In this document: positions 1-59,520 of the stretch, in pieces
Layout of the letters: the number at the start of each line of letters is the position of its first letter
Position numbering within the stretch: the first letter of the stretch is position 1
Assembly: GCA_944389565.1 (NCBI GenBank)
Contig: CALXMV010000013.1
Location: 1-59,520, forward strand
Length of the DNA: 59,520 nt
Direction: 5' to 3'
From: an uncultured Kiritimatiellota bacterium
GTDB lineage: Bacteria > Verrucomicrobiota > Kiritimatiellia > RFP12 > DVOR01
Notes under the pieces: generated by a model
Told to the model about the DNA's origin: nothing
Databases searched by the model: none
What the model saw: the letters and a program-made list of their open reading frames with translations, nothing else
Position numbers and translations under genes: made by a program

Positions 1-95
1 TCGCCAACTACCGCTTCGCCATCCTCTTTCACTGTGGTCGTCTTCCGCTTCCCACCCATTCACTTTGACGAAGAACCTCTTTTTGTTTTCCTCGC

Positions 96-123
96 TTGAC
101 TAATAGGGGGGGGGTGGTATATT
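96..123 (+). promoter_or_regulatory. Sigma70-type promoter with a G9 tract in its spacer
   Basis: TTGACT at 96-101 and TATATT at 118-123 form a near-consensus promoter with a 16-nt spacer. Nine consecutive G (106-114) lie inside that spacer. Slippage of the tract by one base would change the spacer to 15 or 17 nt, so expression of the exported protein downstream could be phase-variable. Bases 1-95 show no gene I can support. Confidence 0.6.
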
Positions 124-160
124 TATGCCATTCTATTCATCAAGAAGGAGAACACCCACA

Positions 161-817
161 ATGAAAATCACCCTTGCGCTTGCCTGCGCGCTTTGCTCCA
201 TCGGCCTCGCCCAAGCCGTCACCATCGACTGGGCCCCGTCCAAAGACTGGACGGACGTCGACGATGGGCACACGATGACCGCCGATCCGGCCTTTGGCCT
301 CGACGGCAACCATTACGGCACCTTCGTCGTCGCCGGAACGCTGACGTCGACGGCGGCCTACAATTGGGTCGCCGAGATTTGGGGAAATCACTCCAACGAC
401 GGCGGCAACATGGAAAATTACCTGGCCATCGGCATCGACGGCAACGGCAATTGGACGGTCGCGGTGAATCACGGTTGGGAAAAGTCCTCCGTCTCCGCGA
501 ACACCGTCGCGGCGGAGACCGGCGACTTCATCATCGGCTTCTCGGCGGCGGACGTGGATGACACGGCCACGATCACCATCTCCGTGAACGGGGCCGAGAT
601 CGCCACGTTCTCCGGCGGGCTGACGGGGAGCAACGGCATCGACACCGTGAAATGGTCTGACAGCCATGTCGAGGCGAGCGTGGTGGGCTCCGCGATCGGC
701 AGGACGGCGGATTACGCGCTTTCCACGGAGCAGATCGCCCAGCTTCCCGAGCCGACGGCTTTGGCGTTGCTGGCGCTTGGCGCGGCGGGTTTGGCGTTGC
801 GCCGGCGGGCGCGCTGA
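161..817 (+). CDS. PEP-CTERM sorting-domain secreted protein
   Basis: The product is an exported protein of about 218 residues. It starts with a signal peptide (MKITLALACALCSIGLAQA) and ends with a PEP-CTERM tail: PEP motif (LPEPTA), a hydrophobic helix, then an RRRAR cluster. That tail is known to direct cleavage and anchoring by exosortase in Gram-negatives. The middle is rich in Gly, Asn, Asp and Thr and looks like an all-beta, LamG-like fold; no catalytic motif is recognised. An in-frame ATG exists at 125, but the ATG at 161 is preferred because AAGGAG (145-150) sits about 10 nt upstream and the signal peptide begins there. A G-tract promoter lies upstream and a strong terminator downstream, so it is a single-gene unit. 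The specific role (adhesin, matrix, substrate binding) is unknown. Confidence 0.85.
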   Translation: MKITLALACALCSIGLAQAVTIDWAPSKDWTDVDDGHTMTADPAFGLDGNHYGTFVVAGTLTSTAAYNWVAEIWGNHSNDGGNMENYLAIGIDGNGNWTVAVNHGWEKSSVSANTVAAETGDFIIGFSAADVDDTATITISVNGAEIATFSGGLTGSNGIDTVKWSDSHVEASVVGSAIGRTADYALSTEQIAQLPEPTALALLALGAAGLALRRRAR

Positions 818-833
818 CGTTCGCATGAAAGAA

Positions 834-868
834 GCCCTCGGCCTCGCGGCCGGGGGCTCTTTTTTTTC
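834..868 (+). terminator. Rho-independent terminator of the PEP-CTERM gene
   Basis: A 10-bp G+C-rich stem (GCCCTCGGCC / GGCCGGGGGC, one G-T wobble) with a TCGC loop is followed by a run of eight T. It lies just after the stop at 817 and before the convergent gene that ends at 889. Confidence 0.85.
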
Positions 869-888
869 GCGTGCGTGCCTTCGCGGGG

Positions 889-1299
889 TCAGGCCTTGGG
901 CTCGGCGGCGGGGGCCGGGTCGGCGGCCTTCGGGGCGGGCTCCTTGGCGGGGCGGGCGGGGGCCTTGCCGGCCTCGATGTCGTCGGCCATCCTGAGGAGG
1001 CGTTGGGCGCGGGCGCGGAGGGCCTTGGCGCGTTCCTCCTTGGTGAGGCGCTGGCGTTCGGCGCGGGGCTGGCGGCCTTCGCGGGCGGCCTGCGGGGCGT
1101 CGCCGCGGCGGGCGGCGCGCAGGTGGTGGGGCGGGCGGGGGCGGCAGGCGCAGTCGCGGCCGCAGGCGCATTCCGCGGGCCGGGGTTTGGCGGGGGGCGG
1201 GTTGGCCGCGCAGGCGCCGCCGGGGCAGGTGGCCTCTTGGGCGAGGGCGGTCGCGCCGATGAGGAGGGCGGCGATGGCGGTGGCTAGGGTTTTCATCAT
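889..1299 (-). CDS. Small Cys-rich exported protein, unknown function
   Basis: I do not recognise this protein. About 136 residues. It has a signal peptide (MMKTLATAIAALLIGATALAQ), then a Cys-rich stretch with six cysteines in about 30 residues (CPGGAC ... CACGRDCAC), a Pro/Arg linker, a basic helical segment rich in Arg/Lys/Glu/Ala, and a Pro/Ala/Lys-rich tail. The cysteine spacing suggests metal binding or disulfides in the periplasm; that is inference. The start at 1299 is chosen because GGAG (in GGAAAGGAG) lies about 9 nt upstream and it opens the signal peptide; an ATG at 1296 is equally possible. A longer frame from 1335 lacks support. Transcribed convergently to the PEP-CTERM gene. Confidence 0.65.
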   Translation of the reverse strand: MMKTLATAIAALLIGATALAQEATCPGGACAANPPPAKPRPAECACGRDCACRPRPPHHLRAARRGDAPQAAREGRQPRAERQRLTKEERAKALRARAQRLLRMADDIEAGKAPARPAKEPAPKAADPAPAAEPKA

Positions 1300-1403
1300 G
1301 GGGGTGTCTCCTTTCCGTTGTCTCTCGATACCCACAAGGTTAGCAAAAGCCGCGCCCCCGTTTCAAGCGCGGGGGCGCGGGGGTGCGCACGGCGGTGCGC
1401 GGG

Positions 1404-2333
1404 TCAGCGGGTCTTGACGGAGCCGGAGTGGGGCTTGCGGTTCTCGTGGAGGCGCTCGACGGTGTCGTGGTCGGGCTTTTCCTTTTGGGCGTCGGCGCGC
1501 TGGATGAGGGAGTCGAGGTCGCCGCGCAGGCCGTTGAGGCGGGCGGCATCGGCGGTGGCGGGGTCGAGGAGGTCTTGGGTGGAGCGGCGGACGAATTCGC
1601 CGGGGAGGGACCAGAAGACGTTGCGGACGTAGTAGTCGGGGGTGGCGCGGTGGAGGAGGACGATCTCGCCGTTGGGGGCGATGTTGAGCTTGGGTTTGAC
1701 GAGGGGGAGGTAGGCGCCGAGCATGACGGTGGGGAAGCGGCGGCCGTCGGGGGTGTCCTCGACGCGGAGGAAGAGGCGGTCGATATGGCCGCGGGGCCAG
1801 CGCACGAGGGTGAGGTGGCGCTGGCGCTTGGGGTCGTTGGCGAAGAGCTGGGTGCCTTCGAGGATGACGCCGCCGGGGACGATGTCGATGGCTTTGAGCT
1901 GGGTGTCGTAGCGGATGCCGTTGACGATGGCGCCGAAGGCGACGAAGTATTTGCCCTGTTCGCGGAGGTTGGCGGCGACGGTGAGGTTGAGGTCGAAGAC
2001 GCGCTCCTCGCCGGGCTTGAGGGTGAGGGGGCGGGGGAGGCAGCCGCGGGGGTCGCGGGCGAGGTTGCGGCGCTGGGTGTCGTTGGCGCGGGTGACCTCG
2101 AAGACGCCGGAGGGTTGGTCGCCCTTGCCGAGGGTGAGGGGCTGGGGGGTGTTGTTGCGCACGAGGACGCGGACGTTGATGTTCTCGCCGAGGACGTAGC
2201 TGGAGGCGTCGAGGGCGAGGCCGACGGAGACGGGGCCGAGGCGCTTCTCCGCCGCCGCCCCGGCGATTTGCGCGGGGGCGAGGGCGGGGAGGAGCGCGGC
2301 GGCGAGGAGGAGGGTGCGGAGGAGGGTGCGCAT
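1404..2333 (-). CDS. Secreted protein of unknown function, partner of the Kelch-symporter gene
   Basis: 309 residues with a signal peptide (MRTLLRTLLLAAALLPALAPAQ) and a mature part that looks beta-rich, with an early segment reading like an immunoglobulin-like or intracellular proteinase inhibitor-like domain (VRNNTPQPLTLGKGD ... LKPGEERVFDLNLTV). No enzymatic motif was recognised. The start is only 4 nt after the stop of the upstream Kelch-symporter gene, so the two are almost certainly co-transcribed and translationally coupled. The C-terminus is charged and polar. It may assist ligand capture or processing for the transporter, but the sequence does not show that directly. Confidence 0.75.
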   Translation of the reverse strand: MRTLLRTLLLAAALLPALAPAQIAGAAAEKRLGPVSVGLALDASSYVLGENINVRVLVRNNTPQPLTLGKGDQPSGVFEVTRANDTQRRNLARDPRGCLPRPLTLKPGEERVFDLNLTVAANLREQGKYFVAFGAIVNGIRYDTQLKAIDIVPGGVILEGTQLFANDPKRQRHLTLVRWPRGHIDRLFLRVEDTPDGRRFPTVMLGAYLPLVKPKLNIAPNGEIVLLHRATPDYYVRNVFWSLPGEFVRRSTQDLLDPATADAARLNGLRGDLDSLIQRADAQKEKPDHDTVERLHENRKPHSGSVKTR

Positions 2334-2337
2334 GGGG

Positions 2338-4941
2338 TCATTCGCCTTTCGGGCGGGAGAAGTGGGTAAGGCCCTCGGTGGGCTTGGCGTTGGGGAAGAC
2401 GAAGGAGAGGATCCAGGCGAGGAGGACGCAGACCGCCAGGCCGATGCCGCCGTAGGTGAAGGGGTGGAGGCCGGAGAAGACGACGCCGATGCCCAGGCTG
2501 ATGACGTAGTTGGCGACGAGGGCGACCATGGCGGCGAAGCCCCCGACGCGCGGCATGAAGATGCCGATGAGGAAGAGCGCGGAGAGGCCGCCGGTGAGCG
2601 TGCCGATGAAGTTCTGGAAGACGTCGAAGAGCGAGCGGCTCGGCAGCACCGAGAGGATGAGCGCGGCGGCGACGCCCAGCCCGCCCACGACGACGACGAG
2701 GTGGCGGCCCCAGCGCACCTGCGCGTCGCCGTCCATCCCGCCCTTGCGGAAGCGGGCGATGAAGTCGGTGACCAGCGAGGTGGCCGAGCTGTTGAGGTTG
2801 GTGGCCAGGGTGGAGATGGTGGCCGCGAAGATGGAGGCGACGATGAGGCCGGCGACGACGGGGTGGAGCTCGATGGCCATGAAGGTGGGGAAGATGGAGT
2901 CGCTCTTGGGCATCGTCACGTCCATCAGCTCGGGGTGCTTGGCGTAGTGGGTGTAGAGGGCGGTGCCGATGAGGTAGAAGATGACCGAGGAGATGACCGA
3001 GAGGATGCCGTTGAACCAGATGGAGCGGGCGGCGGCCTTCTCGTCGGGGGTGGTGATGTAGCGCTGGACGACACACTGGTCGGCGGTGTAGCTGTTGAGG
3101 TTGCTCACTAGGCCCATGATGAGGACGACCCAGAAGACCGGCTCGCCGAAGAGGAAGCGGAAGTCCCACATCCGGAACTTGTCGGCGTCCCACGCCACGG
3201 CGGCGAACTCGACGGGGCCGCCCGAGCCGATGACCAGCGCCACGAGCACGACGATCGCGCCCACCAGCAGGATGAGCCCCTGCACGAAGTCGCACCAGAT
3301 CACGGCGTCGACGCCGCCGTAGAAGCAGTAGATGATGGTGGCCACGCCGCAGAGCAGGATTGCCGCCCAAATCGGGATGTTGGTGACCGCGCCCAGGGCG
3401 ATCGCCGGCAGGAGCGTCACCACCGCCACGCGGCAGACCATGAAGATGTTGAAGACCGCCGCGCCGAAGAGGCGGATGCCCACGTTGAAGCGCCGCTCCA
3501 GGTACTCGTAGGCGCTGGTGATGTTCAGCCGGCAGAAGAAGGGGAGGTAGAAGAAGATCGCGATCGGCGCCATCGCCAGGATGCAGAGCGCCATCGTGAA
3601 ATAGCGCCAGTCGGAGATGTAGGTCATCGTGGGGATGGAGATGAAGGTGATGGAGCTGAGCATCGTGGCGTAGATCGAGACGCCCGCCACATACCACGGG
3701 ATGCTCTTGCCGCCGCGGAAGTAGGTGTCCGCCGTCTTGGGCTTCAGCGCGAAGTAGACGCCCATGCCGATCATCGAGGCGAAGAAGAGGCCGATGACCA
3801 CCCAGCTCTCCCAGTCGAAGCGCCACCCCTGCCGCACGAAGGCGACCTGGCAGGCCTCGGCCGTGCGGGCCTGCGGCTTCACCTCGCCGCCGACGATCAG
3901 GAGCCGCTGGGCCTCGCCGCCCACCGTCGCGGCCGCGGCGCCGCACCGCGGCGCCACGCCCTCGGGCAACGCGCCGTACTCGGCCCATTTGCCGGTCACC
4001 GCGTGCCACGACCAGACCTTGCGGTTCCAGCCGAAGGCCTCCGGCGGCTCCTCGAGCATCCGCTTCCAATCGGCGGGGAGCATCCGGTTCGCGCGGTCCC
4101 ACATCGTGCCGTCGTAGCCGCCGATGAGGAGGGCGTGCTGGTCGCCCACCGGCAGGAAGGCCGCGCCAATCGCGCACACGGGGGCCTTCCCCAGCGCCTT
4201 CCAGCCCCACGTGCCGTCGAAGCCCTTGGTGTAGCCATAGCCGTCATAGGCGGCGGTGGGCTTGCCGTCGCCCCCCGTCACCGACCCGCCGAAGACCGCC
4301 AGCACGGGGCTCTTCTGGTCGCCGTTCTGCACGGCCGCCACCGCCTGCGAGCGCGCGGGCCCGGGGAGGGGGGGCAGCTCCCCCCATTCCCAGGCCCCGC
4401 CCACGCGCCGGAGGGTGAGGACGCGATTCGTCGGCTTCCCGTCCAGCAGGCCACCCACCAGGGCGATGCCCCCCTCCCAGGGGGCCGCGGCCGCCATCGA
4501 GAGCGTCCCCCACGGGCAGGCCGGCAGGGGCTCCGTGCGCCCGGAGGCGTCGAGCAGGAAGGCCTCCGCGCTCGCGCCCTGCGCCGAGACGCCGCCCACG
4601 CAGAGCAGGCGCATATCCGGCGCCAGGGCCGTCCCCACGTTCACGGGCACCGCCGCGCCCTCGGCCAGGCCGCGGGGGAGGGTCCCCACCTCGTGCCAGG
4701 CGCCCGTCGCCACGTCGTAAGTCGCGATCGCCGCCGAATAGCCTTTCTGGCCGTCCGCAAAGGTGGAGCCGCCGGCCAGGAGCAGGGTGGAATCGCCCAC
4801 CATGCCCGCGAAGGGGCGGGCCACCGCCTCGGGCGCGGGGGCCGTCCCCGCCCACTCCAGCCGCATCGGCGCGGCGCACGCCATCCCGGCCGCGACCGTC
4901 ACCGCGACGGCCGCGAGAAGACCAACAACACGTTCTCTCAT
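2338..4941 (-). CDS. Kelch (cyclically permuted mutarotase-like) domain fused to a sodium:solute symporter
   Basis: 867 residues. A signal peptide is followed by a periplasmic Kelch-type beta-propeller (about residues 25-375, with repeated GG..., LLIVGGE and LLIGGYDG blades), similar to the NanM-like sialic-acid mutarotase family. From about residue 378 on there are roughly 13 membrane segments of the SSS/SGLT type (start WVVIGLFFASMIGMGVYFAL; SNLNSYTADQCVVQRY is a typical SSS motif). Known family members couple sugar anomer conversion outside the membrane to Na+-driven uptake, often of N-acetylneuraminate. The substrate here is not proven; no sialic acid catabolic genes lie in the window. 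Start ATG 4941 matches the signal peptide. A -10 box (TATACT, 5010-5015) lies upstream. Confidence 0.88.
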   Translation of the reverse strand: MRERVVGLLAAVAVTVAAGMACAAPMRLEWAGTAPAPEAVARPFAGMVGDSTLLLAGGSTFADGQKGYSAAIATYDVATGAWHEVGTLPRGLAEGAAVPVNVGTALAPDMRLLCVGGVSAQGASAEAFLLDASGRTEPLPACPWGTLSMAAAAPWEGGIALVGGLLDGKPTNRVLTLRRVGGAWEWGELPPLPGPARSQAVAAVQNGDQKSPVLAVFGGSVTGGDGKPTAAYDGYGYTKGFDGTWGWKALGKAPVCAIGAAFLPVGDQHALLIGGYDGTMWDRANRMLPADWKRMLEEPPEAFGWNRKVWSWHAVTGKWAEYGALPEGVAPRCGAAAATVGGEAQRLLIVGGEVKPQARTAEACQVAFVRQGWRFDWESWVVIGLFFASMIGMGVYFALKPKTADTYFRGGKSIPWYVAGVSIYATMLSSITFISIPTMTYISDWRYFTMALCILAMAPIAIFFYLPFFCRLNITSAYEYLERRFNVGIRLFGAAVFNIFMVCRVAVVTLLPAIALGAVTNIPIWAAILLCGVATIIYCFYGGVDAVIWCDFVQGLILLVGAIVVLVALVIGSGGPVEFAAVAWDADKFRMWDFRFLFGEPVFWVVLIMGLVSNLNSYTADQCVVQRYITTPDEKAAARSIWFNGILSVISSVIFYLIGTALYTHYAKHPELMDVTMPKSDSIFPTFMAIELHPVVAGLIVASIFAATISTLATNLNSSATSLVTDFIARFRKGGMDGDAQVRWGRHLVVVVGGLGVAAALILSVLPSRSLFDVFQNFIGTLTGGLSALFLIGIFMPRVGGFAAMVALVANYVISLGIGVVFSGLHPFTYGGIGLAVCVLLAWILSFVFPNAKPTEGLTHFSRPKGE

Positions 4942-5009
4942 CGCTCTCTGCCCTGCCTGATTTCCGTTTCGTCCTTAGAACGCCGCGAACCTCCGTGCGC
5001 GACGGCCTT

Positions 5010-5038
5010 AGTATACAAAAAACCGCCCGCCCCGCAAA
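5010..5038 (-). promoter_or_regulatory. Promoter of the Kelch-symporter operon
   Basis: On the minus strand, TTTGCG (5038-5033) and TATACT (5015-5010) are separated by 17 nt. The -35 box lies inside the stem of the terminator of the upstream MscS gene, so terminator and promoter overlap. Confidence 0.5.
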
Positions 5039-5073
5039 GCCTTTTTCGGCGTTTTCGCGGGGCGGGGGCGGTG
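5021..5073 (-). terminator. Terminator after the antiporter-thrC-MscS operon
   Basis: ACCGCCCGCCCCGC and GCGGGGCGGGGGCGGT form a long G+C-rich inverted repeat. On the minus strand it is followed by a run of six T. It lies just after the MscS-family stop codon at 5085. Confidence 0.65.
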
Positions 5074-5084
5074 CGCGGGAGGCC

Positions 5085-6371
5085 TCAGGCCTGGGGGGCG
5101 CGGAAGGCCTTTTCGATGCCGTGGCGCATGGCGGAGGCGGAGGTGACCTGGAAGGCGGAGAGGCCGAACTCGGGCATGATGGCCAGGAGGTGGTCGAAGA
5201 GGTCGGACTGGATGGCCTCGTAGTTCTCCCAGCGGGTGTCGGCGGAGAAGCAGTAGATCTCGAGGGGGAGGCCGCGGTCGGTGGGGTCCATCTGGCGGAC
5301 GATGATGGTCATGTCCTGCCGGATGTTGGGGTTGGCGCGGAGGTAGGCGTGGCAGTAGGCGCGGAAGGTGCCGATGTTGGTGAGCTTGCGGGCGTTGGCC
5401 ACGGAGACCTTGGAGGAGGGGTGGGCGGCGTTGTAGTCACGGACCTCGTGGATGAGCTTGGCGAAGTAGTCGCGGATGAGGTCGATCTCCTTCCAGCGCT
5501 CGGCGTCCTCGGCGGTGGCGAAGCGGACGGAGTCGAGGTCGAGGAGGATGGCGCGCTTGATGCGGCGGCCGCCGCTCTCGGACATGCCGCGCCAGTTCTT
5601 GAAGGGCTTGGCGATGAGGTCGTAGGCGGGGATGGTGGTGATGGTGTTGTCCCAGTTGCGGACGCGGACGGTGGTGAGGGCGATGTCGATGACCTCGCCG
5701 TCGGCGTCGGCGCCGGGGACCTCGATCCAGTCGCCGATGTGGATCATGCCGTTGCCGGAGAGGGTGATGCCGGCGGTGAGGCCGAGGATGGAATCCTTGA
5801 AGACGAGCATGAGGACGGCCGAGAGGGCGGTCATGCCCGAGAGGATGTAGGTGGGGTCGCGCCCAGAGAGGGTGGCGAGGATGGCGACGGCGGCGAAGAG
5901 ATAGCCGAGGACGGCGAGGACCTGGAAGATGCCCTTCTGGGGGGAGGCGGAGACGTGCCGGCGCCAGTTGATGATGCAGTAGGTGGTGTTGAGGGCGGCG
6001 GCGAAGACGTTGGCGCAGATGAAGAAGAAGTAGGCCTTGTTGAGCATCAGCAGGAGGCCGCGGAGGGGGCGCCCCTCGGGGAAGAGGGTGCCGGTGAGTA
6101 GCCCCATGACGATGAGGGGGACGACCTGGAGGAGGCGGGGGATGCACTTGGAATTGAGGATGATCGCCCAGAAGCCGGCGAGGCGGCCGTCGCGCAGCAG
6201 GAAGTTGCGAAGCCACTTGTAGGCGCATTTGACGACGACGTAGGAAAGCCAGGTGCCGCCGAAGACGAGGGTCAGGCGGATGAGAAGGCGGAGGAAGGGA
6301 TTGGGAATCTCGTTGAGGAGATGCTGGAGGTGGAGGAGGGCGTCGACGGTGAGCTGCCACATGGCGGGCAT
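5085..6371 (-). CDS. MscS-family mechanosensitive channel (YbdG/MscM-like)
   Basis: 428 residues. The N-terminal part contains about five hydrophobic helices, then the pore helix and the MscS beta domain (VLMLVFKDSILGLTAGI, GDWIEVPGADADGEVIDI, TIPAYDLIAKPFKNWRGM). The overall length and the C-terminal cytosolic region (DYFAKLIHEVRDYNAAHP, FRAYCHAYLRANPNI) match the YbdG subgroup, which in E. coli acts as a small-conductance channel in osmotic shock. The gene follows thrC by 18 nt and ends at a terminator, so it is the last gene of an operon headed by a CPA2 antiporter. That context fits ion and osmotic homeostasis. Confidence 0.88.
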   Translation of the reverse strand: MPAMWQLTVDALLHLQHLLNEIPNPFLRLLIRLTLVFGGTWLSYVVVKCAYKWLRNFLLRDGRLAGFWAIILNSKCIPRLLQVVPLIVMGLLTGTLFPEGRPLRGLLLMLNKAYFFFICANVFAAALNTTYCIINWRRHVSASPQKGIFQVLAVLGYLFAAVAILATLSGRDPTYILSGMTALSAVLMLVFKDSILGLTAGITLSGNGMIHIGDWIEVPGADADGEVIDIALTTVRVRNWDNTITTIPAYDLIAKPFKNWRGMSESGGRRIKRAILLDLDSVRFATAEDAERWKEIDLIRDYFAKLIHEVRDYNAAHPSSKVSVANARKLTNIGTFRAYCHAYLRANPNIRQDMTIIVRQMDPTDRGLPLEIYCFSADTRWENYEAIQSDLFDHLLAIMPEFGLSAFQVTSASAMRHGIEKAFRAPQA

Positions 6372-6389
6372 CCTTTTTGGGGGGAGGGG

Positions 6390-7814
6390 TCAGGCGCGGA
6401 GGGCGTCGGCGACGAGCGCGGGCAGGTCGGCGGCGTCGATGACGGCGTCGTGGCGCACGGGGGCGTCGCGCAAAGCGAGGAGGCGGGGCTCGAGGCCGGT
6501 GTGGGCGGCGAGGGCCTCGGCGGCGGCGAAGTCGTCGGCCGGGGCGGCGCCGGTGAGGGCACGCAGGACGGTGCGGGGGAACTTCCAGGGGGAGGCGGTG
6601 GCGGCGATGAGGGTGGGCCGGCCGGTCGCGGGGAGCTCGCGGTGGACCTTCCAGGCGATGGCGGTGTGGGGGTCGAGGAGGACGTGCGCGGCGTCCCACG
6701 CGTCGGCGATGGCGGCCTCGGTCTCGCCGGGGTCGGCCCAGCCGGCGGCGAAGGCGGCGTGCAGGTCGTGCAGGGGGTAGCCGTCGATGGCGAAGGTGCC
6801 CTCGGCCCGGAGCTGGGCCTGCCAGGTGCGGACCTTCACGTCGTTGCCGTCGGTGAGGAGCCAGAGGAGGCGCTCCAGGTTGGAGGAGACGAGGATGTCC
6901 ATGGAGGGCGAGTTGGTGACGGCGAAGGGGCGGTGGAGGTCGTAACGCCCGGTGTGGATGAAGTCGCAGACCACGCGGTTGACGTTGGAGGCGACGGCGA
7001 GGCGGCCGATGGGCGCGCCGAGGAGCCGGGCGTACCACGCGGCCAGGATGTTGCCGAAGTTGCCCGTCGGGACGATCACGTCGAAGGGGCCGCCCAGGCG
7101 GCGCGCGGCGTCGAGGTAATAGGCCACCTGGGGGAAGAGGCGGCCGATGTTGATGGAGTTGGCGGAGGTGAGGGCCACGCCGCGCGCGGCGGCTAGGTCG
7201 CGCAGGGCGGGATCGCCGAAAGCGGCCTTCACGGCGGCCTGGGCGGCGTCGAAATTGCCGCGGATGGCGACGGCGCGGACGTTTTCGCCGGGGAGGCAGA
7301 CCATCTGGCGGCGCTGGATCTCGGAGATGCCCTCCTGCGGGTAGAAGGCGACGAGCCCGGCGCCGGGGACGCCCGCGAAGCCGCTCATCGCCGCGCTGCC
7401 GGTGTCGCCGCTCGTGGCCGTGAGCACGAAGGCGCGGTCGATGCCGGCGGTCTGGGCCGCGGCGCGCAGGAGGTGGGGCAGGAGCGTGAGGGCCACGTCC
7501 TTGAAGGCGAGGGTCGGGCCGTGGAAGAGCTCGAGGAGCGTGGCGTCGCCACAGGGGGTCAGGGGCACGGGGTCGGCCGGGTCGTCGAAACGCGCGAGCG
7601 AGGCCTCCACCGCCGCGACGCGCACGGCCTCGGGCAGGTCGTCGAAGAACCGGCCGAGGAGGGCGAGCATCGTGCCGCGGTAGTCGGCGGCGGGGGCCAG
7701 GGGCGCGGGCGGCTCGGCCGGCACGTAGAGCCCGCCGTCGGGTGCCAGCCCGGCGAGGAGCGCATGGAGGGAATCGACGGTCGGCGCGTGGCCGCGGGTG
7801 GAGCGGTAAAACAT
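6390..7814 (-). CDS. thrC: Threonine synthase
   Basis: 474 residues, the normal length. Converts O-phospho-homoserine to threonine with pyridoxal phosphate, in the cytosol. N-terminal MFYRSTRG and the PLP-lysine motif HGPTLAFKDV (Lys about residue 105) are typical, as are TATSGDTGSAAM and FYPQEGISEIQRRQM in the ligand-binding region and the later NSINIGRLFPQVAYY. It begins 2 nt after the stop of the upstream antiporter and is followed at 18 nt by the MscS gene, so the three form one operon. Homoserine kinase, dehydrogenase and the other threonine genes are not in the window. Confidence 0.95.
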   Translation of the reverse strand: MFYRSTRGHAPTVDSLHALLAGLAPDGGLYVPAEPPAPLAPAADYRGTMLALLGRFFDDLPEAVRVAAVEASLARFDDPADPVPLTPCGDATLLELFHGPTLAFKDVALTLLPHLLRAAAQTAGIDRAFVLTATSGDTGSAAMSGFAGVPGAGLVAFYPQEGISEIQRRQMVCLPGENVRAVAIRGNFDAAQAAVKAAFGDPALRDLAAARGVALTSANSINIGRLFPQVAYYLDAARRLGGPFDVIVPTGNFGNILAAWYARLLGAPIGRLAVASNVNRVVCDFIHTGRYDLHRPFAVTNSPSMDILVSSNLERLLWLLTDGNDVKVRTWQAQLRAEGTFAIDGYPLHDLHAAFAAGWADPGETEAAIADAWDAAHVLLDPHTAIAWKVHRELPATGRPTLIAATASPWKFPRTVLRALTGAAPADDFAAAEALAAHTGLEPRLLALRDAPVRHDAVIDAADLPALVADALRA

Positions 7815-7816
7815 GG

Positions 7817-9892
7817 TCAGGCCTTTCGTTCGGCGCGGCTGTCCAGCAGGGCCAGGGCGCTTTCGAGCTCGGCGGTGGAGCCCACGAGGATGAGGGAGTC
7901 GCCCGCGTTGAGGATGGTGTCGCGCCCCGGCGAGAAGTTCGCCCCGGCGCGGCGCGAGGTCACGGAGATCACGGCCGCGCCCGTCTGCTTGCGCAGATCC
8001 ACCTCGCCGAGCGTCTTGCCGTCGACGGCCGCGCCCGGGGGGATGACGAAGGTCTCGGTGCGGGCGGCGATGGCATCGAAGGTCACGGGCTCCTCGGGCG
8101 GCAGGGCGTTCACGTCAAAGGCCGCGCGCAGCGTGTCATGCGCCTCGCGGGACTGCTCCCGGAAACGCTTGCCGAAGAGGAGCACATACCCGCCCGCCGC
8201 GGCGATGAGCAGCGCCAACAACCACGAGACGCTCACGAAGCCGGAGCACAGAATCGCCGCATAGGCCGCCAACGCCAGCCACCCCACCAGCTTCAGCGAG
8301 TCGCGGATGAACTTGCGCACGCGCGAGAGCCCATGCACCCGCCCGGCGAACGCCTCCTCCGCCGCGTGCTTCAGGATCTCGCCCCACGAATGCCCCGCCG
8401 CCCACAGCCCCGGCGCCGCGAGCAGGAGCGCCGCCACCGCGCAGAGCAGCCCGCCCGGCTCCAGCCACGGCGCCCAAGCGTCGATCTCCCGCACCCACTT
8501 CGCCACCGTCGGGACGCTCGCCACCAGGTAGACCACCGCCACGGTCACCAGGATCATCGCCAGCTGCAGCCCCAGGCGTACCACGTGCCCGCGGATGTGC
8601 GCCAGCGGCGACTCCTCCCCATCCCCCATCCGCTTCGAGGCCAGGTCGGCGATCCACCGGCGATACCAATGCAGCAGGTCGTGCGAGCGTGCCGGGAAGG
8701 CCCGCCCCACCAGCCGGTAGAGCGCGTCGGAATACCGCAGCAGATAAGGGTTGGTGGCCGTGCAGAGCAGCGCCACGCCCACGGCGATCTGATAGAGCGG
8801 CCGGTCGCTCATCTCCCCCGCCATCGCGATCCCCGCGATGATGAAGGAGAACTCCGCCACCTGCCCCATCCCGATGCCCACCTTGAACGCGTCGTGCGGG
8901 TCCTCGCCCGCCAAGAGGCACGCCACCGTGTTGTTCACCAGCTTCAGCACGATCATCGCCGCCGTGATGAAAAGGATCGTCCCCAGGTTCGCCCAGATCA
9001 CCGCCGGCTCCACCATCAGCCCCACGGAGACGAAGAAGACCGCGCCGAAGAGGTTCGCCACCGGATCCACCACCGCCGCGATCCGCGTGCGGCTCCGCGC
9101 CTCCGCCAGGATCGCCCCCGCCAGGAAGGCCCCCACCACCAGCGACAGCCCCAGGCCGTTCTGCGCCAGGCACGAGATGCCGAAGCAGATCCCCAGCGCC
9201 GTCATCAGCACGATCTCGTCCCCGAACCCCTTCGTCACCTTATTCATCAGCCACGGCGCCAACAGGATCCCGAAGACCACCACCCCCAGCAGGAAGAGCG
9301 CCAGCACCCCCAGCTGCTTGCCGATATCCAGCATCAGCGCCCCCCAGCCGCCCGAGTCGCCGCCCATCCCCCCGGCCACCCCGTGCAGCACCGCGATCAG
9401 CAAAATCGCCAGCACATCCTCGATCAGCGCGATCGCGAAGGTGTTGTCCGCGAAACGCCGCCCCAGCCACCCCAGCTGCTTCAGCGTCTTCGCCGCGATC
9501 GACGTGGAGCTGTCGCACAGGATCAGCCCCAGCAGGAAACACTCCAAGCTCCCCCACCCCAGCATCTTCCCCACGCAGAACCCGCCGATCACCATGAACG
9601 CCACGTCCCACACCGCCGGGAAGACCACCGCGCCCCCCATCCGCCGCACCTTGCGGAAACTGAAGCCCAGCCCGATCGAGAACATCAGGAACATCACACC
9701 CAGATCCGACAGCATCTGGATGTTGTGCGGGTTCGCGATCAGCCGCGGCCCCATATGCGGCCCCACGATCACCCCTGCCAGAATGTACCCCACCGTCAGC
9801 GGCAGATTCCACCGAGAAAACAGCAACCCCACCACCGCGGCCACCACCACCGCGATGCTCAAATCCGTGAAGAAAGACGAAATCTCTGCCAT
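7817..9892 (-). CDS. CPA2-family monovalent cation:proton antiporter with a C-terminal TrkA-C domain
   Basis: 691 residues. The N-terminal two thirds is a CPA2 (Kef-type) transporter with about 12-13 membrane segments (LLFSRWNLPLTVGYILAGVI, MFSIGLGFSFRKV, GQVAEFSFIIAGIAMAGEM). A soluble linker and further membrane segments follow, then a C-terminal TrkA-C/RCK-C ligand-binding domain (ETFVIPPGAAVDGKTLGEVD ... LNAGDSLILVGS). There is no clear TrkA-N NAD-binding domain, unlike KefB/KefC. Function is probably K+ or Na+ efflux in exchange for protons. It heads an operon with thrC and MscS. Minus-strand TAGAAT (9909-9904) lies only 11 nt upstream of the ATG, implying a very short leader. Confidence 0.88.
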   Translation of the reverse strand: MAEISSFFTDLSIAVVVAAVVGLLFSRWNLPLTVGYILAGVIVGPHMGPRLIANPHNIQMLSDLGVMFLMFSIGLGFSFRKVRRMGGAVVFPAVWDVAFMVIGGFCVGKMLGWGSLECFLLGLILCDSSTSIAAKTLKQLGWLGRRFADNTFAIALIEDVLAILLIAVLHGVAGGMGGDSGGWGALMLDIGKQLGVLALFLLGVVVFGILLAPWLMNKVTKGFGDEIVLMTALGICFGISCLAQNGLGLSLVVGAFLAGAILAEARSRTRIAAVVDPVANLFGAVFFVSVGLMVEPAVIWANLGTILFITAAMIVLKLVNNTVACLLAGEDPHDAFKVGIGMGQVAEFSFIIAGIAMAGEMSDRPLYQIAVGVALLCTATNPYLLRYSDALYRLVGRAFPARSHDLLHWYRRWIADLASKRMGDGEESPLAHIRGHVVRLGLQLAMILVTVAVVYLVASVPTVAKWVREIDAWAPWLEPGGLLCAVAALLLAAPGLWAAGHSWGEILKHAAEEAFAGRVHGLSRVRKFIRDSLKLVGWLALAAYAAILCSGFVSVSWLLALLIAAAGGYVLLFGKRFREQSREAHDTLRAAFDVNALPPEEPVTFDAIAARTETFVIPPGAAVDGKTLGEVDLRKQTGAAVISVTSRRAGANFSPGRDTILNAGDSLILVGSTAELESALALLDSRAERKA

Positions 9893-9903
9893 AACAATGC
9901 CCT

Positions 9904-9909
9904 ATTCTA
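9904..9909 (-). promoter_or_regulatory. Candidate -10 element of the antiporter operon
   Basis: TAGAAT on the minus strand, 11 nt upstream of the start codon. No convincing -35 box 17 nt further out, so confidence is limited. Confidence 0.35.
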
Positions 9910-9939
9910 CCACATTTCACCCCCCGGCACACCCCAAAA

Positions 9940-10245
9940 AGCCAACCCCGCGCCCCATGCCGCCCACCGCCCACGGCCATGCCCCTCGGCTGACGAGGCC
10001 CATGGCACACCACGGGAAGAAACCGCCGATTGGGGCCGACTGCCGCCGGCTGGGCGGCATAGGGGAAAACGCTCCGCGAAGTTGGTTTCCGGCGTGCGGG
10101 AGCACGCCCCCAATCCATCCCGATCGGCGGAATCGGCGGTCCCCCTTGGCGTGCGATTGCTCCCCTGGTGCGCCACAGCCTCCATCCAGCCGGCGGCAGC
10201 CGGCCCCTAATCGGCCCCAATCGACGGAATCGGCGGTTCCCCAAA
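9940..10245. repeat. Cluster of degenerate inverted and direct intergenic repeats
   Basis: The non-coding stretch 9893-10371 contains three copies of a module beginning ACCGCCGATT. One is on plus (from about 10021, continuing TGGGGCCGACTGCCGCCGGC). Two are on minus (about 10112-10142 and 10170-10240). The outer copies pair as a large imperfect hairpin, and the two minus copies are direct repeats ending CGGAATCGGCGGT. No credible gene was found here; reading frames on both strands look like G+C-driven noise. Confidence 0.55.
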
Positions 10246-10263
10246 CGCCTCCCATTCGCCCCA

Positions 10264-10347
10264 AAGTCGGGAGGGGGTGGGGCGAAACCCTAAAGGGTTG
10301 GGGCGGAAGTCGGGAGGGTTTGGGGCAAAACCCTTAGGGGTTCGCCC
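10264..10347. repeat. Dispersed intergenic repeat, two tandem copies
   Basis: Two successive copies of a unit of about 42 nt starting AAGTCGGGAGGG, followed by GGGGC, an AAACCCTTAGGG-type palindrome and GCCCC. The same unit occurs, inverted, at 29060-29127 and 55361-55411. Confidence 0.65.
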
Positions 10348-10371
10348 CGAGGGGCGGGAGGGGCGGGCGCG

Positions 10372-10406
10372 AAAAAAAGGGCCGCACCTCGCGGTGCGGC
10401 CTTTTT
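10372..10406 (-). terminator. Terminator of the giant surface-protein gene
   Basis: GGCCGCACC-TCGC-GGTGCGGCC forms a perfect 9-bp stem flanked by a run of A on one side and T on the other, so it can act in both directions. It lies 18 nt beyond the stop codon at 10424. Confidence 0.85.
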
Positions 10407-10423
10407 GGGGATCGGCGGGGGGC

Positions 10424-13400
10424 TCAGTCCGCCAAGGTCTTCGCGGCCTTCTTGGAGGAGAGGATGACCTTGAAGAACTGGGCGGGCTTGCCGTCGATGG
10501 TGAGGGTGGCGGCGTCCAAGGTGGCGTTGGGCGACTGGGTGCCGGTCACGGAGATCTCGCCGAGTTTGGTCCAGGCGGCGTCGCCGAGGTCCGCCTTGCC
10601 GTAGACGGCGTAGATGGCGGAGGAGGACATGGCGCCGGAGAAGAAGTCGGTGAGGTTCGCGACGGTGCCATCGGTCTTGGTGGCGGCGGCGACATCCCAG
10701 GTGAGGGTGACCTGGCCGTCGACGAGGTTGATGCCGGTGACGGTGAGGCCGTAGGTGTCGTAGCCATCCTTGTAGAGCTTGATGGCGGTCTCGTAGCCGA
10801 GGATGTCGATGATCTCGCGGGCCTCCTCGAGGTTTTCGGGGAGCTCGGCGGTCTTGACGGAGCCGTCGGCGTTGACCTCGGTGACGGTGAGGCCGTAGAG
10901 CTGTGCGCCGTAGGCGGTGAGGGCGAGCTTGCCCTGGGCGTCGACGGTCCAGATGGAGGTGCCGATGTGGTTTTCGGTGCTGCCCTTGAAGTTGTTGCAC
11001 CAGTCGCCGAAGTCCTTGGAGACGTCCTTGCCGAGGGCCTTGGCCTGCTTCCACTCCCAGGCGTCGGCGAGCTTGTCGTTATCGGTGTCGACATCCTGGA
11101 TGTAGAAGTCGAACTGGTAATCGACGCCGCCATTGACGGGCGTTGCGGAGGCCGGGTCGAAGTAGTAGCCGGTGGTGGACTCGAGGCCTTGGGCGGCGTA
11201 GCCCCAGGGCTCCCAGGCGTCGCGCTTGCCGTTGCGGTTGAGGTCGAGGTAGGCCATCAGGTAGACGGGCTCGTTGGTGGGCAGACCGCGGACCTCGACG
11301 TCGAACCGGGTGGAGAAGAAGGCGTCGAACTCCGTCCGGCCGTCGGTGTAGGTGCGCTTGTAGACGCTGTCCTTGTTCATGGTGATGGTGCGGTTGAAGC
11401 CGGCGGCCTCCCCGTCCTCCGCGTCGTAGACGAGGAGGTCGGAGTTGGCGGCGATGGGATCGCCGTTGAAGGAGCCGGAGCGGTGCGCCTCGACCACGAG
11501 CCTGCCGCCGCCGAAGTCGTCGGTCGTCATCAGCACGCCGTTGTAGCGGACGTGGGCGCGGACGTAGTAGGAGTCCTGGCCGGTGAAGGAAACGGACTTG
11601 TCGGCGTCTTGGTACTCGGAGAGGCCGCCATCCTTGCCGGAATCGCGGAGCTGGATCCGGAAGGAGCTGCTGAGGGTGCGGCTGTCGCCGTTGTACGGGT
11701 TGAGCGTCAGGGTGTAGTCGTAGAGGCCGTTGCCGAAGAGGGCGTTGCTCTCGTTGAGCTCGCCGATGCCGCGGGAGAGGACGTAGCGGTAGCGGAATTG
11801 CTCCTTCCCACCGGTGCCGAGGTCGGTGGCGCTGGCGGTGACGCCGCGGATCGTCTTGTCGAAGACGACTTCGCTGACCGGGTTGCCGAGGGCGTCCTCG
11901 ACCTTGGTGATGGTGAGGTTGAAGGTGGGCACCTGGACGTTGCTCTTCCACTCGAAGGTGAGCTCGGTGTTGGAGCGGACGTCACCGCCGACGGGCGCGA
12001 CGATCGCGGTGCTTTCGGCATCGATGGCGTCGACGTAGTTGGTCACGACGCCGATGTTGTAGTTCTGCCAACGGTCGCGCTGGTAGTTCTGCAACTCGAT
12101 GGGCACCAGGTAGACCTTGTAGGAGGCCTTGACGGTGGTGGTGCCGCCCATGCAGGGGAGACCGGCGGGATTGGCGGCGAAGATCTCGTCTTCGGTGAGG
12201 TAGGGCTTCTTGAGGTTGTATTCCTTCTTGAAGACGGGGTTGGCCTCCAGGACGGTGGTACCATCGTCGCCATCGGCGTGGCCGAAGACCTTGTAGGGGG
12301 TCAGGGCGAGGAGGAAGGTGGAGCCGTCGTTCAACCCGGTGAAGTAGGTGGGGTTGAGGTTGGTGCCGGTGGACTCGTTGGGGATCGTGGAGGAGGGGGT
12401 GCCTTCCTCGTCGGTGATCTGGCCGGCCTCGGCCTGAAGGGTCGTGATGATGGAGCCGACGTCGAAGCGGACGGAGCCGGGAGGCGCCTTCTCGGTGAGG
12501 GCGACGTGGAGCGTGCGGTTCACCTGGTCGAAGCCGATGTCGACGTCGTGCTGGTCGGGCGTGCCGCCGGGCTCACCGTTGTCCCACTTGCCGTCGCCAT
12601 CGAGGTCGGCGAAGACATAGAAGTTGTTGATGCCTTCGCGCAGCCAGCCGCTGTCAGGGCGCACCAAGGTGAAGGTGTTGCTCTGGCCGGGGGAGATGGT
12701 GTAGCGGTAGGAGGCCGTGCCGAGGAACTCGTCCTGGGCGTAGCGCTCCAGCACGCCGGTGTCCGGGTTCTGGTAGACGAACTCGCCGTCGGACCAGAAG
12801 GAGTCGTCCGTCGCGAAGGTCATCTCGTAGTAGCCCGTGCGGTAGTTCACGGTGCCGAGATCGATCTCCTCCTCGGTGGTCGTGTAGGAGACCGCGCCGG
12901 TCGCCTCGTCGACGGTCGGGACGTAGAGGTACTGCTTGGTGTAGAGGCGGGCGACGTCGCCGGAGGTGACGGTGTCGGCGAGGACCTCCCAGAAGACGTA
13001 CTCCTGGTTGGTCGAGGAGCCGCCCTCGGTCTCGGTGGCAGTGTTGTTGGTGTACCGCTGGAAGGTGAACTTCAGGGAGCCGGGGACGATGTTGCCCATG
13101 TGCAGGTAACCGGAGAGGGTGCCGAAGCGCCAGTTTCCGATCTCCTGGGAGAGGGTCGCACCCTGGGCGGCCTCGGACGCGGAGGTCGCGAGCGGGAGGA
13201 AGAAGGTCGCGTCCGGCGCGGAGTTGTTGTTCGTGGCGGTGTAGGAGTGGACCACGAGCTGGGCGCCTTCCGTCGCGTTGGTGTAGACATCCTGGTTGCC
13301 GAAGAAATCGATCGTAAGGCGGAGCGCGGGGGTCGGGTGCTCGGGCGCCAGGTTGCCGGCCTGCGAGATGCTCTCGCGGTAGTTGGGGTTGGTGGAGTGG

Positions 13401-16400
13401 TTGCCGGTGCGGAAGTTGGCGCGCACCTCGGCCCAGTTGCTCCAGCCGTCGCCGTCAGGGTCCTTCTCGGCGTCGTGGACGTCGACGCTGAGGTACTCGG
13501 AACGGTTGGCGGCCTCCCAATGATCCTCCATGAAGTCATTGTCGGTGTAGAGGAGGCCGAAGGTCGGGCGGCCGCGACGGGCCCAGATCGGGATCTGGTA
13601 GTCGGGGATGCCGTTGCCGGCGGTGGAGTACATGCCGGGGTCGGAGCTGGCGAGGTACTCGGCGTAGTTCGTCAGGAAGTCGCCGTCGGGGTCGCCGTGC
13701 GGGCCGTTGTCGCCCTCGGGGTCGTTCGGGTCGAGGCCGTAGTAGCTTTCCCACCAGTTGGGCATCAGGTCGCCGTCGCTGTCGACGGTGGAGCCGCCGG
13801 AGACGTGGTCCTGGAGCCACTTGCCGCCCTCGGAGTATTCCTGGTCGGCGAGGTTGTCGGCGGCGTCGCCGGTGTGCTCGAACCAGCCCATGCCCTCGCC
13901 TTCGCCGGTGCCGGGCTTCTCGTCGTCCTCCTCGGCGCCGGAGGGGTCGGTGCTCGGGCCGGTCCACCAGCCGTTGGTGGAGTACTTCGCGAAGGCGTCG
14001 CCGTAGAGCATCAGGTCGGGGGCGACCCAGGTGCTGTAGGCGCCGCGGACGCGGTAGGCGGGCTGGTCGAACCTCGCCGTGGCGAAGTAGGCGTAGCCGT
14101 AGGGGTTGCCCTCGGTCTTGACGTTGTAGGTGGGGGTGGCGGAGACGTTCGTGCCGGCGGCGTAGGGCGTCCAGTACTCGGAGTCCGCGGCCTTGAGGTT
14201 GCGCACGTTGCCGGAGGGGGCGCGGAGGCGCGGCTCGCCGGCGTCGCTGCTCAGCGGGACGAGGAGGTTGGAGTAGGCGCGCTCGACGTCGGCCACCGGC
14301 AGATGGCTGACGGTGCTGTGCGCCATCGGGACGTACTCGGCCTCGGTGTACTTGGTGCTGAGGAGCTTCTCAGGCATCGTGAGGGCGTAGTAGGAGGTGT
14401 AGATCTCCTCGGCGGTGGGCATGGTGTGCGCGTTGATGAGCGGCGTGCCGGGGGCGGCGAGGGTCTCCTGCAGGCCTTTGCGGCGGTAGAGGAAGGAGCC
14501 GGGGGTGGTGTCGCCGCCGATGAGCTTCTCGCCGGGATAGGTCTCCCAAGGCGTGTCCTCGGCGACGAGCGTGCCTTCATCGCCTTCCTCGCGGGTGGAG
14601 CCGGAGAGGAGGTCGTTGAAGGTGTACATGGCCACGAGCTCGGCGGGGACGTTGCTGGCGTAGTGGCCGCCGCCGCTGTAACGGGCCAGGAAGGCGTTGT
14701 AGCGCTGCTCGAGGAGGTCGGTCTGGGTGAAGGTCTTCGAGCGGTTGGAGGAGATCTGGGCGGCGGAGCGGGCGCCGTTCCAGATGCGGACCTCGTCGAT
14801 GAAGCCCTTGTAGGCGTTGGCGTAGATGTCGTCGAAGCCCTGCTCCAGGTCGAAGTCGCCCAGCTCGGGGTCCCAATCGGGGATCCACGCCTCGGTGGTC
14901 GGGCCGGCGCCGACCAGGATGGGGGCCTGGCGGTAGGTGTAGCGCTGGACGCCGCCGGAGAGGTCGTTCTTCACGGAGATGACGCCGTTGGCGGGGATGA
15001 GGCCGGAGGCCAGGGCGGCGATTTCCGTGCCGTTGATGTAAATCGCCAGGCGGGAACCGTCGTAGGTGGCGGCCAGATGGCTCCACTCGCCGGCCTTGAT
15101 GGTGGCGCCGGCGGTGACGGTGGGCTCGCCGGCGGGCGTGTCGGCGGAGCCGGGCGCGGAGGTGCCCATGCCGGTGTAGCTGGCGAAGGGCGCGAAGGTG
15201 CCGTCCTCCTTGACCTTGAGGCCGAGGCGGAAGTTGTGGCGGATGGCGCCCAGGGTGTCGCCCAGCACGTTGAAGCGCCACGGACGATCCACGAGGATCA
15301 CGGTGTCGGCGGTCTGGTCGGCATCGGGATTGACCCAGCACTCGATGGTGAAGGTCTCGAGGGAGGTGGGCCCAAACTGCGTGTCGGCATGGCTCTGCAT
15401 CACGCCGGCGCCGCCGAAGTAGGCCGCCTGCTGACGGTCAGGCGTGCGGAGCGTCTGCGGGTCGCCGCGGGCGCTGGTGGTGGAGACGAGCTCCACGCGG
15501 TCGCTGATGCCGTCGCCGTCGGTGTCGAAGCCCTCGTTGATCTCGTAGGGGAGGACGGAGGCCGTGCTGCCGGCGGGCGCGGAGGCGGGGATGATCCGCA
15601 CGACGTAGTCGAAGCCCGTGGTCGGCATGTAGAGGGTCGGGAAGACCGTCGTCTCGCCGCCGCCGAGCGCGCCTTCGAGGACGACCGGCGTGGAGACGTT
15701 GGCGTTCAGACGGGTGTAGAAACGGGTGACGAAGGAGTTGGCGTTGTCCGGGTCGGTCATCCACAGCGACGAGGGATCCGTGCCGTAGCGGGAGACGGCG
15801 CCGGTGGGATTGACGGACTCCTCGACGTTGGTGAGGCCGTCGCCGTCGGGGTCGGCGAAGGGCACGCCGGCCAGCCACGGGTAGCTGTAGTAGTCATAGC
15901 CCGTGACGCTCCCGAGCTCGAGGGCGGGGTTGTTGAAGGAGTTGACACCCGTGGGCGAGGGCAGCTGCACGACCGCGGAATCGAAGGAGCGGAAGGCGCC
16001 GCCGGAGCCGTCGGTGTTGCCGAGCGTGTAGATGACGCCGACCTTGTCGATGACGAAGCTGCCGCGGCCGGTGGTGTCGGTGCCCGCGCTGGAGGAGCTG
16101 TTGGCGTAGTCGCCCAGCAACGGGTTGAGGCCGTGGAAGACTTCCCAGTAATCGTCCAGACCGTCGGCGTCGGTGTCGGCCACGAGCGGGCTGGTGGTCA
16201 TGAAGAAGTCGCGGAGCGTGGAGACCTGCGGCAGGTAGGTGCCGAGGGTGCGGACATCCTGGACGGGGGCGCCGAGGGCAAGGAAATTCCTGCGGAGGGC
16301 GCCGAAGGGCTGGAGCGGCAGGTGATAGCCGATGTTCGCGAGGTAGGTCTCGTTGCCCTCGACCCAGACACCGCCGTTGTAGCCGCGGATCGCCGCGCGA

Positions 16401-19400
16401 TACTGCGAGGCCAGGAGCGGGTTGAGCGGGGTGTCCGCGTCGGAGAGGGCCGTGTAGAGGGTCTCCTCGTAGGCGGAGGCATCGGTCTCCCCGTCGAAGG
16501 TCAGGCCGCTCGTGCCGGAGTAGGCGGGGGTCTCATCGGCCATCGCGGTGTAGGCGGGGTCCTCGTCGATAGCGAGGGCGTCGGCCATGTAGGCGAGGAT
16601 CTGGGCCTTGCGGGCCTCCCAGAGGGTCTTGCCCTGACCGGTGAGGATCTCCTTGAGGACGGTCTGGTCGGTGGCGGCATCGCCATCGGTGAGGCGCTCG
16701 ATCAGCTGGTCGATGCGCCAGATGAGGGCCAGGACCTGCCGCTGGCTACGCGCGGTGTCGCCGGCGTAGGCGCTGTTGAGGAGGAGCGGGTTGTCGCCGA
16801 GGCCGGCCTGGAGGCGCTGGTAGGCGACGTCGAGCTCGCCGATGGCGCGCTGGAGGTTCTGAACGGCCAGGTAGGTGAGGTACTGGCGGGAGTAGCCGAT
16901 CGTGCCATCATCATCGTTCGCCGACATGAGGGTGGCGGGGAGCGGGTTGAGGGCGTAGTTGGCGGTCTGCGCCTCGGTGGGGAAGAAGATGGAGACGTTC
17001 CAGATCCGGTTGAAGGCGGCGACGATGGCCGGCTTGAGGTACTCGGCCTGGGAGGCCTCAAGGTCCCCGACGGGACCGCCGATGATGGCGGCGTCCATGT
17101 GGCCGGAGGCGATGGACTGGAGGAGCGGGTGCACCATCACGCGCTCTTCCGCGGCGTCCATGTAGTAATCGACGGAGGGGACGGAGGAGGGGTTGGCCAA
17201 ATCCTCGAGGATGTTGTAGACATCGGGGATCTGCTTCCACATATACGCCATCCCGGCGCCTTCGCCGGCGGCCTGGAGGATGCCGGGGATGTCCTTGTAG
17301 AGGCGGGCGGCATCGGGACCGAGATCGTAGCGGAGGTGGCGCAGGATGCCGGTGAGGTACTCCTGATAGTTGGGCAGACCGTCCTGGTCGTAGTCACGGC
17401 CCCAGTCGGAGGCGGTGGTGGGATCGGGCGCACCGGTGGGGATGACGTAGGTGCCGTCGGCGGTCTCGTAGTTGGGCTGCTCGTCGGGATCGAGGTTGGC
17501 GTCCTCCTCGGGCATGGTGGTCCCGAGGGTAGAGGCGAGGCCGTAGCGGTACTCCCAGCCATCGGGCATGCCGTCGCTGTCGGTGTCCATGCTGTTGGGG
17601 TTGCAGCCGCCGCCGACCCAAGAGGCGTCGGTGGGCGTGCCGTAGAGGTAGGAGGCGGAGCCCTCGGAACCGTCGAAGATGCCGTCGAGGTCGGTGTCGA
17701 CGTTCCACGGGTCGGTGGGCAGGATCTTGTTGGCCCAGCCGCCCTGGACGAGGTCGTAGCGGGCGTTGATGAGCGAGTCGGGGAAGCCCAGGCCGTTGGG
17801 CGCGGCCGCGGCGAGGAGGTTGGCGACGCGGCACTGGAACTCCTCGGCGGCGGTCAGGCCGTCGGCGTCCCAGTCACGGGTGCCGTCCTGCGGGATGTTC
17901 GGCACCTGGTACGGGCGCATACCGACATAGGCGGCCCAACCGTCGGGGATGCCGTCGTCGTTGGTGTCGGCCTTCTGCGGGTCGGAGGAAAGGGCGATGA
18001 CATTGTTGCCATTGTTGCCATCAATGGGTAAGCCGCCGGCGCGCTTGACGGCGGAGTTGAACTCCTCGAGGTTGGTGAAGGCCGCGGTGTTCACGGCGTC
18101 GAGGTTGCCGAACTTCTCGGTGTCGGGGATGATCGGGCGCTTGCCGTCGAACCAGCCGGTGAGCGGGTTGAAGCCAAGGGCCTGGTAGACGGCGAAGTCG
18201 CGGACCCGGACGGGGACCTGCGGGACCTCGACGAAGATGGCGGGCTCGTTCGCCCACGCGGTCACGTCGTCGATGTCGACGTCGTTGGCGACGGTGAGAT
18301 TCTCCGTCGTGAGCGAGGTGAGGTCAATCTCCTGCATGGTTGGCCGCAGGACGCGATGGAAGGTGCCGGCCTCGTAGTCGTAATAGAGGTTGGTGACGTC
18401 GGCGCCGTTCGAGACGGTGCTGACCTTGAAGAGGTGGTGGTAGTCGGAATAGGGCGTCAGCAGGGCAATGGCGAAGAAGTCATTGTCGGGGTTGAGCTGG
18501 GCGTCGTTGTTGTCGGGGATGCCGTGCTGGGGATTGAGGTTGAGGGGATCGAGCCCGAAGGCGACCTCCCAGCCATCGACCATCCAGTCGTTGTCGGTGT
18601 CGCAGTCGAGCGGGTTGGTGCCGGCGGCGATTTCCTCGACGTTGGAGAGGCCGTCGTTGTCGGAGTCGGCGTTGCGGTCACCGGCGACGAGCGGGTTGAA
18701 GAGGTCGATGACGTCGGCGGCCTCGAGGACGGTCCAGAAGTTGCCGCGGCCGTGGTCGCCGTTCGCGTCGTTGTAGGAAGAGCGGGTGGCGTCGTCGGGG
18801 TCGTAGCCGTTGTTGTAACGGCGGCCGATAGTGAAGGCCTCGCCGCGGTTGTTGGCGGTGCGGTTACGCAGGTCGACGGCGGGCCAGAGGGCGCGGTTGA
18901 CCTGGGTGTGCTCACCATCGGTGTAGACGGAGGCCCAAGCGAGGCGGGAGGCGTAGTACCAGAAGTAGTACTCGATGCCGTTGGGCAGGCCGTCGCCGTC
19001 CTGGTCATTGGAGCTGAGGTTGGGGAAACGGGCGAGCCAGCTGGTGAGGCGGGGCTCCAGCGCGCCGTTGCGGCGGTGGCCGTCGTCGGTGTAGAAGGGC
19101 TCGTCGAGGAGGATGCCGTTGGGGACGCGGGCATCGACGAAGTAATAGGTGCCGTTGTACTCAGCGCCGGTCCAAGTGTCGACGTTGCCCGTCATGGCGG
19201 CGTCATCGGCGGCGCCGTCGGTGAAGGGGAAGATGGCGTTGTGGACGGTCTCGCCATTGTCGGGGGTCCACGCGTCGTATTCGAGCTTGAACTGCTCGTA
19301 GTCGGGGCTCGCCGTGTTGACGTTCACAAGGACGCGGTTGGCGTGGTAGGCGTTGTTGTTGCCGTTGACCACGTTACCGTTGGCGTCGACGACATAGCGC

Positions 19401-22400
19401 CAATCGCCGGTGCCGGTGGTGGAGTAGGCGATCTTGTGGTTGGCGGTGAACGCGGTGTTGGCGTAGGGCGCGGAGGCCAGACGGATCTGGTTCCAACCCG
19501 TGACGGAGACGGCGTAATCGCCGCTCTCCAGGCGCACCTCGGGACGGACGAGGACGACCCAGGCGGGGATGGAGAGCCAGTTGCCCTCGCCGTCGGCGGC
19601 GTTGAGGGCGTCGTCGCGGCCGCGGACGCGGAGTTTGTAGCCGAAGGCCGCGCCGGAGGCGGCACCAGGGCCGACGGCGACGTTGGCGTCGGTGTTGTCG
19701 CTGTAGGCGAGGTGGTTGTTGCGATTGGCGTTGGTCAGGGCGTAGGCGGTGTCGCCGGAGCCCCAGCCGGCGTTGGCGATGTTGTCGCCTTCGACGGCGG
19801 TGTTGGCCTGGGAGCGGCCTTCCATGAGGCCGCGGGCCTCGTCGCCCTCGCCGAGGGCGCTGAGGAGCCAGCCGTCGGGCACGCCGTCCTGGTTGCGGTC
19901 GCCGAGATTGCGGAGATAGGGCACGGCGGCGTTGGTGGTGTAGGCGGTCTCGGCGTCGCCGGGGAGGTATTCCGCGGCGAACTGGGCCTCGAGGATGATG
20001 TCCTCCCAATCCTCGAAGGACTGGGCCTCGCCGCCGCCGGAGACGAAGGCGCGGTTGATGGTGACGGTGGAGGCGTAGAGGTAGTTGCCCTCGGGGAGGA
20101 GGCCGGCGTAGGCTTGGCTGGTGGCGCCCCACTTATAGAAGAAGGAGTCCTTGGTGGCGCTGACGCCGACGTAATTCGCGGGCGTTCCGTCGCCGGCGGC
20201 GAAGGGGATGGCGCGGACGGTGACGGTGGAGGAGCCGCCGGTCTTGGGGAGGGCGTTGTAGGTGTAGTTGTAGCCGAAGGACCAGCCGTCCTCGCCGGCG
20301 TCGCCGTCATCGGCACCCCAGACGACGTAGCCTGCGGCGGGCGCGGCGGAGTCGAGGTAGGTGTAGAAGGTGAAGGTCTGGGAGGTGGTGAGGGTGAAGG
20401 TGCCGCGGGTGTTGGTCTGGGCGTTGTTGGAGTCGATGACGGAGAGGTTCCAGGTGATTTCGCGGCCGTCGGTGTAGGTGTGCTCGAAGTCGACGGTCTC
20501 GGAGCCGCCGGGAGTGCGCTCGAAGACATCCTCATCCACGTTGAGGCCGTAGCGGTTGATGAGGGTCTGCAGGCGGGCCTCCCACGTCGCCGTGCCCATG
20601 ATCTGGCGCATGGCGGGTTGGTCGACGTAGAGCTTGGTGTCGGAGGAGCCGTCGCCGTAGTTGATGGTGACGACGAGCCAGTCGGTGGCGACGTCGGCGA
20701 CGCCGAAGGTGAAGTGGAGGGCGGTGTTGACGGAGCCGGAGTTGGGCGGGTTGGTGGCGGTGATGGTGGGGGCGCGGTTGCTGACCTGCGGGGCGCAGAC
20801 CGTGATGCACTCATCGTTGGTGCCGGTGATGTTGCCCTGGCTGTCGGAGGCCTTGGCGATGAAGGTGGGGGTCCTCGGGACGGTGTAGGTCCGGCCGTCG
20901 ACCTGGAACTGCCCGGAGAGGTAGTTGGAGGGGAAGTCGTTGACCATCGCGACGTAGAAGTTGACGCTGGTCTGGTTGGCAGGGAGGGTGACGGTGAGCT
21001 CGGCGCCAGCGGTGGCGAGGGGCTGGCCGCCCTGGGCCTGGAGGGTGGCGTACTGCCTGATGAGGTCGTGGACGCGGGTGCCCGCGTCGTGGGAACCGTC
21101 GGAGTAGGTGGCGGTGGAGGGGATGCGGGTCACGCCGTCGGAGGCGACGGGATAGATGGTGAAGTAACGGCGGGTCGGCTCGACGTTCTCGACAGAGAGG
21201 GTGTATTTGAGGACGGTGGCGGCGCCGGCGGGAACTTCGTCATTCTCATAGACGGGGACAGGGGTGTAATATTCGGTGCCGGAGGTGACATCGTCCTCGG
21301 CAACGATGGTGATGGTCTCACGCTTGGGGGAGGCCTTGACGCGGATGTAGAGGGGCTCGTCGATGGTGAAGGAGTCGGCGGCGGGATCCTCCAACTGCGG
21401 GATGACGACGCGGTAATAGGTCTCGGTGTCGGTGTTGACGTTGGCGTTGATGTTGAGGTTCAGCGAGTAATAGTCGCCTTTGGAGGGGTCGAGGGGGATG
21501 TAATACTGGCTGAAGGAGCACTTGGAGGAGGCGGAGATCTGCTCGATGGCGGCATAGAGGGTGCCGTAGTCGCCGTAGGCGGAGATGTTGTCCTTGGCGA
21601 TCTGGACGAGGACCTGCTCGCCGGCGGCGGCGTTGATGGTCACGCCGTTGGTGGCGGAGATGGTCTTGCCGGCGAGGGCAACGTAGGCGCTGGAGAGCTG
21701 GGAGGCGTCGGGAAGGGTGAAGCCTTCCACGACGGACTCGCTGGAGGCGAGGGAGTAGCTGCCGATGCCGGGGCGGGTCTGCGCGGGGTTCGCCAGCAGC
21801 TTGGTCTGGTAGTAGCCGTAGACGTGGGCGTTGGCGGTGTTGGTGGAGGGGACGCCGTAGCAGAGGCGGACGGTGTCGCCGGCGGCGAGGGCGGTGGAGA
21901 CGGGGATGTTGACGAAGAAGGTCTGGGCGGTGTAGGTGGCGGCGTTGGGCACGTCGGCGCGGGCGGCGTAGCCTTCGGCGAAGGAGGTCTGGAGGGCGCC
22001 GTTGTAGGTGCCTTCCTTGATTTGGGTGTTGGCGCCGCGCATGAGGGTGACGCCGGCGGGGACCTGCTTCCAGGTGCCGTTGTCGAGCTTCTCAACCCAG
22101 AGGTAGCAGGAGGTGGCGTTGACGAAGGTGGAGGCGGCGGCGTTGCCCTCGGTGGTGAGGGTGACGGGGACGAGGCCTTGGTAGAGCTGGTTGACGTTGT
22201 AGTCACCGGTACCGGCGTCGCCGATGGAGAGAGTGTAGCCGAAGACGGGGAGCGTCAGGTCGTCGTTCGTGGTGATGCCGCCGTCCTTGGCCTGGAGGGC
22301 GGCGTTGGAGAGGTTGACCTGGGTGGTGGAGCCCGCGCCGCTCGTCTGGGTGGTGAGCTCGATGGCGTCGATCTTGCCGCCGAAAGCGGGGTTGCCGTCG

Positions 22401-22885
22401 CCATCGGCGATCCAGGTGATGTCGTCGACCATGTCGCCGGGGCGGACGGTGTAGACGAAGCGGAGGGAGCCGGTGGCGGTGGTGCCCGCGCCGACGTAGT
22501 AGGCGACGGCGGTGTCGGTGACCTCGCTGGCGGGCTCGTTGGCGACGAGGCTGGTGCCGACCTTGGAGCTGGTGCCGCGGAGAGGGACGTTCAGCTGGAG
22601 GTAGGGGCGGCCTCCGGCGGAGATCTCCGTGCCGATGAGGTTCGAGCCGGTGATGGACCAGCGCTGACTGGTGGTGGCAAAGGTGTCGGTGAAGGTCACG
22701 TCGAAGTAAATCTGCGTGCCCGCGGTCGCCGGCGTCTGCGTCGAGTTGCTCACCAGGCCTTTGGTGATGCTGTCGATGCGCAGCGCGTTCATGTGCGTGT
22801 CGTTGGAGCTCTGCGACCAGGCCTGTCCCGCGCAGAACAGGCTGAGCGTCGCGGTCAACGCGATCAACGTTTGTTTTGTCTTCAT
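10424..22885 (-). CDS. Giant surface protein with thrombospondin-3-like DxDxDG repeats and a LamG domain
   Basis: 4,153 residues, uninterrupted. Residues 1-25 are a signal peptide (MKTKQTLIALTATLSLFCAG...). The first 1,000 residues are beta-rich, with a PKD/Calx-like segment near 730 (VVTINYGDGSSDTKLY). Calcium-binding-type motifs such as DQDGDGLPNGIEYYF, DSDNDGLSNVEE and DTDSDGMPDGWEYRYG, a TSP3-like signature, recur from about 1290 to 2430 and again at about 3030-3930. A LamG/concanavalin-like domain occupies roughly 2505-2710 (FTIECWVNP ... FIDEVRIWNGARSAA). It ends FFKVILSSKKAAKTLAD, without a PEP-CTERM tail or a transmembrane anchor I can see. The probable role is cell-surface adhesion or polymer binding. 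A lipoprotein gene lies 39 nt upstream and a terminator follows, so the two form an operon. Confidence 0.85.
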   Translation of the reverse strand: MKTKQTLIALTATLSLFCAGQAWSQSSNDTHMNALRIDSITKGLVSNSTQTPATAGTQIYFDVTFTDTFATTSQRWSITGSNLIGTEISAGGRPYLQLNVPLRGTSSKVGTSLVANEPASEVTDTAVAYYVGAGTTATGSLRFVYTVRPGDMVDDITWIADGDGNPAFGGKIDAIELTTQTSGAGSTTQVNLSNAALQAKDGGITTNDDLTLPVFGYTLSIGDAGTGDYNVNQLYQGLVPVTLTTEGNAAASTFVNATSCYLWVEKLDNGTWKQVPAGVTLMRGANTQIKEGTYNGALQTSFAEGYAARADVPNAATYTAQTFFVNIPVSTALAAGDTVRLCYGVPSTNTANAHVYGYYQTKLLANPAQTRPGIGSYSLASSESVVEGFTLPDASQLSSAYVALAGKTISATNGVTINAAAGEQVLVQIAKDNISAYGDYGTLYAAIEQISASSKCSFSQYYIPLDPSKGDYYSLNLNINANVNTDTETYYRVVIPQLEDPAADSFTIDEPLYIRVKASPKRETITIVAEDDVTSGTEYYTPVPVYENDEVPAGAATVLKYTLSVENVEPTRRYFTIYPVASDGVTRIPSTATYSDGSHDAGTRVHDLIRQYATLQAQGGQPLATAGAELTVTLPANQTSVNFYVAMVNDFPSNYLSGQFQVDGRTYTVPRTPTFIAKASDSQGNITGTNDECITVCAPQVSNRAPTITATNPPNSGSVNTALHFTFGVADVATDWLVVTINYGDGSSDTKLYVDQPAMRQIMGTATWEARLQTLINRYGLNVDEDVFERTPGGSETVDFEHTYTDGREITWNLSVIDSNNAQTNTRGTFTLTTSQTFTFYTYLDSAAPAAGYVVWGADDGDAGEDGWSFGYNYTYNALPKTGGSSTVTVRAIPFAAGDGTPANYVGVSATKDSFFYKWGATSQAYAGLLPEGNYLYASTVTINRAFVSGGGEAQSFEDWEDIILEAQFAAEYLPGDAETAYTTNAAVPYLRNLGDRNQDGVPDGWLLSALGEGDEARGLMEGRSQANTAVEGDNIANAGWGSGDTAYALTNANRNNHLAYSDNTDANVAVGPGAASGAAFGYKLRVRGRDDALNAADGEGNWLSIPAWVVLVRPEVRLESGDYAVSVTGWNQIRLASAPYANTAFTANHKIAYSTTGTGDWRYVVDANGNVVNGNNNAYHANRVLVNVNTASPDYEQFKLEYDAWTPDNGETVHNAIFPFTDGAADDAAMTGNVDTWTGAEYNGTYYFVDARVPNGILLDEPFYTDDGHRRNGALEPRLTSWLARFPNLSSNDQDGDGLPNGIEYYFWYYASRLAWASVYTDGEHTQVNRALWPAVDLRNRTANNRGEAFTIGRRYNNGYDPDDATRSSYNDANGDHGRGNFWTVLEAADVIDLFNPLVAGDRNADSDNDGLSNVEEIAAGTNPLDCDTDNDWMVDGWEVAFGLDPLNLNPQHGIPDNNDAQLNPDNDFFAIALLTPYSDYHHLFKVSTVSNGADVTNLYYDYEAGTFHRVLRPTMQEIDLTSLTTENLTVANDVDIDDVTAWANEPAIFVEVPQVPVRVRDFAVYQALGFNPLTGWFDGKRPIIPDTEKFGNLDAVNTAAFTNLEEFNSAVKRAGGLPIDGNNGNNVIALSSDPQKADTNDDGIPDGWAAYVGMRPYQVPNIPQDGTRDWDADGLTAAEEFQCRVANLLAAAAPNGLGFPDSLINARYDLVQGGWANKILPTDPWNVDTDLDGIFDGSEGSASYLYGTPTDASWVGGGCNPNSMDTDSDGMPDGWEYRYGLASTLGTTMPEEDANLDPDEQPNYETADGTYVIPTGAPDPTTASDWGRDYDQDGLPNYQEYLTGILRHLRYDLGPDAARLYKDIPGILQAAGEGAGMAYMWKQIPDVYNILEDLANPSSVPSVDYYMDAAEERVMVHPLLQSIASGHMDAAIIGGPVGDLEASQAEYLKPAIVAAFNRIWNVSIFFPTEAQTANYALNPLPATLMSANDDDGTIGYSRQYLTYLAVQNLQRAIGELDVAYQRLQAGLGDNPLLLNSAYAGDTARSQRQVLALIWRIDQLIERLTDGDAATDQTVLKEILTGQGKTLWEARKAQILAYMADALAIDEDPAYTAMADETPAYSGTSGLTFDGETDASAYEETLYTALSDADTPLNPLLASQYRAAIRGYNGGVWVEGNETYLANIGYHLPLQPFGALRRNFLALGAPVQDVRTLGTYLPQVSTLRDFFMTTSPLVADTDADGLDDYWEVFHGLNPLLGDYANSSSSAGTDTTGRGSFVIDKVGVIYTLGNTDGSGGAFRSFDSAVVQLPSPTGVNSFNNPALELGSVTGYDYYSYPWLAGVPFADPDGDGLTNVEESVNPTGAVSRYGTDPSSLWMTDPDNANSFVTRFYTRLNANVSTPVVLEGALGGGETTVFPTLYMPTTGFDYVVRIIPASAPAGSTASVLPYEINEGFDTDGDGISDRVELVSTTSARGDPQTLRTPDRQQAAYFGGAGVMQSHADTQFGPTSLETFTIECWVNPDADQTADTVILVDRPWRFNVLGDTLGAIRHNFRLGLKVKEDGTFAPFASYTGMGTSAPGSADTPAGEPTVTAGATIKAGEWSHLAATYDGSRLAIYINGTEIAALASGLIPANGVISVKNDLSGGVQRYTYRQAPILVGAGPTTEAWIPDWDPELGDFDLEQGFDDIYANAYKGFIDEVRIWNGARSAAQISSNRSKTFTQTDLLEQRYNAFLARYSGGGHYASNVPAELVAMYTFNDLLSGSTREEGDEGTLVAEDTPWETYPGEKLIGGDTTPGSFLYRRKGLQETLAAPGTPLINAHTMPTAEEIYTSYYALTMPEKLLSTKYTEAEYVPMAHSTVSHLPVADVERAYSNLLVPLSSDAGEPRLRAPSGNVRNLKAADSEYWTPYAAGTNVSATPTYNVKTEGNPYGYAYFATARFDQPAYRVRGAYSTWVAPDLMLYGDAFAKYSTNGWWTGPSTDPSGAEEDDEKPGTGEGEGMGWFEHTGDAADNLADQEYSEGGKWLQDHVSGGSTVDSDGDLMPNWWESYYGLDPNDPEGDNGPHGDPDGDFLTNYAEYLASSDPGMYSTAGNGIPDYQIPIWARRGRPTFGLLYTDNDFMEDHWEAANRSEYLSVDVHDAEKDPDGDGWSNWAEVRANFRTGNHSTNPNYRESISQAGNLAPEHPTPALRLTIDFFGNQDVYTNATEGAQLVVHSYTATNNNSAPDATFFLPLATSASEAAQGATLSQEIGNWRFGTLSGYLHMGNIVPGSLKFTFQRYTNNTATETEGGSSTNQEYVFWEVLADTVTSGDVARLYTKQYLYVPTVDEATGAVSYTTTEEEIDLGTVNYRTGYYEMTFATDDSFWSDGEFVYQNPDTGVLERYAQDEFLGTASYRYTISPGQSNTFTLVRPDSGWLREGINNFYVFADLDGDGKWDNGEPGGTPDQHDVDIGFDQVNRTLHVALTEKAPPGSVRFDVGSIITTLQAEAGQITDEEGTPSSTIPNESTGTNLNPTYFTGLNDGSTFLLALTPYKVFGHADGDDGTTVLEANPVFKKEYNLKKPYLTEDEIFAANPAGLPCMGGTTTVKASYKVYLVPIELQNYQRDRWQNYNIGVVTNYVDAIDAESTAIVAPVGGDVRSNTELTFEWKSNVQVPTFNLTITKVEDALGNPVSEVVFDKTIRGVTASATDLGTGGKEQFRYRYVLSRGIGELNESNALFGNGLYDYTLTLNPYNGDSRTLSSSFRIQLRDSGKDGGLSEYQDADKSVSFTGQDSYYVRAHVRYNGVLMTTDDFGGGRLVVEAHRSGSFNGDPIAANSDLLVYDAEDGEAAGFNRTITMNKDSVYKRTYTDGRTEFDAFFSTRFDVEVRGLPTNEPVYLMAYLDLNRNGKRDAWEPWGYAAQGLESTTGYYFDPASATPVNGGVDYQFDFYIQDVDTDNDKLADAWEWKQAKALGKDVSKDFGDWCNNFKGSTENHIGTSIWTVDAQGKLALTAYGAQLYGLTVTEVNADGSVKTAELPENLEEAREIIDILGYETAIKLYKDGYDTYGLTVTGINLVDGQVTLTWDVAAATKTDGTVANLTDFFSGAMSSSAIYAVYGKADLGDAAWTKLGEISVTGTQSPNATLDAATLTIDGKPAQFFKVILSSKKAAKTLAD

Positions 22886-22924
22886 ACCGTTTGCCTCGTG
22901 GGGAGGGTTCTCAAGGGAGAGGGG

Positions 22925-23620
22925 TTAGCGGGTCTGGGACCCGGGTTCGGGGGTTGTCGCCACGGGGATCCCCGTGGTCTCGGAGAGTTGCCGGAGGGTC
23001 GGCGCCGGCGTTTTCGCGGGCGCCGCGGCGGGGGTCTGGGCCTGGCGCTGGGCGAGGGCGGGCGGGGGGGGGGGGTCGGCGGTGGCCTGGCGGGGCGCTT
23101 GGCCGGCGGCCTGTGCGGCGGCGTCGGCCTGCGCCTTCATGGCGTCGTAATCCTTGGCGGCGGCCCACATTTTCTCGCGGATGGCGGCGATGTTGGCGGC
23201 GCGGGCGGCGTCGAGGGCGGCCTTGGCGTCGGCCTCGGCTTGGGCGAGTGCGCGATGGTGGGCGTTTTTGGCGAGCTCATGCTCGAGGATCTCGGGGGTG
23301 GGCTCCTTGCCCATGCGCTTGGCGAGGGCGGCGCGGATGGTCTCGCGGAAGCGGGCGGTCTTGGCCTGGGCGTCGCGGTAGGCGGCGTCGAGCTTGGCGA
23401 CGGCGGCGGCGCCTTGGGCGATTTTCTCGCGGTAGGCGGGGTCGTCGAGGCGCTCGGCGGCGGGGGTGATGGCGGGGCGGCCGTCGGGATACTTGGCGTC
23501 GAGCGCGGCGTAGGGGTCGGGCTCGCCGTCGCCGCACCCTTGGAAAATCAAGGCGAAAACGCAAGCGCACAGCGCCGCGGCGACTCGCGACGCGGCATGC
23601 GGGAATGGGTCGAACCGCAT
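22925..23620 (-). CDS. Alanine-rich lipoprotein with a poly-C tract, co-transcribed with the giant surface protein
   Basis: About 231 residues. The N-terminus (MRFDPFPHAASRVAAALCAC...) is a lipoprotein-type signal with Cys in FALIFQGC as the probable acylation site. The body is helical, charged and Ala-rich and likely coiled coil, ending in a Pro/Ala/Gln-rich tail. Twelve consecutive G on plus (23064-23075) are C12 in the coding strand, encoding a proline run at about residues 182-186; slippage there would replace the last 45 or so residues. The start at 23620 has AAGGA about 6 nt upstream. The reading frame can be extended to 23758, but the upstream part lacks a ribosome-binding site and overlaps the promoter. 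No enzyme motif; it may be an outer-membrane or periplasmic partner for the giant protein. Confidence 0.65.
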   Translation of the reverse strand: MRFDPFPHAASRVAAALCACVFALIFQGCGDGEPDPYAALDAKYPDGRPAITPAAERLDDPAYREKIAQGAAAVAKLDAAYRDAQAKTARFRETIRAALAKRMGKEPTPEILEHELAKNAHHRALAQAEADAKAALDAARAANIAAIREKMWAAAKDYDAMKAQADAAAQAAGQAPRQATADPPPPPALAQRQAQTPAAAPAKTPAPTLRQLSETTGIPVATTPEPGSQTR

Positions 23621-23655
23621 ACAAATCCTTTTTGCTAACTCAAGCATACGGGGAT

Positions 23656-23684
23656 AAATTAGCATATTGGGCAGGATGTAGCAA
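23656..23684 (-). promoter_or_regulatory. Promoter of the lipoprotein-giant protein operon
   Basis: Minus strand: TTGCTA (23684-23679), 17-nt spacer, then TAATTT (23661-23656), with a TG two bases upstream of the -10 box. The lipoprotein start codon at 23620 lies 35 nt downstream. Confidence 0.6.
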
Positions 23685-23759
23685 GTCTTTTTGTTGTTTC
23701 GCGGCCTGCCCGCCGCAAAAAACGGGGAGGCCGCGGGGCGGCGTGGCCGGCAAAACACA

Positions 23760-23806
23760 GACGCGCCCCCTGGCCGAAAGGCTCGGGGGCGCGTTCCGTT
23801 TTTTGG
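23760..23806. terminator. Terminator between eda and the lipoprotein operon
   Basis: ACGCGCCCCC ... GGGGGCGCGT inverted repeat flanks a short loop with an inner GGCC/GGCT pairing. A T6 run follows on plus and a weaker T run on minus. It lies after the eda stop codon (23816). Confidence 0.65.
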
Positions 23807-23815
23807 GGGCGAGCC

Positions 23816-24394
23816 TCAGAGGGAGGCGAGGATGGGCTTGACCATCCAGGAGCCGCCGACGCAGACGACCTGGGGGATGGCGAGCCAGTCGGGGGCGGTG
23901 GCCTCGGTGATGCCGCCGGTGGGCATGACCTGCACGCCGGTGTGGCCGAGGGCGGCGAGGATGCTCTTGAGGGCGGGGATGCCGCCGGCGTCGCGGGCGG
24001 GGAAGAACTTGACCATTTCGCAGCCGAGGCGGACGGCGGCCATGAACTCGCTGGCGGTGGCGACGCCGGGGCAGAAGGGGAGGCCGATTTCGGAGGCTTT
24101 GTCGAGGATGGCGGGGTCGAGGCCGGGGGCGACGGCGAATTGGGCGCCGGCCTCCTTGGCGCGGAGGAGTTCGTCCTCGGTGAGGACGGTGCCGGCGCCG
24201 ACGAAGATGTCGGGGACCTCGGCGGCGATGCGGCGGATGCCCTCGGCGGCGGCGGGGGTGCGGAAGGTGACCTCGGCGGCGGTGATGCCTTGGGCGAGGA
24301 GGGCCTTGGCGAGGGGGACGGCCTGGTCGGGGGCGTCGAGGACGATGACGGGGACGATCTTGGCGGCGCGGAAGCGTTCGATGGCGTTTTGCAT
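23816..24394 (-). CDS. eda: KDPG/KHG aldolase
   Basis: 192 residues. 2-dehydro-3-deoxy-6-phosphogluconate aldolase splits KDPG into pyruvate and glyceraldehyde-3-phosphate, the last step of uronate breakdown. Glu41 in EVTFRTP and the Schiff-base Lys129 in CEMVKFFPA are both present, as are the glycine-rich FVGAGTVLT and VMPTGGI phosphate-binding turns. It is the last gene of the kdgK operon, 12 nt after uxaC, and is followed by a terminator. Confidence 0.95.
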   Translation of the reverse strand: MQNAIERFRAAKIVPVIVLDAPDQAVPLAKALLAQGITAAEVTFRTPAAAEGIRRIAAEVPDIFVGAGTVLTEDELLRAKEAGAQFAVAPGLDPAILDKASEIGLPFCPGVATASEFMAAVRLGCEMVKFFPARDAGGIPALKSILAALGHTGVQVMPTGGITEATAPDWLAIPQVVCVGGSWMVKPILASL

Positions 24395-24406
24395 GGCGGG
24401 GCTCCT

Positions 24407-25753
24407 TTAGGCGAAGAGGGCGGCGGCGTTGCCGTGGGCGATGGCTTGGACGAGGGCGCCGGCGGCGGGGAGGTCGTCGGGGAGGGTGCCGTCGCGCAGG
24501 TCGCGGCCGAGCATCCGGCAGAGGATGCGGCGGAAGTATTCGTGGCGGGGGACGGAGAGGACGGAGCGGCTGTCGGTGAGCATGCCGGGGAATTGGGCGA
24601 GGCAGCCGAGGGCGCTGACGGCGCGGAGGTTCTCCTCGATGCCGTCCATCTGGTCGAGGAACCACCAGGCGGGGCCGAGGTTGACGCGGCCGCCGGGGGT
24701 GCCGTCCTGGAAGGAGCCGCAGAGGACGGCGAGCATGACGGTGTCCTTGGGGTTGAGGTTGTAGAGGATGGTGCGGGGGAGGGCGCCGTCGGCGGCGAGG
24801 GCGGAGAGGTGGTCGGCGAGGGGCTGGGCGTAGGGGAAGTCGGCGATGGCGTCGAAGCCGGTGTCGGGGCCGAGTGCGGCGAACATGGCGGCGTTGGGGT
24901 TTCGCAGGGCGCCGATGTGGAGCTGGCGGACCCATCCGGCCTGGGCGTCGAGGCGCGCGAGCCAGGCGAGCATCCAGGCGGCGTAGGCGGCGCGTTCGTC
25001 GGGGGTGGGGGTGTGGCCGGCGCGGGCTTTCTCGTGGATGGCGGCGGCCTGGGCGTCGGAGCAGGGGGGGGCGAAGGATTCGACGGAGTAGTCGGAGAGG
25101 CGGCAGCCGTTGGCGTGGAAGTGGCCGTGGCGGGCGCGGAGGTGGGCGAGGGTCTCGTCGAAGGGGCGGGAGAGGTCCTGGAGGGCGAGGTGGCGGCCGG
25201 GGCGCCAGGCGGGGCGCATGGTGAGGCCGTCGGCGCGGGCGTTCTGGGCGCGGTGCTCGGCGAGGGCGTCGTCGGGGTCGTCGGTGGTGCAGACGAGCTC
25301 GACGCGGAGGCGGCGGAGGATGTCGCGGGGGCCCATGCCGGGCTGGGCGAGGCGTTCGTTGGCGCGGGCCCAGACCTCTTCGGCGGTGTCGGGGGAGAGG
25401 AGGAGGTCGTCGATGCCGAAGACGCGGGCGAGCTCGAGGTGGGTCCAGTGGTAGAGGGGGTTGCGGAGGAGTTTGGGGACGGTGGCCGCCCAGGCGAGGA
25501 ACTTGGCGTGGTCGTCGGCGTCGCCGGTGATGAGGCGCTCGGGGACGCCGACGGTGCGCATGGCGCGCCATTTGTAGTGGTCGCCGCCGAGCCAGGCGCG
25601 GGTGATGTTGGCGAAGGGGCGGTTTTCGGCGATCTCCTTGGGGGAGAGGTGGCAGTGGTAGTCGACGATGGGGCAGGGCTCGGCGTAGTCGTGGTAGAGG
25701 GCGCGGGCCTGGGGGGTGTCGAGGAGGAAGTCGGGGTGGATGAAGGGGCGCAT
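24407..25753 (-). CDS. uxaC: Glucuronate isomerase
   Basis: 448 residues. Isomerises D-glucuronate to D-fructuronate (and galacturonate to tagaturonate), entry step of the hexuronate pathway. The amidohydrolase-like metal site VDYHCHLSPKEIAEN (His33, His35) is at the N-terminus; the family signatures WLGGDHYKWRAMR and VNLGPAWWFLDQMDG are present. Somewhat shorter than the E. coli enzyme (about 470), but all main blocks are there. Lies between the UxuA-SDR fusion gene and eda in the same orientation. A perfect hairpin (25781-25807) separates it from the upstream gene. Confidence 0.95.
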   Translation of the reverse strand: MRPFIHPDFLLDTPQARALYHDYAEPCPIVDYHCHLSPKEIAENRPFANITRAWLGGDHYKWRAMRTVGVPERLITGDADDHAKFLAWAATVPKLLRNPLYHWTHLELARVFGIDDLLLSPDTAEEVWARANERLAQPGMGPRDILRRLRVELVCTTDDPDDALAEHRAQNARADGLTMRPAWRPGRHLALQDLSRPFDETLAHLRARHGHFHANGCRLSDYSVESFAPPCSDAQAAAIHEKARAGHTPTPDERAAYAAWMLAWLARLDAQAGWVRQLHIGALRNPNAAMFAALGPDTGFDAIADFPYAQPLADHLSALAADGALPRTILYNLNPKDTVMLAVLCGSFQDGTPGGRVNLGPAWWFLDQMDGIEENLRAVSALGCLAQFPGMLTDSRSVLSVPRHEYFRRILCRMLGRDLRDGTLPDDLPAAGALVQAIAHGNAAALFA

Positions 25754-25780
25754 GGGGCTGGGGGCTTTTTTGGGGGGATG

Positions 25781-25807
25781 GCGGGTGGCGGGGTGGCCGC
25801 CACCCGC
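25781..25807. other. Intercistronic hairpin between the UxuA-SDR fusion gene and uxaC
   Basis: GCGGGTGGCGG and CCGCCACCCGC pair perfectly over 11 bp with a 5-nt loop. No T run follows on the minus strand, so it is more likely to protect or tune the mRNA than to terminate it. Confidence 0.5.
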
Positions 25808-25814
25808 GCGCGCG

Positions 25815-27794
25815 TCAGACGCCGGAGTAGGCGAGGAAGCCGCCGTCGATGGGGAGGACGACGCCGGTGACGAAGGAGGCGTCGTCGGAGAGGAGGTAGC
25901 GGACGGCGCCGCAGAGGTCGGCGGGCTGGCCGAACTTGCGCATGGGGGTTTTGGCGATGACCTTGTTGCCGCGGGGGGTGAGGGTCTTGCCGTCGGGCTC
26001 GAGCATGAGGAAGCGGTTTTGGTTGGTGATGAAGAAGCCCGGGGCGATGGCGTTGACGCGGATGCCCATGGGGGCGAGGTGGGTGGCGAGCCAGCGGGTG
26101 AAGTTGTCGATGGAGGCCTTGGCGGCGGCGTAGGCGGCGACCTTGGTGAGGGGCTGGGTGGCGGCCATGGAGGAGATGTTGAGGATGGCGCCGCCGTCTC
26201 GGAGCATGGCCTTGGCGAAGACCTGGGAGGGGAGGAGGGTGCCGATGAAGTTGAGGCGGTTGACGAACTCGAAGCCTTCGATGTCGAGGCCGAAGAAGGT
26301 GTCCTCGGGCTTGGCGTCGGGGGTCATCTGCTCGGCGGGGCAGGTGCCTTTGGGGTGGTTGCCGCCGGCGCCGTTGATGAGGATGTCGATGCGGCCCCAT
26401 TTGGCGAGGATGGCGTCGCGCGCGGCCTCGAGGGAGGCGCGGTCGAGGACGTTGGCGGCGAGGGGGAGGGTGTCGGCGAGGCCTTTGGCGGCGAGCTCCC
26501 GGGCGAAGGCGGAGGCCTTGTCGCCGTGGAGGTCGAGGAGGGCGACCTTGGCGCCGTGGCGGAGGAGGTCCTCGGTCATGACGGAGCAGAGGACGCCCGC
26601 CGCGCCGGTGACGACGCAGACCTTGCCGTCGAGGTCGGAGCCGTGGATGAGGCCGTATTCGAGGCCGCGGAGCTCGGCGAGGCCGACGAGGCGCCCGCCG
26701 TAGGAGTAGCCGCTGTAGCAGGTGCGGCCCTTGTCGATCTCCATGAGGCGGCCGTGGTCGGGGCGGACGACGATCGGCTCGCCGCGGCGGGCCTCCTCGT
26801 CGAGGAGCAGGCGCATGAGGCGGGGCATGTCGACCTTGCCGGTGAGGTGGCAGCCGGATTCGTGGAAGGTGCCGCCCTCGGCGTAGACGACGTTTCGGAA
26901 GTGGACGAAGTGGACGCGGTGGGCGAACTCGCGGAAGATGGCGACCTCGTCGTTGGCGCGGTTGCCGCCGAGGGAGCCGGTGCAGAGGGTGAGGCCGATG
27001 CAGTCGTAGGGGACGGCCTGGCACATCTGGCGAATGTCGGCGGCGGTGGAGAGGATGCGCGGCAGGCCGAAGAGGGGGCGTGGGGGGTCGTCGGGGTGGA
27101 TGGCCATGCGCACGCCGAGCTCCTGGCAGGTGGGGGCAATGGCGTTGAGGAAGGCGTAGAGGTTGGCGCGGAGCGTGGCGTCGTCGATGGCGGCGTAGCC
27201 GCGCAGGAGGTCGCGGAAGCCCTCGACGGTGAGGTCGTCGACGGTGCCGGGGAGGCCCAGGAGGATGCCCTTGGCCGCGGCGTCGCGCGCGGCGGGGGTG
27301 GCGGCGTCGTACCACGCCTTGGCCTTGGCGCAGAGCGCGGGGCCGTAGGTGGCCTCGGCGCCGGGGCGGCGGAGCATGAAGAGGTCGAAGGCGGCGACCT
27401 GCGTCTCGTCGAAGTTCAGCACGGTCGAGCCGTCGGGCAGGGGGTAGTCCAGCTGGCTGCGCGTCCAGTCGAGGATGGGCATGAAGTTGTAGCAGACGAC
27501 CTTGATGCCGCATTCGGCGAGGTTGCGGAGGGTCTGCCTGTAGTTCTCCACGTAGGTCTCGAAGCCGGGGGCGCGGAGCTTGACGCTCTCGTGCACGGGC
27601 ACGCTTTCGACGACGCTCCATTCCATGCCGGCGGCACGGACCTCGGCCTGGCGCGCGCGGATTTCGCCGACGGGCCAGACCTCGCCGCACTTGCGCTCGT
27701 AGAGGGCGGTCACCACGTCGGTGACGCCCGCCTGTCGGATTTCCCTGAGGGAGATGGCATCCTGCGTGCCGAACCAACGCCAACCTTGCTTCAT
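25815..27794 (-). CDS. Bifunctional mannonate dehydratase-SDR oxidoreductase fusion (UxuA plus fructuronate reductase-like)
   Basis: 659 residues. Residues 1-385 are a UxuA-type mannonate dehydratase (MKQGWRWFG, YNFMPILDWTRS, MAIHPDDPPRPLFGLPRI, FHESGCHLTGKVDM, RPDHGR). From about 386 a short-chain dehydrogenase begins (DGKVCVVTGAAGVLCSV), with the catalytic Ser in NISSMAATQ and YAAAK near 554-558 and the C-terminal VTGVVLPIDGGF. Known SDR-type D-mannonate oxidoreductases (YjmF-like) reduce fructuronate to mannonate; UxuA then dehydrates mannonate to 2-keto-3-deoxygluconate. One polypeptide would thus carry out both consecutive steps and fill the gap between uxaC and kdgK, as no separate uxuB is seen. 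The nucleotide-binding loop has Cys where most SDRs have Gly (GVLC), which I believe is usual in this subgroup. The fused arrangement itself is plain in the sequence. Confidence 0.9.
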   Translation of the reverse strand: MKQGWRWFGTQDAISLREIRQAGVTDVVTALYERKCGEVWPVGEIRARQAEVRAAGMEWSVVESVPVHESVKLRAPGFETYVENYRQTLRNLAECGIKVVCYNFMPILDWTRSQLDYPLPDGSTVLNFDETQVAAFDLFMLRRPGAEATYGPALCAKAKAWYDAATPAARDAAAKGILLGLPGTVDDLTVEGFRDLLRGYAAIDDATLRANLYAFLNAIAPTCQELGVRMAIHPDDPPRPLFGLPRILSTAADIRQMCQAVPYDCIGLTLCTGSLGGNRANDEVAIFREFAHRVHFVHFRNVVYAEGGTFHESGCHLTGKVDMPRLMRLLLDEEARRGEPIVVRPDHGRLMEIDKGRTCYSGYSYGGRLVGLAELRGLEYGLIHGSDLDGKVCVVTGAAGVLCSVMTEDLLRHGAKVALLDLHGDKASAFARELAAKGLADTLPLAANVLDRASLEAARDAILAKWGRIDILINGAGGNHPKGTCPAEQMTPDAKPEDTFFGLDIEGFEFVNRLNFIGTLLPSQVFAKAMLRDGGAILNISSMAATQPLTKVAAYAAAKASIDNFTRWLATHLAPMGIRVNAIAPGFFITNQNRFLMLEPDGKTLTPRGNKVIAKTPMRKFGQPADLCGAVRYLLSDDASFVTGVVLPIDGGFLAYSGV

Positions 27795-27817
27795 GGGGGG
27801 CCTTCCTTTCGCGATGC

Positions 27818-28918
27818 TCAGCGGTCGACGCGGGCGGAGCCGCCGCCGACCAGTTTCTCGACCTCGGCGAGGGTGGCCATCGAGGTGTCGCCGGGGGTGG
27901 TCATGGCGAGGGCGCCGTGGGCCGCGCCGTATTCCACGGCGGCCTGGGCGGAGCCTTTCTCCATGAGGCCGTAGATGAGGCCGGAGGCGAAGCTGTCGCC
28001 GCCGCCCACGCGGTCGAGGATCTCGAGGCCGGGGCGGTGGGTGGCCTCATGGAAGCGGCCGTCGGCCCAGCAGATGGCGCCCCAGTCGTTGACGGTGGCG
28101 GTCTTGACGGCGCGCAGGGTGGTGGCGACGACCTTGAAGTTGGGGTAGGCCTTGACGGCCTCGCCGATCATACGCTTGAAGCCCTCGATGGGCAGGGCGG
28201 TGAGGTTCTTGTCCACGCCGGGCACCTCGAGGCCGAGGGCGGCGGTGAAGTCCTCCTCGTTGCCGATCATGACGTCCACGTACTGGGCGATCTCCTGGTT
28301 GACGGCACGGGCGTGCTCCTGGCCGCCGTTGCTCTTCCAGAGGGAGGGGCGGTAGTTGAGGTCGTAGGAGGTGACGACGCCGTGGCGCTTGGCGGCCTTG
28401 AGGGCCTCGATGGTGACCTCGGGGGTGGTGCCCGAGAGGCCCGCGAAGATGCCGCCGGTGTGGAACCAGCGCACGCCCTCGCCGCCGAAGAGCGCGTCCC
28501 AGTCGACGTCGCCGGCGTGGAGGGCGGCGACGGCGGTGTGGCCGCGGTCGGAGCAGCCGCGGGCGCCGCGCACGCCGAAGCCGCGCTCGGTGAAGTTGAG
28601 GCCGTTGCGGACGTTCCAGCCGATGCCGTCATAGGGCATCCAGCGGATGTGCGAGGCGTCGACGCCGCCCTGGAGGATGAAGTCCTCCACCAGTCGGCCG
28701 ACGGGGTTGTCGGCCAGGGCGGTGACGACGGAGGCGCGCTTGCCGAAGCAGCGGCGCAGGCCGCGGGCGACGTTGTACTCGCCGCCGCCCTCCCAGACGG
28801 CGAACTGGCGCGTGGTGTGGATGCGCCCCTCGCCCGGATCCAGGCGGAGCATGACCTCGCCCAGCGAAACGATGTCCCAGCGGCACGCGGAGGCCGGCTT
28901 CACGTCAACGATCGGCAT
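27818..28918 (-). CDS. kdgK: 2-dehydro-3-deoxygluconate kinase (PfkB family)
   Basis: 366 residues. Phosphorylates 2-keto-3-deoxygluconate to KDPG. N-terminal VSLGEVMLRLDPG and the glycine-rich WEGGGEYNVARGL are typical of KdgK-type sugar kinases; the catalytic PfkB signature LDRVGGGDSFASGLIYGL is at about residues 300-317 with Asp as general base. First gene of the uronate operon. AAGGA lies just upstream of ATG 28918, with a promoter at 28959-28988. The length is a little above E. coli KdgK (309). Confidence 0.93.
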   Translation of the reverse strand: MPIVDVKPASACRWDIVSLGEVMLRLDPGEGRIHTTRQFAVWEGGGEYNVARGLRRCFGKRASVVTALADNPVGRLVEDFILQGGVDASHIRWMPYDGIGWNVRNGLNFTERGFGVRGARGCSDRGHTAVAALHAGDVDWDALFGGEGVRWFHTGGIFAGLSGTTPEVTIEALKAAKRHGVVTSYDLNYRPSLWKSNGGQEHARAVNQEIAQYVDVMIGNEEDFTAALGLEVPGVDKNLTALPIEGFKRMIGEAVKAYPNFKVVATTLRAVKTATVNDWGAICWADGRFHEATHRPGLEILDRVGGGDSFASGLIYGLMEKGSAQAAVEYGAAHGALAMTTPGDTSMATLAEVEKLVGGGSARVDR

Positions 28919-28958
28919 AACGATGTCCTTTCAGAAAGGGGAAAACACGGTATCAGGG

Positions 28959-28988
28959 AGTATAGCGCAATGCCTCGGCCCCGCGCAA
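28959..28988 (-). promoter_or_regulatory. Promoter of the uronate operon
   Basis: Minus strand TTGCGC (28988-28983), 18-nt spacer, TATACT (28964-28959). Transcription would start about 35-40 nt upstream of kdgK. No operator palindrome was recognised. Confidence 0.55.
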
Positions 28989-29041
28989 GCCTCCCCCACC
29001 CCGGCGCGCCCCTGCGTCCCGCCGTAGGCATCGGGCGGGCC

Positions 29042-29127
29042 GGACCCTAGGGGGTCTGACCCCGGACCCCCTAGGGTTTCGCCCCGAACCCTCCCGACTT
29101 CGGGAGCGGCCCCCTTAGGGTTTGGGG
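29042..29127. repeat. Dispersed intergenic repeat and adjacent stem-loop
   Basis: ACCCTAGGGGGTC and GACCCCCTAGGGT (29044-29077) pair perfectly. This is followed by one copy of the dispersed unit (CTAGGGTTTCGCCCCGAACC then CTCCCGACTT, to about 29100), and then CCCTTAGGGTTTGGGG abutting the stop of the MBL gene. The hairpins may also serve as its terminator. Confidence 0.6.
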
Positions 29128-30006
29128 TCAGAGGGTGAGGAGGAGGCCGTCGTGGGCGGGGGCGAAGGAGGGGTCGGCCTGGGCGAGGTGGGCGGCGAGC
29201 TGGGCGTGGGGGATGTCGTGCGAGAGGTGGGTGAAGCGCGTGCGCGCCGCGCCGATGGCCTTGGCGTAGGCGACGGCGCGGGAGAGGGTGAGGTGGGTGG
29301 GGTGGTCGCGCTCACGCAGGAGGTTGAGGACGAGCAGGTCGAGGCCGCGCAGGCGGGCGAGGGTGGCCTCGGGGATCTCGTGGACGTCGGGGATGTAGGC
29401 GAGGGAGCGGCCTTGGAAGTCGACGCGCAGGCCGTTGGTCTCGATGCCGCCATGGATGACGGGCAGGGGGGTGAGGCGCGCGCCGAGGGCCTCGAAGGGG
29501 CCGGTGGCGGGGACGAAGTCGATGAGCGGGCGGTAGAGGCCCTGGGCGTTCCGGGTGTTGGAGATGTAGGGGAAGACGCGCCGCATCCCGGCGAGGGTCT
29601 CGGGGCCCGCGTGGCAGGGGATGACGGCGTTGTGCTGGAGGGTGTTGAAGCGGCGGATGTCGTCGAAGCCGAAGATGTGGTCGGCGTGCAGGTGGGTGAT
29701 GAAGACGGCGTCCACGCGCGAGACGCCCCACGCCAGGCACTGCGCCCGGAAGTCGGGCCCCGTGTCGAGGATCAGCGTGCGCCCGCCGAGGGTGACGGCC
29801 GCGGAGGCGCGCAGACGCCTGTCGCGCGGGTCGTCGCTCCGGCAGGTGTCGCACACGCATCCGATGAGCGGCACGCCCGTGGAGGTGCCGGTGCCGAGGA
29901 AACGGATCGCGAAGGGCTCCGCCCCGGCCGGGCGGGGGGCGTGGCCCGGCGCCATCGAGGGGTGTGGCCCGCGATGGATGGGGGGCGTCGGGAGGGGGGT
30001 GGTCAT
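29128..30006 (-). CDS. MBL-fold metallohydrolase (PhnP-like)
   Basis: 292 residues. Metallo-beta-lactamase fold with FLGTGTSTGVPLIGC near the start, a Cys pair (CVCDTC) as in PhnP-type phosphodiesterases, the metal motif THLHADH, and the late histidine in LPVIHGG. PhnP cleaves cyclic phosphoribosyl phosphate in C-P lyase pathways, but many bacteria carry such proteins without phn genes, so the substrate is uncertain. Start ATG 30006 overlaps the upstream stop as ATGA. Last of the five-gene operon. Confidence 0.85.
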   Translation of the reverse strand: MTTPLPTPPIHRGPHPSMAPGHAPRPAGAEPFAIRFLGTGTSTGVPLIGCVCDTCRSDDPRDRRLRASAAVTLGGRTLILDTGPDFRAQCLAWGVSRVDAVFITHLHADHIFGFDDIRRFNTLQHNAVIPCHAGPETLAGMRRVFPYISNTRNAQGLYRPLIDFVPATGPFEALGARLTPLPVIHGGIETNGLRVDFQGRSLAYIPDVHEIPEATLARLRGLDLLVLNLLRERDHPTHLTLSRAVAYAKAIGAARTRFTHLSHDIPHAQLAAHLAQADPSFAPAHDGLLLTL

Positions 30007-31151
30007 GGGGACGGTTCCGCAAGGCTTTCGCAGACGCGTTTTTCCCAATCGGCGAAGCCTGCGCGGGTGCCGACCCAGCGGAGGCCGACGGGGAGGTCGC
30101 CGCGCCAGAGGACGGATTTCCAGACGCGGGGGTCGGCGCCATCGTCCACGCGGCGTTCCTGCAGGTCTGCGGAGCGGAGGTCGCCGAGGGTGTGGAGCTC
30201 CACGTCGCCGACTTTCATGAGTTGGGGGAGGATGGGTTCGGACCAGCGGAGGGTGCCGTGGCCGGCGTGGGCGGAGAGGAGGCTCTCGCCGAGCAGCCTG
30301 CCCATGAGCTGGGCGCGGCGGACGGAGCGGGGGGGCGTGTAGGGCTGGGCGTTTTCGGCGCGTGGGGTCAGGGCGACGTCCCCGGCGGCGTAGACGGCGG
30401 GGATGGGGGCGACGTTCAGGTCCCCGCGGGTGACGAGATAGTCTTCGTGCCCGGGGATGCCGTTGGGGCGGGCTCCGGCGGAGCAGAGGAGGAGGTCGTC
30501 GGCGATTGTCCGGCCGTCGGCGAGGCGGATGCCGTCGGGCAGGATTTCCGCGACGCCGCTGCCGGTGTGGATGGCGATGCCTTTGGCCTCGATGGCGCGG
30601 CGCAGGGTGGCCTCGGCGGCGCCGAGGGAGCCGGAGGCCAGCCCGGCGGCGGCTTCGACGATGGTGGCGCGGAGGCCGGCCTCGGCGGCGCGGAGGGCGG
30701 CCTCGATGCCGAGGACGCCGCCGCCGATGACGGTCAGCGCCTTGCCAGGGGCATGGAGGCCGCGGAGCCTGAGCGCGTCGGCGAGGGTCCAGAGGGTGTG
30801 GACGCGGGCGGCATGGCCTTGGAAGGGGGGGACGAAGGCATGGGAGCCGGTGGCGAGGACGAGGGCGTCGTAGGCGCGGCCGTTGACCGTGCGGGCGGCG
30901 GGGTCGAGGGCGGTGGCGGCCTCGTGGCGGAGGTCGATGCCGGCCTCGGCGTAGGCCTTTCGGGGCTTGATGGCGATGGCGTCGGGCTCGGCCTGGCCGA
31001 AGGCGACGGCGATGAGGCGGGGGCGGAAGTAGGGCAGGCAGGGCTCGTCGGAGAAGAGGGTGACCTTGGCGCCGCCCTTGGCGAGGGCGAAGGCGGCCTC
31101 GACGCCGGCGTGCCCGGCGCCGACGACGGCGATGGCGGGGTGGTTGCTCAT
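30003..31151 (-). CDS. FAD-dependent pyridine nucleotide-disulfide oxidoreductase family protein
   Basis: About 382 residues. N-terminal FAD-binding GxGxxG (AVVGAGHAGVEAAFAL), second dinucleotide fold TVIGGGVLGIEAALRAAEAG, and the C-terminal FAD motif IPAVYAAGDVALTPRAE. The arrangement matches rubredoxin or nitrite/NO reductase-type NAD(P)H:acceptor reductases without an active-site disulfide. The acceptor is unknown; a rubredoxin partner is not in the window. The start at 31151 gives MSNHPAIAVVGAG; a longer frame lacks support. Sits between the 5-formyl-THF cyclo-ligase gene (28 nt) and the MBL gene (ATGA overlap). Confidence 0.85.
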   Translation of the reverse strand: MSNHPAIAVVGAGHAGVEAAFALAKGGAKVTLFSDEPCLPYFRPRLIAVAFGQAEPDAIAIKPRKAYAEAGIDLRHEAATALDPAARTVNGRAYDALVLATGSHAFVPPFQGHAARVHTLWTLADALRLRGLHAPGKALTVIGGGVLGIEAALRAAEAGLRATIVEAAAGLASGSLGAAEATLRRAIEAKGIAIHTGSGVAEILPDGIRLADGRTIADDLLLCSAGARPNGIPGHEDYLVTRGDLNVAPIPAVYAAGDVALTPRAENAQPYTPPRSVRRAQLMGRLLGESLLSAHAGHGTLRWSEPILPQLMKVGDVELHTLGDLRSADLQERRVDDGADPRVWKSVLWRGDLPVGLRWVGTRAGFADWEKRVCESLAEPSP

Positions 31152-31179
31152 GGGGCTGTGCTCCTGTATTGGCGGCGGG

Positions 31180-31869
31180 TCAGGGCGCGTGGCGGAGGCG
31201 GATGGCGCGCCCGCCCGCGGCAAGGCCTTCCAGGATGGGATCGCCTTGGCCGAAGGCGTCCTCGGTGATGAGTTGCCCGACGTCGCGATCGTGCCCGCCG
31301 CGGGGGAGGCTCCCCACAATCTGGGCGTCGAAGCAGAGGCCGATAGCCCGCGACATGGGGTTGGCCTCCCCCAGGCGCGCGAGGAGGCGGTCGTAGACGC
31401 CGCCGCCGTGGCCCAGGCGCGCGAAGCGGGAGCCGTCGGGGAGGGGGGCGAAGGCCAGCCCGGGGACGAGCGCGATCGCGATCCCGGCCTCGTCGGCCGG
31501 GGCGGGGTCGCGGGGCTGGGGGATGCCGTGGGGGCCGGGGATGAGGGCGTCCGTCAGCCCGCCCCAGAAGTAGGCCTCGCGCGCGGGGTCCCAGCAGGGG
31601 ACGCGGAGCGGGATGCCCTCGGCCCGGAGCCGGGCGTTCAGCAGGCCGGTGGGGAACTCCGCGCCCACGCTGAGATAGGTGGCGATGGCGCCGCCGCTGC
31701 ACGCCTCCAAGCTCGCCCGCAGATAGGCGCAGACGGTCTCGGCGTGGCCGGCGAAGGCCTTGGCGTCGAACGCGACGGCGGCCCGCGCGCGGGCGGCCCT
31801 CATGGTGGCGCGGAGGGCGGCCTTGCGCGCGGCCAGCTCGGCGGCCTGGGGGGGCCTGGGGCCGCTCAT
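31180..31869 (-). CDS. 5-formyltetrahydrofolate cyclo-ligase
   Basis: 229 residues. ATP-dependent conversion of 5-formyl-THF to 5,10-methenyl-THF. An N-terminal AELAARKAALRATMRAARA helix is followed by the family signature region FARLGHGGGVYDRLLARL, where most relatives have GxGGGYYDR. ATG 31869 overlaps the proA stop as ATGA. Third gene of the operon. Confidence 0.88.
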   Translation of the reverse strand: MSGPRPPQAAELAARKAALRATMRAARARAAVAFDAKAFAGHAETVCAYLRASLEACSGGAIATYLSVGAEFPTGLLNARLRAEGIPLRVPCWDPAREAYFWGGLTDALIPGPHGIPQPRDPAPADEAGIAIALVPGLAFAPLPDGSRFARLGHGGGVYDRLLARLGEANPMSRAIGLCFDAQIVGSLPRGGHDRDVGQLITEDAFGQGDPILEGLAAGGRAIRLRHAP

Positions 31870-33044
31870 GGGCGGAGGGCTCCCTGGCTGTCGATGAGCC
31901 ACTTGTGGGTGGTGAGGGCGTCGAGGCCCATGGGGCCGCGGGCGTGGAGCTTCTGGGTGGAGATGCCGATCTCCGCGCCGAGGCCGAACTCGCCGCCGTC
32001 GGTGAAGGAGGTGGGGGTGTTCACGTAGACGCACGCGGCGTCGACCTCGCGCCGGAAGCGCTCGGCGGCCTCGGGGCTCCGCGTCACGATCGCCTCGCTG
32101 TGGCCGGAGCCGTAGCGGGCGATGTGCGCGAGCGCGGCGTCGAGCCCGTCGACCACGCGCACGGAGAGGTTCATCGAGAGCCACTCGCGCCCCCAGTCGC
32201 CCGGCTCCCCGTGGATGCCCACGCCCTTGGCGCGGCAGGGGGCGAGGAGCTCCTCCAGCCGGTCCCGCAAGGCGCGGTGGACGAGGAGGCAGTCGAGGGC
32301 GTTGCAGACGGAGACGCGGCGGGTCTTGGCGTTGGCGACGACCCGCGCGGCGAGGGCGAGGTCGGCGTCGGCGTGGACGTAGACGTGGCAGACGCCGGCG
32401 CCGGTCTCGATGACGGGCACGCGGGCCTTCTCGCGGACGGCGCGGATGAGGCGCGCGGAGCCGCGCGGGATGAGCACGTCCACCAGGCCCTCGGCGGCCA
32501 TGAGCGCGTCGGCGGCCTCGTGCGTGGGGGGCAGGAGGGTGACGGCCGCCTCGGGGAGCCCCGCGTCGCGGAGGCAGGCGGCGAGGAGGGCGCCGAGGGC
32601 GGCGTTGGTGCGGGCGGCCTCCTTGCCGCCTTTGAGGAGGGCGGCGTTGCCGGTGCGCAGGCAGAGGCACGCCACGTCCACCGTCACGTTGGGGCGGGCC
32701 TCGTAGATGCAGGCCACGACGCCGAGGGGCACGCGCACGCGGCGCAGGTGGATGCCGCTGGGCATCGTCCGCTCCTCGAGGGTCTGCCAGAGGTTGTCGG
32801 GCAGGGCGGCGACGGCCTCGGCGCCGGCGGCCATGGCCTCGACGCGGTCGGGGGTGAGGAGGAGGCGGTCGCGGAAGGCGTCGCCCGCGGGGAGTGCGGC
32901 GACGTCCTCGGCGTTGGCGGCCAGGAGGGCGGGGGCCTGGGCGCGGAGGGCCGCGGCGACGGCGCGGAGCAGGGCGCGGCGCGCGGCGTCGCCCAGCAGG
33001 CCGATGGCGCGCGAGGCCTCCTTGGCGGCGCGGAGGTCAGTCAT
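31866..33044 (-). CDS. proA: Gamma-glutamyl phosphate reductase
   Basis: 392 residues. Reduces L-glutamyl 5-phosphate to the semialdehyde in proline synthesis (NADPH). Typical blocks: GVVACIYEARPNVTVDVACL, LRTGNAALLKGGKEA, the catalytic-cysteine region VCNALDCLLVHR, and VYVNTPTSFTDGGEFGLGAE. Starts inside the end of the upstream saccharopine dehydrogenase-like gene (8-nt overlap). proB is not in the window. Confidence 0.95.
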   Translation of the reverse strand: MTDLRAAKEASRAIGLLGDAARRALLRAVAAALRAQAPALLAANAEDVAALPAGDAFRDRLLLTPDRVEAMAAGAEAVAALPDNLWQTLEERTMPSGIHLRRVRVPLGVVACIYEARPNVTVDVACLCLRTGNAALLKGGKEAARTNAALGALLAACLRDAGLPEAAVTLLPPTHEAADALMAAEGLVDVLIPRGSARLIRAVREKARVPVIETGAGVCHVYVHADADLALAARVVANAKTRRVSVCNALDCLLVHRALRDRLEELLAPCRAKGVGIHGEPGDWGREWLSMNLSVRVVDGLDAALAHIARYGSGHSEAIVTRSPEAAERFRREVDAACVYVNTPTSFTDGGEFGLGAEIGISTQKLHARGPMGLDALTTHKWLIDSQGALRP

Positions 33045-34236
33045 GGCGGAAGACCTCGCCCTCGATGACCTTCCAGGGGAGGCCGTATTTCGGGAGGTCC
33101 TCCATGAAGGGGTCGGGGTCGAACTGCTCCATGTTGAAGACGCCCTGTCCGCGCCATTTGCCGGTGAGCATCATCTTGGCGCCGATCATGGCGGGCACGC
33201 CGGTGGTGTAGCTGATGGCCTGAGATCGGACCTCGCGGTAGCACGCCTGGTGGTCGCAGATGTTGTAGACGTAGACGGTCTTGGGCTTGCCGTCGAAGCC
33301 CAGGCCGCGCACCTGGCAGCCGATGCAGGTCTTGCCCACGGTCACGGGGCCGAGGGTGGCGGGGTCGGGCAGGAGGGCCTTGAGGAACTGGATGGGGACG
33401 ATCTCGCGGCCCTGGAACGTCACCGGGTCGATGCGCGTCATGCCCACGTTTTTCAGGACCTCCAGGTGCTTGAGGTAATTGTCGGAGAAGCTCATCCAGA
33501 AGCGCGCGCGCTCCAGGCCGGGGATGTGCCTGGCCAGCGACTCCAGCTCCTCGTGGTACATGAGGTAGGTGTTCAGCGTGCCCAGGCCCTCGGGCATCGC
33601 GAAGGGCTCGCGCACCGCCAGCGGCTCCGTCTCCACGAAGCCCCGGCCCCTGACCCAGTAGCGGCCCTTGGCGGAGACCTCGCGGATGTTGATCTCGGGG
33701 TTGAAGTTGGTGGCGAAGGGGTGGCCGTTGCTGCCCGCGTTGCAGTCGATGATGTCGATCTCCCGCACCTCGGGGATGTAATGCTTGCGGACGTACGTGC
33801 AGAAGACCGAGCTCACGCCCGGGTCGAAGCCCGAGCCCAGGAGCGCCATCAGCCCCTTCTCGCGGAAGCGCCCGTCATACGCCCACTGCCACTTGTACTC
33901 GAACTTCGCCACCTCCGGCGGCTCGTAGTTCGCCGTGTCCAGATAGTCGCACCCCGCCTCCAGGCACGCGTCCATGATGTGCAGGTCCTGATAGGGCAGG
34001 GCGATGTTCATCACCAGATCCGGCCGGAAGCCGCGGATCAGCGCCGTCAGCGCCGGCACGTCGTCCGCGTCCACCTGCGCCGTCTCCACCGGCCGCGGCA
34101 GCTCCGCCGCCAACGCGTCCACCCGCGCCTTCGTCCGCGAGGCCAACAGGATGTCCGTGAAAACCTCCGGCACCTGCGCCAGCTTGTGGGCCACCACTCC
34201 GCCGACGCCGCCGGCTCCGATCATCAGAACGCGCAT
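33037..34236 (-). CDS. Saccharopine dehydrogenase-like, probable carboxynorspermidine synthase
   Basis: 399 residues. N-terminal Rossmann fold (MRVLMIGAGGVGGVVAHKL), FRPDLVMNIALPYQDLHIMD and GCDYLDTANYE, then GFDPGVSSVF and a central domain of the saccharopine dehydrogenase/CANSDH family. Known carboxynorspermidine dehydrogenases condense aspartate semialdehyde with a diamine for spermidine-type polyamines. The decarboxylase NspC usually lies next to it but is absent here. The start at 34236 is preferred, with GGAG 7 nt upstream. Head of a five-gene minus-strand operon from the divergent promoter. Confidence 0.82.
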   Translation of the reverse strand: MRVLMIGAGGVGGVVAHKLAQVPEVFTDILLASRTKARVDALAAELPRPVETAQVDADDVPALTALIRGFRPDLVMNIALPYQDLHIMDACLEAGCDYLDTANYEPPEVAKFEYKWQWAYDGRFREKGLMALLGSGFDPGVSSVFCTYVRKHYIPEVREIDIIDCNAGSNGHPFATNFNPEINIREVSAKGRYWVRGRGFVETEPLAVREPFAMPEGLGTLNTYLMYHEELESLARHIPGLERARFWMSFSDNYLKHLEVLKNVGMTRIDPVTFQGREIVPIQFLKALLPDPATLGPVTVGKTCIGCQVRGLGFDGKPKTVYVYNICDHQACYREVRSQAISYTTGVPAMIGAKMMLTGKWRGQGVFNMEQFDPDPFMEDLPKYGLPWKVIEGEVFRHD

Positions 34237-34270
34237 TCTCGACTCCTTTCCTGGAAGTGCTTGCCCCCCC

Positions 34271-34310
34271 ATTATAGCACATCGGCCGATCGGCCGATAT
34301 TTGCTATAAT
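34271..34310. promoter_or_regulatory. Divergent extended -10 promoters around an 18-bp palindrome
   Basis: TGCTATAAT reads outward on both strands (-10 boxes 34271-34276 minus, 34305-34310 plus). Between them lies the perfect palindrome ATCGGCCGATCGGCCGAT (34281-34298), covering the expected -35 positions; neither side has a consensus -35 box. A regulator could bind the palindrome and control both operons. The plus -10 box ends 6 nt before an ATG, suggesting a leaderless transcript. Confidence 0.6.
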
Positions 34311-34316
34311 GGCGGC

Positions 34317-35369
34317 ATGAAACGACACGCCCTCGCGTTGGCCGCCGCGCTGTGCGCCGCCCTGGCCGGCGCCCAGTACCAGGATTACTCGCGCTTCGGC
34401 CAGACGCCCGCCGAGCTGCGCTTCTACGACGAGGTCACCGACGTGGACCTCAAGAAGCCCTCGTGGTTCTGGCACAACCCCGCCTGCGACACGCCCCAGG
34501 AGCAGCTGCTCCACGCCGCGCGCCTCGAGCGCGAGGGCAAGCGCGACGACGCGGTGGAGGCCTACGACGATCTGGTGCACGAATGGCACGCGACGCCCGA
34601 GGCGCTCACCGCCCAGCTGGCGATCGCGCGCCTGGAGTCGGCCGCCGGCAACGCCCGCCAGGCCTACGACGCGGACGTCTACCTCCTGGCGCATTTCGCG
34701 GGGCGCTTCGAGCTCGAGCCGGTGCTGGAGGACGCCCTGGCCCAGGCGGACTACCTGGCCGGGCGCGACCGGGACCGGACCTTCCGCTTCCACTCGGGCG
34801 ACGCCCTACGCCTGAATTACGGCCGCCTCATCCACTTCGCCCCCCGCTGGGCCCGCGTGCCCGAGCTGCTCCAGCGCATCGCCGACCTCCATCTGGCCGA
34901 CGGCGAGTACGCCTCGGCCATCACCGTGTGCGACCGCCTGGTGACCGACTGGCCCAACTACAAGGACCTCGACGCCGTGGTGACGCTCTACTGCACGGCC
35001 TGCCGCCGCCAGGCGGACGTGTGGCGCAACGACCTGGGGCGCCTGCGCCAGCTCGAACGCCTGATTGCCGGCGCCCAGACCTTCCGCCCCGACCACCCCG
35101 AGGCCGCGCGCTTCGCCGCCTGGCAGGCGGAGATCCACGCCCTGCGCCGCGACCGCGCCCACGCCAACGCCTCCTTCTACGACAACCCCGCCGCCTACTC
35201 CGCCGAGGCGGCCATCCGCGCCTACCAAGCCTTCCTGCGCGAATACCCTGACGCCCCCCAGGCCGACGCCGTCGCCAAACGCGTCCAAGCGCTCACCGCG
35301 CAGACCCCCCAGGACCACGCCCCCCAATCCCGCGCCGCCGACCCCGCCCCCGCGAAGGAGACCCCATGA
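34317..35369 (+). CDS. Exported TPR protein, BamD-like
   Basis: 350 residues. Signal peptide (MKRHALALAAALCAALAGAQ), then helical repeats of TPR type (AARLEREGKRDDAVEAYDDL, ADLHLADGEYASAITVCDRL, AIRAYQAFLREYPDAPQADA). The layout resembles the BamD/YfiO outer-membrane assembly lipoproteins, though there is no clear lipobox cysteine. It overlaps (ATGA) a LptE-like gene downstream, consistent with outer membrane assembly. The ATG lies 6 nt after a TATAAT box. Function is inferred from repeats and neighbour. Confidence 0.75.
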   Translation: MKRHALALAAALCAALAGAQYQDYSRFGQTPAELRFYDEVTDVDLKKPSWFWHNPACDTPQEQLLHAARLEREGKRDDAVEAYDDLVHEWHATPEALTAQLAIARLESAAGNARQAYDADVYLLAHFAGRFELEPVLEDALAQADYLAGRDRDRTFRFHSGDALRLNYGRLIHFAPRWARVPELLQRIADLHLADGEYASAITVCDRLVTDWPNYKDLDAVVTLYCTACRRQADVWRNDLGRLRQLERLIAGAQTFRPDHPEAARFAAWQAEIHALRRDRAHANASFYDNPAAYSAEAAIRAYQAFLREYPDAPQADAVAKRVQALTAQTPQDHAPQSRAADPAPAKETP

Positions 35370-35893
35370 AGCACCGCACCCTCGCCACCCTCGCCGCCGC
35401 CCTCGCCTGCGCCGCCCTCGCCGGATGCGCCGCCTACCACCGCGGCTCGCCCGTGCCGCGGACGCTCCGCGCCATCCACGTGCCCGCCTTCGAGAACCAG
35501 ACGCTCTACCCCATGGCCGGCGCCGTCGCCGCCCAGCAGCTCCTCGACGCGATCATCGAGGACGGCACCTTCACCCCCACCGCCTACGAGGACGCCCGCC
35601 TGCGCACCCAGATCGTCCTCTCCGGCCTCGACGCCGACCCCGTGCGCTACGACCGCAACCACGCCATCCTCCCCGACGAGTACCGCCTCACCCTCACCGC
35701 CACCCTCTACGCCTTCGACGCCGAGACCGGCGAGACCCTCATCAACGGCAAGCGCGTCTCCGCCTCCGAGACGGCCCTCACGCGCGGCGACTTCCAGACC
35801 GGCGTCCTCGACGCCCTCCCCCGCCTCGCCCGCCGCCTCGCCCAGAACCTCCTGGCCACCCTGCAGACCGTCGGCGAGCGGCCCGCGCCCTGA
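35366..35893 (+). CDS. LptE-like outer membrane lipoprotein
   Basis: 175 residues. A lipoprotein signal with lipobox LAGC (Cys about residue 21) is followed by a short beta/alpha domain: IHVPAFENQTLYP, VAAQQLLDAIIEDGTF, and EYRLTLTATLYAFD. This pattern fits the LptE family, the lipoprotein plug for the LPS transporter LptD. LptD itself is not in the window. Starts with the ATGA overlap at the end of the TPR gene and is probably the end of the operon. Confidence 0.78.
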   Translation: MKHRTLATLAAALACAALAGCAAYHRGSPVPRTLRAIHVPAFENQTLYPMAGAVAAQQLLDAIIEDGTFTPTAYEDARLRTQIVLSGLDADPVRYDRNHAILPDEYRLTLTATLYAFDAETGETLINGKRVSASETALTRGDFQTGVLDALPRLARRLAQNLLATLQTVGERPAP

Positions 35894-35895
35894 CG

Positions 35896-35924
35896 TTGCG
35901 GGCGGCCCCGAAATCCGCTATACT
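35896..35924 (+). promoter_or_regulatory. Promoter of the hydrogenase cluster
   Basis: TTGCGG (35896-35901), 17-nt spacer, TATACT (35919-35924). The spacing is ideal. It starts immediately after the LptE-like stop codon. Confidence 0.55.
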
Positions 35925-35959
35925 ACCGGCACACATTCAACCCTATGGAGCAAGGAACG

Positions 35960-36232
35960 ATGGCAGGAGAGGAACCGATCGTGGTCGAGATCTGCATGGG
36001 CACGACCTGTTACGTGATGGGCAGCGCGCAGCTGGCGGGCATCGCCGAGCGCCTGCCCGAGGCGTGGCGCCCCCGCGTGAGCGTCAAAGGGATGCGGTGC
36101 GAGGGCTCGTGCCAGCAGGAAGACCGCCTGGGCCGGGCGCCCTTCGTCCGGGTGGCCGGCAAACTGATCGCCGAGGCGGACGAGGGCAAGGTGCTCTCGG
36201 CCATCCGCGAGGCTTTGGGCGAAACGCGTTGA
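35960..36232 (+). CDS. Thioredoxin-like [2Fe-2S] ferredoxin
   Basis: About 90 residues. Four cysteines in the order and approximate spacing of the NuoE/HndA-type thioredoxin-like ferredoxin fold: CMGTTC near the N-terminus, then CEGSC. Such small proteins pass electrons to or from hydrogenases. It lies 13 nt upstream of the [FeFe] hydrogenase gene. An in-frame ATG at 35945 is possible; the ATG at 35960 has GGAG 9 nt upstream and is preferred. Confidence 0.8.
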   Translation: MAGEEPIVVEICMGTTCYVMGSAQLAGIAERLPEAWRPRVSVKGMRCEGSCQQEDRLGRAPFVRVAGKLIAEADEGKVLSAIREALGETR

Positions 36233-36245
36233 GACGAGGTGCGAC

Positions 36246-37691
36246 ATGGCGATTCCGATGATCAGCGAGGCGGACCGGCTGCGCCGCGAGGTGTTGGCCT
36301 ATGTGATCAAGGCCGTCAAGGCCGGCACGTATGAGGACATCGACCGCATCCCCATCAAGATGCGGCCGAAGGGCAAACCCTTCTCGCGCTGCTGCATCTA
36401 CAAGGACCGCGCGGCCCTGCGCTACCGCTGCATGTCGGCCCTCGGCTTCCGCGTGGAGGACGAGACCGACGAGCTCAAGACCCTGAAGAGCTACGCGGAG
36501 GACACCGAGACCCACCCGCCGGCCTCCGACCCCTTCCTGACCATCTTCCCCGACGCCTGCTCGGCGTGCATGGAATCGCAGATCATGGTCACCAACATGT
36601 GCCGCGGCTGCCTGGCGCGCCCCTGCACGAACATCTGCCCGCGCCACGCCATCCAGGTGCGCAACGGCCGGGCCATGATCGCCCACGACCTCTGCGTCAA
36701 CTGCGGCAAATGCGCCGAGGTCTGCCGCTACCACGCCATCATCCAGGTGCCCCTGGCCTGCGCCGACGCCTGCCCCGTGGGCGCCATCGGCAAGACCGAC
36801 GACGGCCGCGTGACCGTGGACCACGAGAAATGCATCCGCTGCGGCAAATGCATCAAGGCCTGCCCCTTCGCCGCCATCATGCAGAGCAACCAGGTGGCCC
36901 ACGTCGTCCGCGCCATCGCCAAAGGCAAGCCCGTCATCGCCCTCGTCGCCCCCGCCATCAACGGCTTCTTCCCCACCGAGCCCGGCAAACTCTACGCCGC
37001 CCTCAAGCAAATCGGCTTCGCCGAGGTCCACGAGGTCGCCAAGGGCGGCGACGACACCGCCATCCACGAGGCCGCCGAATGGGCCGAGCGCAAAGCCCAC
37101 GGCGCCCCCTTCATGACCACCAGCTGCTGCCCCGCCTGGATCGAATGCGTCGAGCGCCACCTGCCCGAGATGAAGCCCTACGTCTCCGACACGCCCACCC
37201 CCATGGGCTACGCCGAGATGCGCGCCAAAAAGGCCCGCCCCGACGCCCTCACCGTCTTCATCGGCCCCTGCATGGCCAAACGCACCGAGGCCCACAAACA
37301 CGGCGGCCCCGACTACGTCATCACCGCCGAGGAGCTCGGCGCCTGGCTCATGGCCGAGAACATCCAGCTCGACGACCTCCAGCCCATCGCGCCCGAGGTC
37401 GCCGGCACCCACTACGGCGCCGAGTTCGCCGTCAGCGGCGGCGTCGCCAACGCCGTCGCCCACTACCTCCCCGAAGGCACCCCCAAACCCACCGTCTTCA
37501 AGATCAACGGCCTCAACAAAAAGAACGTCGCCCTCCTGCGCGTCTTCGCCAAGACCAAAAAGGCCCCCGCCGACATCATCGAGGTCATGGTCTGCCCCGG
37601 CGGCTGCGTCGGCGGCCCCTGCGCCATCGCCCCCGCCGAGGACGCCGCCAAGGTCATCCAGAAGCGCCGCCCCGAAGGATTCGAGGCATGA
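36246..37691 (+). CDS. [FeFe] hydrogenase, monomeric, possibly group B
   Basis: 481 residues. After a ~100-residue N-terminal region come several [4Fe-4S] sites (CLARPCTNICP, CVNCGKCAEVCR, CIRCGKCIKACP), then the H-cluster domain. H-cluster motifs: L1 TSCCPAW, L2 GPCMAKRTE, L3 MVCPGGCVGGPC. All four expected cysteines can be seen. These motifs favour the less-studied group B enzymes over the classical group A; I did not align it. It is probably cytosolic and may evolve H2 in fermentation or act in sensing. No maturase genes (hydE/F/G) are in the window. It overlaps the next gene as ATGA. Confidence 0.88.
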   Translation: MAIPMISEADRLRREVLAYVIKAVKAGTYEDIDRIPIKMRPKGKPFSRCCIYKDRAALRYRCMSALGFRVEDETDELKTLKSYAEDTETHPPASDPFLTIFPDACSACMESQIMVTNMCRGCLARPCTNICPRHAIQVRNGRAMIAHDLCVNCGKCAEVCRYHAIIQVPLACADACPVGAIGKTDDGRVTVDHEKCIRCGKCIKACPFAAIMQSNQVAHVVRAIAKGKPVIALVAPAINGFFPTEPGKLYAALKQIGFAEVHEVAKGGDDTAIHEAAEWAERKAHGAPFMTTSCCPAWIECVERHLPEMKPYVSDTPTPMGYAEMRAKKARPDALTVFIGPCMAKRTEAHKHGGPDYVITAEELGAWLMAENIQLDDLQPIAPEVAGTHYGAEFAVSGGVANAVAHYLPEGTPKPTVFKINGLNKKNVALLRVFAKTKKAPADIIEVMVCPGGCVGGPCAIAPAEDAAKVIQKRRPEGFEA

Positions 37692-38173
37692 GCGCGCCCG
37701 AGGCGGAGCCCCCCCACCCCGCCCCCACCACGCACGGCGCCCGCGCCGTGCGTGCCTTCTGCGAAGGCTGCACCTGCGCCCAGGCCGTCCTCGCCACCTG
37801 CGCCCCCGACTGCCCCGGCGGCATCGGCCGCGCCGCCGCCATGCGCCTGGCCTCCGGCCTCGGCGCCGGCCTCGGCGGCCTGCGCGAGACCTGCGGCGCC
37901 GTCCTGGCCATGGCCGCCATCATCGGCCTGCGCCACGGCCCCGGCGAGCCCATGGACGACGCCGCCAAGGCCGCCCTCTACGCGGCGACCCAGGCCGCGG
38001 TGGCCGACTTCGACGCCGCCTTCGGCACCCACTCCTGCCAGGCGCTCCTCGCCGCCGCCGGCATCGCCAAGACCCCCGGCGACCGCCCCGAGCCCCGCAC
38101 CCCAGACTACTACGCCAAGCGCCCCTGCGCCGCCTTCGTCCGCTTCTGCGCCGACCGCGCCATGCGGGCGTGA
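37688..38173 (+). CDS. C_GCAxxG_C_C family redox protein
   Basis: 161 residues. CEGCTCAQAVLATC near the N-terminus, GGLRETCGAVLAMA in the middle and CQALL later match the conserved cysteine pattern of the C_GCAxxG_C_C family, which is found near redox enzymes of anaerobes and thought to bind a metal or act as electron carrier. Starts within the hydrogenase stop (ATGA), so it is translationally coupled and probably works with the hydrogenase. Confidence 0.82.
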   Translation: MSAPEAEPPHPAPTTHGARAVRAFCEGCTCAQAVLATCAPDCPGGIGRAAAMRLASGLGAGLGGLRETCGAVLAMAAIIGLRHGPGEPMDDAAKAALYAATQAAVADFDAAFGTHSCQALLAAAGIAKTPGDRPEPRTPDYYAKRPCAAFVRFCADRAMRA

Positions 38174-38178
38174 CCCCC

Positions 38179-38658
38179 ATGAAAGGCGCCAGGAAGACGA
38201 ACGTCGAGCGCATCCTCGAGGCCGCCGGCGTGCCCCACGCGCCGCACGCCTTCGACGGGCGCGGCGGCCAGGCCGAGGCCGGCGAGATCGCCGCGCAGCT
38301 CGGCCTCCCGCCACACGTCGTCTTCAAGACCCTCGTCACCGAGACCGAACGCCACGAGCCCTACGTCTTTGTCATCCCCGCGGACGGCCGGCTCGACCTC
38401 AAGAAAGCCGCCAAGGCCGCCGGCGTCAAGGCCCTGGCCATGCTGCCCCTGGCCAAACTCTTCCCGCTCACCGGCTACCGCCACGGCGGCTGCTCGCCCC
38501 TGGGCATGAAGCGCCGCCTGCCCACCTTCATCGACGCCTCCGCCGAGGCCCTCCCGGAGATCTACGTCAGCGCCGGGCAGATCGGCCTCAACGTCTCCGT
38601 GCCCCCCCACCCCCTCGCCGCCCTCATCCCCGCCCCCTTCGTCCCCCTCACCCAGTGA
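38179..38658 (+). CDS. YbaK/EbsC-type aminoacyl-tRNA deacylase
   Basis: About 159 residues. Typical Cys-tRNA(Pro) deacylase fold: N-terminal TNVERILEAAGVPHAPHAF, the conserved lysine in PHVVFKTLVTE, DLKKAAKAAGVKAL, and YRHGGCSPLGMKRRLPTFID near the active site. It hydrolyses mischarged tRNA. A GTG at 38170 overlapping the previous stop (GTGA) is an alternative start used elsewhere in this window. It is the last gene before the BREX-like operon; only 33 nt separate them, with a small CGGGGC/GCCCCG hairpin. Confidence 0.88.
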   Translation: MKGARKTNVERILEAAGVPHAPHAFDGRGGQAEAGEIAAQLGLPPHVVFKTLVTETERHEPYVFVIPADGRLDLKKAAKAAGVKALAMLPLAKLFPLTGYRHGGCSPLGMKRRLPTFIDASAEALPEIYVSAGQIGLNVSVPPHPLAALIPAPFVPLTQ

Positions 38659-38691
38659 CGGGGCTGGCAAGCCGCCCCGAACGGATCGACG

Positions 38692-41212
38692 ATGCCAAGG
38701 CATATTGGCGAAATGGAGCGTTACGTGGAAGTGGCACGGTGGAAGCTCGGCCTGACGCCCGGTTTGCCCAAAAAAGAGATTTTGGAAACCGTCGGCGAAC
38801 GCCTCGGTCTCACAGACGAACGGGTCCGGCAGAAAGAGGAGGAGTTGCTCAGCGCGTTGCGGCACGCGTTGGCGCTACGGGGCTCGATGGTGGGGCGGTG
38901 CGGCGAACGCGTCCGGGCGTGGCTGACGAGCGGGGCCGAGGCGATTCCCACGGCGGCGGGTTTGTGCGAGGCGTTGCGGGGCGACTATCCGTGGATGCGG
39001 AGCGAGGGGGACGTCCTGCCGCTTCTGCGATTGCTGCGCATCTGGGAGCCCGCGTGGCCGCTGGGTTGGGGGGCGGACGCGAAGGGGTGCTTCCATGTGT
39101 GGTGGGATCTGCGCGCGACCTTCGGCACGGCGTGGGAGCGGCTTGGGGGGTTCGTGCGGGAGCTCATCGATGGCAAGGCGAAAACGGACACGACACGCCG
39201 CCGCCCGGATATCGCCCGATGGTGCATCGAACAGGAGAAAACCCCCGAGTGGCCACGCATCCGCCTGTTGGCCGAAGTCCTCGGAGGCCTTCCCGGAATG
39301 TCGGCGGAGGATCACGCGGAGGCGTGGGAGACGTTGCGCCTTGACAATCCGGGCCCCAAAAACGACTTCAAGCTGACCTTGCAAAGAATCGGCAAGAAGT
39401 TGGGCAACAACGAGCGAACGGCCGCACGGCGAAAGATGCAAGTCGTGGAGGCGCTGCGCACGTCCGGCGCGATGAACGCCGACGAAATCGCCCAAGCGAC
39501 CGGCATCGAGCCCAATCTGGTTCGGAGCACGCTTTATGCCTTGGAGCGGGAAAAAACGATCCAAATGGTCGGCAACACACGCTACGCGCTGGCCATGCGG
39601 TTGCCCCCAGGGCTTGTGCGCGAAGTCACGGCGTTCCTGCGGCAGCAGTTCGCACGTGGCGGGGTGCGATGCGGGTTCATCCATCAAGCCTATCTGGCTT
39701 TCCGGGGCCAATTGCCGGAGGGTTGCACCCCGAAGCGGTTTTTCGCCGCATTGCGCCACGATCCGGCATTCGAGCTATGCGCAAGCGTCTATCCCTGCGT
39801 CTCCACGTGTTCGGATCTGAGGTCCCGCGGTGACAAGGAGTACGGCGCTCCCTTTTGGAAGCACCTCAACGCCCGCCTGTCCCGGGAACTCCCGATCCCC
39901 TCCGAGCGGATGTCGGAGATCTGGGATTCGTGGTTTGGCGGCGACCCCGTGCAGATGCCCGACAAGTTGACGAAGGCCTTCGGGCTCAGGACCTACAAGT
40001 CCGAGGGCAAGCGCTGGTACGATCGGCCTTCCGAGGTCTCGGGAAGTTTCACGGACGGGGATATGGAGGCCGCGCGGTCTTTCGAGGAGGCGCTCGGCGC
40101 GAGGCCGTTGGATTTCCGCGAGGGGGCCACGCAGATCCCGCTCTTGGAAGGCATGGTCGGCAAGGCGTTCACCCCTGCGGTGCGGGCGGCCCTGCAAACG
40201 CGGATGTTCGAGCGCAGGGACGGATTGTGGCAGACCCTCGCGAGCGTCATGCCGGAGGACGATCAGCGGGCGTTGGCGCGGCAATGCGCGGCATGGCTCG
40301 ATGAGTGGCCGATCGTCACCGTGGCGCGGCTCGCGGAAGGCCATCCCGGGATGGACGCGCGTTGCCTGCGGCGCGTGTTCGAGCGGCACGCGCCCGGCCG
40401 GATCGACGTGCGGGAGGAGCTGTGCATCCGCCCCGGCCGGCCGATGTATGAATCCGAGGAGCAAATGGCGCGAAGCGTGGTGGAGGAACTGCGACGCTCC
40501 GGCGGCGCACAGGCCATCGCGAAACTGACCGCGCGCTTCCCGAACGTCGACGCGGAGTGGCTGACCATCCGTTTCCCGGAACTGTGCGGAAAGCTTGGGG
40601 TCGCATGCGTCACCGAGGGCAACGCCGTCCTGATCCCGCCCGACGAGGTGCCCGGGGACGTGGCGGGGGCCCTCGGGGAGGACCCGGCCGAACGTCACTT
40701 CGCGGACGTGGCGGCGGCCGTGGCCGAAAGCTGCGGCGAACGCTCCCCGGAGGCCTTCCTGAACATCTATTTCCAGGACAGCGCGGCGTTGTTCCGGCGC
40801 TTTGCGGAATTGGAGGACCCCCATGAACGCACGTGGCGCGGGGAGGTGCTCGGGGCATCCAACCTCTCGCTGTCGGATCTGGCGGCCAAGTTGCGGCAAC
40901 CTTTCACCTTCGAGGAGTTTGGCGCGGCCGGACGGCGCCTGTGCGGGTGGACGCGCGATGGCAACCGCACCGCCCTCGCACGGGTGTGCCTGCGCCTGGA
41001 CGAGGATCTTTGGATGACGCCGGCGGCCTTCCGCGCGGCCGTGGGGTGGGACGACGGGCTGGCCGCGCGAATCGCCGCGCGCCTCCGTATGTTCCATCGA
41101 GGGTGCGCTGGATTTCATCGTCGACGGGGTGCGCGTGCGCATGATGCGCACGGAGGCGCTCCGCAAGCGCGTGGCCGCCTGTTTCGGTAAAAACAACCCA
41201 CCAGGGACATAA
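38692..41212 (+). CDS. Large HTH-containing protein at the head of the BREX operon; C-terminus frameshifted
   Basis: I do not recognise this protein. The open frame as read is 832 residues, ending at 41190. Residues about 27-58 (ILETVGERLGLTDERVRQKE) resemble a sigma-70 region 4 helix-turn-helix, and around 260-310 there is a winged-helix-like segment (MNADEIAQATGIEPNLVRST ... IQMVGNTRYAL). The rest is helical, with no enzyme motif seen. Near 41080-41100 the coding signal changes frame: the +1 frame reads EGALDFIVDGVRVRMMRTEA and stops at TAA 41210-41212, 3 nt before the brxP ATG, which looks like the original end. Restoring one base would give about 839 residues. The gene sits so tightly before brxP that it is part of the defence operon; a regulatory or DNA-binding role is only a guess. 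Confidence 0.6.
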
Positions 41213-41215
41213 AAG

Positions 41216-43066
41216 ATGTACGCGTACGAATGGGACACGGGTACAGGCGGTTACGCGTTGGGCACGGACACGGCCGAGTTCGTGGCCGCCGAGATCCGCC
41301 CGGTTTACGCGGAGGAGATGACCGCGCTGGGGTTCGACCGCCATTTCGTCTTCGACGCGGCGGAACGGCGGCCGCTCTGCTGGGCGCGCCAAACCGTTTA
41401 TCTGGCGCAGGGGCGGGAGATCGCGCGCCTGGCGGAGGCGGCCTACGGCAAACCGATCCGCGTGGCCTTCGTGGCGCCGGAGGGCATGGCCCTCCGGCCG
41501 GTTGATATCGGGGCGATGGCGGCCGACCCTCGGAACATAAGGCAGATGGACGCGCTCGTCGCCTCCACGCAACGCCGGCTGAAAGCCATCTACGACGCTT
41601 ACGCCGCACGGTGCGACCTCGCCTACATCGCCTTCTCCGGCGGGAAGGACTCCGCGGCGCTCCTGGATCTCTGCCACCGCACGTTGCCTTTCACCGTCCC
41701 CGTGGTCTTCGCGGAAACAGGGATGGACCTGCCCGGGACGGACGCCGTCTGGGAGGAGGCCCGGCAGCGCTACCCGGAGCGCACCTTCATCCGTGCCCAA
41801 GCCACGCACGAGGCGATCGCGGACTGGGAGCTGTTCGGGCCGCCCTCGCAGAAATTGCGGTGGTGCTGCACGGTGCGCAAGAGTGCGCCGACGATCTCGT
41901 GCCTGCGGCGGTTCGTCGGCAAATCCGACGCGCGGTTCCTCGCGTTCGTCGGGGTGCGGGGCGAGGAGAGCGCACGCCGCGCCGCCTACGCGGATGTCTC
42001 GGAGGGGGGCAAGAGCGGCAACCAGGTGAACGCCATGCCCCTCCTGGCCTGGGGGGCGCACGAGATCTTTCTGTATGCCTTCAGGCACGGTCTGCCCCTG
42101 CACCCGGCCTACCGCCAAGGGATGCCACGCGTGGGGTGCGTGGTTTGCCCGATGGCCACGCTCCGGCAGACCCTGACGCTCCGGCGGCTCTTCCCCGAGG
42201 AGACCGGGCGCTTCGAGAAGACCATCGCCGAGGCGTTCGACCGCGCGTTCGCCGACGCGGATGACCGGACGCGCTACGTCGTGGAGGGTGGGTGGCGGAC
42301 GCGCTGCAGCGGGCAATCGCTCCATCTCGCGCAGGAACCCCCGGAATGCAGGGCCCATGCGGACGGGAGCCTGACGCTCGCCGCACCGGCGTTGGACGCG
42401 GCACGCTTCCTGGAATGGGCCAAGACCGTCGGCTCGCCGACGGAGAGCCGGTGGGAGGCGGGGCATGGCGCCATGCGCCTCGTCTTGCCGGACGGCACGC
42501 CGATCCGCGCGGAGGCGCGCCAAGGCACGGCCCATATCGCGCCGTTGGACGGCCATCCCCTCAGCCGGGGGGCCGTGAAGGCGCTGAAAGGCGTGGCCGC
42601 CAAGGCGATGGCGTGCGTGTGCTGCGGGGCGTGCGCCGCGGAGTGCCCCGCCGGCGCGATCGCCCACGAAAACGGGGTGGCGCGGATCGACGCCATGCGA
42701 TGCACCCGGTGCGGCCGTTGCCATGCCTGGCAGGACGGCTGTCTCCGCTTCCACTCGATCCGTTACGCAGGAGGGACCTCAATGGAACTGAAGGGGATCA
42801 ACAAGTACAACACGTTTGGCCTGAGGCCGGAGTGGGTCCACGTCCTGACGGAGACGCGCGAGGCGTTCGGCGAGACGACCCGATTGGGCAACAAGATGAT
42901 CCCGTCGGCCAAGGCCTGGTTCCGCGAGGCGGGGCTGACCGTGCCCGGGGCGGGCACCGTGCCGACGGGGCTGGCCGAGGTCGCGGCACGGCGCGGCAAG
43001 CGCGACACCGGGCTGTGGGAGGCGATCTGGATGGCGCTGGCGAACCGCTCGCCGCTGGTGCGATGA
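41216..43066 (+). CDS. brxP: BrxP: PAPS reductase domain, ferredoxin domain and first part of a DUF4007-like domain
   Basis: 616 residues. The N-terminal ~120 residues are unrecognised. A PAPS reductase/N-type ATP pyrophosphatase P-loop follows (YIAFSGGKDSAALLDL at about 141), as in DndC and BREX type 4 BrxP. Then come RVGCVVCPMATL and, near 466-505, two cysteine clusters (CVCCGACAAECP, CTRCGRC) of a [4Fe-4S] ferredoxin. From about 522 there is a DUF4007-like start (YNTFGLRPEWVHVLTE, LGNKMIPSAKAWFREAGL) that is cut by TGA at 43064-43066. The next codons continue the domain in the same frame. BrxP-family proteins are thought to transfer sulfur, perhaps to nucleic acid, but the reaction in type 4 BREX is not settled. 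The next segment is described separately. Confidence 0.82.
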   Translation: MYAYEWDTGTGGYALGTDTAEFVAAEIRPVYAEEMTALGFDRHFVFDAAERRPLCWARQTVYLAQGREIARLAEAAYGKPIRVAFVAPEGMALRPVDIGAMAADPRNIRQMDALVASTQRRLKAIYDAYAARCDLAYIAFSGGKDSAALLDLCHRTLPFTVPVVFAETGMDLPGTDAVWEEARQRYPERTFIRAQATHEAIADWELFGPPSQKLRWCCTVRKSAPTISCLRRFVGKSDARFLAFVGVRGEESARRAAYADVSEGGKSGNQVNAMPLLAWGAHEIFLYAFRHGLPLHPAYRQGMPRVGCVVCPMATLRQTLTLRRLFPEETGRFEKTIAEAFDRAFADADDRTRYVVEGGWRTRCSGQSLHLAQEPPECRAHADGSLTLAAPALDAARFLEWAKTVGSPTESRWEAGHGAMRLVLPDGTPIRAEARQGTAHIAPLDGHPLSRGAVKALKGVAAKAMACVCCGACAAECPAGAIAHENGVARIDAMRCTRCGRCHAWQDGCLRFHSIRYAGGTSMELKGINKYNTFGLRPEWVHVLTETREAFGETTRLGNKMIPSAKAWFREAGLTVPGAGTVPTGLAEVAARRGKRDTGLWEAIWMALANRSPLVR

Positions 43067-43567
43067 TGGTTCGTGAAGGCCGCGCCGATCGGCCAACGGA
43101 TGACGCAAGACGCGCTGCGCGACCGTCTGGAGGCCGACGGCGTGGCCTCGCCTTCCGTGCGGCGCGGCGCGCTGAACGCGCTCTGCGGCCTGCTGAAGGA
43201 GTCGCCGCTCGGCGTGGAGGGGCATCCGCTCGCGGCCGAGGTCGCCCGCCGCGGGCGGAACGTGGAGGCGCTGACGCGTCTGGCGCGTGAGCCCCAGGAG
43301 GATTGGGCCTTGCTCTTCGGGCTTTTCGTCATGGCGGAGGCGGCGGGGCGGAGCGCCTTCACGCTCTCCTCGCTCGATGGCTCGGAGCCCTTTGTCTCCC
43401 CGCTGGAGGCATTCGGGATGACGCCCCGCGCGCTCGCGAAGCGTTGCCGCGGGCTGGAGGCGCGCCATGGCGCGTTCATCCGCTGCTCGTTCACGCACGG
43501 GCTGGACGAGATCCGTTTGCTGACGCAGGACAAAACGCTGGACGACGTGACCTTTTTGGCAGAGTGA
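43067..43567 (+). pseudogene. C-terminal part of the BrxP DUF4007-like domain, separated by an in-frame TGA
   Basis: The frame of brxP continues directly after the TGA as WFVKAAPIGQRMTQDALRDR and runs 166 codons to a stop at 43567. The content is helical and ends LLTQDKTLDDVTFLAE, as expected for the end of a DUF4007 domain. The join reads CGA-TGA-TGG, with a tandem ATGATG; loss of one ATG triplet would fuse the two parts (LVR-WFVKAA) without any other change. A GTG at 43073 could allow re-initiation, giving a separate 165-residue product. Thus this may be a disrupted gene end or a natural split. brxC starts 16 nt downstream. Confidence 0.6.
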
Positions 43568-43582
43568 GGAAGGAGAAACGCG

Positions 43583-46500
43583 ATGAGCCAAGTCGAACAT
43601 TACTCGGATTGTCTGACCCCCAACCCCGCATTTCGGCCGGTGATGACGGCGGAGGGGCTGGAGGGGACGGCGTGGTGGGAGAACTTCCTGCCGCATCGAT
43701 CGTTCGTGAAGACGCTGGAGGCGCTTTTCGCCGCGTTTGACCGCAAGCTGCGCTCGGTGTGGATCTCCGGCGCCTATGGCACCGGCAAAAGCCATGCGGC
43801 GCTGGTCATCCAAAAGCTGCTGATGGATGACGCGGAGCACGTGCGGCGATTCTGCGAGGCCAACGCCGAGCGCCTGGGCGAGGTCGTCCCACGGCATCTG
43901 CGGCGGTGGCGCGGCGAAGGCACGCAGGCGAAGCGGACGTTGGTGATCTACGAATACGGGTCCGACACCGTGCGCGAGCCCTGCCATCTGCTCTACCGCA
44001 TCGCGCGTGCCATCGCCGAGGCCTGCCAGCGTGAGGGCCTGACGATCCCCGCGCACAATGACATCGACGCGTTGGCCCAGACCGTCCAGGATTGCGAGGC
44101 CGCCTTTTTCCGTGCGTGCCGGGACGACGATTCGCTCTCGCTCATCGCCTTGCAGGGCATCGGCGACTGCGAAACGCTGCGGAAGCGCCTCCGGGATGGC
44201 GCCGACGCGGAGCGGTTGGTGGGCGAGGTCCTGCGCGTTCTGTTCGCGATCGGGTATGTGAGAGACCTGGAGGTCGGGAGACTCTTGGCATGGGTCGGGA
44301 AGATCCTCGGGGCGAACCCAGGGTGGGGGCGCGTGCTCTTCCTGTGGGACGAGTTCTCCGATTACGTCCGGAACGCCACGGGAGGGAATCTGAAGACCTT
44401 CGAGGCGCTCGCGGAAAACGATGCGCTGAAGGCCAACTTCTTCTTCGTCCCCATCACCCATCTCTCCGCCGAGACATTCAGGAAGTCGGGCACGGGGAAC
44501 GCCGGGAAAACCGTCGGCCGCTATGAGCCCTGCCCCATCGAGATCCCCGCCAGCCAAGTCTACGCGCTCGGGGCGAAGGCCCTCCTCGTCTCGGACCCCC
44601 AAAAGTGGGGACGGTGCCAGGCGCTGCTTTGGACCCCGGCCATCGAAAGACTGGTGAGGGACGATATCATCCCGGCCGCCGGGAGCGACGCCTCGAACGA
44701 TCTGCGGCCCGAGGAGTTCCGTTCGCTCCTGCCGCTGCATCCGATGTGCGCGAGCCTGCTGTGCGCGCTGGCCAAAAACGTGGGCTCGAACCAACGCAGC
44801 TTTTTCGATTATCTCTGCCAACCCGGCACAGGCGGCTTCCAGCGCTTCCTGCGCGAAGGCGGCACGGCCGTGGCAGGCAAGCAATATGCCACCGTCGACA
44901 ATCTGTGGGACTATTTCGCGGAAAACCCCGTGATGGATCTGGACGGCGACCGCGGGCTCCGGGAGATCCACGACGACTACCGGCTCCATGCCCAGGGCCT
45001 CTCGTCCCAAGAGGCACGCGTGCTCAAGGCGGTCTTGCTGCTCTGCCTGGTGGCACCGCGCGGCACCGCGCCGCAACCCCTGCTCGCCCCCACCACGGAG
45101 AACGTCTGCCGCGCCTTCCGGGGCGACGGGATGCTCGACGGGACGACGCAGGCGACCTTGCGCGCGCTGGAGGAGAAGCGCTGCCTCGGCATCCTCCCGG
45201 ATGGGACCATCGTCCGAAACGACAACCGCATGGACGTGGATCTCGCGAAATACACCGACGACAAGCGTTTCGCCGAGGGGCCATTCTCGGGGAAGAGAAG
45301 GCCGAAGGGCTCCTGAAAAACGCATTGCGTGACGCGTGCGACAGCGAAATCGACCCGGAACGCCTGGATATCCACGTTATCGACGGCAACGGGTTCAACC
45401 CCTCGCGTATACATTTCGACAAAAGCGAGGGTTTCGCGATCGGGGTCTACTGCCTGCTGTTTTGCGACCCCCAAACCGCCGCCTCGGCGGAAAAGCGGAT
45501 GCGGCAGGTGGCCGACGCGATGAAGGGCCGGCACATTATCCTGCTCGCATTCACGGCGGAAACCTTTTGCTCGGAGAATCCCAAGGCGTGGGTGGATTTC
45601 TGCTCGGACTGGGCACAGTCGGACGCCCGCACGGGCGCCATGGCGCAACAGGCTTCCACCTACGGCACCCGTGTCAAACGGGCCATCGAACGCTGGGTGG
45701 AGAGGCTGAGGCAGTCCGCGCGGATTCTGATCCTGACCCCGGACGACACGCTCGGCCAGGAGGAGCCAATCCCGACCTGCGCATTCACGGTCTTGGGAAA
45801 ACGCTTGGCCCGGTGGCAGACGCGTTGGTTCCCGGGTAGCCCCGAATCCTATGACCAAGGCACCCCTACCATCCGGAAAAACAAGGGGCTGGCGACTTGG
45901 GCCCTGGGCAGCCGCTTCCGCGAATCGCCCGACCTCAGGCAGGGGATCCAGGCCTGCCTGACGCCCTCCAGCGTTGAGGACGCCTTCGACGCTTACCTCA
46001 AAACCCACGCCACGGACTTGATGGCCCTGGCCGAGAGGGTCGAGGATCGGACGCAGGAATACCGTGAGGCCATCAAGGCCCGATGCGCGCGGGACGCCGG
46101 GTGGCTCTGGACGGAAAGCGACCTCGGCACCGCCGTGAGATCCGTGCTGAGGCGTTATCGCGCGCTGGAGATCATCCGCGACCTCTGCGCCATCAAGGGC
46201 TGGCTAACCCTTGACGACGCCCGCGCCCGCCTGCTCCGCACGCTCACGCAAGACTGCGCGCTTCCCCTTGACCTTTTGTCGGATCGCTGCGCCTTCATCG
46301 CCCCTTTGGCCGAACTGCTCAGGGCGCCAGGGCCTTTGGACGACGATCAAACGGGCACGCTCCTGAACGGGCTGGAAAACAATCGTCCCACCCTCAAGGC
46401 CATCCTCCACGACCCGTTGGGGCCGGACGGCCTCTCCACCCTCCGCAACGCGCTGGGGCCCGCCGCCGACAACGCCAATGATGCGACGATCCGCTCCGTC

Positions 46501-46710
46501 ATCCACGCCCTCCCCGCGGAAACGCGGCAAAACCGGCAGACGTTCGTGAAGGCGGTCGCGGACAAGATCTCGGCCGTCCCACGCGAGGCGATCGAGGCCA
46601 GCCTCGCGGCGATGGATGCGGAAGCGGCCAAGAGAACGCTCCAGGCGTGCGCCTTGGCGTTCCCCGAGGTCGCGCGATGGCTGCTCGCGAAAACCAAGGA
46701 GGCGAGATAA
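43583..46710 (+). pseudogene. brxC: BrxC-like P-loop ATPase, interrupted by a frameshift
   Basis: The first open part (43583-45316) has Walker A VWISGAYGTGKSHAALVI near residue 65 and Walker B RVLFLWDEFSDYV near 250, typical of the large BrxC/PglY ATPase of BREX. At about 45277-45281 (GAG GGG CCA) the coding frame moves back one base: frame one reads DKRFAEGPFSGKRRPKGS and stops, while the other frame continues DKRFAEG-AILGEEKAEGLLKNALR and runs to 46710. A one-base loss in a GGGG(G) tract, or -1 slippage, would explain it. The repaired protein would be about 1,042 residues. pglZ starts 3 nt after the stop. If not corrected, ATPase activity may remain but the C-terminal half is lost. Confidence 0.8.
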
Positions 46711-46713
46711 GCC

Positions 46714-48888
46714 ATGGAAGTCGCCCCCGATGATCTGCGCGGACGATTGGGCGCCGGCCTTGCCGAGACGCTCTCCCTCGCGCTCGTCGTTCCCGACCGC
46801 GAGCGTTCCCGCACGGTCGCGACATGCCTCGGCGAGGCCTTCGAGCGCCTGAGCGTCCGTGCCTTGCTTCGCGAGGAGGAGGCCTTTCTCCCCTCGCCCG
46901 CGACGCTCTTCGAACGCCTGAAAAAACGGCGTGGGGACGCCGCCGCCCAAAAACGCCACTTGCTCGTCCTTGGCCTCGACGCCTACCTGGCGCTGCTCGA
47001 CGAGCCCCTGCAACGCGAATGCCTGGGGCTCGTGGCCGCGTGGCTGCGCGACGCGATGGGGCCGGATGCCACGTGTTTCCTCTTCCGCCACCGCTGGCCC
47101 GGATTGCTCGACGCGGCCACGAATCCTCGGGCGCGCCAAGGCATCCTCGCCGTCCCACCCCCACCCGATGGGGCGGAGGACTTCGCGCGGACGACCTTCC
47201 TGCTTCTCCCGGAAGACCCGGCGATCCTGCGCCTGCCCCGATGCCGCCCCCTGCCGCAATGGCTGGACGCGATGGCGGAAGGCGAGGCGCTTCCGCCGGA
47301 TGGCGCGCCCATCCGCCTGACCTTCCCGCTCGGCGGCCGCCGCCTGCCCGTTTTCTCCATGCATCGCGTGACCCAATGTCCGACCGCGGCGGCCGCGCTT
47401 GCCGCGCTCCAGAATTGGGCGGCGCCCGAGTTCTCCGAGGAGGCCGCCAGGCAGACCTTCGAGGAAGGGCTCGCGGGGCTCGGCGGGGCGGCGTTCGCCA
47501 AAGCCCTGGGCGAACGCTTTCTGCCGGATGGCGTGGACGCCCGCGTTCTGGAGCGCTTCGAGGCGTTGCGGACGGAGGCCGACCAGGAGCGTTTCCTCTG
47601 GGTGCTCCGCCATCTCGCCAAACCGGGCACCTACCTCGCCGATGTCCTCGCCGAGGGGGCGTGCGGCTTGGCGGGCAGGCACGCCTTCCCGAAACGCTAC
47701 ATCCAGGTCCCCCAAGCCTTGCTCGACGCCCCGATCTCCGCCTGTCACGCGAAAGCCGGCGAACGCCGTCTCGCGATCCAGACGCTCGGCGTGAACAAAC
47801 CCTTCGTGCAGAACGCGCTCACACGTTTCCTGAGGGAACGCCTGCGCGATCTGCCCGCCGAGAAAGCCGCGCTGTGGCTCGGCTTCGAGAGCGAGGCCGA
47901 GGACGTCGAATGGCTCCGGCGGGCCATCGCCGGGGATTGCCGCGCATACGCCAACAGCGGGCTGCTCCGTGATTACCGCGCGCCTTTCCCGCCAAACATC
48001 CCCCAGGCCATCCGCGCCTATCTCGATGATTACCGCGGCGCCAAGTGCGCCGACAGCGTCCCCGAGGCGTTCATCGCGCAGGCATGCGGCAACCCCGCGC
48101 TCGACGCGCTCGAGGATGCCGAGAGCCGTTCGGCGCGCCTCCTGGACTGGCGGGACGACCCCACCTGCATGCTGGGCGTCATCGACGCGCTGGGCGCGGA
48201 ATACATCCCGTTCCTCATCCAGAGGATCCAGGAGGCCGGCTTCTCCGTGCAGGCCGAGGTCGTCCGCGGGCTCCTGCCCACCGACACCGCGCGCAACGAC
48301 GTCAGTGCCGAATGGGGGGCGGCGCGTTACAGGAAACTGAACGATCTCGACAAGCTGCTGCACGAGATCCCGGAGCGGCAGGAAGGGGAGCAAAAGCCCG
48401 ACGCGGAAACCGTCGCGACGACTTTCGTCTCGATCCTTCGCACCGTGGAGAGAACCGCGCTCGCCTTGCTGCGCCAGGCGTTCCGCGGCGGCCACAAGCG
48501 TGTCGTCATCACCAGCGACCACGGCACCACCCGTTTCGCCACGCTCGCCTGGCAATCCCACCCCGAGTCCGTCCGGACCATCGGCGCCGACGCCTTGGCC
48601 GCCGCCGGGCTGGCGCCCTGCGGCTGGCGCATGGCCGAATGCCGGGAAACGGGTGGCCGGGATGCGGCATGGGTGAAATCCCCGGATGGACGGTTCGTCT
48701 CCATCCGCGGCTACGACCGCTTCTCGTGCCAGGGTGGCTTGGGGTTCGAGGCCCACGGCGGCGCCACGCTGGAGGAGCGCGCGGTGCCGCTCCTCGTCGT
48801 CGTCCAGGGCGACGCGGTGGCGGGACCGGCCGACAACCCCCAACCCGACCGCCGGCAGATCACGGAAGACGAGGATTTCGACATCTGA
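46714..48888 (+). CDS. pglZ: PglZ, alkaline-phosphatase-superfamily BREX protein
   Basis: 724 residues. The C-terminal third carries the alkaline phosphatase-superfamily metal motif VVITSDHGTTRFA (about 597-609), with LIQRIQEAGFSVQAEVVRGL and a later VKSPDGRFVSIRGYDRFSC. PglZ is the gene present in every BREX type and is required for defence; metal-dependent nuclease or phosphatase activity is proposed. The reading frame is intact. It lies 3 nt downstream of brxC and 14 nt upstream of brxL. Confidence 0.88.
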   Translation: MEVAPDDLRGRLGAGLAETLSLALVVPDRERSRTVATCLGEAFERLSVRALLREEEAFLPSPATLFERLKKRRGDAAAQKRHLLVLGLDAYLALLDEPLQRECLGLVAAWLRDAMGPDATCFLFRHRWPGLLDAATNPRARQGILAVPPPPDGAEDFARTTFLLLPEDPAILRLPRCRPLPQWLDAMAEGEALPPDGAPIRLTFPLGGRRLPVFSMHRVTQCPTAAAALAALQNWAAPEFSEEAARQTFEEGLAGLGGAAFAKALGERFLPDGVDARVLERFEALRTEADQERFLWVLRHLAKPGTYLADVLAEGACGLAGRHAFPKRYIQVPQALLDAPISACHAKAGERRLAIQTLGVNKPFVQNALTRFLRERLRDLPAEKAALWLGFESEAEDVEWLRRAIAGDCRAYANSGLLRDYRAPFPPNIPQAIRAYLDDYRGAKCADSVPEAFIAQACGNPALDALEDAESRSARLLDWRDDPTCMLGVIDALGAEYIPFLIQRIQEAGFSVQAEVVRGLLPTDTARNDVSAEWGAARYRKLNDLDKLLHEIPERQEGEQKPDAETVATTFVSILRTVERTALALLRQAFRGGHKRVVITSDHGTTRFATLAWQSHPESVRTIGADALAAAGLAPCGWRMAECRETGGRDAAWVKSPDGRFVSIRGYDRFSCQGGLGFEAHGGATLEERAVPLLVVVQGDAVAGPADNPQPDRRQITEDEDFDI

Positions 48889-48902
48889 GGAACCCCCCTA
48901 TC

Positions 48903-50342
48903 ATGGACACGAACAAACTCCGCACGGTCTTCCCCGAGACCACCGTGCTCAAGCGCCGAAACATCGTGGATCTTTTCAAAAGCGCCAACACGCCTTCCTT
49001 CCTGCGCGACTGGATCCTGCGGCGGAAGGCCAACGCCTCGGGGGAGATTCCCGACCCCGGGGCGCTGGGCGACTATATCCGCACCATCATCCCCGCGCAA
49101 AAGGAGACGCTGACCATCCAGGGCGAGGCCCGCGAGGGTGAGTCCCGGAAATTCCTGGCCAAAATCGACATCGTCTTCGACCCGAAGACCGACCGCTACA
49201 CCTTTGAGATTGCCGACCTCGGCCTCACGCACGCCCAAACGCTCATCGAGGACTATATCTGGGAGCGGATCCGCGGCGAGGTCGAGCGCACCGCCGGCGG
49301 CTGGGGGCTGGTCCGCCTCGGCTACGCCCCGCCCTCCGCGCAAAACGCGCGGGACGGCCGCTTCACGCTCCTGAGCTACAAGAGCTTCCGCCCCTACGCC
49401 ATCGACCTCTCGGCCTTCCGCGAGGCCCGGCACGCCTTCGACGTGGAGGAATGGATCGACGTCCTCCTCGGCGCCATCGACCTCAATCCCGCCGGTTACG
49501 CCGACCTCCGGCAGAAGCACACCCTGCTCACGCGCCTGCTGCCCTTCGTCGAGCCCCGGCTCAACCTCATCGAGCTCGCGCCGAAGGGGACCGGGAAGAG
49601 CTACCTCTTCGGCCAGGTCGGGAAATATGGGTGGCTCGTCAGCGGCGGGGTGCTCACCCGCGCCAAAATGTTTTACGACCTCGCGCGCAGACATCGGGGC
49701 CTCGTCGCCACCCACGACTTCGTCGCGCTCGACGAGATCCAGTCCATGCGCTTCCCCGAGATCGGCGAGATGCAGGGCGCGCTCAAGGCTTACATGGAGT
49801 CCGGCGAGGCGACCTTCGGCACGGTCCAGGTCACCGGCGAGGCCGGCATCCTGCTCCTTGGAAACATCGACATCGAGCGCCAACGCTCGGACGTCGACAT
49901 GTTTCTGGGCCTGCCCTCCATTTTCCATGAATCCGCGCTCCTCGACCGTTTCCACGGCTTCATCCGCGGCATCGACATCCCCCGCATGACCCCTGCCCTG
50001 CGCGCCGACGGATGGGCGCTCAACACGGAGTACTTCTGCGAGATCATGCACCTCCTCCGCGCCGACACCCTCGCCTACCGCGCCGTCGTCGAGGATCTGG
50101 TCGAATACCCGAAAACCGCGGACACGCGCGACACGGAGGCCGTCCTGCGCATCGCCACCGCGTATCTCAAGCTGCTTTTCCCGCACGCGTGCGTCACGGG
50201 GGTCGTCGCCCCGGAGGCGTTCCGCCGCCATTGCCTCGAACCCGCCGTCGCGATGCGCACGACCATCCGCCGGCAGCTTCAGATCCTCGACCCGAAAGAG
50301 TTCGGGGGCAAGGAGATGGCGCCGTACGCCGTCCGCGGCTGA
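48903..50342 (+). CDS. brxL: BrxL, Lon-like AAA+ BREX protein (short form)
   Basis: 479 residues. Walker A ELAPKGTGKSYLFGQ (about 226) and Walker B HDFVALDEIQSM (about 275), with sensor region GILLLGNIDIERQRSD, match the AAA+ core of BrxL. The C-terminal Lon protease domain seen in the ~680-residue BrxL of type 1 BREX is not present; the shorter TIGR02688-like form is known and, as I recall, accompanies other types. Start ATG 48903 opens MDTNKLRTVFPE; 10 nt after its stop a convergent gene ends. Intact, and the last gene of the operon. Confidence 0.88.
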   Translation: MDTNKLRTVFPETTVLKRRNIVDLFKSANTPSFLRDWILRRKANASGEIPDPGALGDYIRTIIPAQKETLTIQGEAREGESRKFLAKIDIVFDPKTDRYTFEIADLGLTHAQTLIEDYIWERIRGEVERTAGGWGLVRLGYAPPSAQNARDGRFTLLSYKSFRPYAIDLSAFREARHAFDVEEWIDVLLGAIDLNPAGYADLRQKHTLLTRLLPFVEPRLNLIELAPKGTGKSYLFGQVGKYGWLVSGGVLTRAKMFYDLARRHRGLVATHDFVALDEIQSMRFPEIGEMQGALKAYMESGEATFGTVQVTGEAGILLLGNIDIERQRSDVDMFLGLPSIFHESALLDRFHGFIRGIDIPRMTPALRADGWALNTEYFCEIMHLLRADTLAYRAVVEDLVEYPKTADTRDTEAVLRIATAYLKLLFPHACVTGVVAPEAFRRHCLEPAVAMRTTIRRQLQILDPKEFGGKEMAPYAVRG

Positions 50343-50351
50343 CGGGACGGG

Positions 50352-51917
50352 TCAGGGGCGGCGGAGCTCGAGGATGACGAGGCGGTGGACGGCGCGTGAG
50401 ATGGCGGTGTAGCGGGCGGCGCGGTCCCAGGCGGGGTCGTCGGAGAGGTCGAGGAGGATGAGGATGGGGGCTTCGAGGCCCTTGAACTTGCGGTAGGTGT
50501 AGTAGCGCACGCCGGGGTGGCGGGCGAGGGTGGCGTCGAGCGACATGCGGCCGAGGACGTGCGCGCCGATGAGGATGACGTCGTCGGGGGGGACGCCCTC
50601 GCGGAGGAGGAGGCGGTCGAGGATGGCGTCGAGGCGGGCGCGGAGGCCGGGCACGGAGTCGGCGCGGTAGGTCTCCACGCCCTCGCCGGGCGGGGCCTCG
50701 GGCAGGGGGCTGGCGGCGGGGGGCGCGTAGGGGCGGAGGGCCTCGAAGACGGCGCGGGTGTTGCGGCAGTTGACGGTGAGGACGGCCTCGGGCCAGGGGA
50801 AGGCGGGGAGGGCGGAGAGGTCGCGACGGAAGATGTTCTGCCCGGGGTCGTAGAAGACGACGAATTGGGCGTCGGGGTGGGCGATGGCCTTGACGGCGGC
50901 CCAAAGGTCGGGGGAGAAGTCCTGCCCCTCGTCGACGATGACGGCGTCGTAGGCGCGGCGCTCGCCGAGGGCGCGGGCGAGGGGCAGGGCGTCGCGGGCG
51001 AGGGCGTGCCAGAACCCGCGCGAGCCGTCGTCCGTGCGGCCGAGGAGGTGGGCGAAGAGCTCGTTGACGGCCTCGGCGCGGACGCCGGGGAGGTCGGCGA
51101 CGAGGGCCTTGAGGCGTTCGGCCAGGAGGAGGTTGTAGCAGAGGAGGAGGACGCGTTTGCCGCGCGCGGCGAGGAGTTGGGCGCGGCGGAGGGCGAGGAA
51201 GGTCTTGCCGCTGCCGGCCACGCCGCGGACGCGCAGGCGGGGGAAGTCGTCGAAGGCGCCGAAGGCGAGGGCCTGCTCGTGGGTGAGACGGGCGAGACGG
51301 GCGTCGGCCAGGGTGCGGCGCGTCTCCCAGCCGGGGCGGAAGGCGAGGGCGGGGGTGAGAAGGGCGTCGAGGCGGGCGACGGGGAGTGGCTCGGGGGCGG
51401 CGGGGCGGCCCAGGGCCGCGAGGATGCGCAGGAGGGGTGGCTCGGGGTCGAGGAGGTCCTCGCCGTAGAGGGTGATGCCGGCGAGGTCGGGCGGCTCGGC
51501 GGCGGGGCGGCCGGCGAAGGGGAGCCAGACGGCATGGGCCAAGGGCCAGGGGAAGCCATCGAGCCGCAGCCCGCGGCGGAGGCCGGTCAGGAGGGCGTGG
51601 CGGTTGCGGCAGGCCTGCATGGCCGGGCTTTCGCGGAGGCGGCGGCCGTCCTGGAACCATTGGCCGTCGCGGCAGGCGAGGGCGCCGCCTTTGACCTCGA
51701 TGACGAGGAGCCCGTGGCGGGGGTGGGCGAGGAGGAAGTCGATCTCGCCCTCGGTGCCGCCGCCGGCGGCGGGCCCGGAGTAGGCGAGCGCCCACCAGAC
51801 GCGCCAGGGCGCGGCGAGGCCACGGGCGAGGGCCTCGTAGACGGCGCGCTCGGACTGGGGCCCGGGGCCGAAGACCGGGGGCCGGAGGATTGGAGGGAGC
51901 GGGTGGGCGGCGTTCAC
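50352..51917 (-). CDS. NERD-domain UvrD/SF1-type helicase-nuclease
   Basis: 521 residues. An N-terminal NERD-like nuclease domain (SERAVYEAL, GEIDFLLAHPRHGLLVIEVK, with the E-I-D ... E-V-K arrangement) is followed by a superfamily 1 helicase: Walker A VRGVAGSGKTFLALRRA (about 232), DEGQDFSPDLW (about 327), and a C-terminal UvrD-C2 part (YYTYRKFKGLEAPILILLDL, YTAISRAVHRLVI). GTG 51917 overlaps the pyrD stop as GTGA. DNA repair or defence functions are both known for such fusions. It is the last gene of the FMN-riboswitch operon, convergent with brxL. Confidence 0.85.
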   Translation of the reverse strand: MNAAHPLPPILRPPVFGPGPQSERAVYEALARGLAAPWRVWWALAYSGPAAGGGTEGEIDFLLAHPRHGLLVIEVKGGALACRDGQWFQDGRRLRESPAMQACRNRHALLTGLRRGLRLDGFPWPLAHAVWLPFAGRPAAEPPDLAGITLYGEDLLDPEPPLLRILAALGRPAAPEPLPVARLDALLTPALAFRPGWETRRTLADARLARLTHEQALAFGAFDDFPRLRVRGVAGSGKTFLALRRAQLLAARGKRVLLLCYNLLLAERLKALVADLPGVRAEAVNELFAHLLGRTDDGSRGFWHALARDALPLARALGERRAYDAVIVDEGQDFSPDLWAAVKAIAHPDAQFVVFYDPGQNIFRRDLSALPAFPWPEAVLTVNCRNTRAVFEALRPYAPPAASPLPEAPPGEGVETYRADSVPGLRARLDAILDRLLLREGVPPDDVILIGAHVLGRMSLDATLARHPGVRYYTYRKFKGLEAPILILLDLSDDPAWDRAARYTAISRAVHRLVILELRRP

Positions 51918-52822
51918 GCGAGCGTGCCGCGGAAGGCGTTCACGTCGTCGATGCCGTGGGCGTCGAGCCAGCGCTCCATGCCCTCGAGCACGCGGATCGG
52001 CGCGAGGGGGTCGATGAAGGTGGCGGTGCCGACGGCGACGGCGGTGGCGCCCACGAGGATGAAGTCGAGCGCGTCGCGGGCGGTCATCACCCCGCCCATC
52101 GCGAGGATGGGCACGGTGGCGACCTGGGCGGCGTCGTACACGTGCTTGAGGGCGACGGGATGGATGGCGGCGCCGGAGAGGCCGCCGGTGCGGTTGGCGA
52201 GGATGGGGCGGCGCGTCTCGAGGTCGACGGCCATGCCCGGGAGGGTGTTGATGAGGCTGACGGCGTCGGCGCCGGCATCCTGCGCGGCCTGGACGAAGGG
52301 GCGGATGTCGGGGACGTTGGGGGCGAGTTTGGGGAGGATGGGCAGGCGGGTGGCGGCGCGGACGCGGCGGACGACGTCGGCAAAGGTGTCGAGACGGGTG
52401 CCGAAGGCGGCGCCGCCCTCCTTGACGTTGGGGCAGGAGACGTTGAGCTCGAGGCCGGCGACGCCGGGGACGCCGTCGAGGCGGGCGGCGACCTCGGCGT
52501 ACTCCTCGGCGGAGGCGCCCCAGATGTTCACGATGGCGGGGATGCCGCGTTCGCGCAGGAAGGGGAGGTCCTCGGCGACGAAGGCCTCCACGCCGGGGCC
52601 TTGGAGGCCGATGGCGTTGAGCAGGCCGCCGGGGACCTCGGCGTGGCGGGGCAGGGGGTTGCCGGGCCAGGGGCAGGCGCGGACGCCCTTGACGACGACG
52701 GCGCCGAGGCGGGCGGGGTCGAAGAGCGCGGCGTATTCCTGCCCGTAGCCGAAGGTGCCGCTGGCGACGGTCACGGGGTTCTTCATGGCGATGCCGCCCA
52801 GGTTCACGGCCATCTTGGGCAT
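51914..52822 (-). CDS. pyrD: Dihydroorotate dehydrogenase, type 1B
   Basis: 302 residues. Oxidises dihydroorotate to orotate in pyrimidine synthesis. Typical class 1B features: VASGTFGYGQEYAALFDP near the start, LELNVSCPNVKEGGAAFGT with the catalytic Cys, KLAPNVPDIRPF, and IPILAMGGVMTARDALDFIL binding FMN. Class 1B normally works with the PyrK electron-transfer subunit, which is not in this window. Between nusB (about 24 nt) and the helicase gene (GTGA overlap). Confidence 0.95.
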   Translation of the reverse strand: MPKMAVNLGGIAMKNPVTVASGTFGYGQEYAALFDPARLGAVVVKGVRACPWPGNPLPRHAEVPGGLLNAIGLQGPGVEAFVAEDLPFLRERGIPAIVNIWGASAEEYAEVAARLDGVPGVAGLELNVSCPNVKEGGAAFGTRLDTFADVVRRVRAATRLPILPKLAPNVPDIRPFVQAAQDAGADAVSLINTLPGMAVDLETRRPILANRTGGLSGAAIHPVALKHVYDAAQVATVPILAMGGVMTARDALDFILVGATAVAVGTATFIDPLAPIRVLEGMERWLDAHGIDDVNAFRGTLA

Positions 52823-52846
52823 GGGGTGCCTCCTCTCTCGGGTCGG

Positions 52847-53350
52847 TCAGGCTTTGGGTTTGTCCTTGGCGTGGCGGTCGAGCACGCCGTTGACGAAGGC
52901 GCCGGACTCCTCGTTGGCGAAGAGTTTGGCCAGGTCGACGGCCTCGTTGATGGCGATGGGGGCGGGGAGCCCCGCGTGATCCATCTCGTAGAGCGCCAGG
53001 CGCAGGACGCAACGCTCGATCACGCCCAGGCGGTCGAGGCGCCAGTTGTCGCAGAGGGCGGAGATCTCGGCGTCGAGGGCCTCGCGGTGGGCGAGGGTGC
53101 CGCGGACGCGGTCCTCGGTGAAGCGGCGGAGGTCCTGGGTGGCGAGGCGCTCCTCGGGGGCGAGGTCGCGGAGGGCCTCGTCCATGTCGTCGTCCTCCTT
53201 GCCGTCGTCCTCCTGCAGGCAGCTCCACTGCTGCTCCCAGAAGTGCCCCAGGATCATCTCCACGTCGGCGAAGGGGTTGAGGTCGGCCTGGACGAGCATC
53301 TGCAGGGCCCACACGCGGCCCTGGCGGCGGTGGCGGGCGGGGGCGTTCAC
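52847..53350 (-). CDS. nusB: Transcription antitermination factor NusB
   Basis: 167 residues. RRQGRVWALQMLVQADLNPF at the start, then NWRLDRLGVIERCVLRLALYEM, PAPIAINEAVDLAKLFANEE and GAFVNGVLDRHAKD at the end match NusB, which helps rRNA antitermination. A very acidic insert (EDDGKEDDDMDEALRD) in the first half makes it longer than E. coli NusB (139). GTG 53350 overlaps the ribH stop. The ribH-nusB order is conserved in many bacteria. Confidence 0.92.
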   Translation of the reverse strand: MNAPARHRRQGRVWALQMLVQADLNPFADVEMILGHFWEQQWSCLQEDDGKEDDDMDEALRDLAPEERLATQDLRRFTEDRVRGTLAHREALDAEISALCDNWRLDRLGVIERCVLRLALYEMDHAGLPAPIAINEAVDLAKLFANEESGAFVNGVLDRHAKDKPKA

Positions 53351-53829
53351 GGGCGCACCTCGCAGGCCAGGCGCCGGAGGACGTTGGCGGTCTCGATGGC
53401 GGCACAGACGGTGTCGAAGCCCTTGTTCCCGGCCTTGGAGCCGGAGCGCTCGATGGCCTGGTCGAGGGTGTGGGCGCAGACGATGCCGTTGAGGACGGGG
53501 ATGCCGGCGTCGAGCGCGATCTGGGAGAGGGCGCGGGAGACGGCGGTGTTGATGAGCATGGCGTGGTCGGTGGCGCCGTCGATGACCGCGCCGAGGGCGA
53601 CGACGGCGTCGCAGGGGCGGCCGGAGCGGAGGAGGGCGGAGACGGCGAGGGGGATCTCGTTGGCGCCGGGCACGCGCACCACCGCGATGTCCGCCTCGGC
53701 GATGCCGTGGCGCGTGGCGGCGTCGAGGGCGCCGCGCAGGAGCTGCTCGGTGAAGATGGCGTTGAAACGGCTCACCACGATGCCCAGCCTCAGGCCCTTG
53801 CCCGAGAGCTCTCCCGTGATCTCGATCAT
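53347..53829 (-). CDS. ribH: 6,7-dimethyl-8-ribityllumazine synthase
   Basis: 160 residues. Condenses DHBP with the ribitylamino-uracil intermediate to lumazine. Typical motifs: GIVVSRFNAIFTEQLLRGAL, VRVPGANEIPLAVSALL, ALGAVIDGATDHAMLI and GIPVLNGIVCAHTLDQAIER, followed by AGNKGFDT. ATG 53829 is preferred to the long upstream extension. 26 nt after ribBA, downstream of the FMN riboswitch. Confidence 0.95.
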   Translation of the reverse strand: MIEITGELSGKGLRLGIVVSRFNAIFTEQLLRGALDAATRHGIAEADIAVVRVPGANEIPLAVSALLRSGRPCDAVVALGAVIDGATDHAMLINTAVSRALSQIALDAGIPVLNGIVCAHTLDQAIERSGSKAGNKGFDTVCAAIETANVLRRLACEVRP

Positions 53830-53855
53830 GTCGGTGTGTCCTTTCCGTGAGGGTG

Positions 53856-55070
53856 TCAAAGCAGATGGCCCATGCGCGCGCGCTTGGTCTCCAGGTAATG
53901 GGCGTTGTAGGGGCCGGCATGGGCCACGAGGGGCACGCGCTCGGCGATCTCGAGGCCGTGGCCGCCGAGGCCGACGACCTTCTGGGGGTTGTTGGTCATG
54001 AGGCGGAGGCGCCGGATGCCGAGCGCCGCGAGGATCTGGGCGCCGGTGCCATAATCGCGCAGGTCGGGGGGGAACCCGAGGCGGACGTTGGCCTCCACGG
54101 TGTCGCACCCCTGCTCCTGGAGCCGGTAGGCGTGCAGTTTGTTGGCCAGGCCGATGCCGCGGCCCTCCTGGCGCATGTAGAGCAGGCACCCGCGCCCCTC
54201 GGCGGCGATGCGCCGCATGGCCTCATGCAGCTGCCAGCCGCAATCGCACCGCGCGCTGGCGAAGACGTCGCCGGTGAGGCACTCGCTGTGCACGCGCACC
54301 AAGGGCGGCTCCCCCGCCGCGAGGTCGCCCATCGTCAGGGCCAGATGCTCCAGCCCATCCACCTTCCCGCGGAACATCGTCAGCCGGAAATGCCCGTAGG
54401 CCGTCGGCAGATCCACGCTCTCCACCCGCTCCACGAGCGTCTCATGCGCCCGGCGGTACGCGATCAGCCGCTCCACCGAGCACAGCCGCAGCCCATGGCG
54501 CCTGGCGAAAGGCACGAGATCGGGCAGCCGCGCCATCGCGCCATCCTCCCTGACGATCTCGCAGCAGATCCCCGCCGGCCTCAGCCCCGCCAGACGCGCC
54601 AGATCCACCGTCGCCTCCGTGTGCCCGGCACGCACCAACACCCCGCCCTCGCGCGCCCGCAAGGGGAACGTATGCCCCGGGGAGACGAGATCCTCCGCCT
54701 TCCCCCCCACCAGGAGCCGCACGGCCGCCGCACGGTCCGCCGCCGAGATGCCCGTGGTCACCCCCGTGTGCGGCGCGCCGTCCACGCTCAGCGTGAAAGC
54801 CGTGGCGAAGGCGTCGCCGCGGTTCACGCTCGGCGCCAGCCCGATGCCCAGCCGGTCGAGGATCTCCCCCGCGCACGGCGCGCACAGCAGCCCCCGCGCC
54901 TCGCGGATGCAGAAATTCACCGCCTCGGGCGTCACCCGCTCCGCGGCCATGATGAGATCGCCCTCGTTCTCGCGCGACGCGTCGTCCACGATCACCACGA
55001 ACTTCCCCGCGCGGATGTCCGCCAGACAATCCTCGACCGTGTCGAACCCAAACGTTTCCTGCTCGGCCAT
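53856..55070 (-). CDS. ribBA: Bifunctional DHBP synthase / GTP cyclohydrolase II
   Basis: 404 residues. N-terminal RibB domain: DDASRENEGDLIMAAE and the GHTFPLRAREGGVLVRAGHTE region; it makes 3,4-dihydroxy-2-butanone 4-phosphate. C-terminal RibA: VHSECLTGDVFASARCDCG (zinc cysteines), MRQEGRGIGLANKLHAY, and VRLGFPPDLRDYGTGAQIL, opening the GTP ring. ATG 55070 is taken as the start, because GGAGG lies about 10 nt upstream; a TTG at 55118 would fall at the edge of the riboswitch. ribD and ribE are not in the window. Confidence 0.95.
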   Translation of the reverse strand: MAEQETFGFDTVEDCLADIRAGKFVVIVDDASRENEGDLIMAAERVTPEAVNFCIREARGLLCAPCAGEILDRLGIGLAPSVNRGDAFATAFTLSVDGAPHTGVTTGISAADRAAAVRLLVGGKAEDLVSPGHTFPLRAREGGVLVRAGHTEATVDLARLAGLRPAGICCEIVREDGAMARLPDLVPFARRHGLRLCSVERLIAYRRAHETLVERVESVDLPTAYGHFRLTMFRGKVDGLEHLALTMGDLAAGEPPLVRVHSECLTGDVFASARCDCGWQLHEAMRRIAAEGRGCLLYMRQEGRGIGLANKLHAYRLQEQGCDTVEANVRLGFPPDLRDYGTGAQILAALGIRRLRLMTNNPQKVVGLGGHGLEIAERVPLVAHAGPYNAHYLETKRARMGHLL

Positions 55071-55118
55071 GACCAAGCCCTCCGACCTGCACGTCGCCCC
55101 TTCATTCCGGACTTTCAA

Positions 55119-55222
55119 GATAACCGTCGGCCGCGGGCTTCCGCCGCGTCAAGGGCGCGCCACCCGGCGCACCCCTCGTGGGCTCTCACCACCGGTCGGG
55201 ATTCGCACCCAGCCCTGAGGCA
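55119..55222 (-). promoter_or_regulatory. FMN riboswitch (RFN element)
   Basis: On the minus strand the leader reads CCTCAGGGCTGGGTGCGAAT, then CCCGACCGGTGGTGAGAGCCC, and later GGAAGCCCGCGGCCGACGG. These are the conserved junction blocks of the RFN element (TCAGGGCxGGGTGxAAxTCCC, ACCGGCGGT, AGCCC, GGAxxCCGxxGCCGACGG). It lies 48 nt upstream of ribBA and would lower rib operon expression when FMN is high. Confidence 0.93.
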
Positions 55223-55232
55223 ACGCCCCCCA

Positions 55233-55238
55233 TGATAC
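55233..55238 (-). promoter_or_regulatory. Candidate -10 box of the rib operon
   Basis: TATCAT on the minus strand, about 10 nt upstream of the riboswitch. The -35 region is weak. Confidence 0.3.
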
Positions 55239-55360
55239 CAAAAACGGCGCCCCGACGGAAGCCACGGGAAGTGACGCCCGCGCGTGCGGCGGAGGGCTCT
55301 AGGGGATGTCATGGAAACGGAAAGTATCACCCACAAGCCACCCCATGCTCATCGCGCCCC

Positions 55361-55411
55361 TCCGACTTTCGGGTCAGCCCCCTTAGGGTTTCGCCCCCAA
55401 CCCTCCCGACT
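55361..55411. repeat. Dispersed intergenic repeat, third locus
   Basis: TCCGACTTTCGGGTCAGCCC followed by CCTTAGGGTTTCGCCCCC and AACCCTCCCGACT, the inverse orientation of the 10.3 kb copies. The rest of 55239-55591 holds no gene that I can support. Confidence 0.6.
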
Positions 55412-55591
55412 CGTGCTCCCAGCCACCCGTTCTGGCACGGAAAGCGGATTGCGGTCTGGAAGTGGTGCCCGGGAAAAGTCAGAGGAATGGAGAGGGGGCG
55501 AGTCGGATTAGGGGACGAGGGGTGGGAGCAGGGCAAAAGGGAGGACTTCGTGATTTAGGACGGCTGGGGCGTGCATCGTGAGACGCCGCAA

Positions 55592-57400
55592 TCAGGCAGG
55601 CTTCCCCTGTTTGGTGGAATGCCAAGCATCGAGCGCACGCTTGATTTGGTCAAGCCATGCTTTTGAGTTATCGACGGCAGAGAGGTCAACGCACGCATCA
55701 AGCAACGCGCGCAATTCATCATGTCGCAGTGGAGCCCCCGCGAGAATGCGCGTCTTGGCTACTTTCAGCAGGTCGGCAAATTGTCGGATGGTGAGCGGTA
55801 TGATGCGTTGCGGGCGACCTTCATATTCATAGCGCACGGCAAAGCGAAAGGTGTTGAGAGCATCCGTGTGCAAGGCTGGCGCGACGAAGATGCAATAACC
55901 GGGCGTCTCTGGGTGTTTGTCCTCAAAAGCACGCAGATGACGCATGACGGGTTGCCCTTCGTTGTACCATTGGTCACGCCCAGTGAGCATGGTGACTTCG
56001 CATGTCGCGACGAAACCAGTGTAGATACATTCGATGTCCGGGACACCGCTTGGTGCGGTGAAGGTCGGTTCATTGTCATCCCCGAGCGGAGCGTTGGGTC
56101 TGATGGCGGTGGCATCGTCTAAGATGTTGAGCGCTAGGTTCGCGAGGCGTTCCAGTTCCACAGAGAGGCGCGTACGTTGGCGACGGTGTGCGAGCAGGTC
56201 GTCAAATGCTTGGAGAACCGCGTCGATATGCGAGACGTCGTGTTGGCTGTCGAAACGGATTTTAAGCGTCTGCCATTGGTTACGCATATCACGTAACATG
56301 GCGATGTGCTTTTTGAGCATCGGTGTCGTGTCAGGCATATCCGGGAGTTCCGCTTTTCGGCCGATGCCTATGGCAAGGGTTTGGATTTCCTCACGGATTT
56401 GTGTGGCGATTCGCGTCAGCGCGGGAAGTGTCTCGAAGGGAAGCGGATAGGCGCCGGCGGTTCCAATGTATTCGTCCCACTCCTGTTGGCTGATGAAGGC
56501 ACGTGGCTCGCCGGTGTCAGTGGCCAAAATGGCGTTGATTTCCGCCATTCGGCGCGACTCAAGGTCGATGCACGCGTGGTCATATCGGCCACGAATATAA
56601 AAATAACGTGTCAGGCGTAGGTAACGGATGACGTTATCAGCATATTCATGCACGTTCTTTCTTGGATTGTTGAAGTCGGACAAATGGGTGTCGATGTATT
56701 GCTGGATGAAGGCGGGGCGTTCCGTCTCTGGCAATGTTTCTTGCCGTTTCCTGAAGCTTACAACGCGTTCGGCCGTAGCTTCGACTTCATGGATGTCGCG
56801 CAACGACAAAGCAAAAATCCCGAACTCCATGAAAGTGAGCCCTTTTGGCTTGCGCCCAGTCGCGGCACAGCGTGCGTTCACGGCTTTGATAAGACGTAAA
56901 ATCGCGATAAAGGGCTTGACGCACCATCCAGGCTTACTCTCTTCCGGCGCGGGGTTTGGATATTGAAACTTGAGCAATGCCTCCAACAAGACATCGCCAA
57001 AATCGGCCTTGCCGTCGAGCAAGTCATGACCCGCTTGCGTGATGCGAATCGGTTCGTTCGAAGCGTAGCGGACAAGCCCAAGTTTTTTCAACGGATTGGC
57101 GGATTGTCGCCCGCGCATGGCGGGATCCTCGTAATCTTTCGCCCAAAAGATACGCTCGGCATCCTCGAACGAGATCGGCTCGGCAATCTCGCGCAACAAT
57201 GCGCATTGCCGTTTGCTCAGTCCCTTGTCCGTCGGGGTATAAAACCGATTTGCTATCAAACGGATTTGATATTCGACCTGGGCATCATGCGTCCATGGTT
57301 TACCATCCATCTCGGCGAGCGCCCGCAAAAAGTCCATCACACGGTTCGCGGAACGCACCGTCGTGCTGATGCTCCAAAGCTCATCCTTTTTCTTGCCCAT
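55592..57400 (-). CDS. AlwI-family Type IIS restriction endonuclease
   Basis: 602 residues. The N-terminus (KKDELWSISTTVRSANRVMD) and the following KPWTHDAQVEYQIRLIANRF match the AlwI/BstNBI/PleI family. The mid region is WCVKPFIAILRLI and LTFMEFGIFALSL. The C-terminal nuclease part has GVPDIECIYTGFVATCEVTM (PD-(D/E)XK-like, with D and E at the expected spacing), PVMRHLRAFEDKHPETPGYC and RIIPLTIRQFADLL. Family members cut outside short asymmetric sites such as GGATC or GAGTC. Both methyltransferase genes lie immediately upstream in the same operon. GC is about half, clearly lower than the flanks, which suggests transfer. Recognition site not determinable here. Confidence 0.9.
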   Translation of the reverse strand: MGKKKDELWSISTTVRSANRVMDFLRALAEMDGKPWTHDAQVEYQIRLIANRFYTPTDKGLSKRQCALLREIAEPISFEDAERIFWAKDYEDPAMRGRQSANPLKKLGLVRYASNEPIRITQAGHDLLDGKADFGDVLLEALLKFQYPNPAPEESKPGWCVKPFIAILRLIKAVNARCAATGRKPKGLTFMEFGIFALSLRDIHEVEATAERVVSFRKRQETLPETERPAFIQQYIDTHLSDFNNPRKNVHEYADNVIRYLRLTRYFYIRGRYDHACIDLESRRMAEINAILATDTGEPRAFISQQEWDEYIGTAGAYPLPFETLPALTRIATQIREEIQTLAIGIGRKAELPDMPDTTPMLKKHIAMLRDMRNQWQTLKIRFDSQHDVSHIDAVLQAFDDLLAHRRQRTRLSVELERLANLALNILDDATAIRPNAPLGDDNEPTFTAPSGVPDIECIYTGFVATCEVTMLTGRDQWYNEGQPVMRHLRAFEDKHPETPGYCIFVAPALHTDALNTFRFAVRYEYEGRPQRIIPLTIRQFADLLKVAKTRILAGAPLRHDELRALLDACVDLSAVDNSKAWLDQIKRALDAWHSTKQGKPA

Positions 57401-57414
57401 GCTTCACTCCGTTT

Positions 57415-58371
57415 TCACAGGTCGAAAAGCGTTTTTTGACTCAATGTCGGGGTCGTACATACGTAGTTGACGACCAATACCTCGTCGGAGTCGCCTCTGG
57501 CATTGGAGGTCTGGTAGTTGGCGTTCCCGTACGAATAATCCAGATGGTGCACGTGATAGTCGCGGTGCGCCAGCCAATCCGTCAGAATCGCGTTCGTGCG
57601 TCCTTTGTGCCGTAAGACATTCGACAGTGCGAAACGGATCCCCCGCGCATTCAAGGCATCCAAAGTGCGCAACAACACCATCTCGTCCATCTCCGTCCAG
57701 CCGTTTCCTTCGTTATAACTGGCCGTTGTGATGAGGTAGGGTGGATCGCAATAGACCAGACTGTCCGAGGGCAAACGTGAGAAGTCGAAATCCGCGAAGT
57801 TACCACAGCGGAATCGCGCATCCTGACGGTTTAAGCGCCCCATGAAACTTCGGATTTTTCGCCGCATGTTGACATTGAGGTCACGCTTGCCGACCGGCAG
57901 GTTGTAATGGCCACAGACGTTGAACCGGATTTGGTTGTTGAAGGCAAAGACAATCAACACGAAGAAATGGACAAACCAAGCGTCGTCCCGCCGCGTCCGC
58001 GCATTGAAATCCGCGCGTAACCGCAGGAACGGTTCGCGGTTCCAGGCCGCCAAGCCTGTCGCGCCATCGCAACCGTACGCCTCATAACCGGCGGAGGCCG
58101 AATCGCTGAGCCCATACGCCTGGATCAGCGCGTCGCATTGCGCCAGAAAATGCGCGGGATCAAGGCGTGCCAACCGCTCTAACAGGCCAACGACGGGTTC
58201 GCAAATGTCATTGTACACATAGTGTCGCGCACGCACGTTCGCGCCGACCGTCCCTCCCCCACAGAAAAGGTCGACGAAGCAATCCATCTCATTTGGGAAG
58301 AAATGCCGGATTTGCGGCAACAGACGGGCCTTCCCTCCGGTGTAGTTCAGGGGTGAGGCGACGATATCCAT
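57415..58371 (-). CDS. D12-class (Dam-like) adenine-N6 DNA methyltransferase
   Basis: 318 residues. SAM-binding motif FVDLFCGGGTVGAN, N-terminal LNYTGGKARLLPQI, and catalytic LVYCDPPYLITTASY (DPPY) define a D12-class adenine methyltransferase. It probably protects one strand of the site recognised by the AlwI-like nuclease. 14 nt before the endonuclease gene and 11 nt after the second methyltransferase. Low GC like its neighbours. Confidence 0.92.
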   Translation of the reverse strand: MDIVASPLNYTGGKARLLPQIRHFFPNEMDCFVDLFCGGGTVGANVRARHYVYNDICEPVVGLLERLARLDPAHFLAQCDALIQAYGLSDSASAGYEAYGCDGATGLAAWNREPFLRLRADFNARTRRDDAWFVHFFVLIVFAFNNQIRFNVCGHYNLPVGKRDLNVNMRRKIRSFMGRLNRQDARFRCGNFADFDFSRLPSDSLVYCDPPYLITTASYNEGNGWTEMDEMVLLRTLDALNARGIRFALSNVLRHKGRTNAILTDWLAHRDYHVHHLDYSYGNANYQTSNARGDSDEVLVVNYVCTTPTLSQKTLFDL

Positions 58372-58382
58372 CTTTCGCGCCC

Positions 58383-59390
58383 TCAGTCCCTCACCTCACA
58401 GAGAAACAGACGCTCCGCGTTCCCGATGGAATCCGATTTACCTGCCGAAAAGGCTCGATACGCCTGCTCGAAAACGCTGACCTTGCCACGTCGCCCCAAA
58501 ATCTCTCGGATGGCCGCATCAGGGATTTTCGCGTTACTCCGATCGTTTGCCCGTGTGCCGGTATTGTTGTAGGAAAGCACGATGAAGCGACAGTCCAAAT
58601 GCGCCACCAAGTCCGCGAATGCCTCGGTTGCGTGACGCGTACAGTAGGCGCTTTTGAGCGTGTCCCGAGTCATTTTGCGTGCTTTGCCGCTCACTGGCGG
58701 TTTTTCCCAACGCGCCACGTTCTCCAACAAGTGATACGCGTCGCAATATTGCCGGCTGTTGTAGGGCGGGTCCACATAGGCCACATCACAACGTACGCGC
58801 CGAACCAAAGCGTTTGCGTCCTCGTTGAAAAGCGCATTGGCCGGGCTCGGCGTGTAAGGCACCTCCGGGACGCCCATCGTGAAATCTTCGGCCTGATATG
58901 CCGTCTCCCGGAACGCATCATAATGGCCGCATGTACTGGCGATTTTATCAATTGCATAGAGCAACGCCGTCACCAACATCGCCCGTTCCCGGAAAGCAAG
59001 CGCACCTGCGCGAAATCTTTGTTCGATGTCCTCACGAATCCACCCGATTTTTCGGCACGCCTGGGCGCTGAAATAGGTGCCCCCGAAGGTCTTTGACATA
59101 TAATTTTCCTCGTCCACGGGCGGCAGTGAGTTATAAGCCTCCACACATTCGCGCACAACCGCTTCACGGAAAGGCTCGGGAGAAAACCACGTCCAATGCG
59201 CGAGATGATTGCAATACAGCAAATCGTTCACCGTCAACGAACTATCCAGAAAAGCCGACGAGACCGCACCCGTGCCCGCAAAAACGTCAAAAAATGTGCG
59301 CACGATGCCACATTCGCGCGTCACGGTCTCCCGGATAAACGGCAACAGACGATATTTGTTTCCCAGATAACGGCGATTGTTGATTCGCAT
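58383..59390 (-). CDS. Second D12-class adenine-N6 DNA methyltransferase
   Basis: About 335 residues. MRINNRRYLGNKYRLLPFI, SAM motif FFDVFAGTGAVS, and catalytic DVAYVDPPYNSRQYCDAYH (DPPY). Asymmetric Type IIS sites need both strands modified, which explains two enzymes for one nuclease. The start at ATG 59390 is preferred over a TTG at 59408 (which would add MVKYSA). A -10-like TAAAAT (59404-59399) is 8 nt upstream, so the leader is very short. First gene of the restriction-modification operon. Confidence 0.9.
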   Translation of the reverse strand: MRINNRRYLGNKYRLLPFIRETVTRECGIVRTFFDVFAGTGAVSSAFLDSSLTVNDLLYCNHLAHWTWFSPEPFREAVVRECVEAYNSLPPVDEENYMSKTFGGTYFSAQACRKIGWIREDIEQRFRAGALAFRERAMLVTALLYAIDKIASTCGHYDAFRETAYQAEDFTMGVPEVPYTPSPANALFNEDANALVRRVRCDVAYVDPPYNSRQYCDAYHLLENVARWEKPPVSGKARKMTRDTLKSAYCTRHATEAFADLVAHLDCRFIVLSYNNTGTRANDRSNAKIPDAAIREILGRRGKVSVFEQAYRAFSAGKSDSIGNAERLFLCEVRD

Positions 59391-59463
59391 GGCAGAGTAT
59401 TTTACCAAAATACCGCCATCCAGACTCGGAGGAGGGGCAGATAACAGGGCAAACGCATAAAAA

Positions 59464-59492
59464 TTGCAATGGGGGAAAAATGTTGAGATAAT
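59464..59492 (+). promoter_or_regulatory. Promoter of the gene at the right edge
   Basis: TTGCAA (59464-59469), 17-nt spacer, GATAAT (59487-59492). An ATG follows 6 nt after the -10 box, suggesting a leaderless transcript. Confidence 0.55.
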
Positions 59493-59498
59493 AGGGGC

Positions 59499-59520
59499 AT
59501 GGCAGACATTTATCGATTGG
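59499..59520 (+). CDS. Start of a gene running off the window
   Basis: ATG GCA GAC ATT TAT CGA TTG: only MADIYRL is visible. Placed behind a good promoter and divergent to the restriction-modification operon; function cannot be told. Confidence 0.35.

What the first reader, a model, noticed from the sequence alone, without database searches (positions are those of the whole stretch)
38692..50342. Type 4 BREX-like defence operon with an extra large HTH gene at its head
The sequence shows PAPS reductase/ferredoxin (BrxP), BrxC-like ATPase, PglZ and BrxL in order, which fits type 4 BREX as described in the literature. The leading ~839-residue protein with a sigma-4-like HTH and a winged helix is so tightly linked (3 nt) that it should belong to the system, yet I cannot name it. 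It may be a regulator or a new component.
Basis: partly seen in the sequence, partly recalled or inferred. Interest (0 to 1): 0.7.

Follow-up and report, generated by a model that had tools for sequence, protein, structure and literature searches.

The report
Broken phage-defence operon with shuffled reader
A gut bacterium carries a damaged copy of a known anti-phage system (type 4 BREX), and the large unnamed DNA-binding protein at its head turns out to be a recurring, fast-shuffling partner of that system that curated lists do not name.

Summary
The locus is a type 4 BREX operon in a Kiritimatiellae genome: brxP, brxC, pglZ and brxL, all hit by PADLOC models. In this genome it is probably dead. 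The leader ends in a frameshift at ~41,093 and lacks ~105 residues found in relatives. brxP has an in-frame TGA. brxC is frameshifted and lacks ~235 internal and ~130 C-terminal residues. pglZ and brxL look intact. The unnamed leader is a real member of the system. In 8 of 11 type 4 loci that I collected, a 635-978-residue relative lies upstream of brxP: directly in seven (gap <=25 nt or overlapping), after one intervening gene in the eighth. Only one relative was found away from BREX. The leaders share a C-terminal ~450-residue module (low-confidence models suggest tandem winged helices). Their N-terminal heads are swapped: RNA-polymerase alpha-CTD repeats, a sigma-4 HTH, a zinc ribbon, phage-integrase SAM-like domains, a HARE-HTH. 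The three loci without a leader form one BrxP/BrxL clade. My best explanation is a polymorphic DNA-reading or sensing subunit that docks on the BREX complex through its C-terminal module. An operon regulator is the main rival. The main text of the 2026 BREX survey does not describe it; its supplements and the type 4 study could not be read.

The parts
38170..38658 (+). Host ybaK (tRNA_edit) gene; left edge of the island
   Evidence: Pfam tRNA_edit 3.8e-24; 70-87% protein identity to ybaK of 9 same-genus genomes; in the fetched relatives the nucleotide match ends at or a few tens of nt before the ybaK stop
38692..41190 (+). Leader gene, open frame 832 aa: sigma-70 r4-like HTH (res 31-58), winged helix (243-298), first part of the shared C-terminal module (from ~res 461)
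41093..41212 (+). Lesion and true C-terminus of the leader: frame switch at ~41093, +1-frame tail (...ALDFIVDGVRVRMMRTEALRKRVAACF...) to TAA at 41210-41212; ~105 residues present in the G008 relative are missing here
41216..43066 (+). brxP, first part: PAPS reductase domain, 4Fe-4S cysteines, start of the C-terminal region
   Evidence: PADLOC BrxP 1.5e-174, model 1-612; Pfam PAPS_reduct 2.5e-28
43064..43066 (+). In-frame TGA in brxP, consistent with a 3-nt tandem duplication (cgATGATGg); relatives read SPLIK-WYV without a gap, window SPLVR-stop-WFV
43073..43567 (+). brxP, C-terminal part, in the same frame as the first part
   Evidence: PADLOC BrxP 8.9e-26, model 618-774; 42-43% identical to G158 BrxP residues 618-780
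43583..45316 (+). brxC, N-terminal frame, Walker A GAYGTGKS
   Evidence: PADLOC BrxC 1.8e-91, alignment
45276..45286 (+). Frameshift in brxC
45287..46710 (+). brxC, C-terminal frame; lacks ~235 residues at ~45905 and ~130 near the C-terminus against four relatives
   Evidence: PADLOC BrxC 1.7e-19, alignment
46714..48888 (+). pglZ, 724 aa, full length; conserved blocks DALGAEY, LPT, SDHG, GG.TLEE
   Evidence: PADLOC PglZ 9.4e-53; NCBIfam BREX_PglZ_4 5.7e-32 at 111 bits, below its 140-bit cut-off
48903..50342 (+). brxL, 479 aa, full length, Walker A APKGTGKS
   Evidence: PADLOC BrxL 1e-195; Pfam BrxL_ATPase 2.3e-105; 61% identical to G302 BrxL
50352..51893 (-). NERD-domain superfamily 1 helicase, converging with brxL; host-like codon usage, probably right-hand neighbour and not part of the system
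   Evidence: Pfam NERD 1.6e-10, AAA_19

Best explanation
A horizontally acquired type 4 (phosphorothioate-type) BREX operon headed by an extra core-like subunit. Inferred mechanism: the leader binds DNA with its exchangeable N-terminal HTH-type heads (possibly DNA marked by transcription, given its RNA-polymerase alpha-CTD and sigma-4 modules). It docks through its conserved C-terminal winged-helix array on the BrxP-BrxC-PglZ complex, and so decides where the complex modifies host DNA or recognises phage DNA. Shown: the homology, the recurrent position next to brxP, stop-start overlap with brxP in several loci, head swapping over a constant C-terminus, co-inheritance with one part of the BrxP/BrxL tree. 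Inferred: DNA binding, docking, role in specificity or sensing. In this genome the operon is decaying and most likely inactive.
For: Type 4 components. Leader upstream of brxP in 8 of 11 loci, overlapping the brxP start by 1 nt in G302, G064, G083 and L148. C-terminal module shared: G008 E 5e-166, G158 E 2e-20, G302 E 6e-7; group A against group B profile E 3e-5 over 431 columns; L148 leader to G340 leader E 8e-52. Heads differ: alpha-CTD x3 and sigma-4 in G008, HARE-HTH and integrase SAM-like in L045, integrase SAM-like 9.9e-12 in L148, zinc-ribbon-like in G302. Module rare outside BREX. Loci without leader form one clade in BrxP and BrxL trees. Lesions. Foreign codon usage.
Against: Three type 4 loci lack the leader, so it is not essential to the type. 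One same-genus genome has a full-length relative without BREX. AlphaFold models are low confidence (pLDDT 47 and 57). Identity between leaders is 15-25%, and the L045 link is weak (local hhalign E 0.003). In G158 one gene sits between leader and brxP.
Confidence: 0.5

Rival explanations
1. The leader is a transcriptional regulator of its own operon, comparable in role (not in sequence) to the WYL protein BrxR of type I BREX.
For: HTH-rich, first gene of the operon, sigma-4 and alpha-CTD modules; regulators often precede defence operons (BrxR, PMC9122589, listed).
Against: 635-978 residues is very large for a regulator; its stop overlaps or nearly touches brxP in most loci, which suggests co-production as a subunit; heads are exchanged while the C-terminus is kept, whereas a local regulator has one operator to read; no WYL domain.
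Confidence: 0.27
2. The leader is an independent companion defence or anti-anti-defence gene that travels with type 4 BREX, as its orphan in G008 suggests.
For: Orphan full-length relative in a genome without BREX; absent from the Methanosphaera, G340:C4 and L149 loci; an unrelated AlbA_2/HATPase_c_4-like gene is inserted next to it in G158.
Against: Only one orphan against eight BREX-linked copies; no catalytic domain found in any library; leader presence follows the BrxP/BrxL tree.
Confidence: 0.15
3. The lesions are assembly or sequencing errors of a metagenome-derived genome and the operon is intact and active.
For: Draft genome in 72 contigs; reads were not available to check.
Against: Both frame switches of the 59.5-kb window fall in the operon; missing blocks of ~105, ~235 and ~130 residues are not typical base-calling errors; the window BrxP branch is 2.4 times longer than that of its sister G158 (0.82 against 0.34).
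Confidence: 0.15

Closest known systems
Type 4 BREX (brxPCZL), phosphorothioate-based
   Same: BrxP (PAPS reductase + 4Fe-4S + C-terminal region), BrxC, PglZ and BrxL in the same order (PMC12839542 section 34; PMC11931770)
   Different: Extra large HTH protein at the head; no cysteine desulfurase was identified next to brxL in the window (present in G083, G302, G340:C56, L045 and L148); three genes broken
PglW of type 2 BREX (C-terminal half)
   Same: An RNA-polymerase-alpha-CTD-like domain followed by several wHTH modules (PMC12839542 section 23); the G008 relative matches the PADLOC PglW model at 4.2e-9 over this part, the G302 relative at 2.3e-3
   Different: No kinase or NERD domain in any leader; the window's leader gave no PglW match; alpha-CTD or sigma-4 pieces alone gave none
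BrxA / DUF4007 (SspB-like) DNA-binding component
   Same: Predicted multi-wHTH DNA-binding role in BREX (PMC12839542 section 20)
   Different: Type 4 already carries this module as the C-terminal part of BrxP; no sequence match of the leader to it was found
BrxR, WYL regulator of type I BREX
   Same: HTH protein near the head of a BREX operon
   Different: No WYL domain; much larger (size of BrxR from my own knowledge); abuts brxP
MzaA (MZA defence system sigma-70-like protein)
   Same: Sigma-4-like HTH in a large defence-linked protein
   Different: Match limited to ~40-50 residues of the HTH (E 0.06)

Membership tests
Type 4 BREX | BrxP: PAPS reductase with ferredoxin-type cysteines and C-terminal DUF4007-like part | tested here: met
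   PADLOC BrxP 1.5e-174 and 8.9e-26 on the two halves, PAPS_reduct 2.5e-28; split by an in-frame TGA
Type 4 BREX | BrxC ATPase of the type 4 kind | tested here: met
   PADLOC PDLC02480 1.8e-91, Walker A kept; gene frameshifted with ~365 residues missing
Type 4 BREX | PglZ of the type 4 kind | tested here: met
   PADLOC PDLC02550 9.4e-53; NCBIfam BREX_PglZ_4 5.7e-32 but below its own cut-off (111 of 140 bits)
Type 4 BREX | BrxL | tested here: met
   PADLOC 1e-195, TIGR02688 above cut-off
Type 4 BREX | Gene order P-C-Z-L on one strand | tested here: met
   coordinates assignments
Type 4 BREX | Linked cysteine desulfurase (56% of taxa in PMC12839542) | tested here: inconclusive
   The gene next to brxL in the window is a NERD helicase; present downstream of brxL in G083, G302 and G340:C56 and, by length and N-terminal sequence, in L045 and L148; the rest of the genome was not searched
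Type 4 BREX | Phosphorothioate in host DNA and phage protection | not testable with these tools
   Needs mass spectrometry or nanopore data and phage challenge
PglW | Ser/Thr/Tyr kinase domain | tested here: not met
   No kinase match in leaders of the window, G008, G158, G083, G302, G340, L045, L148
PglW | alpha-CTD followed by wHTH modules | tested here: inconclusive
   Strong only in G008 (RNA_pol_A_CTD 3e-24, PglW model 4.2e-9), not in the window
Leader family (defined here) | Shared C-terminal module encoded upstream of brxP | tested here: met
   8 loci, directly upstream in seven and with one gene between in G158; absent at G340:C4, Methanosphaera pNP174 and L149; orphan in G008
BrxR (WYL regulator) | WYL domain | tested here: not met
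   No WYL match in Pfam scans

The most novel reading that the evidence does not exclude
The leader is the missing target-recognition or phage-sensing subunit of one large branch of type 4 BREX, built like a cassette: a constant winged-helix docking module with exchangeable DNA-binding heads taken from RNA polymerase, integrases and regulators, so that phosphorothioate BREX changes specificity by swapping heads.
Probability: 0.3. Interest if true: 0.75.

Novelty: new variant of a known kind. Interest (0 to 1): 0.55.

Why it matters
How phosphorothioate BREX chooses its DNA sites is open: it has no methyltransferase with a recognition domain. A recurrent, head-swapping DNA-binding subunit whose gene abuts or overlaps brxP is a direct candidate for that function and can be tested by deletion and head exchange. 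The window also shows a BREX locus in decay, with the first three genes damaged and the last two still open.

Tried and rejected
Pfam PglZ (PF08665) does not detect this PglZ at all; PADLOC and NCBIfam models do. A PglW search of the phylum appeared to return only protein-kinase-region matches and was useless for the question. PglW kinship of the window's leader was considered and not accepted: no kinase, and no match by the window protein or by the separate alpha-CTD and sigma-4 pieces. Plasmid searches with the leaders found nothing. Viral-contig scans with the leader found nothing except the contig already known. AlphaFold models of the leader and of the C-terminal module are weak (pLDDT 47 and 57). 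Their PDB matches are winged-helix arrays such as UFL1, RNA polymerase III subunit RPC3, SelB and cullin WHB, at Z 5-7, which only suggests tandem winged helices. The idea that the in-frame TGA is recoded was dropped: relatives have no residue at that place and it looks like a 3-nt duplication. Solved-structure search found only RNA polymerase alpha-CTD for the G008 head. A weak BrxP-like match in G049 (E 6e-79, model 23-519) had no recognisable brxC, pglZ or brxL nearby and was not counted.

Full report
**Where it is.** The window is one whole contig (59,520 bases) of a 2.26-Mb draft genome. Named records of two related loci are Kiritimatiellae metagenome-assembled genomes. The operon runs on the + strand from 38,692 to 50,342. 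On its left lies host DNA: the hydA-ybaK block is kept in same-genus genomes, and the nucleotide match runs to the ybaK stop or to a few tens of bases before it. What follows ybaK differs between the relatives. Codon usage of the operon is much less host-like than that of its neighbours: log-odds of about 0.05 per base in the leader and 0.15 in brxL, against about 0.2 in host genes. That points to horizontal acquisition.

**What it contains.** PADLOC models identify BrxP, BrxC, PglZ and BrxL in that order. Pfam and NCBIfam agree where they have models; Pfam's PglZ model itself does not see this PglZ. This is type 4 BREX, the brxPCZL system that makes phosphorothioate DNA (PMC11931770, PMC12839542 section 34).

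**The operon is damaged.** The leader's frame changes near 41,093. The G008 relative has ~105 more residues there, including the block PFFAFSQIT...LPSLCGELAWTSEL, and then the same C-terminal tail that the window carries in the +1 frame. brxP has an in-frame TGA at 43,064, where relatives read straight through (SPLIK-WYV in G158); the local sequence cgATGATGg suggests a 3-base duplication. brxC is frameshifted near 45,280 and lacks about 235 residues in the middle and about 130 near the end against four relatives. A codon-usage scan of all 59.5 kb finds two frame switches, both inside the operon. The operon is 20% of the window, so if the three lesions fell at random all would land there about once in 125 times (my arithmetic). 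The window BrxP also sits on a long branch, 0.82 against 0.34 for its sister. pglZ and brxL are full length with their conserved blocks. I read this as a decaying locus, but no reads were available.

**The leader is a recurrent partner of brxP.** BrxP searches of the order, class and phylum gave six further full type 4 loci; plasmid, viral and phage collections gave four more. A leader lies upstream of brxP in the window (832 aa), G158 (839, one gene in between), G302 (978), G064 and G083 (902/903), G340:C56 (635), L045 (673) and L148 (975). In G302, G064, G083 and L148 its stop overlaps the brxP start by one base; in L045 the gap is 4 bases and in G340:C56 5 bases. It is absent at G340:C4, in Methanosphaera plasmid pNP174 and in L149. 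Those three form one supported clade in both the BrxP and the BrxL tree.

**Are these leaders one family?** Window, G008, G158 and G302 are linked by BLAST over the C-terminal part (E 5e-166, 2e-20, 6e-7). G064/G083, G340:C56 and L148 are linked to each other (E 1.7e-22 and 8e-52). The two groups match as profiles end to end (431 columns, E 3e-5). L045 joins by a short, weaker match at the C-terminus (E 0.003) and by a head domain shared with L148 (E 0.003). The shared part is a ~450-residue C-terminal module; in the window its last part is lost.

**The heads vary.** G008 has three RNA-polymerase alpha-CTD domains (3e-24) and a sigma-70 region 4. The window has the sigma-4 and a winged helix. 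G302 starts with a zinc-ribbon-like segment. L148 has a phage-integrase SAM-like domain (9.9e-12). L045 has a HARE-HTH and an integrase SAM-like domain, both just under cut-off. G158, G064/G083, G302 and G340 share another small N-terminal domain ('NVFLETNLSA...').

**Is it confined to BREX?** A profile of the first group searched in 388 Verrucomicrobiota genomes hit only its own members: G000, G302 and the orphan G008. A profile of the second group in 279 genomes hit only G340:C56. Such two- to four-row profiles miss distant relatives, so this bounds the spread and does not measure it. G008 has the complete leader and no BrxP.

**How it may work.** Shown: homology, position, gene overlap, head exchange, co-inheritance. 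Inferred: the heads bind DNA, the C-terminal module (tandem winged helices by weak models) docks on BrxP-BrxC, and the leader sets where the complex acts. Type 4 BREX already has a BrxA-like DNA-binding part in BrxP (PMC12839542 section 20), so the leader would be a second, variable reader, somewhat as the C-terminal half of PglW is in type 2. The main rival is a regulator of the operon.

**What is known.** The main text of the 2026 BREX survey lists PAPS reductase, DUF4007, BrxC, PglZ, BrxL and cysteine desulfurase for type 4, plus a small zinc-finger HTH protein (PMC12839542 section 34). It does not describe a large leader there. Its supplements and the type 4 study of Yuan et al. could not be read, so novelty of the leader is provisional.

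Noticed in passing
window 10424-22885 (-): A 4,153-residue single gene with a Laminin_G_3 domain and bacterial TSP3 repeats, probably a giant surface protein.
   Followed up: partly
window 2338-4941 (-): An N-acetylneuraminate epimerase-like (NanM/Kelch) domain fused to a sodium:solute symporter in one 867-residue protein.
   Followed up: no
window 25815-27794 (-): UxuA (mannonate dehydratase) fused to a short-chain dehydrogenase in one 659-residue protein.
   Followed up: no
window 55091-55226 (-): FMN riboswitch (Rfam RF00050, 75 bits), on the strand of, and upstream of, the ribBA-like gene.
   Followed up: no
L012 10531-14166 (G008 contig 8): Full-length orphan of the leader family (1,211 aa, three alpha-CTD repeats) in a same-genus genome without brxP.
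   Followed up: partly
L046 2403-5753: Two adjacent BrxP/PAPS-reductase-like genes in a virus-like contig without brxC or pglZ recognised next to them; possibly phage-encoded sulfur-modification genes.
   Followed up: no
L021 7904-8389 and window 38170-38658: A ybaK-like tRNA-editing gene lies just upstream of the leader in two different families (33% identical); chance or a favoured insertion site.
   Followed up: partly
L018 / L023 (G083): The search reported one TAG inside the BrxP match of G083, although the listed open frame covers the gene to 6500; unresolved.
   Followed up: no
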